From: Clostridia bacterium
GTDB taxonomy: Bacteria; Bacillota; Peptococcia; Peptococcales; BICA1-8
Direction of reading: 5' to 3'
Assembly (NCBI GenBank): GCA_030154225.1
Contig: JASKKI010000018.1
Location: forward strand, 1-37,010
Length of the DNA stretch: 37,010 nt
A model generated the notes under the pieces. It made no database searches and was not told the origin of the DNA. It saw only the letters and a program-made list of their open reading frames with translations. Position numbers and translations under genes: made by a program. Within the stretch, counting starts at the first letter, position 1. Each line of letters starts with the position of its first letter. Positions 1-37,010 of this stretch are shown piece after piece.

Positions 1-780
1 CATTCTTTGCCTCACGATTTCATAAAGAATTATTGCGCCAGCAACTGCCACATTTAAAGATTCTGCCCTTGGATCAAGAGGAATTTTAACCTTAATGTCG
101 CCACTAGTAATAAGTTTTGGACCTCTAGCTTCACTTCCCAGTACTAATACCAATTTTTTCGGATAAGTTGGTTGGAAATGATATTTAGAAGCTCTAATAT
201 CGGCAATAACTATTTCAAAATCGTTATTTTTAAGATCCATAATCAACTTGTTAGGATCATCTTGATAGAAAACCGGCAATTTGAAAACAGCACCCATAGT
301 AGATCTTAAAGACTTATCATTATATAAATCAACAGTTCCTGGCAAGCAAAAAACTGCATCTACTCCTGCACCAAAAGCTGTTCTAATAATAGTACCTAAA
401 TTTCCGGGATCTTGTATTCCATCTAAAACCACAAAGAGCTTTCCTGATTTTAGTAATTTAGTTAAATTCCAGCGAGGTTTATTTATTATAGCAGCAATAC
501 CTTGAGGATTAATAGTGCTTAAATTTTTTTCCAGGAGTTTGGTACTTACGATATAATACTTTTGAGAATAAAGTTTTAAAACATCCTTAATATTTGGGGA
601 TTCTAATGCCTTTTCACTTACTAGTAAAGCCTCAATGCTACTAATATTATGTAATATTGCTTCCCGACAAAACCTACTTCCTTCAACGACAAATTGCTGA
701 TATTCCTCTCGATATTTTTTTGTTTTTAAAGCTCTTAATTTTTTTAGCCACTGATTTTGTTCAGAATTAATAATTTCCAC
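1..780 (-). CDS. TrmH/SpoU-family RNA methyltransferase (partial, 3' end outside window)
   Basis: Reading the minus strand from a GTG at 780 gives 260 uninterrupted residues running off the window edge. The N-terminal part (WLKKLRALKTKKYR, then VVEGSRFCREAI) matches the substrate-binding domain of TrmH-type enzymes. The C-terminal SPOUT knot motifs are visible: LDGIQDPGNLGTIIRTA, LVLGSEARGP and IPLDPRAESLNVAVAGAIILYE. The family uses S-adenosylmethionine to 2'-O-methylate rRNA or tRNA; the exact target cannot be read from sequence. AGGGG precedes the GTG start. It lies 12 bases after ktrA and probably shares the ktrBA transcript, an order common in Clostridia, where pheST often follows. Confidence 0.9.
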   Translation of the reverse strand, partial: MEIINSEQNQWLKKLRALKTKKYREEYQQFVVEGSRFCREAILHNISSIEALLVSEKALESPNIKDVLKLYSQKYYIVSTKLLEKNLSTINPQGIAAIINKPRWNLTKLLKSGKLFVVLDGIQDPGNLGTIIRTAFGAGVDAVFCLPGTVDLYNDKSLRSTMGAVFKLPVFYQDDPNKLIMDLKNNDFEIVIADIRASKYHFQPTYPKKLVLVLGSEARGPKLITSGDIKVKIPLDPRAESLNVAVAGAIILYEIVRQRM

Positions 781-792
781 TAATTTACCCCT

Positions 793-1437
793 CTATTTTT
801 GTAATTTTAACAGGTCATCATCTTTACCCACTACTACTAAAATATCTCCAACATTAATGGTACAATCCTTGCAAGGTATGACAATAACCTCATCGCTATC
901 TACTCTTTTGATAGCTAAAACAATTATATTATATTTAACTCTTAATTGTAACTGTTCCAAAGATTTTACTATAAATGTGGAAGGAGTAATTATTTCAACA
1001 ATTCTATATTCCGGGGATAATTCTAAATTATCTAAAACGTTAATTAGAAGTTAAGCTGTGAGCTAATCTTATACCCATATCCCTTTCCGGAAAAATAACT
1101 TTATCTGCCCTACACGATATAGAACTTTTCCATGGAGTTCATCTTCCGCTCTACTTACCACATATTTTAAACCTAGCTCTTTTAACATTACTGTTAAAAG
1201 AATATTAGCTTCAAATATCATCCTGTCCTATGGCGACAATTGCTACATCAAAATTATTGATTTAAAAGCTTCTTCATCCATTGCATCAGCTTGTACAGCA
1301 TGGGTAACATGATTGGAAACTGCTTGTATTTTGTCAGTATTTTGGTCAATTGCCATCACTTCATAACCTAATTTATAAAGGGTTGTAGCGACACTTGTCC
1401 CAAAGGGACCTAAACCTAAAATACCAACTTGCTTCAA
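793..1437 (-). pseudogene. ktrA: ktrA (Trk/Ktr potassium uptake regulatory subunit), broken by several frameshifts
   Basis: The start MKQVGILGLGPFGTSVAT is the Rossmann GxGxxG NAD-binding motif of the KtrA/TrkA RCK_N domain, and the 3' end encodes a normal TrkA_C domain ending at the stop at 793-795. Between about 1040 and 1262 the reading frame changes at four places: near 1258-1261, in the T run near 1213-1215, in the G run near 1108-1110, and near 1042. Correcting each one restores family sequence such as ANILLTVMLKELGLKYVVSRA and KVIFPERDMGIRLAHSLTSN. The gene is therefore either recently inactivated or damaged by sequencing errors at short homopolymers. Its partner ktrB upstream is intact, 12 bases away. 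Confidence 0.85.
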
Positions 1438-1448
1438 AATAATTCCTC

Positions 1449-2774
1449 CTATCCTATAATAACTTTTTCCTCAGGATACCCTACTCTAGCTGCATTTTGT
1501 CGTTGTGTAAAAGCGAAGGCCAAGGTTAATGGTCCTACTCTACCAGTAAACATCGTAATAGCTATTATTACTTTGCCTATATTTGTTAGTTTAGATGTTA
1601 GGCCTGTGGACAAACCTACTGTACCAAATGCTGAAAAAACCTCAAATGTAATATCCAAAATTGAGGCGTTCTCGTACAAAGATAAAAACATAGTAACTAT
1701 ACTAATCATTATTAGCCCAATTAAAATAACGGATAAAGCTTTAAATATATTAGTAGGTGGGATTTTGCGCTCAAATACTACCGTCTCCTCACGACCCTTT
1801 ATCGTCGCAAATACTGCCATAATGATTGTTCCAAAGGTAGTAGTTTTAATACCACCACCGGTGGATGCAGGAGAAGCTCCTATAAACATTAAAGATAATA
1901 AAAATAATAAAGTAGGAGTCCGCATTTCAGCAATAGGAATTGTATTAAATCCTGCAGTTCTAGGAGTTGCACCTTGAAAGAAAGCTGCTAGTAACTTATT
2001 AGGAAAAGAAAGCTCACCTAAAGTTTCTGCATTATTATATTCAAATAAAAGAACAATTAAAAAGCCAGCCAATAGTAAAACACCTGTAATTAATAATACC
2101 AGTTTACTATGTAATGAATACGAATGAAAATTTTTAACACCCTTATTATAAATTTCAGCTATTACGGTAAATCCTAATCCACTTCCTATAAATAACGATA
2201 ATATAACTAGATTGATATACCAATCATCTTTAAAATTTTCTAAACTATTACCGAAAAGATCAAATCCAGCATTATTGAAAGCTGATATTGCATGAAATAA
2301 ACCATAATAAAAACTTTTAAAACCCAATTTAGGAAACCATCTTGTTGCTAATAAAAGTGCTCCAGTCAATTCTGTTATAAAAGTAAACTGTAAAATATAC
2401 TTTGTTAATTTTATTATCCCCGCAGGGGTTATTTGATTTAGTGCTTCTTGCATCATTAATCGACGTTTAAAGGAAATTTTCTTTCCTAACAAAATTGCAA
2501 ATAGTGTAGCTACCGTCATTAAGCCCAATCCACCTATTTGAATCATAATCATAACTAAAATTTGACCGAATACAGTTAAATCTGTTGCTGTATTTACAAC
2601 GATCAAACCTGTTACACAAGTAGCTGAAGTAGCTGTAAAAAAAGCATCAATCCATTTAAGACCCTCTCCATCGGTTGTAGCAAATGGCAAATGGAGTAAT
2701 AACGTACCAATTAAAATTGTAAGAAGAAAACTAAATGCTATTAGCCGTGGTGGTGAAAAAAATTTTTTATGCAA
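1449..2774 (-). CDS. ktrB: Ktr/Trk potassium transporter membrane subunit KtrB
   Basis: 441 residues with the four-fold M1-P-M2 layout of the TrkH/KtrB superfamily. The selectivity-filter loops are visible as ATSATCVTGL, SAFNNAGFDLFG, GASPASTGGGIK and FGTVGLSTGL. It conducts K+ (often Na+-coupled) across the cytoplasmic membrane and is gated by the cytosolic KtrA ring encoded just downstream, whose gene is frameshifted here. Start is TTG at 2774 with GGAGGG about 7 bases upstream. A terminator separates it from rplT, so it should have its own promoter in 2775-2910, an AT-rich stretch where I could not pick a clear -35/-10 pair. Length is normal for KtrB. Confidence 0.95.
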   Translation of the reverse strand: MHKKFFSPPRLIAFSFLLTILIGTLLLHLPFATTDGEGLKWIDAFFTATSATCVTGLIVVNTATDLTVFGQILVMIMIQIGGLGLMTVATLFAILLGKKISFKRRLMMQEALNQITPAGIIKLTKYILQFTFITELTGALLLATRWFPKLGFKSFYYGLFHAISAFNNAGFDLFGNSLENFKDDWYINLVILSLFIGSGLGFTVIAEIYNKGVKNFHSYSLHSKLVLLITGVLLLAGFLIVLLFEYNNAETLGELSFPNKLLAAFFQGATPRTAGFNTIPIAEMRTPTLLFLLSLMFIGASPASTGGGIKTTTFGTIIMAVFATIKGREETVVFERKIPPTNIFKALSVILIGLIMISIVTMFLSLYENASILDITFEVFSAFGTVGLSTGLTSKLTNIGKVIIAITMFTGRVGPLTLAFAFTQRQNAARVGYPEEKVIIG

Positions 2775-2911
2775 GAAATTCCCTCCAAAATTATATGTAA
2801 CCTATTAAATTCCAGTTTAATTTTTCTTAATAATATTTATGTTTACCAAAAAAATTAAAAAAAATAAGAAAACCAATAGTAATTATTTTCTATGAATAGA
2901 GGTCAGTAGCT

Positions 2912-2951
2912 AAAAAAAAATTAAGAGCAGGCATTAAGCCTACTCTTAATT
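2912..2951 (-). terminator. Terminator after rplT
   Basis: Arms 2921-2932 and 2938-2949 form a 12-bp stem with one mismatch and a 5-base loop, followed on the minus strand by a run of nine Ts. It ends the infC-rpmI-rplT transcript. Confidence 0.85.
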
Positions 2952-2953
2952 TT

Positions 2954-3304
2954 TTAACTATTTTTGGCTACATTAACTAACTCGCTAAAAGCCTGAGCAT
3001 CATTAACGGCTAATTCAGCTAACATTTTACGGTTAATTTCTACACCAGCTTTTTTCAAACCATTAATAAAGCGGTTATAGGATAGGCCGTTTTGTCTAGC
3101 AGCTGCATTGATACGAGCAATCCATAATTTACGGAAATCCCTTTTACGCAGTTTGCGATGAGCATATGAATACATTAAAGCTTTCATTACTGCCTGGTTA
3201 GCCACTCTAAAGATCTTAGAACGAGCACCGCGATAACCTTTAGCCAGCTTTAATATTTTTTTATGTCTACGGCGTGCAGTTACGCCCCTCTTAACTCTTG
3301 CCAT
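2954..3304 (-). CDS. rplT: Ribosomal protein L20
   Basis: 116 residues, full family length. The N-terminus [19 protein letters not shown] is the basic extension that binds 23S rRNA during 50S assembly, and the globular part ([26 protein letters not shown]) is typical. It is the last gene of infC-rpmI-rplT, 29 bases after rpmI, with a good ribosome-binding site. In Bacillota L20 also represses its own operon by binding the infC leader; a matching attenuator is present at 4085-4250. Confidence 0.98.
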
Positions 3305-3333
3305 GATTTATTACCTCCTTAGCTCTGACAGAT

Positions 3334-3531
3334 TTACTTATAAGGAATTAACTTAATTACTCTTTTAGCATCGCCTTCAAACATTATGGCAGATTTACGT
3401 AAATTACGTTTTCTCTTAGCAGATTTTTTCTCTAAGATATGACTTTTAAATGCATGATATCTTTTAATTTTACCTGTTGCAGTTTTCTTAAAACGTTTTG
3501 CTGCACCTCTATGGGTTTTCATTTTTGGCAT
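3334..3531 (-). CDS. rpmI: Ribosomal protein L35
   Basis: 65 residues, the usual L35 size, with the diagnostic start [20 protein letters not shown] and lysine/arginine-rich composition. It is a 50S subunit protein. It sits between infC (27-base gap) and rplT (29-base gap), the standard order, with AGGAGG upstream of ATG. Confidence 0.98.
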
Positions 3532-3558
3532 AAGAAAAGTCCTCCTCTCTAACGATGA

Positions 3559-4071
3559 CTAGGAATTTATTGGTGATAAAATCATAATCATATTTCTACC
3601 TTCAACTTTTGCTTCTTTCTCTACTTTGGCCAAATCTTTAACTTCATTAGCCAAGCGGTCACATAACTCTTTTCCAAGTTCGGGATGGGTAATTTCCCGA
3701 CCTCTAAACATAATAGTAACTTTTACTTTATCACCATTTTCTAGAAATCTAATAGCATTTCTCATTTTGGTATTAAAGTCATGATCTTCAATATTAGGAC
3801 GGAGTTTTACTTCTTTAACATTTATAATACGCTGATTTTTCCGTGCTTCCCGTTCTTTCTTACTCTGTTCATATTTAAATTTACCATAATCCATAATTCT
3901 GCAAACGACAGGATTAGCGTTAGGAGCAACCTCGACTAAATCCAAACCCCTATCTAACGCTATTTTCAGCGCTTCTTTGGGAGACATAATACCCATCTGT
4001 TCTCCCTTTTCATCAACTAATCTAACCTCTTTTGCCCTAATCTCCTCATTAACCCTTAAATCCTTGCTAAT
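3559..4071 (-). CDS. infC: Translation initiation factor IF-3 (ATT start)
   Basis: 170 residues when read from an ATT codon at 4071-4069; the first ATG in frame (3996) would remove the conserved N-terminus ISKDLRVNEEIRAKEVRLV. GGAGGTG sits 8 bases before the ATT. IF-3 binds the 30S subunit, prevents 50S joining and rejects non-canonical start codons, so an AUU start is the classical autoregulatory device of infC: excess IF-3 reduces its own translation. The N domain (to about residue 80), linker (YGKFKYEQSKKEREARKNQ) and C domain (VKVTIMFRGREITHPELG) are complete. First gene of the infC-rpmI-rplT operon, behind an attenuated leader. Confidence 0.95.
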   Translation of the reverse strand: MSKDLRVNEEIRAKEVRLVDEKGEQMGIMSPKEALKIALDRGLDLVEVAPNANPVVCRIMDYGKFKYEQSKKEREARKNQRIINVKEVKLRPNIEDHDFNTKMRNAIRFLENGDKVKVTIMFRGREITHPELGKELCDRLANEVKDLAKVEKEAKVEGRNMIMILSPINS

Positions 4072-4084
4072 AATTTTTCACCTC

Positions 4085-4250
4085 CAAAAAATTAAAAGCG
4101 GATGAGAATCCCATCCGCTTACACAATAACGACATATATATTTAAAACCACATGTCTATTGTTATAACCTTATAAGCATAAGCCATAAGGTGAGAAGCGG
4201 ACGGCTTCTTCTTTATCCCACGTTTAATTTAACGGAATTAATTTTAGCAT
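4085..4250 (-). promoter_or_regulatory. infC operon leader with attenuator (L20-leader type)
   Basis: On the minus strand a 9-bp hairpin (arms 4120-4112 and 4104-4096) is followed by a T-rich tract just before the infC ribosome-binding site, forming an intrinsic terminator. An upstream segment (4204-4195) can instead pair over 10 bp, with one G-U, with the 5' arm of that terminator and its next base (4120-4111), giving a mutually exclusive antiterminator. This layout matches the known L20 leader of Bacillota, in which L20 protein promotes termination. The pairing is seen by eye; binding by L20 is by analogy. Confidence 0.8.
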
Positions 4251-4271
4251 TAATTTAAATTTATGTCAATT

Positions 4272-6179
4272 TTATTTTTTTTGTTTAATTTCTTCAACAA
4301 TTTTTGTTACAAATTCCTGAAGAGCAAAAGCCCCTAAATCTCCTTCTCCTCGTTTCCGAAGTCCTACAGCCCCCTGTTCTACTTCTCTATCTCCAATAAC
4401 CAACATGTAAGGAATTTTATACAATTGGGCTTCCCTTATCTTATATCCTATTTTTTCGTTTCTGTCATCCAGTTCAACTCTCACACCAGCTTTACTTAGA
4501 ACATCATAGATCTTCTGACCATAAGCAACATGTTTACTGGTAATGGGCAGAACTTTTACCTGTACCGGTGCTAACCAAGTTGGAAAAGCACCAGCATAAT
4601 GTTCGGTAAGAATACCAATGAATCTTTCAATACTACCAAAAGCTACCCGGTGCACCATTACCGGTCTATGTTTTTCTCCATCTTCACCAATATAATTTAA
4701 ATCAAATTTTTCAGGCATTTGAAAATCTAATTGGATTGTTCCGCACTGCCAAGTTCTTCCCAAAGAATCTTTTAAATGAAAGTCTATCTTCGGACCATAA
4801 AAAGCTCCATCACCTTCATTTATAAGATAGTTCATACCTTTTTCTTTTAAAGCATTTTCTAAAGCACTGGTTGCTTTATCCCACATTTCATCAGAACCCA
4901 TTGCTTTGTCCGGCTTAGTAGATAATTCTACATGATATTCAAAACCAAATAATTTATAAACCTTATCTATTAAATTAATAACACCTTTAATTTCTTCAGT
5001 AATCTGGCTGGGAAGCATAAAGATATGGGCGTCGTCTTGAGTAAATGCCCTAACCCTCATTAAACCATGTAATACACCTGATAGTTCATGACGGTGTACT
5101 AAACCCATCTCACATAAACGTAAAGGTAAATCACGATAACTATGCAGTTTACTATTATAAACCAACATGGCACCTGGACAGTTCATTGGTTTTATAGCAA
5201 AATCATTTTCATCTATTTCTGTAAAATACATATTATCTTTATAATGCTGCCAGTGTCCAGATCGCTCCCAAAGTTCCCGGTTAAGAATTATAGGAGTTTT
5301 TATTTCCTGGTACCCACTCTCCTGGTGTAATTCACGCCAAAAATTTTCTAGTTCATTCCTAATTACCATTCCTTTGGGATAAAAGAAAGGAAAACCGGGT
5401 CCTTCGTCCATTATAGTGAAAAGCTCCAACTCTTGTCCTAATTTGCGGTGGTCACGACGTTTGGCTTCTTCCAATCGATATAGATAGTTCTCCAACTCCG
5501 ACTTCTTAGGAAAAGAAGTTCCGTAAATGCGTTGTAGCATTTTATTTTTTTCACTACCTCGCCAGTATGCCCCAGCAACACTTAATAACTTAGGGGCTTT
5601 AACTAAACTGGTACAAGCTAAATGAGGACCAGCACATAAATCTACAAAATCACCTTGCTGATAGACAGAAATAATAGCATCTTCAGGTAAATCTTCTATT
5701 AGTTCAACCTTATAAGGTTCTCCCCTATCCTGGAAAAACTTAATTGCCTCACTTCTTGTTAATTCCTTACGAATAAATTTGTAATCTTCTTTTATAATTT
5801 TTTCCATTTCTTTTTCAATTTTTTCTAGGTCTTGAGGAGTAAATTTATGCTGGGAATCAAAATCATAATAAAAGCCATCTTTTATTGCCGGTCCTATCCC
5901 TAATTTAGTTCCAGGATAAAGTTTTTGTACAGCTTGAGCTAAGATATGAGATGAACTGTGTCTAAATATATCTTGGGCCTCTTTATCTTCAAAAGTTAAT
6001 ATACTTACTTTAGCATCTTTTTTAATAGGATAATTGATATCAACTACCTTATCATTTACTTTTGCAGCGAGAGCCTTTTTGGCTAAACCCTTACTAATAT
6101 CAATAGCTACATCTAAGGGAGTTATTGTTTCAACATCATATTCTCTTATAGATCCATCAGGTAGTGTAATCTTGATCAT
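4272..6179 (-). CDS. thrS: Threonyl-tRNA synthetase
   Basis: 635 residues from the ATG at 6179, preceded by AAGGAGG; a longer frame reaching 6254 would run back into the T-box terminator and is not used. Domain order: TGS (about 1-62), the N2 editing domain with the HSSSH motif, the SAD domain with DLCAGPHL, the class II catalytic core (motif 2 RVRAFTQDDAHIF, zinc ligands including the Cys of MNCPGAM, motif 3 VAFGSIERFIGIL), and the C-terminal anticodon-binding domain. It charges tRNA-Thr in the cytosol. Expression should respond to uncharged tRNA-Thr through the T-box upstream. The neighbours ytxC and infC match the arrangement in Bacillus. Confidence 0.98.
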   Translation of the reverse strand: MIKITLPDGSIREYDVETITPLDVAIDISKGLAKKALAAKVNDKVVDINYPIKKDAKVSILTFEDKEAQDIFRHSSSHILAQAVQKLYPGTKLGIGPAIKDGFYYDFDSQHKFTPQDLEKIEKEMEKIIKEDYKFIRKELTRSEAIKFFQDRGEPYKVELIEDLPEDAIISVYQQGDFVDLCAGPHLACTSLVKAPKLLSVAGAYWRGSEKNKMLQRIYGTSFPKKSELENYLYRLEEAKRRDHRKLGQELELFTIMDEGPGFPFFYPKGMVIRNELENFWRELHQESGYQEIKTPIILNRELWERSGHWQHYKDNMYFTEIDENDFAIKPMNCPGAMLVYNSKLHSYRDLPLRLCEMGLVHRHELSGVLHGLMRVRAFTQDDAHIFMLPSQITEEIKGVINLIDKVYKLFGFEYHVELSTKPDKAMGSDEMWDKATSALENALKEKGMNYLINEGDGAFYGPKIDFHLKDSLGRTWQCGTIQLDFQMPEKFDLNYIGEDGEKHRPVMVHRVAFGSIERFIGILTEHYAGAFPTWLAPVQVKVLPITSKHVAYGQKIYDVLSKAGVRVELDDRNEKIGYKIREAQLYKIPYMLVIGDREVEQGAVGLRKRGEGDLGAFALQEFVTKIVEEIKQKK

Positions 6180-6235
6180 AATAATTCCTCCTTTACTAGA
6201 GTTCAAAAATAAATAATTGATAATTTTAGAAAATA

Positions 6236-6475
6236 AAAAACTTCTCATCCCCAAATAGGACGAGAAGTGCTTCCCGCGGTTCCACCTAGATTGGAAGATA
6301 AAATCTCCCCACTCTTAACCAATAACGGTGGCTAACCGGCTATCCTTACTAATAATTTCAGAATAACAGCTCCAAGGTGGTACAAGTTTCAAAATTAACC
6401 AAAAACACTTCCAGCCAAGGTGTTTTCTCTCTGACGGATTTTAAAACTTGTTTGTCCTTTTCCTTGCTTTTAACT
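6236..6475 (-). promoter_or_regulatory. T-box riboswitch controlling thrS
   Basis: The minus strand carries the T-box core AGGTGGAACCGCGGGAAG (6287-6270), followed by a terminator hairpin with arms 6268-6258 and 6250-6240 and a run of Ts. The upstream part (about 6475-6380) folds into a stem-I-like structure with a GAGAG segment. Uncharged tRNA-Thr would stabilise the antiterminator. Two threonine triplets (ACT and ACC) lie on the 3' side of stem I near 6380-6390; I cannot decide by eye which is the specifier. Confidence 0.93.
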
Positions 6476-6499
6476 TAAATTAATTATAGATATTGAAAT

Positions 6500-7111
6500 C
6501 TATGCTGTCAATACTATCAAAAGTATTCCCTGCACTAAACCAATAATAAAACCTAAAATACCACCTAAATATTCTATATGTTTTAATTCTTTTTTAGCAA
6601 TTGTTAATACTATCTTTTCCAATTCTTTTATATCTAGCTGGTTAATTTTTTCTTCAATCATAGAAGCTATAGGTAAAGTATCCTTAATTTCTTCAGATAG
6701 CTTAGGGAAATTTTCTTGAAAGAAATGTTTTACTTCCCCTTCAATAACAATATCAACAATGTTAGTTAAATGATCTTTAATTCCACTGGGGATAAAGGCA
6801 GGTAAAAACTTTTGTAGTCTAATTTTAATATTCTCTGATATTGTCCTTGTTAATTTTACCCTAATATCTGAAGATGATAATCGATTAAAAATTTCCTCAC
6901 TTGATAATAATTCTCTTTCCACTGTTTGACCTATGACTAAAGCAAGTTCACTTCTTCTCTTAGGTATTAAACCTTGTATAGTAAAAAACCAAAAAAATTT
7001 ATATTCATTATAAGGTCGAAAAATTAACTTAATGGCTAAAACATTAGTACTCCAACCAATTAATGCTCCTAACAAAGTAGATAACAATATATATATTAAC
7101 AACCTAATCAC
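6500..7111 (-). CDS. DUF445 family membrane protein (YheB-like)
   Basis: 203 residues. An N-terminal membrane helix (about 4-26) carries GWSTNVLAIKLIFRP, followed by QGLIPKRRSELA; this pair of motifs defines DUF445/YheB proteins. A soluble amphipathic middle and a C-terminal membrane helix (about 180-202) follow. It is shorter than many family members. Function is unknown; some relatives are spore- or envelope-associated. The start is uncertain: GTG at 7111 has a poor ribosome-binding site, while the TTG at 7102 is preceded by AGGGTG. It lies between ytxC and thrS, with a terminator-like hairpin on the ytxC side. Confidence 0.8.
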   Translation of the reverse strand: MIRLLIYILLSTLLGALIGWSTNVLAIKLIFRPYNEYKFFWFFTIQGLIPKRRSELALVIGQTVERELLSSEEIFNRLSSSDIRVKLTRTISENIKIRLQKFLPAFIPSGIKDHLTNIVDIVIEGEVKHFFQENFPKLSEEIKDTLPIASMIEEKINQLDIKELEKIVLTIAKKELKHIEYLGGILGFIIGLVQGILLIVLTA

Positions 7112-7137
7112 CCTATTAATATTAGCAAAAAAATAAA

Positions 7138-7186
7138 TAAAGGTAAAGAAGACCCAGATTTAGACTAGGTCTTTCTTATCCTTTAT
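7138..7186 (-). terminator. Terminator after ytxC
   Basis: Imperfect long stem (about 7138-7154 with 7167-7183), rich in AAAG/CTTT and GGGTC/GACC pairs, followed by T-rich sequence on the minus strand. It overlaps the last codons of ytxC. Confidence 0.65.
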
Positions 7187-8018
7187 TACATAAAGAGCAA
7201 CCATTACACCTTTTCGCTCGTTTTCCAAAAACATTCTCTATGGTTTTTATTGTATCTTTCGGTTCTTTTAGATGGACTAAATGAATAACTACTATACGGG
7301 GTGCAAGGGTTATCAGAGCACTAATTAAAAGGTCTTCATAATTAATACTACTGTTTAAAAGATCAACAGAAAAACCATCTAAATATTCACTTTCTATTTG
7401 TTTTCCTTCACAATCAACTAATTTAAATGCATTATTATCTTCCAAAAGAATATGGACTTCATTTACTTTAGGTTCCTGAATATCAACAAAATATCTCAAA
7501 AGTCTAATAAACTCCAAGTATTCTTTTTCTAATAAGAAGTCATCAACTGCTATATCTACAACATCTTCTATTTCATGTATATAATCCTTTAAACGAAAAT
7601 TTACAAAGCCCTCTAAAACAATTTCCTGATTTCTTTCTAAAAATTCCAAAACCCTTTGGATTATTTTATTTTTTCTATTTATCGGTCTATAAAATGAATC
7701 AGTTTGTAATAATTCGATAGCTTTATTTTTAATACTTTTTTTTTCCTCTTCATTAAAATAATAATAATGATCTCTTATTATTCTATTTACTAGTAAATGG
7801 GCCCAATCCTCAATTATTATATCAGCAATTATATTTGCTAAATGATGTTTAAATTTTTCACCAGAAATAATTTTATCGTAATTTTCACATCCTAAAAAGG
7901 TAATGTTACCTTTGCTATTAACTTTATAATTTAATTTAAATGATCTAAATTCATGATCAAATCTATTTATTAAAGCTTTTGGGTTTTTTGATGTACCAAC
8001 TAATATTGCCTCTACCAA
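7176..8018 (-). CDS. ytxC: Putative sporulation protein YtxC
   Basis: 280 residues, matching the YtxC family in length, in the acidic helical composition (EFLERNQEIVLEGFVNFRLKD) and in position upstream of thrS, as in Bacillus subtilis. No enzymatic motif is visible and the molecular role is unknown. The C-terminus ends in a C-x2-C-x2-C cluster (RCNGCSLCNKG), which could bind metal. Start is TTG at 8018 with GGGGTG about 8 bases upstream. Presence of this family supports a spore-forming organism. Confidence 0.8.
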   Translation of the reverse strand: MVEAILVGTSKNPKALINRFDHEFRSFKLNYKVNSKGNITFLGCENYDKIISGEKFKHHLANIIADIIIEDWAHLLVNRIIRDHYYYFNEEEKKSIKNKAIELLQTDSFYRPINRKNKIIQRVLEFLERNQEIVLEGFVNFRLKDYIHEIEDVVDIAVDDFLLEKEYLEFIRLLRYFVDIQEPKVNEVHILLEDNNAFKLVDCEGKQIESEYLDGFSVDLLNSSINYEDLLISALITLAPRIVVIHLVHLKEPKDTIKTIENVFGKRAKRCNGCSLCNKG

Positions 8019-8096
8019 ATAATTTTCACCCCTTCCTTTGCTATACTATTATATGAGCAGGTGAACAACAGTATACTCATAAACCAGTTTCAATTT

Positions 8097-8408
8097 TTAA
8101 CAACTGAAATAAACCTCAAAATACAAGTTTAAATTATAGTTGCCAAATTTTAAAAAGATATGAATTAATATAAAAAAAGCCAACCAAAATGGCACAGTTA
8201 AAATACGCTCAACAGTTCCAATATATCTCCCTACTTTTAATTCTTTCTGATTAGACATAATTTGTAATTTTATAGAAGACAGTGAGAGTTTTATAAAGAT
8301 ATTTGTAAAAGACGTAATCAAGATTAAAATGCATAATGTTAATAAGCCTTTTTGTGTCAAAAGCTTGTGATGAAGAAAGATCCAGAGTAAGTCAACAAAA
8401 TTGGTCAT
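8097..8408 (-). CDS. Small membrane protein, weak resemblance to DUF3307 C-terminal part
   Basis: 103 residues with two or three hydrophobic stretches (about 5-20, 20-45 and 73-92) and the motif VGRYIGTVERILTVPFW, reminiscent of the GRYIGxLERLL motif at the end of DUF3307 proteins. Function unknown. The start ATG at 8408 is served by AGGTG that lies inside the 3' arm of the tRNA-Val terminator hairpin, so translation would need the hairpin to be open or the mRNA to start elsewhere. It may be a truncated relic of a larger protein. Confidence 0.6.
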   Translation of the reverse strand: MTNFVDLLWIFLHHKLLTQKGLLTLCILILITSFTNIFIKLSLSSIKLQIMSNQKELKVGRYIGTVERILTVPFWLAFFILIHIFLKFGNYNLNLYFEVYFSC

Positions 8409-8411
8409 AAT

Positions 8412-8440
8412 AAAAACACCTGCTTTTTTTAGCAGGTGTT
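8412..8440 (-). terminator. Terminator after tRNA-Val(GAC)
   Basis: Perfect 10-bp inverted repeat (8415-8424 with 8431-8440) followed on the minus strand by five Ts, starting 8 bases after the tRNA CCA end. It also holds the Shine-Dalgarno site of the 103-residue gene downstream. Confidence 0.88.
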
Positions 8441-8448
8441 GTTTTTTT

Positions 8449-8525
8449 TGGTGGGCGATACTGGACTTGAACCAGTGACCCCTTGCATGTCAAGCAAGTA
8501 CTCTGACCACCTGAGCTAATCGCCC
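8449..8525 (-). tRNA. tRNA-Val (anticodon GAC)
   Basis: Full cloverleaf on the minus strand: 7-bp acceptor GGGCGAT/ATCGCCC, D-arm AGCTCAGGTGGTCAGAGT, anticodon loop TTGACAT giving GAC, T-loop GGTTCAAGTCC, discriminator A and encoded CCA. 77 bases. It is the only complete tRNA in a unit driven by the promoter at 8636-8664. Confidence 0.96.
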
Positions 8526-8584
8526 TTCTTGTATGGACTTTTAAAATAAACTTTATCTGGTAACATAATAGGTTGTGTAATGAG

Positions 8585-8617
8585 AATGTTCGCTCTTACC
8601 AACTGAGCTATAGTGCC
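8585..8617 (-). pseudogene. 5' half of a tRNA (remnant)
   Basis: From 8617 leftwards on the minus strand, GGCACTA then a standard D-arm (TAGCTCAGTTGGTAAGAGC) is a perfect tRNA 5' half, followed by a decayed anticodon region containing CTCAT. There is no matching anticodon 3' arm, T-loop or acceptor 3' strand before tRNA-Val. It sits directly behind a consensus promoter, so the fragment is probably transcribed with tRNA-Val. CAT in the loop position hints at a former tRNA-Met, but this is weak. Confidence 0.75.
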
Positions 8618-8635
8618 TTATGTAGTCTTGAATAT

Positions 8636-8664
8636 ATTATACGAGTGTAATTTCAGTTTGTCAA
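8636..8664 (-). promoter_or_regulatory. Promoter of the tRNA-Val unit
   Basis: Minus strand TTGACA (8664-8659), 17-bp spacer, TATAAT (8641-8636): a full sigma-A consensus. Confidence 0.9.
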
Positions 8665-8770
8665 AAGTTAAATTCTTATTTGCTTTTTTAAAAGTATAAA
8701 AAAACTTAGGATTATAAAAAAAATTTTTAAAATAATAGGAAAAGTAGGTTTTAATCCTAAAAACAACCAA

Positions 8771-8799
8771 TTGCCATAATTTCATATCCTTGGTATAAT
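8771..8799 (+). promoter_or_regulatory. Promoter of the tRNA-His-like gene
   Basis: TTGCCA (8771-8776), 17-bp spacer, TATAAT (8794-8799), ending 19 bases before the tRNA 5' end. A near-consensus sigma-A promoter dedicated to one small RNA. Confidence 0.88.
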
Positions 8800-8818
8800 G
8801 AGGACAAGGTTAAGAAAA

Positions 8819-8890
8819 GGAAATAGTGGTGAAATGGCATCACACAGGTTCGTGGCGCCTGAGATACGGGTTCGAATCCCGTCTATTTCC
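8819..8890 (+). tRNA. tRNA-His-like gene (GTG) with C33
   Basis: Cloverleaf: G-1 at 8819 paired with C73 at 8890 (the histidine identity pair), acceptor 8820-8826/8883-8889, D-stem GTGA/TCAC with a 7-base loop containing GG, anticodon stem 8845-8849/8857-8861 with a closing T-G wobble, loop TCGTGGC, T-arm ACGGG-TTCGAAT-CCCGT. The anticodon reads GTG, but position 33, almost universally U, is C. The variable region is 4 bases and no CCA is encoded, unlike every other complete tRNA in the window. It has its own promoter and its own terminator. It may be a working tRNA-His, a decaying copy or a non-ribosomal tRNA. Confidence 0.85.
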
Positions 8891-8897
8891 TAGCGTA

Positions 8898-8932
8898 AAC
8901 GCACTCCAATCTAAAGGGTGCGTTATTTTTTT
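8898..8932 (+). terminator. Terminator after the tRNA-His-like gene
   Basis: 7-bp perfect stem (8898-8904/8918-8924), extendable by a T-G and a C-G pair, followed by A and a run of seven Ts. Confidence 0.9.
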
Positions 8933-9089
8933 ATTTTTAAAATTTGATTTCATTTTTGTCATACCTACCTCTCTCCTTTAAATATTGAAAAATTATTATA
9001 AATTATATCTTTTCTTTTTGAGATTTTTGGAAGGTATTTGGTAATTTTTGTGAAATATATTTATTGATTATAGAGGGAGGTTACCAGGT

Positions 9090-10328
9090 ATGATCAATAA
9101 CATCAAGAAATTTTTTTCTATTTTTATTATTTTTATTATTTTTTTAAATTTTTTTCCTTCTAGTTTAGCAGCTCAAGAAAAAAAATTAATTTTTGGAGAG
9201 ATAAAAAAAATAAATAAAAATAGCATTTTAGTAGATAATAAAAATTATTTTTTAAATACTAATCCATTAATAATTTTTTCAGATAATCTTGGTTCTGAAT
9301 TAATTACAGATTTAGAACTCATACCTGAAAAAATTTTTGGTGAATGTACTTTAGATGAAAACAATTTAATTGAGACTATTAAAATTTCAGGAAAAGTAAT
9401 AGATCTAAATAATACTTTAATCAAAAAAATATATGAATTTAATAGTTCAATTTATGATTTTAAATTAAGTAGTAGTGGTCAGTATCTAGCTTATTATTCT
9501 TGGGATACAGGCCTTTTAAATATTTTAAATTTAAATAAAAAGCAAATAATCTGCCAATTACCATTAGAAAATCCAGCTTTTGATTGGTTCTCATTAAATA
9601 TTTTAACTTTTAGTAATACCTACGAAAATAGTTATGAAATTTATAATATTAATGTATGTACTTTAGAGAAAAAATTAATAATCCGGGAAAAAATTTCTAA
9701 TCCAATTATTAATAATCTTTCCTGGTCCAAAAATGGTAATTATTTGGCTTATATAATTTTAAACGGTTTACCAAATAGCCATGGATATTCTCAATTAAAA
9801 ATTGTTAAGAAATTTGGAAGTAACATATTTAAAGAAAATATTAGTGATGTTAATTATATTAGCTGGTCTCCTCAGGAAAACTACTTAGCATATAGTAAGT
9901 TCATTAATTCAGATTTAGCCAGTAGCAAAGTGGGTATTATAAATATCAGTACCAATAAAGTGTACATGTTACCTGATGATCAAATACAATTAAATCCTAT
10001 ATTTACACTAGATGGTAATAGTTTGATTTATTGTGATCTAAATAATTTAAAACAAAATATCAAGAAATATAGTTTAATAACAAAAAAAACAGAAATTCTC
10101 TTTGAGGAAGTAAAATATGTTAGTAATTTTTCCTGGTTAAACCAAGATCAACTTGTATTTACTTTTGGCGATTTGCCACAAATAAAGATTTATAATATTA
10201 AATATAAAAAAAATCTAATATTAGATAGAGGTTTATCTCCTCTTGTCTTAAAAAATAAAGTATATTTTTTAAAAACAGATATGGAAAATAATAAAACATC
10301 GTTATATGTTTATAATAATGAAAAATAG
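9090..10328 (+). CDS. Secreted TolB/WD40-like beta-propeller protein
   Basis: 412 residues with a signal peptide (about 1-28: KK, long hydrophobic core, SLAA before QEKK), so it is probably exported. From about residue 115 it contains repeated blades of the TolB/PD40 type: LSSSGQYLAYYSWD, LSWSKNGNYLAYI, ISWSPQENYLAYSK, PIFTLDGNSLIYCD and FSWLNQDQLVFTF. Such propellers usually mediate protein or ligand binding; no enzyme motif is seen. The N-terminal 30-110 region (KKLIFGEIKKINKNSILVD) looks like a small beta domain. Base composition is even more AT-rich than its neighbours, with many Asn/Ile/Lys codons. GGGAGG precedes ATG. No operon partner. Confidence 0.8.
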   Translation: MINNIKKFFSIFIIFIIFLNFFPSSLAAQEKKLIFGEIKKINKNSILVDNKNYFLNTNPLIIFSDNLGSELITDLELIPEKIFGECTLDENNLIETIKISGKVIDLNNTLIKKIYEFNSSIYDFKLSSSGQYLAYYSWDTGLLNILNLNKKQIICQLPLENPAFDWFSLNILTFSNTYENSYEIYNINVCTLEKKLIIREKISNPIINNLSWSKNGNYLAYIILNGLPNSHGYSQLKIVKKFGSNIFKENISDVNYISWSPQENYLAYSKFINSDLASSKVGIINISTNKVYMLPDDQIQLNPIFTLDGNSLIYCDLNNLKQNIKKYSLITKKTEILFEEVKYVSNFSWLNQDQLVFTFGDLPQIKIYNIKYKKNLILDRGLSPLVLKNKVYFLKTDMENNKTSLYVYNNEK

Positions 10329-10404
10329 ACTTACAGGCAGATTAACTATCGGCAACAATAGATAAATTGCCTCGCTAATCCTTGCTATAACCTGTAAGTC
10401 TATT
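10324..10404. repeat. 81-base three-step inverted repeat
   Basis: Perfect 14-bp arms (10324-10337 and 10391-10404) enclose two further nested pairings: GATTA 10340-10344 with TAATC 10376-10380, and GGCAA 10351-10355 with TTGCC 10368-10372. The stop codon of the beta-propeller gene lies in the left arm. The following sequence is only moderately T-rich, so it is an unusual terminator, a mini-element remnant or a structured small RNA. Confidence 0.7.
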
Positions 10405-10467
10405 ATTATTGTTTACAGAAAAAAGGTGGATTATGATTAGAATTTTAAGACAATTATGGTTGATTTT

Positions 10468-10620
10468 TTAATTATCAATTATCTTTTTTAAAAATTTTTT
10501 AACCTTAAATACCAAAATAGACATATCGCCATAAAGATCTTCACCTTTAGCCCACCTAAATCCTAAATACATTCCAAAAAGAATGGAAAAAATAATAACC
10601 ATAAATGTACTAAAAATCAT
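10468..10620 (-). CDS. 50-residue membrane protein
   Basis: ATG at 10620 with GGGGAGGAATATA directly upstream, stop at 10468-10470. One strong membrane helix (about 2-22, MIFSTFMVIIFSILFGMYLG), then FRWAKGEDLYGDMS and a basic tail KVKKFLKKIIDN. Not recognised. The excellent ribosome-binding site, and the GxxxG-like helix followed by a charged tail, argue that it is real. It is convergent with the beta-propeller gene and lies next to another tiny membrane ORF on the same strand. Confidence 0.65.
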   Translation of the reverse strand: MIFSTFMVIIFSILFGMYLGFRWAKGEDLYGDMSILVFKVKKFLKKIIDN

Positions 10621-10680
10621 TATATTCCTCCCCATTTCATTTACTTTAATATCATATGGAGAGTTGTAATAGAATGTGAA

Positions 10681-10710
10681 AAGGCCGGCGCTAATTTTAC
10701 CGGCCCTTTA
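10681..10710 (-). terminator. GC-rich terminator after the 32-residue gene
   Basis: GGCCGG (10683-10688) pairs with CCGGCC (10700-10705), with flanking A/T pairs; runs of Ts follow on the minus strand. The position fits the end of the transcript carrying 10720-10818. Confidence 0.75.
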
Positions 10711-10719
10711 AATATAAAT

Positions 10720-10818
10720 TTATTTTAAAAAATAATCTATCCCTATACGGATTATTAAAAAAAAGATAGATATCCCTACTAACAAAAAAATCCAATCTTT
10801 AATTTTTTGTTTATCCAT
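10720..10818 (-). CDS. 32-residue single-helix membrane peptide
   Basis: ATG at 10818, stop at 10720-10722; GAGGGGGG lies about 12 bases upstream. The peptide has a charged start MDKQKIKDW, a membrane helix (about 9-28) and a short C-terminus DYFLK. It starts 21 bases after the chemoreceptor stop and ends just before a terminator, so it is probably the last gene of the chemoreceptor transcript. No family recognised. Confidence 0.55.
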   Translation of the reverse strand: MDKQKIKDWIFLLVGISIFFLIIRIGIDYFLK

Positions 10819-10839
10819 TTGTTTAGTTTCCCCCCTCAG

Positions 10840-11682
10840 CTAGAAAGAACTTTCGTCCTGACTAAGCATTTCCGCAGCATGTAATAACTGTTTTGCTAAA
10901 TCCTTTAAAGATTTAACAATAGGATTAAGCCCTGATAATTCCTGGGCTTGTCCATAAGCTACTTTTCCTACAGTTGCAGATGCTTGGTCGATTTGTTCCA
11001 TTAAAGTCCGGATATTCATTATAATTTCTTCAATTTCCTTAGTAGATTGAGCTGTAACATTGGAAAGTTTTCTAACTTCTTCTGCTACAACAACAAATCC
11101 TTTACCATGTTCACCTACCCGAGCTGCTTCAATAGCAGCATTTAAGCCTATTAGATTTGTTTGTTTAGTAATATTTTTTACAGTATGTAATATATTATCT
11201 GTTTCTTTTGATTGATTAACAGCGGTATGTGTCGCCGATGCCAATTCTTCACTGGTTGCAGATAATTCCTGTGCTTCGGCTGCAATCTGTTCTACAGTTT
11301 TAGATATAGCATCCAAGGAATCAATAAGTTGACATGCGATATTTTCTAAATGTTCTTTTTTATCCATTGACTCAGAAATGCCGATAGCACCTATTATATT
11401 GCCATTTTCATCATGAATTGGCAAACCAACGGCTATGTATTTAATACCATATACTTCTTTATCAACTTCAACTATTACCCTTTTGTTTTGTTGCATAGCT
11501 TTATAAGCAGCAGCTCCTTTTGGAATAGGATCACCATAGTTTATTTTTAAATCCAATCTTTCAGCAGGAACATATTTTATCCATTTTTCTTTATCACAGA
11601 TAGCTACTCCTAAATCACTATGGGTAAACTTATTTATTAAAGGAGCAACCTGAACTAGATGGTCAAGCATAGTATATTTCAT
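10840..11682 (-). CDS. Soluble methyl-accepting chemotaxis-like signalling protein
   Basis: 280 residues from ATG at 11682 (AGGAGG 9 bases upstream; an in-frame TTG nine bases further is too close to that site). No membrane helix. The N-terminal 1-110 part is a small-molecule sensor-like domain ([44 protein letters not shown]). From about 125 onward is a short MCP signalling domain with the hairpin tip [22 protein letters not shown] and [10 protein letters not shown], which contacts CheA/CheW. It resembles Bacillus YfmS-type cytosolic receptors. No chemotaxis genes are nearby. Cytoplasmic sensing of a metabolite is likely; the ligand is unknown. Confidence 0.88.
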
Positions 11683-11763
11683 TATCTTCAACCTCCTTCC
11701 GAAAAATAATTCGCCATAAAATAAAAAATACCTACAAAATGTAAGAAAAAGTTATTGATAAAG

Positions 11764-11818
11764 TATAATTCAAAAATTGAATTATATTTTACTATTTCTG
11801 CATATTTTCATATGAAAA
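11764..11818. promoter_or_regulatory. Two palindromes in the chemoreceptor upstream region
   Basis: 11764-11786 is a perfect 10-bp inverted repeat with a 3-base centre (TATAATTCAA / TTGAATTATA), and 11805-11818 is the perfect palindrome TTTTCATATGAAAA. They lie 82 and 123 bases upstream of the chemoreceptor start, in the gap between divergent genes, and look like operators. No regulator is encoded beside them. Confidence 0.5.
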
Positions 11819-11850
11819 GTATATATAAATCTTAATGATTTATAGAAAAG

Positions 11851-11878
11851 TTGACATTTTTTTATAAAATTGTACAAT
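11851..11878 (+). promoter_or_regulatory. Promoter upstream of the patatin leader
   Basis: TTGACA (11851-11856), 16-bp spacer, TACAAT (11873-11878). A transcript from about 11885 would have a leader of about 220 bases before the patatin start at 12104. A second TATAAT at about 12062-12067 could give a shorter transcript. Confidence 0.75.
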
Positions 11879-11904
11879 AATTGCCGCATAAAAATTTTGT
11901 ATTA

Positions 11905-12015
11905 TTTGATAGCCAATAAAGGCTATTTATTATTTGGTGCTGAGTAGTATAAATACAAAAAAAGTAACATTACGCCGGGAGGTGTTTCCCTCCGATGTGG
12001 TAGTTTCTTCAAAAA
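11905..12015 (+). ncRNA. Structured leader or small RNA of unknown class
   Basis: Within the long leader three local helices are visible: ATAGCC/GGCTAT (11909-11914/11921-11926), a weak GTA/TAC hairpin near 11944-11956, and GGAGG/CCTCC inside an outer ACAT/ATGT helix (about 11967-11997). This block is more GC-rich than its surroundings, which is unusual in this intergenic DNA. I could not match it to TPP, SAM, FMN, glycine, purine, c-di-GMP or c-di-AMP consensus elements. It could be a riboswitch for the lipase gene or an independent RNA. Confidence 0.4.
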
Positions 12016-12103
12016 AAAGTTCAATAGTAAACATTTAGTCACATAAGAGATTTTTTTCCATGATATAATTAGTAATAAATCATTAATAAAAGGAGGAATA
12101 ATA

Positions 12104-12994
12104 TTGAGCTGGGGCTTATGTCTTTCCGGCGGTGGTATTAGAGGTGGAGCTCATATCGGTGTACTTAAAATATTAGAGGAATATGGTTTTAAACCACAAT
12201 ATATAACTGGTACAAGCGCAGGTGCTATAGTAGCAAGTTTATATAGTTTTGGTTATTCGGCTAAGCAAATAGAAGAAATTATGACTGGTTTAGATATTAA
12301 AAAATATATAGATATTGATGTTAATGGAATATTGGATGCTTTAAAAGATTTATTTATAAACAAAAATACTTACTTAACGGGTTTAGTTAATGGCAATAAG
12401 CTGGAAGAACTATTTCAAGAATTAACCCACGATGGTTTTATAAGTGATGCAAAAATTCCATTAGGTGTTGTAGCGGTAGATATTAACACAGCCCAAGTAT
12501 TTAAGTTTACATCCCATCCAATCAAATCAAAAGAAAAATATACTAATATTACTGACTGTAAGACTTATGAAGCTATCAGAGCAAGTATCTCGATACCCGG
12601 ATATTTTAAACCAAAAGAATTTCGAGGTCATCTTTTAGTTGATGGCGGAATCCGTGATAATTTACCAGTTGATCTTCTTGTGGAATTAGGTGCAAAAAAA
12701 ATGGTTGTAGTAAACCTGGGTTTTGCAGGAAAAAATTCCGAAAATGTTCACGGCATAGCAGAAATTGCAGTACAGGCTTTGGATATTATGATGTATGATA
12801 GTTTTGAAAAATCCTTGCTATCTTTAAATACCAAAGAAAATGTTTTTATTATTAATCCCCGTTTACCCGATATAAAACCTCTCGATTTTAAAAAATTAAA
12901 CCTAGCCATTGCGAGGGGTTACGAAGCAGCTCAAAAGGAGTTGCCAAGAATAAAGGAATTTATTCTACCGGTCCGGCAAAATCAAGCTGACTAA
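12104..12994 (+). CDS. Patatin-like phospholipase (RssA/YchK type)
   Basis: 296 residues from TTG at 12104 with AAAGGAGG upstream. Motifs in order: the glycine-rich oxyanion loop LSGGGIRGGAHIG (7-19), the nucleophile GTSAG (Ser38), and the catalytic Asp in LLVDGGIRDNLPVD (about residue 180). This is the Ser-Asp dyad of bacterial patatins, which hydrolyse acyl ester bonds of phospholipids or related lipids. No signal peptide, so cytosolic or peripheral at the membrane. Monocistronic by spacing, with a long structured leader suggesting RNA-level control. Substrate cannot be inferred. Confidence 0.92.
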   Translation: MSWGLCLSGGGIRGGAHIGVLKILEEYGFKPQYITGTSAGAIVASLYSFGYSAKQIEEIMTGLDIKKYIDIDVNGILDALKDLFINKNTYLTGLVNGNKLEELFQELTHDGFISDAKIPLGVVAVDINTAQVFKFTSHPIKSKEKYTNITDCKTYEAIRASISIPGYFKPKEFRGHLLVDGGIRDNLPVDLLVELGAKKMVVVNLGFAGKNSENVHGIAEIAVQALDIMMYDSFEKSLLSLNTKENVFIINPRLPDIKPLDFKKLNLAIARGYEAAQKELPRIKEFILPVRQNQAD

Positions 12995-13162
12995 AATATT
13001 CTATACTGTCTGAAAGATTTTAAATTATTTAATTAGCTTTATTTCATATACTATACAGTCTCTTATGACTTTTTTGTTTTTTTATTGTATAATAATTAGA
13101 AAATATACTATTAGATTTTTAAAATATAATTTGTAGCTCAATTTCAAGGAGGTGTTACTAAA

Positions 13163-13537
13163 ATGTCCCCAGTAAAATTACATCAATTGATGGTAATTGC
13201 TCTGGTAAGAAAGTTTAATGAAGACGGACTAAATATAAAAGGCGCCACATATTTTAGAGACATTGAAATTCCTCCCAAATTAGGACGACATAGTCCTGAC
13301 GTACTTGCCGAAAGTCCTGATGGTACCTATCATATTGGTGAAGCAAAATTAGAAGAAAATCTGAATACCCAAAAAACATTAGAACAGTTTACAGACTTTC
13401 TTAACACAAAAAGCCCTAACGGTAAACCTTCTCAATTACACATTATTGTATTAACTGAAACTGAGCCAAAATTAAAAGACCTTTTGGAAAACTGGCATCT
13501 TGAAAATAATGAAAATATTCATATTTGGACATACTAA
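13163..13537 (+). CDS. Small PD-(D/E)XK nuclease-like protein
   Basis: 124 residues, AAGGAGGTG before ATG, own terminator. The arrangement HSPDVLAES (P45-D46) then IGEAKLEE (E60-A-K62), with a beta hairpin between and a hydrophobic strand before D46, fits the core of the PD-(D/E)XK fold; the later strand LHIIVLTETEP and helix KDLLENWH complete an alpha/beta core. In this superfamily D, E and K bind the metal and cut DNA, but many small members are not nucleases. No methylase, toxin-antitoxin or phage gene is adjacent. I do not recognise a named family. Upstream, 12995-13162 is AT-rich with a possible -10 TATAAT at 13088-13093. Confidence 0.6.
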   Translation: MSPVKLHQLMVIALVRKFNEDGLNIKGATYFRDIEIPPKLGRHSPDVLAESPDGTYHIGEAKLEENLNTQKTLEQFTDFLNTKSPNGKPSQLHIIVLTETEPKLKDLLENWHLENNENIHIWTY

Positions 13538-13563
13538 AACCACCTTCAAAGGTGGCTTTTTTC
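13536..13563 (+). terminator. Terminator after the PD-(D/E)XK-like gene
   Basis: Perfect stem CCACCTT/AAGGTGG followed by C and a run of Ts; begins at the stop codon. Confidence 0.9.
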
Positions 13564-13619
13564 TAACCAATAATTATTTCTAATCTGGCCTACGGTGATT
13601 AAACTTATCTTTAGTTTGT

Positions 13620-13742
13620 TCAACCTGCCTTTTGAAAGGCTTCTTCACTCCAGGGGTACCAGTCAACAGGATTATAAGCATGCTGCAAAAGATAGGGTGA
13701 TTTTTCATTAATTAGTCGGTTAGGTTTAACCTTATTTATCAT
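13620..13742 (-). pseudogene. yyaL: yyaL (DUF255 thioredoxin-domain protein) N-terminal remnant
   Basis: The minus-strand frame from ATG at 13742 (GGGAGAG upstream) encodes 40 residues then a stop. [20 protein letters not shown] and [12 protein letters not shown] are the unmistakable start of YyaL/SSP411 proteins, which normally exceed 600 residues. The expected continuation (EDKPIFLSIGYSTC) is absent; only traces such as KDK follow out of frame. A GCCTTTTGAAAGGC hairpin sits at the break. The rest of the gene has been deleted. The stretch 13743-13890 shows nothing further. Confidence 0.85.
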
Positions 13743-13892
13743 TAAATCTCTCCCTTTTTGTTTTTTTATTGGTTATAAAATTATAAAAAATAATTAAATC
13801 ACAACAAATTTTTTGATCAAGTAAGTGGTTTTATTTTTAGTATGTACCCTATAAAATATAAAAAAATACTGAATGACTAAAATAAAAGAAAA

Positions 13893-13930
13893 CATAAAGC
13901 AAGAGACCTTCCCTGGGAAGACCTCTTGCC
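13893..13930 (-). terminator. Terminator of the ilvD-panB operon
   Basis: Long stem, arms 13899-13912 and 13916-13929, with a 3-base loop, followed on the minus strand by a T-rich tract. It starts 24 bases after the panB stop. Confidence 0.85.
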
Positions 13931-13953
13931 TTTTAAATAATATATATAGGGGG

Positions 13954-14814
13954 TTAAATACCTTGTTTTTCTAAAAGATCTAGGAATTCATTAACTTCCT
14001 CCTCTTTCATCTTATAGGTATGCTCGCCATCAATAGGAAATTTATTTTCTTTTACCTCTTGATAATATTGCTTAAAGGCATTGGTAATAATCTCATTAAC
14101 ATTAGCATATTGTCTTACAAATTTTGGTGTGAAATTATCAAATAAACCAATCATATCAGCGAAAATCAATAACTGACCATGGGTATAAGGACCGGCACCT
14201 ATTCCTAAGATAGGAATATTAGCTCTATCAGTAATAGCTTTACCGACAGCAGAAGGTACAGCCTCTACTAAAATGCTGAAAGCACCTGCTTCTTCAAGTC
14301 TTTTAGCTTCTTTCACAATATTTACAGCAGCTTGGGAATTGCGGCCCTGGGCTTTATAGCCACCTTGTTGTCCCATAGACTGGGGAGTAAGACCAATGTG
14401 CCCCATTACCAGAATACCCGATTCATTAATGGCTTTAATTCTACTGGCCATACGCTCGCCGCCACCTTCGAGTTTAACAGCATCACACCAGCCTTCTTTA
14501 ATCATTCTTCCAGCACTTTCTACTGCCTGTTCATCAGATACCTGGTAGGACATATAAGTCATATCTCCTACAATAAAGGTATTGGGCGCCCCGCGGCGAA
14601 CTGCTTGACAATGACGAATCATATCCTCAAGGGTTACAGGTAAAGTTGTTTCATATCCAAGTTCTACCATGCCCAAAGAATCGCCGACTAAAATCATATC
14701 CATTCCTGCTTTTTCTACCATTTTGGCCGTTAAATAATCATAAGCAGTAAGGTAAGTAATTTTTTCTCCTTCAGCCACCATTTTATGAAAATCATGAATA
14801 GTCTTTTTTGCCAT
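13954..14814 (-). CDS. panB: PanB-like hydroxymethyltransferase (annotated 3-methyl-2-oxobutanoate hydroxymethyltransferase)
   Basis: 286 residues, family length. Conserved PanB features: LVGDSLGMVELGY, FIVGDMTYMSYQ, AVKLEGG, VMGHIGLTPQ, VEAVPS, ILGIGAGP and FTPKFVRQYA. The known reaction transfers a hydroxymethyl group from methylene-tetrahydrofolate to 2-oxoisovalerate, reversibly, in the cytosol. Two things are odd. After GAGP the usual DGQ reads HGQ (GPYTHGQ), and panC/panD are absent while a kinase, a PdxA-like enzyme and a LarA racemase share the operon. I infer it may run as a retro-aldolase on a 4-hydroxy-2-oxo acid, but ordinary ketopantoate synthesis from the IlvD product is not excluded. 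Last gene of the operon, 33 bases after larA. Confidence 0.88.
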   Translation of the reverse strand: MAKKTIHDFHKMVAEGEKITYLTAYDYLTAKMVEKAGMDMILVGDSLGMVELGYETTLPVTLEDMIRHCQAVRRGAPNTFIVGDMTYMSYQVSDEQAVESAGRMIKEGWCDAVKLEGGGERMASRIKAINESGILVMGHIGLTPQSMGQQGGYKAQGRNSQAAVNIVKEAKRLEEAGAFSILVEAVPSAVGKAITDRANIPILGIGAGPYTHGQLLIFADMIGLFDNFTPKFVRQYANVNEIITNAFKQYYQEVKENKFPIDGEHTYKMKEEEVNEFLDLLEKQGI

Positions 14815-14847
14815 AACAAAACACCATCCTTATTTATTATTAATTTA

Positions 14848-16119
14848 CTAGCCGATAATAGGAAGGGTATCAGGAGCATGGGTTAATACAGTAACTTTTG
14901 CTCCCCTGCCTTTTTCACTAAAGGCCTGCTTTAAAGCAGCCTGAACGGTATCAAAAGGTGTGAAACCTAGTTTTATGGCTTCTTCATCGGTAATTCCTTC
15001 AGAAACAATATAAACTGTTTCTCGTTCTTTAACCTGAGCCCAAGCAATAGCCAGAGCAGCTGCAGTTAAATCTTCAAGCTCACCATTATCAACCATTCTT
15101 CTAATTTCTGAGGAATGTTTTCCTGTAATTTCTATCATCTCTCCATGAACTTTAGAAACACCTTCAGGGCAGGGAGTTACAACAATAATAATTCCATTTT
15201 CTTTAACTGCCCGATCAGCAGCATATAAAGTCTTATGAGCTTGCCAGAATTCTAAATCACAGGGATGGGAACTAGCTAGAACTATATCCGCTTCCTCTGG
15301 AATTTTAACAGCATAAACATCTTTAGAAAGATCGACACCCTTTTTGAAAGCCTCCACAAGATCACCATAAAATCCACGAATAACCCTGCCATAACGATCC
15401 AGAACAGTATTGAAAATAACATTCATACCAATCTTGCGGGCAATTTGATTTAACTCTCTCCGAACAGGGTTATCCTCAATACCTAGATAAGATCTTTTTT
15501 CCTGCACACTTAATAAATGAGTTGAACCCGTAGTCACTAAACCAGATATTCCAGGTTGAACTATTTTTGCTCCACCTGCAAAACCTGGAATATGATGGGG
15601 TACTATACTACCAATTCCAATTTTAAAATCTGCTTCATAAGCAATTTTATTAATAGAAATTGGAGTTCCATTGGGGGTAGTCCCTAAGTCTACTAATGCC
15701 TTAGAATGGATGAAATCATGATTTACTATTTTTACTCTTTTGACTACTTCTTCTCCGAATTTTGCTAAAATTTCCTCATCAGTCATATCCCTGTGGGTAC
15801 CCAGGGCTATGACAATAGTTATTTGTTCATCCTTTACTCCTGCTTTATTCATTTCTTCCAGCATTACGGGAATTATTTTATCAGTTGGTGTCAGCCTGGT
15901 ATTATCATCTGCTACGATAACTACTTTTTCCTTACCTTTAACTAATTCTCCTAAAGAAGCTGCACCGATAGGATTGGCTAAAGCCCGTTTTACTTCTGCT
16001 TCAACATCTTGAACAGGTTCCATATCTTTAGGTGAATAAACGCCTATCAAATTCTCCTCAGGTATTGGCACTTCAATTTCAGGTCCTCCGTAAGGAAGTT
16101 TGACAATAACATCACCCAA
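14848..16119 (-). CDS. larA: LarA-family nickel-pincer hydroxyacid racemase/epimerase
   Basis: 423 residues, full LarA length. The catalytic set of Lactiplantibacillus LarA is present at the same or adjacent numbers: R75 in DDNTR, H109 in ALGTHR, H174 and K184 in PHHIPGFAGGAKIVQPG (K184 carries the Ni-pincer cofactor), and H200 in GSTH. The family racemises or epimerises C2 of alpha-hydroxy acids, from lactate and malate to sugar acids. The cofactor-making genes larB, larC and larE are not in this window, so they must lie elsewhere. In this operon epimerisation of a four-carbon acid (for example threonate/erythronate) is a better guess than lactate. 20 bases after pdxA2. Confidence 0.93.
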   Translation of the reverse strand: MGDVIVKLPYGGPEIEVPIPEENLIGVYSPKDMEPVQDVEAEVKRALANPIGAASLGELVKGKEKVVIVADDNTRLTPTDKIIPVMLEEMNKAGVKDEQITIVIALGTHRDMTDEEILAKFGEEVVKRVKIVNHDFIHSKALVDLGTTPNGTPISINKIAYEADFKIGIGSIVPHHIPGFAGGAKIVQPGISGLVTTGSTHLLSVQEKRSYLGIEDNPVRRELNQIARKIGMNVIFNTVLDRYGRVIRGFYGDLVEAFKKGVDLSKDVYAVKIPEEADIVLASSHPCDLEFWQAHKTLYAADRAVKENGIIIVVTPCPEGVSKVHGEMIEITGKHSSEIRRMVDNGELEDLTAAALAIAWAQVKERETVYIVSEGITDEEAIKLGFTPFDTVQAALKQAFSEKGRGAKVTVLTHAPDTLPIIG

Positions 16120-16139
16120 AATACCACCTCCTTAAATAA

Positions 16140-17150
16140 TTATTTTAAGTAAAACTTTTTCAAAGCCATTTCAGCTGCTAATTTATATGCAGCTTCCATA
16201 CTTGCCGGGGAAGCTGTTCCTTTACCAGCTTTTCCAAAAGCTGTACCGTGGTCAACTGAGGTACGAATTATCGGTAAACCTAGAGTAACATTAACCCCAT
16301 CTTCAAAATTAATTACTTTGACCGGTATATGACCCTGATCATGGTACATAACAACAATTACTTTAAATTGGCCTTTCATAGCTCGGTAAAAAATACTATC
16401 TGGAGGAATAGGTCCGGTTACTTCAATTCCTTCTTTTTGCGCTTCTTCAATGGCAGGTATGATTTCCTTAATTTCCTCATCCCCAAAAGCACCGCCTTCA
16501 CCACTATGGGGATTTAAACCGGCAACAGCGATAAGAGGATTGTCAATTGAATAGGTTTTTATCATATCATGGGCCAACTCAATAACTTTTTTAACTCTTG
16601 TTTTTGTCGCTCGATCACATGCTTCCCTTAAGGAACAATGAGTACTGACATGAATTACATAGTAGCCATCTGTATATAGCATCATGGCATAATCTTTAGT
16701 ATTTGTTTTCTCGGCAAATATCTCAGTATGCCCAGGATAATTTTTATAACCGGCAAGGTGCATGGATTCTTTGTTAATTGGTCCTGTTACTACTGCATCG
16801 ACTTCCCTGTTATTTGCCATCTCAATTGACTTAAAAATATAATTTACAGCAGCTTTACCGGCAATGGCATTTACTTTTCCATAAGGAACTGTTGCAGCAC
16901 CTTCGATATCAATGTGGAGTACATCAATAGTTCCATAAGTAAATTTAGCTTCTTCTACTAAACTGACAACATTAATTTCTAAATTTTCTTCAACAAATCC
17001 TAAACTTTCTTTCATTCTATCCGCATCACCAATTACCAGGGGACGGGCTAGATCATAATACTCTTTTTTACTTAAGGTTTTAACAATAATTTCTGATCCT
17101 ATTCCTGCTGGATCCCCCATAGTTATTGCTAGAATTGGTCTTTGTTTCAT
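16140..17150 (-). CDS. pdxA2: PdxA2-type 4-phospho-hydroxyacid dehydrogenase (D-threonate/D-erythronate 4-phosphate type)
   Basis: 336 residues from ATG at 17150, which overlaps the dtnK stop as ATGA; GAGAGGG lies upstream. PdxA-fold motifs: ITMGDPAGIGSE, VVTGPINKE, and the metal-site histidines in YPGHTEIFA, LNPHSGEGG and VMYHDQGH, then VDHGTAFG and GKGTAS. Canonical PdxA acts on 4-phosphohydroxythreonine in vitamin B6 synthesis. Members paired with DUF1537 kinases oxidatively decarboxylate 4-phospho-threonate or -erythronate to dihydroxyacetone phosphate and CO2 with NAD. The neighbouring kinase, and the lack of other B6 genes, support the catabolic role. Translationally coupled to dtnK. 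Confidence 0.9.
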   Translation of the reverse strand: MKQRPILAITMGDPAGIGSEIIVKTLSKKEYYDLARPLVIGDADRMKESLGFVEENLEINVVSLVEEAKFTYGTIDVLHIDIEGAATVPYGKVNAIAGKAAVNYIFKSIEMANNREVDAVVTGPINKESMHLAGYKNYPGHTEIFAEKTNTKDYAMMLYTDGYYVIHVSTHCSLREACDRATKTRVKKVIELAHDMIKTYSIDNPLIAVAGLNPHSGEGGAFGDEEIKEIIPAIEEAQKEGIEVTGPIPPDSIFYRAMKGQFKVIVVMYHDQGHIPVKVINFEDGVNVTLGLPIIRTSVDHGTAFGKAGKGTASPASMEAAYKLAAEMALKKFYLK

Positions 17151-18433
17151 TTCAAGTCCCTCTCCTTTTGTTTTAAAATTTCTGCTCCATGACAAAAAAC
17201 ATTTCTGGAACCAAAACCACCTGCTTTGGTAATAATACTTAATCCATTTAATACTCCACCAACAATTTTACCCAGAGGAACACCAGGTTCTATTTCTTTT
17301 TGAACCTCTATACCTTCAGCTTTTAAAACTTCTAATAATTGAAGGGCAGTGGTACCTCCAGTTACCATTATTCCTGCTATATTTACTTTCCCCAGAATAC
17401 TTCCCATAAACTTTTGCAAGCCTTGGGAAATGCTATTTGCTATTTCGACTCCACTTAATCCCATCCTTGTTCCTTCAGACTTAGCCAATTCAACATCACT
17501 GGCACTTTGGGAAGTACGAATTACTAAGTCCTCCCCATCTTTTAAGATATTAGTGGCTTCTAAAGCCAAGTCCTTTAAAACACCTTCAGAATAATGCAAC
17601 AAATTCTGCCAGGGAATATATATTTCTTTTACTCCAAATTTCTTAATCATCTCATCAACTTGCAAATTACTGTTAGGATGTACACTACCAATTACAGTAA
17701 GAACAGGAGGCTTTTTTTCCTTAACAATATGTTTCTCCTGTCTTAGCATGGCTGCCGATAAACCTGCCGAACCGACAAGAATATGTGGTAAATGTATTTT
17801 AGTACTTATGGCAGCAAGTACATCAAGGTGTTCATCTTCAATTGCATCGGCAATAAATAAACAAGGACCGTTCTTAACTTTTTCCAAAATGTACTCACTT
17901 ATTACTGCAGAACCTTTTTCGATAATTTGTAAACTAATATGTTCTACAGTTAGGCTTGTTTGTTTACGTAAATAACCGGGTAAAAACCCTTCTGTAATAG
18001 GTGAACCAGGGTCTTTAGCCATAGGTGTGTGATGAAGTAATCTGCCATCAACCAGTAAATATCCACCCAGTCCTATCCTTTTATTTTGTGGATAAGCAGA
18101 ACAAATCAGGGCAAATTTAAATCCCAATTCTTCTAAAATTACTTCCAATTCTGCCCCTATGTTCCCTCTCCAGGTAGAATCAATTTTTTTATAAATATTA
18201 ATATTATTAAATTTTTTAAGATGCCTGCATACCTGTTTCGCCTTTTCTTTAGCGTCTAAAGGAGATGTATCACGAGAATTAGTTGTAATAGCTATAGTAT
18301 TAAACTGATCACTTACAGAGGCTAAGTTATTTGTTTTATTTAATACAATTGTTTTATAACCAAAATTACTGAATTGAACCGCTGTATCACAAGCACCACT
18401 TAAGTCATCAGCTAAAATTATAAATTTCAGCAC
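17147..18433 (-). CDS. dtnK: DUF1537 four-carbon acid sugar kinase (DtnK/OtnK family)
   Basis: 428 residues from GTG at 18433 with GGAGGTG upstream. The N-terminal substrate domain starts IILADDLSGACDTAVQF, the signature of the YgbK family, followed by AITTNSRDT and YKKIDSTWRGNIGAEL. The C-terminal nucleotide domain contains VIGSVHPNS, MVTGGTTALQLL and GVPLG, then TKAGGFG near the end. The family phosphorylates C4 acids such as D-threonate, D-erythronate or 3-oxo-tetronate at O4. The ATGA overlap with pdxA2 suggests the two act in sequence. Exact stereochemistry of the substrate cannot be read. 17 bases after ilvD. Confidence 0.92.
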   Translation of the reverse strand: MLKFIILADDLSGACDTAVQFSNFGYKTIVLNKTNNLASVSDQFNTIAITTNSRDTSPLDAKEKAKQVCRHLKKFNNINIYKKIDSTWRGNIGAELEVILEELGFKFALICSAYPQNKRIGLGGYLLVDGRLLHHTPMAKDPGSPITEGFLPGYLRKQTSLTVEHISLQIIEKGSAVISEYILEKVKNGPCLFIADAIEDEHLDVLAAISTKIHLPHILVGSAGLSAAMLRQEKHIVKEKKPPVLTVIGSVHPNSNLQVDEMIKKFGVKEIYIPWQNLLHYSEGVLKDLALEATNILKDGEDLVIRTSQSASDVELAKSEGTRMGLSGVEIANSISQGLQKFMGSILGKVNIAGIMVTGGTTALQLLEVLKAEGIEVQKEIEPGVPLGKIVGGVLNGLSIITKAGGFGSRNVFCHGAEILKQKERDLK

Positions 18434-18450
18434 CAGTTCACCTCCGGCTA

Positions 18451-20124
18451 TTATTCAGGACGATTTTTGATAATTGCACCTTTATCGGCAGATTCCGCCA
18501 ACTTACTATAAACATAGAGATATCCTTCAGTAACTCTGGGCTTTGGCGGTTGCCATTCTTTTTTCCTTTGTTCCAGTTCTTCAGGGGACACTAAAAGGTC
18601 TAGTTTTCTTTCGGGAATATTAAGATCAATAAGATCACCATCTTTAACTAGGGCAATAGGACCTCCTTCTTGTGCTTCGGGAGAAATATGACCTACAAAA
18701 CAACCGTTATTAGTACCTGAAAATCTACCATCCGTAACCAGTGCAACTTTATCTGCTAAACCTAAACCGTAAAGAAGTTTCATAGCTTTAAACATTTCAG
18801 GCATGCCAGGGCCACCTTTAGGTCCTTCATATCTTATTACAACAACTTCACCTGGTTTAACTTCATTATTTAATATTGCTGTATTTGCTTCATCTTCAGA
18901 ATCAAATACCCGAGCCGGACCTTTAAAACTTAACATCTTGGGATTAATAGCTGCAGGTTTAGTTACAGCGGAATTAGGAGCTAAACTGCCATAAAGTACG
19001 GCTAAACCTCCGGCAGTACTAAAGGGCTCTGCCAAAGTTTTAACAACTTCATTATTGGGAGATTTATAATTCTCAATATTATCTCCTATTGTCTTACCGG
19101 TTACAGTAAGAGCATTTGTATTAATTAATGACCTAATTTCTTGTAATACAACGGGGACTCCACCGGCTTCATAGAAATCAATAACATTGGAAGAAGCAGC
19201 AGGATTCATTTTGGCTATCAAGGGTGTTGTACGACTAAAATTATCGAAAATATCCATATTAAAATCAATTTTTGCTTCATAAGCTATAGCCGGTATATGT
19301 AATGCAGCATTTGTAGAACCACCTATTGCAGAATTTAACCTTACCGCATTTTCAATAGATTCTTTAGTAATTATTTGCCTGGTTGTAATACTTTTATTAA
19401 CCAAGTTTACAACAGTTTTTCCTGATTCCTGAGCAGCTTTTAATCTATCATTATAAACCGCTGGAATCATAGCACTTCCAGTTAGAGACATTCCCATCGC
19501 TTCTGCAATACAACACATTGTATTGGCAGTACCTAAAAAAGAACAGGAACCACAGGTGGGAGCACATAGGTCTTCCATTTTAATCAGTTCATCCTCGCTA
19601 ATTTCTCCTTTTTTTAGCTTACCTACTCCTTCTATGATTGATGTGGTATCTGCTTTTCGCCCATGAATAAAGGGTCCACCAAGCATTGGCCCTCCGTTAA
19701 CAAAAATTGCCGGCAAATCTAGTCTGGCCGCAGCCATTAACATACCTGGAACGATTTTATCGCAAGAACCTAATAAAACTATGCCATCATATTGATGAGC
19801 TTGCACCATTAATTCAATACTATTAGCGATGATATCCCTGGTAGGAAGTATATAGCGCATCCCTTCATGACCTTCTGCTATTCCGTCACAGGCTCCAATT
19901 ACTCCAAACTCAACAGGGGTTCCTCCTGCCTCTCTAATTCCTTCTTTAACTGCTTCTGCTACTTGCCGAAGATTATAATGACCCGGTACTGTTGTGCTCC
20001 AAGCATTAGCAATACCTATAATAGGTTTTTCTAAATCGGCATCTGAATAACCCATTGATTTGTAATAAGCTCTAGTAATACTCCATTCGGGACGAGAAAG
20101 AATTCGCTGGCTGCGCCGTTTCAT
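18451..20124 (-). CDS. ilvD: IlvD/Edd-family dehydratase (possibly sugar-acid dehydratase)
   Basis: 557 residues, normal length. Fe-S cluster and active-site motifs: NAWSTTVPGHYNLR, GACDGIAEGHEGMRY, LLGSCDKIVPGMLMAA, CAPTCGSCSFLGTANTM, then SGRFSGTN-like VTDGRFSGTNNGC and GHISPEA. The enzyme dehydrates 2,3-dihydroxy acids to 2-oxo acids. Segments that are nearly constant in branched-chain IlvD (CDGIAMGHxGM, SLPSRELIADS) read DGIAEGHEGM and ILPTRDIIANS here, suggesting a paralogue with another substrate. No ilvC, ilvB or leu genes are adjacent. First gene of the operon with dtnK, pdxA2, larA and panB, behind a promoter overlapping a putative IclR site. Starts at ATG, AAAGGGGTGG upstream. Confidence 0.9.
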   Translation of the reverse strand: MKRRSQRILSRPEWSITRAYYKSMGYSDADLEKPIIGIANAWSTTVPGHYNLRQVAEAVKEGIREAGGTPVEFGVIGACDGIAEGHEGMRYILPTRDIIANSIELMVQAHQYDGIVLLGSCDKIVPGMLMAAARLDLPAIFVNGGPMLGGPFIHGRKADTTSIIEGVGKLKKGEISEDELIKMEDLCAPTCGSCSFLGTANTMCCIAEAMGMSLTGSAMIPAVYNDRLKAAQESGKTVVNLVNKSITTRQIITKESIENAVRLNSAIGGSTNAALHIPAIAYEAKIDFNMDIFDNFSRTTPLIAKMNPAASSNVIDFYEAGGVPVVLQEIRSLINTNALTVTGKTIGDNIENYKSPNNEVVKTLAEPFSTAGGLAVLYGSLAPNSAVTKPAAINPKMLSFKGPARVFDSEDEANTAILNNEVKPGEVVVIRYEGPKGGPGMPEMFKAMKLLYGLGLADKVALVTDGRFSGTNNGCFVGHISPEAQEGGPIALVKDGDLIDLNIPERKLDLLVSPEELEQRKKEWQPPKPRVTEGYLYVYSKLAESADKGAIIKNRPE

Positions 20125-20147
20125 TAAAATCCACCCCTTTGTTCATT

Positions 20148-20179
20148 ATTATAAAACAGTGATTTTTATTACTGAATAA
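20148..20179 (-). promoter_or_regulatory. Promoter and putative IclR operator of the ilvD operon
   Basis: Minus strand TTCAGT (20176-20171), 17-bp spacer, TATAAT (20153-20148). The -35 lies inside TTCAGTAATAAAAA (20176-20163), a 14-mer also found exactly upstream of iclR. The site is contained in the inverted repeat TTATT-CAGT-AATAA. Confidence 0.65.
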
Positions 20180-20280
20180 TAATTCTATTTTTATCCAGAT
20201 TATCCTTCTATGTTTTTGAAAAATATAAAATTTTTATAAATTGTTTTAATATTTTTCAATTTAATTTTAAATATAAAATA

Positions 20281-20306
20281 AAACACAGCCCTAATGAACT
20301 GTGTTT
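20281..20306 (-). terminator. Terminator after the aspC-like gene
   Basis: 8-bp perfect stem AAACACAG/CTGTGTTT with a 10-base loop, followed by T-rich sequence on the minus strand. It separates aspC from the ilvD operon. Confidence 0.85.
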
Positions 20307-20319
20307 TAATATAATCCTT

Positions 20320-21513
20320 TTATTTTATCTCCACTACAAAATCCTTTAACAATTTCATGCCTTGTTTAATAGTTTCCAAGGAAGTTGCGTAAGAGAATCT
20401 CAAAAAGCCCGGAGAACCAAAAGACGAACCAGGAACAGCTACTACAAAATAATTTTCTAAAAGCATCTTGGCAAAAGTTTCATCACTATCAATAGTTTCT
20501 CCTTTATAAGTTTTACCAATAAAATTTGAAACATCAGGGAAGGCATAAAATGCACCTTTAGGAGTTCTACAACTTATTCCTGGTATTTCATTTAAAGCCT
20601 TAACAATATATTTTCTCCGTTCATCAAATTCTTGCCTCATTACTTCTAATCCATCCTGTGGACCTAATAAAGCTTCTATACTAGCCTTTTGAGCAATTGA
20701 ATTAGGACCAGAAGTTGCATGACTCTGAAGAGAATCCATGGCTTTAATAATTTCTTTATTACCGGCAACATACCCTATACGCCAACCGGTCATAGCATAA
20801 GCCTTAGAAACACCATTAAAAGTTAAGGTTAATTTTTTAATTTCTTCTCCCAAACTAGCAAAACTTACAAAGTTAAGTCCATCATAAACCAGTTTTTCAT
20901 ACATTTCATCGGAAAAAACATAAATTTTATGTTTTAAAACTACTTCCGCAATTGCTTTTAATTCTTCTTCTGTATAGACAGAACCTGTTGGATTAGAGGG
21001 ACTGCATAAAATTAAAACTTTTGTCTTATCACTTATAACACTTTCTAGTTGCTGTGGTGTTACTTTAAAATCATTATCACTAGTTGTTTCTAGAAAGACA
21101 GGCTTACCATCGGCAATTTTTACTACTTCAGGATATGTAACCCAGTAGGGAGCAGGTATTATTACTTCATCACCTGAATCAACCATTGCCATAATAGCAT
21201 TAAAGAGACAGTGCTTCCCCCCATTGGAAACCATCACTTCATTAGGTGCATAATCTAAATTATTATCCCTTTTTAGTTTTTCACAAATGGCTTTTCTCAG
21301 ATCCATTGTTCCCGGGGATGGAGTATAACGGGTAAAGTTTTCTTCGATTGCTTTTATTCCTGCTTCTTTAATGTTTTGTGGCGTATCAAAATCAGGTTCC
21401 CCCACTTGAAATTCTAATACATTTTTACCTTCTGCTTTTAATGCTTTAGCTTTAGCCATTAACTCCAGGGTGGCCGATGGTTCGATTACCATTACTCTTT
21501 TTGCTAATTTCAT
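20320..21513 (-). CDS. aspC: Class I aminotransferase (aspartate aminotransferase-like)
   Basis: 397 residues from ATG at 21513 with AGGAAGAGG upstream; a TTG six codons earlier has no spaced ribosome site. PLP-fold type I motifs: FQVGEPDFDTP, NGGKHCLFNA, PAPYWVTYPE, LCSPSNPTGSVY, FSDEMYEKLVY, SKAYAMTGWRIGY (PLP lysine in SKAYAM) and the C-terminal FLRFSYATS arginine. This is the AspC/PatB subgroup I-gamma type, cytosolic, exchanging amino groups between aspartate (or others) and 2-oxoglutarate. It stands between folT and a terminator, not fused to the ilvD operon. Specificity uncertain. Confidence 0.9.
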   Translation of the reverse strand: MKLAKRVMVIEPSATLELMAKAKALKAEGKNVLEFQVGEPDFDTPQNIKEAGIKAIEENFTRYTPSPGTMDLRKAICEKLKRDNNLDYAPNEVMVSNGGKHCLFNAIMAMVDSGDEVIIPAPYWVTYPEVVKIADGKPVFLETTSDNDFKVTPQQLESVISDKTKVLILCSPSNPTGSVYTEEELKAIAEVVLKHKIYVFSDEMYEKLVYDGLNFVSFASLGEEIKKLTLTFNGVSKAYAMTGWRIGYVAGNKEIIKAMDSLQSHATSGPNSIAQKASIEALLGPQDGLEVMRQEFDERRKYIVKALNEIPGISCRTPKGAFYAFPDVSNFIGKTYKGETIDSDETFAKMLLENYFVVAVPGSSFGSPGFLRFSYATSLETIKQGMKLLKDFVVEIK

Positions 21514-21610
21514 TTTTCCTCTTCCTTTCAAAATTCATTTGTTTATATTTTACAAGCAAATATTAGTAATTTAAATAGTAAATCTTATATATTATAAAGA
21601 GTCTATAGAT

Positions 21611-22138
21611 TTAATGGACTAAGGCACGATGCGTACTGAAAATATTTACCCTCTTATGCAATATTATAAGGATAAAATTCATTACAGTAACATTTATCAA
21701 AAAAGATATTAACCTTGGTAAAAAAATCACTTTATAAGGTATGCCAAATAAAATTTTTAAAAAATACGGAACCAAAAACATACTTATTATTAAGTGAGTA
21801 ACCACAATGGAAAAAATGATTCGATATTGATTAAGTTTTTCTTTTTTACCGATTAATAAGGGAGGTAATATCCCGTTTAAGGCAGAAGTAAGGGTAAAAT
21901 GGGGCATATATGCTCCACCCGGGCTTAAAAAATAGCCTATAATATCAGCTAGTGCACCTACTCTAGCTCCTTGAATAACCCCACTACGCAAACCTGCTAA
22001 TATTATTGGCATGGTTCCAACCCCTATTCGAACACCATCCACTCCACCAATTGATACTTTAACACTTAAAAATCGAGTTAATATAACACTTAAAGCAATT
22101 AAAAGTGCACCTTCAACCAGAGTTCTGCTATATCTCAT
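21611..22138 (-). CDS. folT: ECF transporter S component, folate type (FolT)
   Basis: 175 residues from ATG at 22138 (GAGGTGAC 7 bases upstream; an upstream in-frame ATG at 22159 lies before that site). Six hydrophobic segments and the S-component pattern are seen: LVEGALLIALSVILTRFLSVKV, VRIGVGTMPIILAGLRSGVIQGARVGALADIIGYFLSPGGAYMPHFTLTSALNGI is abbreviated here to its key parts RIGVGTMPI, GALADIIGYFL and PHFTLTSALNG, which match the FolT subfamily. It captures folate at the membrane and shares the EcfA/A'/T energising module, not encoded here. Its position next to fhs, a folate-dependent enzyme, supports the assignment. A hairpin separates it from fhs. Confidence 0.82.
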   Translation of the reverse strand: MRYSRTLVEGALLIALSVILTRFLSVKVSIGGVDGVRIGVGTMPIILAGLRSGVIQGARVGALADIIGYFLSPGGAYMPHFTLTSALNGILPPLLIGKKEKLNQYRIIFSIVVTHLIISMFLVPYFLKILFGIPYKVIFLPRLISFLINVTVMNFILIILHKRVNIFSTHRALVH

Positions 22139-22174
22139 ATCTGTCACCTCTTCAACCATAAAAAAATTTTTTAA

Positions 22175-22213
22175 ATTTTATGCGCCTATCCATAATGAAT
22201 AGACGCATAAAAT
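22175..22213 (-). terminator. Terminator between fhs and folT
   Basis: 10-bp perfect arms ATTTTATGCG (22175-22184) and CGCATAAAAT (22204-22213), extended by CTAT/ATAG around one mismatch, then T-rich on the minus strand. It starts right at the fhs stop, so folT depends on read-through or its own promoter. Confidence 0.8.
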
Positions 22214-22214
22214 A

Positions 22215-23894
22215 TTAGAATAAACCGGTAATTTTACCACTATTATCTATATCAATTTTTTCAGCGGAAGGAACTTTAGGTAATCCGGGCATAGTCATTA
22301 TATCTCCAGTTAAAACTACAATAAATCCTGCCCCTGCTGAAACTTTTACTTTACTTATACTTACTTTAAAATCTGTAGGAGCACCTAATTTAGTGGGATC
22401 ATCTGAGAATGAATACTGGGTTTTAGCCATACATATGGGTAGGTTGCCATAACCTAATTCTTCTAATTGAGAAATTTCTTTCAAAGCACCTTTGGAGTAT
22501 TCCACTCCTACACCACCATAAATTTTAGTAACAATTGTTTCAATTTTTGACTTAATACCTTTGTCAACTTCATAACTAAAGTTAAAGTTATTTGTTCCTT
22601 CTTCAGCTAACCTGATTACTTCTTTGGCTAACTCTAGACCACCTTCTCCACCTTTAGCCCATACTTCTGACAATGCTACATTAACACCCATTTCCTTACA
22701 TTTGGTATATACCAGTTCTAATTCTTTTTCTGTATCTGTTGGGAACCTGTTTATAGCTACTACTGCTGGTAGACCAAATACTTTAGTTACATTATGAATA
22801 TGTCTTAAAAGATTAGGTAAACCTTTTTCCAGAGCAGCTAAATTTTCTTGCCCCAATTCTGCTTTTGGTGTACCACCGTGATGCTTCAAAGCTCTAATGG
22901 ATGCAACAATAACTACCACGTCAGGCTGCAAACCCGCCATGCGGCATTTAATATCTATGAATTTTTCCGCTCCTAAATCTGCACCAAAGCCGGCTTCTGT
23001 TACCGTATATTCTCCAAGTTTTAGAGCCATTCTTGTGGCCATAACACTGTTACAACCATGGGCAATATTGGCAAATGGTCCACCATGGATAAAGGCCGGA
23101 GTATGCTCTAAAGTTTGTACTAAGTTAGGTTTAAGAGTATCTTTAAGCAATGCTGCTAAAGCACCTTGAGCATTTAAATCAGCAGCAGTTACCGGTTTAT
23201 CATCATAGGTATAGCCAACTACTATTCTAGATATTCTTTCTTTCAAGTCCTCGATATTTTTTGATAAACAAAGTATAGCCATGATCTCCGAAGCTACCGT
23301 GATATCAAAGCCATCTTCTCTGGGTACTCCGTTGGCTTTACCATTTAAGCCATTAACTATATAACGAAGCTGTCTATCATTCATATCTACTACCCGTTTC
23401 CAGGTAATTTTTCGTGTATCTATTCCCAATTTATTACCCTGGTGAATATGGTTATCTAATAAGGCAGCCAACAAATTATTTGCTGTACCGATGGCATGAA
23501 TATCACCTGTGAAATGAAGATTTATATCTTCCATAGGAACTACCTGGGCATATCCACCACCAGCGGCCCCACCTTTTACACCAAATACAGGACCTAATGA
23601 TGGTTCTCTTAAAGCAATTACTGTTTTTTTGCCAGATTTTGTTAAAGCATCTCCTAAACCTACAGTTGTTGTTGTTTTTCCTTCTCCCGCCGGTGTTGGG
23701 TTTATAGCAGTAACTAAAACAAGTTTGCCATTGGGCTTATCTTTTAAATCTTCTAAAAGCTTATAATCAATTTTAGCTTTATACTTACCATAATTCTCCA
23801 CATAGTCATCTGGTACTCCTAGTTTCTCTGCAATTTCATTAATAACTTCTAGCTTACACTCCTGGGCAATTTCAATGTCACTCTTAAATGTCAT
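22215..23894 (-). CDS. fhs: Formate-tetrahydrofolate ligase
   Basis: 559 residues, full length, AGGAGGAG before ATG. Motifs: the P-loop [75 protein letters not shown] and the C-terminal [11 protein letters not shown]. It activates formate with ATP onto tetrahydrofolate, giving 10-formyl-THF; it is the entry of the methyl branch of the Wood-Ljungdahl pathway and also works in purine and amino acid fermentation. It lies 51 bases after iclR, probably co-transcribed, and before folT. Fhs alone does not prove acetogenesis. Confidence 0.98.
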
Positions 23895-23945
23895 TTTTTC
23901 TCCTCCTTAAAATATATTGTTGAGGGTACGTTAAGCTCTAAAGAA

Positions 23946-24710
23946 TTAACCTTTGTACCCTAGGTTTCGCGAAATCGTTAAAGCTGTGGCCTTTACTGCT
24001 TCAATTATCTCCGTTAATTTTTCACTACTAACTCTTGTGGAAGGAGCTGAACAGCTAAAAGCTCCAATTACTTCTCCTGTATAATTTCTAATAGGTGCAC
24101 CTATACAACGAACACCCAACTCAATTTCTTCCATATCCAAAGCGTAACCTTTTTCTTTTACCAATTCTATATGTTCACGAAGTTTTTCTGGATCTGTTAT
24201 AGTATTAGGTGTATACTGTTTTAGAGGCTTAGTAAGTTCTGCTTCCTGCTGTTCTTCGGGCATATAAGCTAGAATAGCTTTACCGACAGAAGAGGCATGT
24301 AAAGCAACTCTCTTACCAACCTGAGTAATGTTTACAATACTTCTGGCACTTTCTACTTTATCAACATAATAAGCTTCTCCTCTATTAAAAATAACAAGGT
24401 GTATGGTTTCATCATATTTTTCACATAATTCTTCTAAGAAAGGTCTGGCTACTGTTCTAACATCCAATCTGTTTTGTACATGTTGGCCTAATTCTAATAA
24501 TTTAAGTCCTAAACAGTATTTTCCGTTAGGTCTTTTATCAACATAACCTTTTTCAAATAAGGTATTTAACAAGCCATAAGTTGTACTTTTATTTAAGCCA
24601 ATGAGTTTACTTATTTCAGTTACTCCTAGTTCTTCATGATTACTAAAAACTTGTAAGATAGATAAAGCTCTATCAACGGATTGTACTATTACCTTATTAT
24701 TTTTAATCAT
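23946..24710 (-). CDS. IclR-family transcriptional regulator
   Basis: 254 residues. An N-terminal winged helix (SVDRALSILQVFSN, VTEISKLIGLNKSTTYGLLNTLFEKGYV, about 10-65) is followed by the IclR effector domain (ELCEKYDETIHLVIFNRGEAYYVDKVES, LHASSVGKAILAY, LGVRCIGAPIRNYTGEVIGAFSCSAPS). The family senses small carboxylic acids in this domain. It is upstream of fhs and likely autoregulated: two near-identical sites lie 24-58 bases upstream of its start, and one of them recurs at the ilvD promoter. I infer control of the C4-acid operon and of fhs. Whether it represses or activates is not decidable here. Confidence 0.92.
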   Translation of the reverse strand: MIKNNKVIVQSVDRALSILQVFSNHEELGVTEISKLIGLNKSTTYGLLNTLFEKGYVDKRPNGKYCLGLKLLELGQHVQNRLDVRTVARPFLEELCEKYDETIHLVIFNRGEAYYVDKVESARSIVNITQVGKRVALHASSVGKAILAYMPEEQQEAELTKPLKQYTPNTITDPEKLREHIELVKEKGYALDMEEIELGVRCIGAPIRNYTGEVIGAFSCSAPSTRVSSEKLTEIIEAVKATALTISRNLGYKG

Positions 24711-24734
24711 TAACTCACCCCCCAGTTATTTTTT

Positions 24735-24767
24735 TATATTACCGAACGTAGTTTTTTATTACTGAAT
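24735..24767 (-). promoter_or_regulatory. Tandem putative IclR sites upstream of iclR
   Basis: On the minus strand TTCAGTAATAAAAA (24766-24753) is followed exactly 20 bases later by TTCGGTAATATAAA (24746-24733), a two-helical-turn direct repeat. The first is identical to the site in the ilvD promoter. Confidence 0.6.
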
Positions 24768-24859
24768 TTATTTTTAAATTATTCTTTTTCAAAAGTAAAA
24801 ATCCTTTTATTTTTTTTGTAATTTTTGAAAAATTTATTAATATTCTTTATAAGAATTAA

Positions 24860-24895
24860 AGAGAGCCGAAACCCTAGAGAGGTTTTCAGCTCTTT
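24860..24895 (-). terminator. Terminator overlapping the end of the class III aminotransferase gene
   Basis: Arms 24863-24873 and 24881-24892 pair with one bulge; T-rich sequence follows on the minus strand. Its 5' arm includes the stop codon of the gene. Confidence 0.82.
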
Positions 24896-26259
24896 TTATA
24901 AATATGTTTCACATTATCAAAGGCAAGTTTTATAAAACTTTGACTTTGATTAAAAATTTTCTCCAAAGCATAAACCAGCTTGTCTAAATACTGGTAACTA
25001 ATATTTAATGGAGGTTCTATTCTTATTACATTTGGATTATTTAATGTATATGCAGTTATAATATTATGATCATTTAATAATTTTCCAGCTACCAGTGATG
25101 CAAAATATTCATTGGCAAGATCATCCAATTTACCACCAGATATTGTGTTAAGGATACCATTGTTTGCACTTTTCAATTCGAGCCCAATCATAAGACCCTT
25201 TCCTCGAACCTCTTTAATTATAGGATATCTATTTTGTAGTTCTTTCAATTTATTAATTAAGTACTCACCTTTTTCATAAGCTTGCTGAGGTAGGTCTTCA
25301 TTAATGATAGCTTGTAAAGCTGCAACTCCAGCTGCTGCTGCATAGGTATTACCACCAAAAGTAGATGTGTGCAGTAACGATTTTTCCATACCTCCATAGG
25401 CTTTATCATGTATCTTTTCAGTAGTTATGTAGGCACCAAGAGGTGCTATTCCTCCACCTAAAGATTTAGCTAGGCACATTATGTCTGGCACTACTTCTTC
25501 ATGTTCACAAGCAAACATTTTTCCCGTTCTACCCAAACCTGTTTGTATTTCATCAATAATTAACAGAGTATCATATTTTGTACATAATTCTCTTGCCAAT
25601 TTTAAATAACCTGTAGGAGGAACAATTATACCACCTTCACCCTGAATACATTCTACAATAAAGGCTGCAGTATCATTGCTTTTTAATTTTTGTTCCAAAC
25701 TTTCAATATCACCAAATGGAATAGATTGGCAACCGGGTATTAAAGGTTGAAAATGTTTTTTGTATTTTTCTCTACCTGTTACTGATAATGCCCCCAGTGT
25801 TTTACCATGGAATGATCCTTCACAATAAACTATTTTTTCTTTCCCAGTTGCAATACGAGCTAGTTTTAAGGCCCCTTCTACTGCTTCTGCACCACTATTA
25901 CAGAAAAAACTCCTTCGCAGTTCACCTGGCGTTATTTGAGCAAGGTTTTTGGCTAATACCGCCGGTAGTACCCCTAAAGAGGCTTGTAAAATGTTGGGCA
26001 GTTTTTTTACTTTTTCCACTGCAGCTAAAACCTCGGAATGATTATGACCTAAATTTAAAGCACCGTAACCACCTAAAAAATCAATAAATTCCTTACCTTC
26101 TTTATCTTTAATTATACTACCTTCAGCATATGTATAAACTTTATCAAACCCAATTAAGCCCATTATTGAAACTAATCCCGGATTAAGATATTCCTTATGT
26201 AATTTTTTAGCTTCTTTCTCCGACAATTCCAATGCTTCATCAATAGTAGTCAAGCCCAT
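24886..26259 (-). CDS. patA: Class III aminotransferase, putrescine aminotransferase (PatA/YgjG) type
   Basis: 457 residues from ATG at 26259 with GAGGTG six bases upstream; an in-frame TTG at 26280 lies before that site. It resembles E. coli YgjG along its length: LNPGLVSI, EFIDFLGGYGALNLGHNH, SFFCNSGAEAVEGALKLAR, SFHGKTLGALS, IQGEGGI, LLIIDEIQTGLGRTGKMFACEHE, and the PLP lysine in CLAKSLGGGIAPLGA, then HTSTFGGN and GTLNN-like YTLNNPNVIRIEPPL. The family moves amino groups between diamines (putrescine, cadaverine) or omega-amino acids and 2-oxoglutarate. It has its own promoter and terminator, so it is a single-gene unit beside an AruI-like operon. Exact amine substrate unknown. Confidence 0.88.
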   Translation of the reverse strand: MGLTTIDEALELSEKEAKKLHKEYLNPGLVSIMGLIGFDKVYTYAEGSIIKDKEGKEFIDFLGGYGALNLGHNHSEVLAAVEKVKKLPNILQASLGVLPAVLAKNLAQITPGELRRSFFCNSGAEAVEGALKLARIATGKEKIVYCEGSFHGKTLGALSVTGREKYKKHFQPLIPGCQSIPFGDIESLEQKLKSNDTAAFIVECIQGEGGIIVPPTGYLKLARELCTKYDTLLIIDEIQTGLGRTGKMFACEHEEVVPDIMCLAKSLGGGIAPLGAYITTEKIHDKAYGGMEKSLLHTSTFGGNTYAAAAGVAALQAIINEDLPQQAYEKGEYLINKLKELQNRYPIIKEVRGKGLMIGLELKSANNGILNTISGGKLDDLANEYFASLVAGKLLNDHNIITAYTLNNPNVIRIEPPLNISYQYLDKLVYALEKIFNQSQSFIKLAFDNVKHIYKKS

Positions 26260-26310
26260 TTCAATCACCTCATGCAACAAATATTGGCAATTATTTACAA
26301 CTATTATTTG

Positions 26311-26339
26311 ATTATACTATACTCCGATTTATTTTGCAA
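26311..26339 (-). promoter_or_regulatory. Promoter of the patA-like gene
   Basis: Minus strand TTGCAA (26339-26334), 17-bp spacer, TATAAT (26316-26311). Confidence 0.82.
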
Positions 26340-26359
26340 TTAGCAGAACACTCTTTGTA

Positions 26360-26402
26360 AAAAAACAGGACCCAAGTGTATTATAAACAAATGGATCCTG
26401 GC
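26360..26402 (-). terminator. Terminator after the betaine transporter operon
   Basis: 9-bp stem (26366-26374 with 26392-26400, one G-T pair) followed by seven Ts on the minus strand. Confidence 0.85.
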
Positions 26403-26431
26403 TTTATTAGCCTTTATAAATAGGAATTTTT

Positions 26432-27403
26432 TTATTTAATTAAACCTATTTCTTTTAAGAATTCTTTAGCAATCTGGTTGGGATCGCCGCCTTCATCATA
26501 TTTATAATTTAAACTAGACATAGTTTCTTCATTAATCATACCACTTACTTTTTCTACGATTTCCAACAACTTGGGATATTTTTCTAAAGTATCCATACGT
26601 AGAACATAAGCGGCACTATAGTCTGGGAAGAAATGTTTATCATCTTCAAGCATTACTAAGTCCAGTTTTTTGATCCTGGAGTCGGTGGAATAGGCACTGA
26701 TAACATCCAGCTGCTTATTGGCAATGGCTTGATACATTAAAGAATATTCCATAGGCTTAACTTCTTTAAATTTAATTCCATAGGCTTCAGACCAACCTGG
26801 ATAAGCATCTGGACGAGTATCAAAATTATTATCCCCACCCAGTACCCATTTAGGAGCATATTCTTTTAAATCAGAAGCTTTTTTTAGATTATATTTTTCA
26901 GCTGTTTCTCTTCTCACAGTCATTACATAAGTATTATTAAAACCTAAAGGTTTAGCCCAGGTAAAGTTAAATTTCTTTTCAAAACCTTCCTTAACCCTTT
27001 TAAAAGATTCTTCTTTACTTAAATTAGGGCCTTCATAACGTAATATGCCTGTTAACTGGGTACCGGTCCAAGTTGGGTAAATATCCAGTTCTTTTTGAAC
27101 CATAGCCTGGTGTAAAACTGAAGAACCGGCAAACTCAGTACTGGTTTCCACATTTAATCCTGTATATTCTTGGATTAAATGCTTGGCTATATGGGCTAGA
27201 ATAATTGACTCATTTACAGTTTGAGCACCTACTTTAATTTTTCCTTCATAGTTCATTGGGTCATCTGTTTTTTTATCTTCAGCACTTTCTTTTTTAGGTT
27301 CTTCCTTAGGAGTTTCCCCTTTCTGACCACAGGCAACAACACTAAACAGCAAACTAACAATCAATAAACTAATAATTAACCACTTACCATATTTTCTTGA
27401 CAA
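26432..27403 (-). CDS. opuCC: Glycine betaine/carnitine/choline-binding lipoprotein (OpuCC/OsmF type)
   Basis: 323 residues from TTG at 27403, overlapping the permease gene by 28 bases. A lipoprotein signal (basic MSRKYGKW, hydrophobic core, lipobox VVAC at about 22-25) is followed by a charged linker of E/K. The mature part is the type II OpuAC/OsmF fold: IKVGAQTVNESIILAHIAKHLIQEYTG, STEFAGSSVLHQAMVQKELDIYPTWTG and YQAIANKQLDVISAYSTD. It delivers quaternary-amine-type solutes to the membrane complex from outside the cell. Substrate is inferred from the family; its genomic link to amino-acid enzymes could mean another amine ligand. Confidence 0.88.
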   Translation of the reverse strand: MSRKYGKWLIISLLIVSLLFSVVACGQKGETPKEEPKKESAEDKKTDDPMNYEGKIKVGAQTVNESIILAHIAKHLIQEYTGLNVETSTEFAGSSVLHQAMVQKELDIYPTWTGTQLTGILRYEGPNLSKEESFKRVKEGFEKKFNFTWAKPLGFNNTYVMTVRRETAEKYNLKKASDLKEYAPKWVLGGDNNFDTRPDAYPGWSEAYGIKFKEVKPMEYSLMYQAIANKQLDVISAYSTDSRIKKLDLVMLEDDKHFFPDYSAAYVLRMDTLEKYPKLLEIVEKVSGMINEETMSSLNYKYDEGGDPNQIAKEFLKEIGLIK

Positions 27404-28119
27404 TTTTCTTCCATCTCCTCTCTATTGATCTTTTCTAGTTTTTCAGCCTTTCTGGCTAACCTCATAGCCCTATTTTTCGGACTATAATATTCCTGAACCA
27501 TTTTTAAACCCTGATCAGCAAATAAAGCTAAAACAGTGGCGGGTAGTGCTCCTGCAAAAACAACCTCATACCGGATTGAAGCAAGACCAGAAAATATAAG
27601 TTTACCCAAACCGCCTCCACCAATAGCAGCAGCTAAAGTTGCCGTTCCTATTATCCATACCGTTGCTACACGCATCCCTGCAATAAGTACAGGTCTAGCT
27701 AACGGTAATTGAACTTTAAATAAAATCTGCATTTCTGTCATACCCATTCCTCGAGCAGCTTGTACCAGGGAAGGTGGTACACTTTTTATTCCAGTATAAG
27801 TATTTTGTAATACCGGAAGTGCGGCATATAAAACTAAAGCACAAATAGCATTTTTATTACCGATACCAAGGGGAAATATTAAAAAGGCAAGTAGTGCTAA
27901 ACTGGGAATTGTTTCAAAAATATTAGCTAATCCAATGGCATATGGAGTAAGTTTTTCGTTTTTAGTAAGATAAATTCCCAAGGGAACACAAATGATTATT
28001 GTAATACCCAATGCTATTAAAGATATGTAAATATGCTGCCAAGTTAAAAACAAAATACGGTCATAATTTTTAGCTACAAATTTATAGAGAAGCTCCATAA
28101 AAGTAGGATCACTATTCAT
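27376..28119 (-). CDS. opuCB: Betaine-type ABC transporter permease
   Basis: 247 residues from ATG at 28119; AAAGGAG sits nine bases upstream, whereas a GTG at 28128 abuts the site. Five to six membrane helices and the EAA loop (AARGMGMTEMQILFKVQLPLARPVLIAG is quoted in part: ARGMGMTEMQILF) that couples to the ATPase. IPSLALLAFLIFPLGIG and GGGGLGKLIFSGLA are typical of ProW/OpuCB. Only one permease is encoded, so a homodimer is likely, unlike the two-permease OpuC of Bacillus. The C-terminal 35 residues are highly charged and overlap the next gene. Confidence 0.92.
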   Translation of the reverse strand: MNSDPTFMELLYKFVAKNYDRILFLTWQHIYISLIALGITIIICVPLGIYLTKNEKLTPYAIGLANIFETIPSLALLAFLIFPLGIGNKNAICALVLYAALPVLQNTYTGIKSVPPSLVQAARGMGMTEMQILFKVQLPLARPVLIAGMRVATVWIIGTATLAAAIGGGGLGKLIFSGLASIRYEVVFAGALPATVLALFADQGLKMVQEYYSPKNRAMRLARKAEKLEKINREEMEENCQENMVSG

Positions 28120-28158
28120 AAAATTCACTCCTTTATCCGATTACAACTCATAAGTAAA

Positions 28159-29280
28159 TCAACTTATTTTACGTTGCAGCCTGCTGATAGTAAGTCGGGC
28201 TATTCCGTTATGGGTAACTACTCCTAAAAAAATATTGTTTTCATCCAGAATAGGAACAGGTAGATCTCTGTCAGCTAACATTTCTGCCGCATCTCTTAAT
28301 GTAGCCTCTTCAATATACAATTTTCTCTCTAGTCTTACAGCTTCCTTAATATACCCTCCTAGTTTTGCTACCTTTTTAATATCGGGTACGATAGCCATTC
28401 CCAACCATTTTCCATTCCTATCAACTACTTGGGCTGATTCCGGACCTATATCCTCTAAATGATTCAAAACTAAACTTGCTTTAGTATCTGGTAATACCTT
28501 TAGACCCGGTTCTTCAATAATTATATCTATTGGAGCTTCCGGAGAAATCTTAGCAAGCCGCTCTTCACCAATAAAGGCTTTAACAAAATCATTAACAGGG
28601 TTATTTTTCAGCTCACTGGGTGTATCAATTTGTTCAACTCTACCCTGGCGCATAATTACAATTCTATCAGCTAATTTTAAAGCTTCATCTATATCATGGG
28701 TAACAAAAATGATTGTTTTCTTTAATTTTTTCTGTAATTCTAAAAGTTCGTTTTGCAGTCTATCTCTACTAATAGGATCAAGTGCCCCAAAAGGTTCATC
28801 CATTAAAACAACCCTAGGCTCAACAGCTAAAGCCCTTAACACACCTATTCTCTGCTGCTGCCCACCACTTAACTGGTCAGGAAGACGATATTTGTATTGA
28901 GCTGGATTTAAACCAGCCATTTCTAGAAGTTCATCAACCCTTTTATCAATTTTGTTTTTTTCCCATTTATGTAAACGGGGAACTATTCCAATATTTTCAG
29001 CAACAGATAAATGGGGCATTAAAGCGATTTGTTGAATAACATAACCAATTCCTCTTCGCAATTTTACGGGGTCAACAGTAGTTATATCATTTCCATCAAC
29101 ATAAATTTTACCTGCAGTACACTCTTCCAAACGATTAACCATTTTTAAAGTTGTCGTTTTACCACAACCACTGGGACCTATTAAAACTACAAATTCTCCT
29201 TCTTTTATTTCTAAATTAAGATTGTTTACAGCTACTGTTCCATCATCATATACCTTACGGACATTCTCGAAAATTACCAT
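28159..29280 (-). CDS. opuCA: Betaine-type ABC transporter ATPase with CBS pair
   Basis: 373 residues. Walker A GPSGCGKTT (about 36-44), Q-loop YVIQQIALMPHLS, signature LSGGQQQRIGVLRAL, Walker B VVLMDEPFGALDP and switch His in IIFVTHDIDEA. After about 250 come two CBS motifs (KLYIEEATLRDAAEMLADRD and LPVPILDENNIFLGVVTHNG), which in OpuA/OpuC sense ionic strength or nucleotides. It powers uptake with the permease and binding protein downstream. It follows hisC by 32 bases in the same operon. Confidence 0.94.
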   Translation of the reverse strand: MVIFENVRKVYDDGTVAVNNLNLEIKEGEFVVLIGPSGCGKTTTLKMVNRLEECTAGKIYVDGNDITTVDPVKLRRGIGYVIQQIALMPHLSVAENIGIVPRLHKWEKNKIDKRVDELLEMAGLNPAQYKYRLPDQLSGGQQQRIGVLRALAVEPRVVLMDEPFGALDPISRDRLQNELLELQKKLKKTIIFVTHDIDEALKLADRIVIMRQGRVEQIDTPSELKNNPVNDFVKAFIGEERLAKISPEAPIDIIIEEPGLKVLPDTKASLVLNHLEDIGPESAQVVDRNGKWLGMAIVPDIKKVAKLGGYIKEAVRLERKLYIEEATLRDAAEMLADRDLPVPILDENNIFLGVVTHNGIARLTISRLQRKIS

Positions 29281-29312
29281 CCTACTACCCCTTTCATTTA
29301 CTCGTAACTACA

Positions 29313-30440
29313 CTAAATCGATACGACAGATGATTCGTAATATTTAGTAAGTATATGTTTTAAAGTACTAATAAATTTATTACATTCATCAGTAGTACCA
29401 ATAGTAACTCTAATACTATTAGGTAAGCCCCAACTAGAACAAGGACGAACAATAATTCCATATTCTAACAGGAAATTTGCCAGTTCCTGACAATCATAGG
29501 GGGTACTAAAGAATACAAAATTTGTCTCTGAAGGTATGACTTCAAATCCCAAGGAGCTTAATTCACTAATAACTCTTTTTCTATCATTAAGAATGGTCTT
29601 TAAAGATTGTTGATAATACTCATGATCTTTCTTTAAAGTAGCAGTGGCACCGGCTAAACCCACACGATTGGCATTAAAAGGTTCACTAACAGTGTCAATA
29701 ACAGTAATCATTTCCGGGGAAGATATAGCATAACCTATTCTTGCACCGGCTAAGCCAAAAGCTTTAGAAAAAGTTCTTATAGCAATTACCGATTTCCCCT
29801 TCTGCACTGCTTCTATAATTTCAGGTAATTTAGTTCTTTCTGCAAATTCCGCATAAGCTTCGTCCAAAATTATCCAGGTATTATCAGGTAGTTGACCAAG
29901 TAAATCATTAAAATCATTTTTATCAAAAATTGTTCCTGTAGGATTGTTAGGATTACATAACCAAATTAATTTTGTTTTAGGTGTAAGAGCTTTTTTAATA
30001 GCTTCCAGGTCAATTACATATTTATCATTCAAAGGAGTCTCTATAACCCTGGCTCCCATCAGTTTTGAAATTTCACTATATAAACCATATGTTGGATGAG
30101 GAATAATAACTTCATCACCATCTTCAATAAAACATTTACCTATGTTTTGCAACATACCCTCTGCCCCATGAGATATTGCAAAATGTTGAACAGTTAAACC
30201 ATATCGTTTACTTAATAACTCTTTAATTTCTACAAAAGTAATATCCGGGTAGCAATTTAATCTGGTTAATTCTTGTTGCATAGCTTCTAAAGCACCGGGA
30301 AAAGGTGCATAAGCATTTTCATTAGATCCTAATTTTATTACCTCCTTTAAACCCTTTTCCCTTTTAACCTCTTCTATCGTTTTTCCGGGAACATAGGGAT
30401 TAACTGTCATTACTCCTCTCCGTAATCCTTTTATATTCAT
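29313..30440 (-). CDS. hisC: HisC-like aminotransferase
   Basis: 375 residues. Motifs of the histidinol-phosphate aminotransferase branch of PLP fold type I: VNPYVPGKTIEEVKRE, LGSNENAYAP, ISHGAEGMLQNIG, PHPTYGLY, WLCNPNNPTGTIF, ILDEAYAEF, the PLP lysine in RTFSKAFGLAGARIGYA, and the final IRVTIGT arginine. No other histidine genes are near, and it is tightly placed between the AruI-like decarboxylase (19 bases) and the betaine ATPase (32 bases). I infer that it makes the 2-oxo acid used by the decarboxylase. Amino donor and substrate unknown. Confidence 0.88.
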   Translation of the reverse strand: MNIKGLRRGVMTVNPYVPGKTIEEVKREKGLKEVIKLGSNENAYAPFPGALEAMQQELTRLNCYPDITFVEIKELLSKRYGLTVQHFAISHGAEGMLQNIGKCFIEDGDEVIIPHPTYGLYSEISKLMGARVIETPLNDKYVIDLEAIKKALTPKTKLIWLCNPNNPTGTIFDKNDFNDLLGQLPDNTWIILDEAYAEFAERTKLPEIIEAVQKGKSVIAIRTFSKAFGLAGARIGYAISSPEMITVIDTVSEPFNANRVGLAGATATLKKDHEYYQQSLKTILNDRKRVISELSSLGFEVIPSETNFVFFSTPYDCQELANFLLEYGIIVRPCSSWGLPNSIRVTIGTTDECNKFISTLKHILTKYYESSVVSI

Positions 30441-30459
30441 TAATTCTCAACTTCCTTTC

Positions 30460-32079
30460 TTAAGCTTTTACTTCTATTATTACCGGCTCATTTAACAAAA
30501 AGGCTTCTTTTAAAACATTCTTCATCTCCGGAGGAGAACTAACAATCACACCTTTAAGGCCATAAGCTTCTGCTAATTTTATAAAATCAGGATTTTTATG
30601 ATTAACTGCAATTTTTTGACCGGGGTGACGTTTTTCTTGATGACGGCGTATTTCTCCAAAACCACCATCATTCCAAATAATTATAGGTAATGATATATTT
30701 TCCTGACAGGCAACAGCTAATTCCGGCAATGTAAATTGGAATCCACCATCACCGGCTAAAACACATACTTTAGTATGAGACTTGGCAATCTTAGCCCCTA
30801 TGGCAGCAGGTAAAGCAAAACCTAAAGTTCCAAAACCTACAGGATGAATATAAGTTTTAGGTTGTCTGCAAGGATATTCACTTAATCCAATATAAGCAGG
30901 AGTAGTCATATCAGTAAACAATATTCCATCAGCAGGTAGAGAGCTGCGGATTGCCGCTAGCATTTCTTTAATAAATTCAACGCCTTCATAAACTCCTGTG
31001 GTTTCAGGTAATTTAATAGTTGTAGTTTTCTTTAAATCTGCTATTTTCTTTAAAACATTTGGATTTGTTTCCTCATTAGTCTTTACTTTATCTAATAAAA
31101 AAGCTAAAACCTCTAAAGCATCTCCTTTTAAACCTATATCTGCACGATAATTCCTATTAAAATTAGCAGCATCAATATCAATTTGAATTAATTTTCCACC
31201 TATATTTAAAGGCTGTTCCCATAGATCCGTGGGAGAAATCTCAGTACCAATGGCAATAACCAAATCTGTAGTTTTTAAAAATTCTCTAACTACAGGAAAA
31301 TGAATCCTCGTCCCTAAGCATAAAGGATGTCCTTCATCTACTATCCCTTTACCGGCGGCTGTCTGAATTACCGGTGCAGATATTTTCTCTGCCAACTCAA
31401 GAATTTTTTCTCCTGCCTGCCAGCCCCCCCCACCAACAATAATAAGGGGAAAATTTGCTTTATTGATTTCATTTACAGCAAGATCTAGTAAAGCTTTATC
31501 TATTAAAGGAAAGTTGGATTTAGCTAAATCTTCACCTTTAAAATTAATAATCTCAGCTCTATCTGTATAACCATGTAAAATATCCATAGGTATCTCTACA
31601 TGGACCGGACCTGGGCGACCAGAAAGGGCAAGCTGATAAGCTTCTTTTATATATAAATCAATGTTTTCCAAAGACATTACCGTTCTACTTTCTTTGGCAA
31701 CAGATTGGGTTAAAATTGTTGAATTTTTTAATTCATGTAAAAAGCCTATCCTTTGATTCAAAGCCCAAGTAGGAAGTTGACTGGAAATAACAACCATAGG
31801 TATAGAATCGTGATAGGCTTGACCCATAGCAGTTATTATATTTGTTAATCCCGGACCTGTAATAACTAATGCTATACCAGGTTTACCTGTAACCCTAGCA
31901 TAACCATCCGCCATATAACCAACACCTTGCTCATGTTTAGCAGTTACATGTTTAATGGAACTATGAATTAATGCATCATAAATATCTAAATTATGTATTC
32001 CTGGTATTCCAAAAACAGTATCTACATTAAGATCTTCTAAAGCTTTTACAACAATGGTGCCACCTGTTACTTTATTCAT
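30460..32079 (-). CDS. Thiamine-diphosphate 2-oxo acid decarboxylase, AruI-like (5-guanidino-2-oxopentanoate decarboxylase type)
   Basis: 539 residues with the three-domain acetolactate-synthase fold. The N-terminal Pyr domain contains VFGIPGIHNLDIYDAL and the catalytic Glu50 in KHEQGVGYMADGYARVTGKPG; the middle domain has VGGGGWQAG; the C-terminal PP domain has AGDGGFQFTLPELAVA and WNDGGFGEIR (metal/TPP motif). IPGIHNLDIYD and HEQG..FMADGYAR-like text are closest to AruI, which decarboxylates 2-oxoarginine to 4-guanidinobutanal. It is too divergent in context (no acetolactate small subunit, no ilv genes) to be an acetolactate synthase. First gene of the operon with hisC and the betaine transporter. 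Confidence 0.82.
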   Translation of the reverse strand: MNKVTGGTIVVKALEDLNVDTVFGIPGIHNLDIYDALIHSSIKHVTAKHEQGVGYMADGYARVTGKPGIALVITGPGLTNIITAMGQAYHDSIPMVVISSQLPTWALNQRIGFLHELKNSTILTQSVAKESRTVMSLENIDLYIKEAYQLALSGRPGPVHVEIPMDILHGYTDRAEIINFKGEDLAKSNFPLIDKALLDLAVNEINKANFPLIIVGGGGWQAGEKILELAEKISAPVIQTAAGKGIVDEGHPLCLGTRIHFPVVREFLKTTDLVIAIGTEISPTDLWEQPLNIGGKLIQIDIDAANFNRNYRADIGLKGDALEVLAFLLDKVKTNEETNPNVLKKIADLKKTTTIKLPETTGVYEGVEFIKEMLAAIRSSLPADGILFTDMTTPAYIGLSEYPCRQPKTYIHPVGFGTLGFALPAAIGAKIAKSHTKVCVLAGDGGFQFTLPELAVACQENISLPIIIWNDGGFGEIRRHQEKRHPGQKIAVNHKNPDFIKLAEAYGLKGVIVSSPPEMKNVLKEAFLLNEPVIIEVKA

Positions 32080-32136
32080 TTAATCAACCTTTCTCCGAAA
32101 ATTTTTAAAAATCTATAATATTATCTATAATTAAAG

Positions 32137-32164
32137 GATATACTAACCAACAACTTTATGTCAA
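32137..32164 (-). promoter_or_regulatory. Promoter of the aruI-hisC-opuC operon
   Basis: Minus strand TTGACA (32164-32159), 16-bp spacer, TATATC (32142-32137). The -35 lies in a direct repeat TTGACATTTGACAT. The rest of 32080-32310 is AT-rich and shows no gene. Confidence 0.65.
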
Positions 32165-32307
32165 ATGTCAATTTGTTTGTAATATACAGGAAATATACAG
32201 ATAATTCTTTAAATTTTGTTTTTTAAGTAAATTATCTTACTATTGCTCCTGATCATACCTAGACAGTGAATTATGCTTTATTTTACTCATTCATTTTCCT
32301 CTTAAAT

Positions 32308-32342
32308 AAAAAGAGAAAGCTTACCACTCGGTAAGCTTTTTC
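32308..32342 (-). terminator. Terminator after the CODH-like gene
   Basis: 10-bp stem AAAGCTTACC/GGTAAGCTTT with a 4-base loop, then a CT-rich and T-rich tract on the minus strand. The gene is therefore a single transcription unit. Confidence 0.88.
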
Positions 32343-32346
32343 TTCG

Positions 32347-34260
32347 TTATAATCCAAGCTCAGAACGTTTTTTATTAATATGTTCTGCAATAGACTGGGC
32401 AACTTCAGTAGGGTCATCACCTAAAGCAACTTTACCGCCAGTTAAGCCCTCTAAATCTTGTGTTAATAATTTAGCCAGTTCAGTACCACCGGTAACGGGA
32501 GGTATAGGAGATAAATGGGTATATAGGCCATAGGCAAGGGCAAATAAACCATCTATAGTTGCCTTTTGCTCCATCCACTCAGGGGCACTAACAGCAACAG
32601 GTAATTGGGATGAATCTACGCCTAAAGCATCAGCTATTGCCGTTACCAGCATAGAAATTCTTCCAGTATCAGTACAAGTTCCAAAAGGTAAAACCGGCGG
32701 AATACCTAATCCAGTACAGACTTCTCGCAATCCTTTTCCTGCATATTGTAGTGCATCCATATTACACATACCAGCAACTTCCAGTCCATGACAGCCACAT
32801 CCACCGGCTATAACTAAAATATCACGTTTTACAAGTTCTTTAACCAGATTAACAGTCATCCAATCATGGGGCCCATTTTTTAATGTTGTACAATTAACAA
32901 TAGCAACTACACCTTTAACCTTTCCTGCTTTAATTACTTCAAGTAAAGGATCTAATTTTCCTCCTAAAGCTTTTAAAACTGCTTCCGTAGAAAATCCTGC
33001 AATTGCTTTAGTTTTCTTTTGAGGGACATATGGTTTTACCTGTTCTTTTCTTACTGAAAAATTGGCCAAACCCCATTCTAACAATTTTTTGGCCATCTCT
33101 TCTGCTTCCGGTGGCTTATAATCCAGGTTTTTATCTACAAGAGGAATACGAACCAAGTCATTGACAGAAACAAGGGTAACTTTATATTTTTCTGCATAAG
33201 GAGCTAAGTAAGGTGGAGAGCAGTTTTCATCCATAGCAAATACATCTACTGTTCCTGTTGCCAATAACGGCTCAATTGCCAACCAATTCCCGATATGACC
33301 GGTAAAAACTTCATCCATTTCAAAACGCTGTAATATTTCCTGTCCTGTTTCTATCGAACCGATTACCCTAATTCCTTTTGCACCTATTTGTTTAGCTTTT
33401 TCCTGCCAATCTGGTTTTTTTGCTTCGTATATAGTTGCAATACCCATCCAGGGTTCATGTCCATTAAATACAATATTTACATAATCAGGGTCCATTACAC
33501 CCAAATCCATATCTACTTCATGGGGCATAGGAGTACCAAATAAGATATCCTGGCACATTTCCAAAGGTAATTGAGCACCATAGATACAAGCTATTCCCAA
33601 CCTCAGTGCCTTACGGGCAAGGGATATATAATCACCATCAACATTTGTTAAACAACTGGCTGTTGCATCTTTGATCTCATGCAAAACACCGGCAGGAAAG
33701 ATTGCTAAATCCTGCCAGACCTTTTGTCTTGCTTTAGGTGCAAAGGCTTGAATAACTCTACTTGGTTCTTGATAATCATTGGATAATTCTGCAATGAAAT
33801 AATTCGCTAGCTTTTCGGCATCTTTATTTATATCTCCTGAAGTTTCAATACCTAGCTTTTCACACATAAAGTACAGCTTATCTTTATCTGTAATCTTAAA
33901 TGGTGTTTTGCCCTGAGCAGTAGACCTCAAAGTACTGAAAGCTTCAAATGCGTGGTGAGTATATGTAGATGTTCCCATTACATTTCTTAGGAGCATATCT
34001 CGCATTGCCATGGCATCAGGCGTAATACCACAGGTACCTAGATTGGCTCCAGCTTTTTCAGAAATCCTACAAGGTCCGTTACTGCATAGTTGGCAACTGA
34101 CTCCAGCTTCACAAAAATTACAACGAATTTTATCCTGTGGATCAAACCTATCAAATACGTTGCTCATTCCATCAGGAACTAGTCTTTTTTCATACATTTC
34201 CTGTACAGAATCATGATAACTAATACGACCATCAATACGATGTGGAACTGGTTTACCCAT
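32347..34260 (-). CDS. CooS-family protein with altered active-site cluster (CooS-V/hybrid-cluster-like)
   Basis: 637 residues, AGGGAGG before ATG. The CODH scaffold is clear: B-cluster cysteines C56-x2-C59-x4-C64-x12-C77; C-cluster region with H268 (NGHEPW), C347 (DENCSPP), C457 (VNCTTL), C488 (GGCGC), C529 (GTCTDTGR) and K566 (MEQKA). The site of the cysteine usually found in GxCCTGNE instead reads GSIETGQE (301-308), so one canonical Ni,Fe-cluster ligand is missing and a Glu (E304) is close by. The D-cluster motif also differs (C47-x2-C50; S55 where the second Cys is expected). CooS-V of Carboxydothermus lacks the same cysteine, holds an Fe-S-O hybrid cluster and does not oxidise CO. No cooC, cooF or acs genes are adjacent. 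Confidence 0.9.
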   Translation of the reverse strand: MGKPVPHRIDGRISYHDSVQEMYEKRLVPDGMSNVFDRFDPQDKIRCNFCEAGVSCQLCSNGPCRISEKAGANLGTCGITPDAMAMRDMLLRNVMGTSTYTHHAFEAFSTLRSTAQGKTPFKITDKDKLYFMCEKLGIETSGDINKDAEKLANYFIAELSNDYQEPSRVIQAFAPKARQKVWQDLAIFPAGVLHEIKDATASCLTNVDGDYISLARKALRLGIACIYGAQLPLEMCQDILFGTPMPHEVDMDLGVMDPDYVNIVFNGHEPWMGIATIYEAKKPDWQEKAKQIGAKGIRVIGSIETGQEILQRFEMDEVFTGHIGNWLAIEPLLATGTVDVFAMDENCSPPYLAPYAEKYKVTLVSVNDLVRIPLVDKNLDYKPPEAEEMAKKLLEWGLANFSVRKEQVKPYVPQKKTKAIAGFSTEAVLKALGGKLDPLLEVIKAGKVKGVVAIVNCTTLKNGPHDWMTVNLVKELVKRDILVIAGGCGCHGLEVAGMCNMDALQYAGKGLREVCTGLGIPPVLPFGTCTDTGRISMLVTAIADALGVDSSQLPVAVSAPEWMEQKATIDGLFALAYGLYTHLSPIPPVTGGTELAKLLTQDLEGLTGGKVALGDDPTEVAQSIAEHINKKRSELGL

Positions 34261-34283
34261 AATTAACCCTCCCTTTTTCCCAT

Positions 34284-34402
34284 TTTGTCATTAGCATTTC
34301 CTACTAAAAAATCTATATTCATTTTAAAAAAAACAAAATGACGTTCCTGACTGAAGTTGTCATTGTTATTTTTCTCCAAAAAAAAACCTCATTTCTTGAG
34401 GA
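34284..34402 (-). promoter_or_regulatory. Upstream region of the CODH-like gene with repeated TGAC/GTCA elements
   Basis: AATGAC or its complement occurs three times (about 34288-34296, 34334-34340 and 34360-34367); two of them form an inverted repeat, and TGAC-N7-GTCA lies within it. A short hairpin CCTCA/TGAGG (34387-34401) followed by nine Ts ends whatever is transcribed from further upstream. These look like binding sites for a dimeric regulator; none is assigned. Confidence 0.35.
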
Positions 34403-34538
34403 TTATAAAACAAACCATTTTCAATACATTCTATTTACCAAGCATTCGCATAAATTAAGCAATGATACTTTTTTTCATTATTAAATTAAACTTTTCTTCC
34501 GGCGTTACTAACCCCTGGACAACAAACTGTTAATTTAC

Positions 34539-34890
34539 TTAAATCAAGTTCAGTTTTATAGAAATGAGTCGTACTTTCGGCTGAAAGGGATAAATAGGAT
34601 CAATAGATACTACACAGGCAATTTCATCATTATTTAAACAAATATAAGTTCCGTCAGGGTAAGGTACAATTATTAACTAAAATTAGTTACTACTTTATAT
34701 TTAAACAGTGTATCACCAGACTTCATTAGTATTTCATAAACTTCATGAGCTGGAATTGCCTCCTTATAGACCCTATCTGTAGTCATACCATTATAAACAT
34801 CTGCTATGGCGCAAATAGCTACCATTTCATAAATCTTGTCTCCTTTTAATCCCTGGGGACAAGTGGGAAGTTTCAATACAAAATCCCCTT
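34539..34890 (-). pseudogene. HD-GYP domain remnant
   Basis: The minus strand reads PQGLKGDKIYEMVAICAIAD and VYNGMTTDRVYKEAIPAHEV, the second half of an HD-GYP c-di-GMP phosphodiesterase domain, then stops at 34673. After a one-base frame change near 34675 it continues IVPYPDGTYICLNNDEIACV and VSIDPIYPFQPKVRLI, the usual tail of the family, to a stop at 34539. The N-terminal half with the HD and GYP residues is missing. Dead fragment. Confidence 0.82.
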
Positions 34891-35004
34891 TCAGAAAACG
34901 GTTAAATATTAATATATATTGATATTTATTTTACAAAAAAAGTGTTTTTCCCTGCTCTAATGGAAAAAAAGCAGAATTATAGATAATTTTCCAAATAAAT
35001 AAAA

Positions 35005-35033
35005 TAAAAAAAGAGGTTCTAAAACCTCTATTT
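35005..35033 (-). terminator. Terminator after the Cys-Leu-Leu tRNA cluster
   Basis: Stem AGAGGTT/AACCTCT (35012-35018/35023-35029) followed by a run of seven Ts on the minus strand. Confidence 0.88.
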
Positions 35034-35037
35034 CATG

Positions 35038-35126
35038 TGGTGCCGGGGACCGGAATCGAACCGGTACGGGCTTTTGGGCCCGCAGGATTTTAAGTCCTGT
35101 GCGTCTGCCAGTTCCGCCACCCCGGC
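35038..35126 (-). tRNA. tRNA-Leu (anticodon TAA), copy 2
   Basis: 89 bases with encoded CCA. Acceptor GCCGGGG/CCCCGGC, long variable arm (CGGGCCCAAAAGCCCG), anticodon loop CTTAAAA giving TAA. The mature sequence is identical to the copy at 35240-35328. Confidence 0.97.
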
Positions 35127-35239
35127 ATGTACATATTAAGTTTACTTACTTAGTATAGCAGCAACAACACTCTGTCGCAAGAGTTATTTTTTCTAATTAA
35201 ACAAAAATAAATTTTCAGCTTTTAGCTGAAAGTATTAAG

Positions 35240-35328
35240 TGGTGCCGGGGACCGGAATCGAACCGGTACGGGCTTTTGGGCCCGCAGGATTTTAAGTCCT
35301 GTGCGTCTGCCAGTTCCGCCACCCCGGC
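35240..35328 (-). tRNA. tRNA-Leu (anticodon TAA), copy 1
   Basis: 89 bases with encoded CCA, class II variable arm, anticodon TAA. Identical to the downstream copy; the spacer between them (about 113 bases) is not duplicated. Confidence 0.97.
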
Positions 35329-35335
35329 AACTTAA

Positions 35336-35410
35336 TGGAGGCGACACCCGGATTTGAACCGGGGAATAAAGGATTTGCAGTCCTCTGCCTTACCGCTTGG
35401 CTATGTCGCC
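35336..35410 (-). tRNA. tRNA-Cys (anticodon GCA)
   Basis: 75 bases with CCA. Acceptor GGCGACA/TGTCGCC, discriminator U typical of cysteine, anticodon loop CTGCAAA. It is the first tRNA of the cluster, 7 bases before tRNA-Leu. Confidence 0.97.
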
Positions 35411-35450
35411 ACATATTTATTCTTGTTATTCCCTTGTTGCGACAAAAATT

Positions 35451-35479
35451 ATTTTATCATGCAATCAATAAAGTGTCAA
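35451..35479 (-). promoter_or_regulatory. Promoter of the Cys-Leu-Leu cluster
   Basis: Minus strand TTGACA (35479-35474), 17-bp spacer, TAAAAT (35456-35451). Confidence 0.85.
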
Positions 35480-35500
35480 CAACCAAATAAAGTAAATTTA

Positions 35501-36382
35501 TTATATTATTAAACTTTTTATTTCTTGAAGTAATTCATTAGTTCCTGCTGCTATTATTTTAAATCTTATATCTCTTAAAAGGTCTTGGTTTTCTAAACAC
35601 TCAAATAAAAAATTACCGGAATATATTTCATTTCTATAATAAGGAATAATTTCCATAAATCCGCCTGCTGCTTTAATTAGAGCATACGGCTGACAAACAT
35701 CGGTAACTTTCAACCTTTTTCCATAACTAATATATGCATCATATTGTCCAGAAGTAACCTGACAAAGATCTAAAATTGTAGAACCTAATCTTCTTACCAA
35801 TATTTTCCAGGAAATGAGTTTCCCCCAACTATCCTCAAAATAATCCTTTTTATCTAAATCTAGTCCCACAACAGACGATTCTATAGACTTTAAAGTTGAA
35901 GCATGTAATTTGTGTTCAATTTGATTATTCTTATAGTATGCTCCTTTACCTCTTAATGAGTAATATGTATTAGATGAAAAGATTTCCCTTACTATACTAA
36001 TTTTAATAGCTTCCAATCCCTTAGTGGCCAATTCTGAAATAGAACCAATCCCCATAGAAATAACAAGCTGTGGATGGGGTGTAAACCATGGCCTCACATT
36101 GTTTGAACCATCAATAGGATCTAGTAGTAAGAAATACTTGGGATTAGAGCTTAATTTAACAATTCCTGTTTCTTCACTTATAATAATAGCCGGAAGATTT
36201 TCAGCTTTGATTAAATTAATAATTTTTTCATTGACTATATCATCTATACCTTTTTGCAAATCACCGGAGACATTAGTATAGTCATATTGTTTTAAAAATT
36301 TAGCTTGTGACTTATAGTAATTTTCTTGTATATAATTACTCACTTCATTGCAAATTTTTAATAAAAAATCTAGTTCCTGCAT
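35501..36382 (-). CDS. Inositol monophosphatase-family phosphatase
   Basis: 293 residues, AAGGAG upstream of ATG. Metal-site motifs: ISEETG (motif with the Glu), LLLDPIDGSNNVRPW (DPIDGS), and LKVTDVCQPYALIKAAGG (the WDxAA-type motif, here TDVCQPYAL). The fold covers inositol-1-phosphatase, type IV fructose-1,6-bisphosphatase and NADP phosphatase activities, all Mg-dependent and Li-sensitive. The protein is somewhat longer than typical SuhB and divergent in the last motif, so specificity is open. It is placed alone between two tRNA clusters, after a tRNA terminator. Confidence 0.85.
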   Translation of the reverse strand: MQELDFLLKICNEVSNYIQENYYKSQAKFLKQYDYTNVSGDLQKGIDDIVNEKIINLIKAENLPAIIISEETGIVKLSSNPKYFLLLDPIDGSNNVRPWFTPHPQLVISMGIGSISELATKGLEAIKISIVREIFSSNTYYSLRGKGAYYKNNQIEHKLHASTLKSIESSVVGLDLDKKDYFEDSWGKLISWKILVRRLGSTILDLCQVTSGQYDAYISYGKRLKVTDVCQPYALIKAAGGFMEIIPYYRNEIYSGNFLFECLENQDLLRDIRFKIIAAGTNELLQEIKSLII

Positions 36383-36453
36383 ATTTCAGTCTCCTTAACC
36401 CTTAATATAATCATTTGTGGATAAAGTTATATAGTTTCTGATACTATTATATA

Positions 36454-36477
36454 AAAAAGACTGGGTAAACCAGTCTC
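36454..36477 (-). terminator. Terminator after tRNA-Gly
   Basis: 7-bp stem AGACTGG/CCAGTCT (36458-36476) followed by a run of Ts on the minus strand; closes the Val-Asp-Phe-Gly cluster. Confidence 0.88.
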
Positions 36478-36480
36478 TAA

Positions 36481-36555
36481 TGGAGCGGAAGACGGGATTC
36501 GAACCCGCGACCCTCGCCTTGGCAAGGCGATGCTCTACCACTGAGCCACTTCCGC
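36481..36555 (-). tRNA. tRNA-Gly (anticodon GCC)
   Basis: 75 bases with CCA; acceptor GCGGAAG/CTTCCGC, anticodon loop TTGCCAA. Last tRNA of the four-gene cluster. Confidence 0.97.
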
Positions 36556-36560
36556 ATGTA

Positions 36561-36636
<76 letters not shown>

Positions 36637-36641
36637 AAATT

Positions 36642-36718
36642 TGGCGGAGCTGACGGGAATCGAACCCGCGATCTTCGGCGTGACAGGCCGACATGTTAAC
36701 CGCTACACCACAGCTCCC
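36642..36718 (-). tRNA. tRNA-Asp (anticodon GTC)
   Basis: 77 bases with CCA; acceptor GGAGCTG-type stem (5' end GGGAGCTG), anticodon loop CTGTCAC, discriminator G as expected for aspartate. Confidence 0.96.
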
Positions 36719-36760
36719 TACTAGAGGTTATATCCAACTTCTAACTTCTTACATCGTTTT

Positions 36761-36836
36761 TGGTGGGCGATGACAGGATCGAACTGCCGACCCCCTGCTT
36801 GTAAGGCAGGTGCTCTCCCAGCTGAGCTAATCGCCC
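36761..36836 (-). tRNA. tRNA-Val (anticodon TAC)
   Basis: 76 bases with CCA; acceptor GGGCGAT/ATCGCCC, anticodon loop CTTACAA. First tRNA of the cluster; complements the GAC isoacceptor at 8449-8525. Confidence 0.97.
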
Positions 36837-36858
36837 ACGTCTCTTACCGACAAAATTC

Positions 36859-36887
36859 ATTATACAAAATTTCAAAGCTATTGTCAA
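36859..36887 (-). promoter_or_regulatory. Promoter of the Val-Asp-Phe-Gly cluster
   Basis: Minus strand TTGACA (36887-36882), 17-bp spacer, TATAAT (36864-36859): full consensus, 23 bases before tRNA-Val. Nothing else is recognisable from 36888 to the window end. Confidence 0.92.
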
Positions 36888-37010
36888 AATGTTTTTTCTG
36901 GAAAATTAATATGGTTCATTGTAAAATTAAATGCAACAGGTAAAATGCATGTAAAAAAATAAACAACCATAGTGAGAAATCATGTATGATTTAGGTGTCT
37001 AGTCCAAACA

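Follow-up and report, generated by a model that had tools for sequence, protein, structure and literature searches.

The gene considered here lies on the minus strand of a 37,010-nucleotide stretch of DNA from a Clostridia bacterium (contig JASKKI010000018.1 of assembly GCA_030154225.1; the whole stretch is referred to as the window), and it raises the question whether a protein that standard profiles name "CO dehydrogenase" (CODH) has anything to do with CO. The name has consequences, as counts of CO-using organisms become inflated when such genes carry it, and the genome from which the window stems would be called a CO oxidiser although it encodes neither a true CODH nor an acetyl-CoA synthase (ACS). 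An earlier note on this DNA, made from the letters alone, held that the protein lacks a cysteine ligand of the Ni,Fe C-cluster in the manner of CooS-V of Carboxydothermus hydrogenoformans (CooS-V_Ch), that the CODH name would probably be wrong, and that a redox or hydroxylamine/NO-related role was conceivable. The type itself is already published: structural group D-1 was defined by this exact residue set, with its likeness to the hybrid cluster protein (HCP) noted (Inoue et al. 2019, PMC6344411), and the structure of CooS-V_Ch revealed a morphing [4Fe-3S-nO] cluster without Ni (Jeoung et al. 2022, PMC9311411). The same enzyme showed neither CO oxidation nor CO2 reduction, its NH2OH reduction was very slow (kcat 0.13 per s), and catalytic NO reduction went undetected (PMC9311411). 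The explanation that we consider best overall, with a probability of about 0.66, is that the window encodes a CooS-V-type, HCP-like reductase and not a CO dehydrogenase.

Gene and genomic surroundings

The open reading frame (32347..34260, minus strand) is intact, starts with an ATG preceded by a GGGAGGG ribosome-binding site, and codes for 637 amino acids. An intrinsic terminator with a 10-bp stem and a T tail lies directly 3' of it (32316..32339, minus strand), and a terminator-like hairpin with a T run is found upstream (34387..34401, minus strand). Given the former, the gene is predicted to be a transcription unit separate from the downstream decarboxylase gene (30460-32079). The neighbours are tRNA genes upstream and, downstream, a ThDP-dependent decarboxylase, an aminotransferase, and a glycine-betaine-type ABC transporter. 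An operon with these downstream genes was ruled out by the terminator together with a gap of 267 bp, and the decarboxylase is also not placed beside D-1 genes in relatives. Among the identified neighbours there is no CO-metabolism gene and none of those reported for group D-1 (zinc-binding dehydrogenase COG1063, HypA/HypB); the gene stands alone. A 91%-identical gene in Clostridiaceae bacterium BRH_c20a belongs to a neighbourhood common to both organisms, and this partial conservation argues against a binning accident as the origin of the window contig.

Other features of the window were recorded as well. Two identical copies of a tRNA gene of 86 bases, Leu-like by eye, lie within 300 bases of each other (35041-35126 and 35243-35328), and a short open piece upstream of the D-1 gene (34673-34876, minus strand) resembles by eye the end of an HD-GYP phosphodiesterase, has stop codons after it, and gave no Pfam match. 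A catabolic-looking run (13954-32079, minus strand) includes KPHMT, a LarA-like racemase, PdxA, a kinase of the four-carbon acid-sugar type, IlvD/Edd, aminotransferases, an IclR regulator, formate-THF ligase, a ProVWX-type ABC transporter, and a ThDP enzyme resembling 5-guanidino-2-oxopentanoate decarboxylase, and is possibly a pathway for the uptake and breakdown of an amino acid or acid sugar. A T-box leader (6253-6473, minus strand) precedes a threonyl-type tRNA synthetase, and an L20 leader is situated at 4084-4219 (minus strand).

Active-site and electron-transfer residues

The protein was aligned with CooS-V_Ch (sequence taken from the phmmer alignment to 7B7Q), CODH-IV_Ch, and D. vulgaris CODH; all codons listed below are on the minus strand. 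The segment GSIETGQE (residues 301-308; 33337..33360) does take the place of G-x-C-C-T-G-N-E, as the earlier note had reported, and both cysteines are gone, with I303 and E304 in their stead, two residues that are invariant across the aligned D-1 sequences. No other cysteine fills the ligand position in the alignment; the site is occupied by Glu304 (33349..33351), the equivalent of CooS-V Glu295, which is a ligand of the hybrid cluster (PMC9311411), so that the proposed parallel with the ligand loss in CooS-V is borne out. The residues said to remain (H268, C347, C457, C488, C529, and K566) are all present: His268 (33457..33459) matches CooS-V His259, Asn346-Cys347 (33220..33225) match Asn337 and Cys338, Cys457 (32890..32892) matches Cys449, Cys488 (32797..32799) matches Cys480, Cys529 (32674..32676) matches the persulfide cysteine Cys521, and Glu564-Gln565-Lys566 (32563..32571) cover Glu556 and the conserved Lys. 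Beyond the residues listed previously, N346, E564, and Y100 also agree with the CooS-V type; Tyr100 (33961..33963; residue comparison with Table 2 of PMC6344411) occupies the place of the acid-base histidine of CO dehydrogenases (His93 of CODH-II).

The hybrid-cluster residue set (H268, E304, N346, C347, C457, C488, C529, E564, and K566) is therefore complete, and these residues do not vary among the relatives examined (82 sequences in one alignment, 27 in another). A Ni,Fe C-cluster requires five cysteines and one histidine, and this protein has Glu304 at the equivalent of Cys295. Sequencing or assembly error, pseudogene formation, or chance could be ruled out by the conserved ligands, by relatives identical at the site, and by the copy in BRH_c20a.

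The D-cluster motif, previously described as altered, reads C47-x2-C50 (34111..34122) with Ser55, not C-x7-C. This is the described type III variant, which binds [2Fe-2S] in CooS-V, where it bridges the subunits (PMC9311411), and in D. vulgaris CODH; a damaged D-cluster is thus ruled out and the alteration is not a defect. The B-cluster cysteines C56-x2-C59-x4-C64-x12-C77 ([4Fe-4S]) are encoded at 34030..34095. The D. vulgaris (Nitratidesulfovibrio) enzyme (6B6V) has the same C-x2-C motif with [2Fe-2S] but, unlike the window protein, retains the C-cluster cysteine and the acid-base histidine and is an active CO dehydrogenase.

Relation to CooS-V and HCP

Identity to CooS-V_Ch (7B7Q) amounts to 63.3% over 624 aligned columns, with 36% to CODH-IV_Ch and 33% to D. 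vulgaris CODH. The best structure-sequence match was 7B7Q with 919 bits (next: 410), and an AlphaFold2 model of the protein (mean pLDDT 88, pTM 0.91) had the two CooS-V entries 7B7Q/7B9A as its top Foldseek matches (TM 0.97, rmsd 1.4-1.5, 62-63% identity). In an unrooted maximum-likelihood tree, all sequences with Glu304 formed one clade, D-1 (100/99), and the neighbouring branch has a cysteine at this site (L108, L116). D-1 splits into D-1a (100/100), in which the window protein groups with CooS-V_Ch, and D-1b (100/98). Sequence match, structure comparison, and tree all place the protein with CooS-V and support the suspicion that "CO dehydrogenase" is the wrong name.

All residues of the hybrid, B-, and D-clusters as well as the fold are common to the window protein and CooS-V (CHY_RS00160; 7B7Q/7B7T/7B95/7B97/7B9A), and the signature H, E, C, C, C, C, Y, K with a type III D-cluster matches the published table for group D-1 exactly. 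Hcp belongs to the same superfamily and has a similar ligand set; however, the window protein has the CODH fold with a bridging D-cluster, scores 42.2 bits with the HCP profile TIGR01703 (cut-off: 360.8), and is not an Hcp member. On residues, tree, and model taken together, we consider it almost certain that the protein belongs to the CooS-V type (group D-1) within the prismane/CODH superfamily, and that it is not a CO dehydrogenase is well supported.

Host genome and other D-1-only genomes

The window is contig C13 of a 2.68-Mb assembly that is 99.64% complete. Statements about this genome rest on profile searches, in which TIGR01702 retrieved the window gene and otherwise only a class III-sized HCP on contig C121; repeated searches yielded no second CODH-family gene, and ACS (PF03598) was absent. 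On these grounds, a part for some other gene of the organism in CO metabolism was ruled out, whereas C. hydrogenoformans has four true CODHs besides CooS-V. The HCP locus (L133; G000:C121:26000-40000) encodes a class III-sized protein of 440 aa with a ferredoxin directly after it, the C-terminal domain of which is partly repeated in the next ORF.

Among 398 genomes of the phylum (completeness at least 95%), 55 carried D-1a and 11 carried D-1b, one of the latter (G253) being counted on a fragment. The two groups were assigned by identity to the window protein (at least 57% for D-1a, 52-56% for D-1b), and for a subset of the 66 both the residues and the tree bore this assignment out. Most D-1 genomes in this sample also carry another CODH, and the CooS-V type has been stated to occur only beside other CODHs (Jeoung et al., PMC9311411). 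After a profile re-check of 20 genomes for other CODHs and ACS, 13 had D-1 as their only CODH-family gene and no ACS: G000 (the window genome), G021, G022, G002, G214, G088, G173, and G315 with D-1a, and G235, G031, G071, G197, and G104 with D-1b. Two of these, G173 and G315, are single-contig genomes; G250 (second fragment) and G313 (ACS fragment) were set aside from this count. The 13 genomes run counter to the published statement.

HCP (TIGR01703) was present in 292 of the 398 genomes overall, in 54 of the 55 with D-1a, and in none of the 11 with D-1b, a difference between the two groups (Fisher 1e-11) that is descriptive only, as the genomes are related. A search with PF03063 brought up nothing in the D-1b genomes besides D-1 and, in some, a true CODH; HCP-sized prismane proteins were found with the same profile in four of their class-mates devoid of D-1, one of which (G154) was confirmed as HCP by TIGR01703. 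As D-1b is one clade, its lack of HCP and its operon (see below) may reflect few evolutionary events. In one genome without intact HCP (G380), the D-1 gene adjoins a Crp/Fnr gene and a decayed hcp fragment; the fragment, beside a D-1b gene (L102:7149-7382), comprises 43 residues with 56% identity, is interrupted and frameshifted, and has lost the conserved Cys.

Operon context of D-1b

In nine D-1b loci from three families, an Rrf2-family gene lies directly upstream of D-1, and in seven of them a ferredoxin gene follows directly downstream; none was found downstream of the D-1b gene in L096, and L099 ends at a contig edge and is hence outside the seven. Besides the arrangement Rrf2 - D-1 - ferredoxin, nothing else in the flanks is common between the three families. 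Upstream of rrf2, all nine loci (L096-L100, L153-L156) have a TTGACA - TAAAAT promoter overlapped by a palindromic predicted operator, TATAGGACTAAAATAGTCCTGTA, with 0-1 mismatch in each. The operator core GACTRWWWYAGTC had a single match outside the nine loci in the 2.1 Mb of loci searched and equals the centre of the IscR type-1 consensus ATASYYGACTRWWWYAGTCRRSTAT (PMC6599224); the flanks differ. The Rrf2 protein has three conserved cysteines, and since it scores under both the IscR and the NsrR cut-offs, we infer rather than assign an Fe-S-sensing function. No common operator was detected upstream of D-1a genes (best core mismatch 4-7 of 15; also by eye); D-1a has no conserved operon, and 72 of 91 D-1 loci are standalone.

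Over its N-terminal part, the D-1b ferredoxin shares 61-68% identity with the one found directly after hcp in the window's family (4/4 genomes, L133-L136). The other loci searched gave no comparable match apart from L095 and a gene fragment in L013, situated 9 kb from D-1; in L095 (G313), D-1 has as neighbours a Crp/Fnr gene and the gene of this ferredoxin in full length. Crp/Fnr genes near D-1 genes in general numbered 5 of 379 at distance 1-2 vs. 0 of 1060 further out, and this enrichment, made up of only five loci, is suggestive. It has been reported that hcp often shares an operon with frdX, which encodes a ferredoxin, and that links to HcpR (Crp/Fnr) or NsrR (Rrf2) are common (Rodionov et al. 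2005, PMC1274295). The D-1b relatives have the same partners, i.e., an FrdX-type ferredoxin (labelled by position and domain make-up, not by comparison with a characterised FrdX) and an Rrf2 or Crp/Fnr regulator; an FrdX-type ferredoxin or HcpR/NsrR-type regulator is present around D-1b relatives, and the window gene itself has no such neighbours. In genomes without hcp, the D-1b gene is thus accompanied as hcp would be, which is circumstantial and the best available clue to the function of D-1.

Proposed function and competing explanations

Because the D-1b gene sits in an hcp-like operon in a clade without HCP, we think it rather probable that D-1 works like HCP, as a low-potential reductase that receives its electrons from ferredoxin and acts under nitrosative or related redox stress. 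D-1a nearly always co-occurs with HCP and has no conserved operon, so for D-1a this role would be carried over from D-1b by homology. By analogy with the structure of the 63%-identical CooS-V, the window protein would form a homodimer in which electrons pass from the D-cluster over the B-cluster to the hybrid cluster; reduction of the latter to [4Fe-3S] would shift the persulfide sulfur and open a channel, and a small oxidised molecule could then be reduced at very low potential at the hybrid cluster. The D-1b context points to ferredoxin as the putative electron donor, and the gene context to expression upon Fe-S, NO, or oxidant stress. In the window's organism, D-1 would be a second, lower-potential enzyme of the HCP kind beside the separate hcp-ferredoxin locus, outside CO metabolism. 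The reading of the earlier note, with a redox or hydroxylamine/NO-related role as a possibility, fits all tests made. Against an HCP-like role speak the undetected catalytic NO reduction by CooS-V and its very slow NH2OH reduction, which makes hydroxylamine an improbable substrate in the cell.

We hold it to be highly improbable that the protein is a genuine, if possibly slow, Ni,Fe CO dehydrogenase whose Glu304 stands in for the missing cysteine, much as certain clade B enzymes have Asp in place of a different cysteine. The equivalog cut-off of TIGR01702 (NCBIfam "CO dehydrogenase") is easily exceeded (832 vs. 478 bits), but proteins of the CooS-V type pass this profile too. Enzymes of clade B in which Asp/Glu takes the place of the second C-cluster cysteine count among the Ni-CODHs (PMC6344411), and genetics in Methanosarcina acetivorans, cited in the same paper, were read as possible involvement in CO oxidation; yet CooS-V_Ch, whose residues are the same, contains no Ni and is inactive on CO, and the C295E variant of CODH-II is reported to be Ni-deficient and without CO activity (both PMC9311411). 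The replacement of the acid-base histidine by Tyr100 and a genome without ACS, another CODH, or any C1-carbonyl context also speak against CO turnover. A redox-sensing or auxiliary protein for an active CODH of the same cell, as proposed for clade D from co-occurrence (eLife 2026, PMC13056359), would suit the majority of sampled D-1 genomes, which have another CODH, and auxiliary or redox-sensing roles are what that survey suggests. We consider it improbable: in the window genome and 12 others, two of them single-contig, D-1 is the sole CODH and ACS is absent, and as a general role it is already inconsistent with these genomes.

A low-potential reductase whose substrate is unrelated to nitrosative stress (e.g., a sulfur, selenium, or oxygen species or an organic N-oxide) deserves more thought, although we regard it as rather unlikely; the hcp-like context of D-1b would then mean only a common Fe-S stress control and a common ferredoxin. 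In CooS-V, the hybrid cluster has midpoint potentials ~300 mV lower than in HCP, which suggests another function (PMC9311411), the poor NH2OH activity and undetected catalytic NO activity of CooS-V point the same way, and the operator core resembles a site of IscR, which responds to Fe-S status. Against this stand the FrdX ferredoxin and Crp/Fnr neighbours, which are typical of hcp (PMC1274295), and the D-1b genomes without HCP. 

D-1 may represent a second hybrid-cluster lineage on the CODH scaffold, able to replace HCP and having taken the slot of hcp in D-1b, with D-1-only organisms using it wholly outside CO metabolism; we see the chances of this wider proposal as evenly balanced. For clade D, no clear pattern emerged from a survey of genomic context (eLife 2026, PMC13056359), and deletion of a clade D gene in Clostridium autoethanogenum reportedly had a mild effect in standard culture (PMC13056359); the D-1b operon, with its regulator, operator, and donor, together with its HCP-less hosts makes the question of CooS-V function testable.

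Direction of evolution

CooS-V has been viewed both as derived from CODH (Jeoung et al., PMC9311411) and as an intermediate through which class III HCP gave rise to CODH (Fujishiro and Takaoka 2023, PMC10502027). A tree with HCP as outgroup favoured neither a derived nor an intermediate position of D-1 (AU p = 0.35). N346, E564, and Y100 are already found in relatives that keep the cysteine (L107, L113, L115); within clade D, the Cys/Glu difference would therefore be one step in an HCP-like setting.

Two divergent proteins were encountered in the same set of loci. A D-1a protein placed beside Thermincola in the tree (L103:5436-7325; G159:C21:59435-61324), 68% identical to the Thermincola protein, is without all four hybrid-cluster cysteines (C347S, C457G, C488S, C529S) and without N346/E564, retains the D- and B-cluster cysteines, and has a long branch and an open frame of 654 aa; it is likely a cluster-less pseudoenzyme. 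A clade-D CODH from the window's family (L106; G020:C75:19883-21745) combines a type II D-cluster with Asp in place of Cys295, a separate loss of the same ligand.
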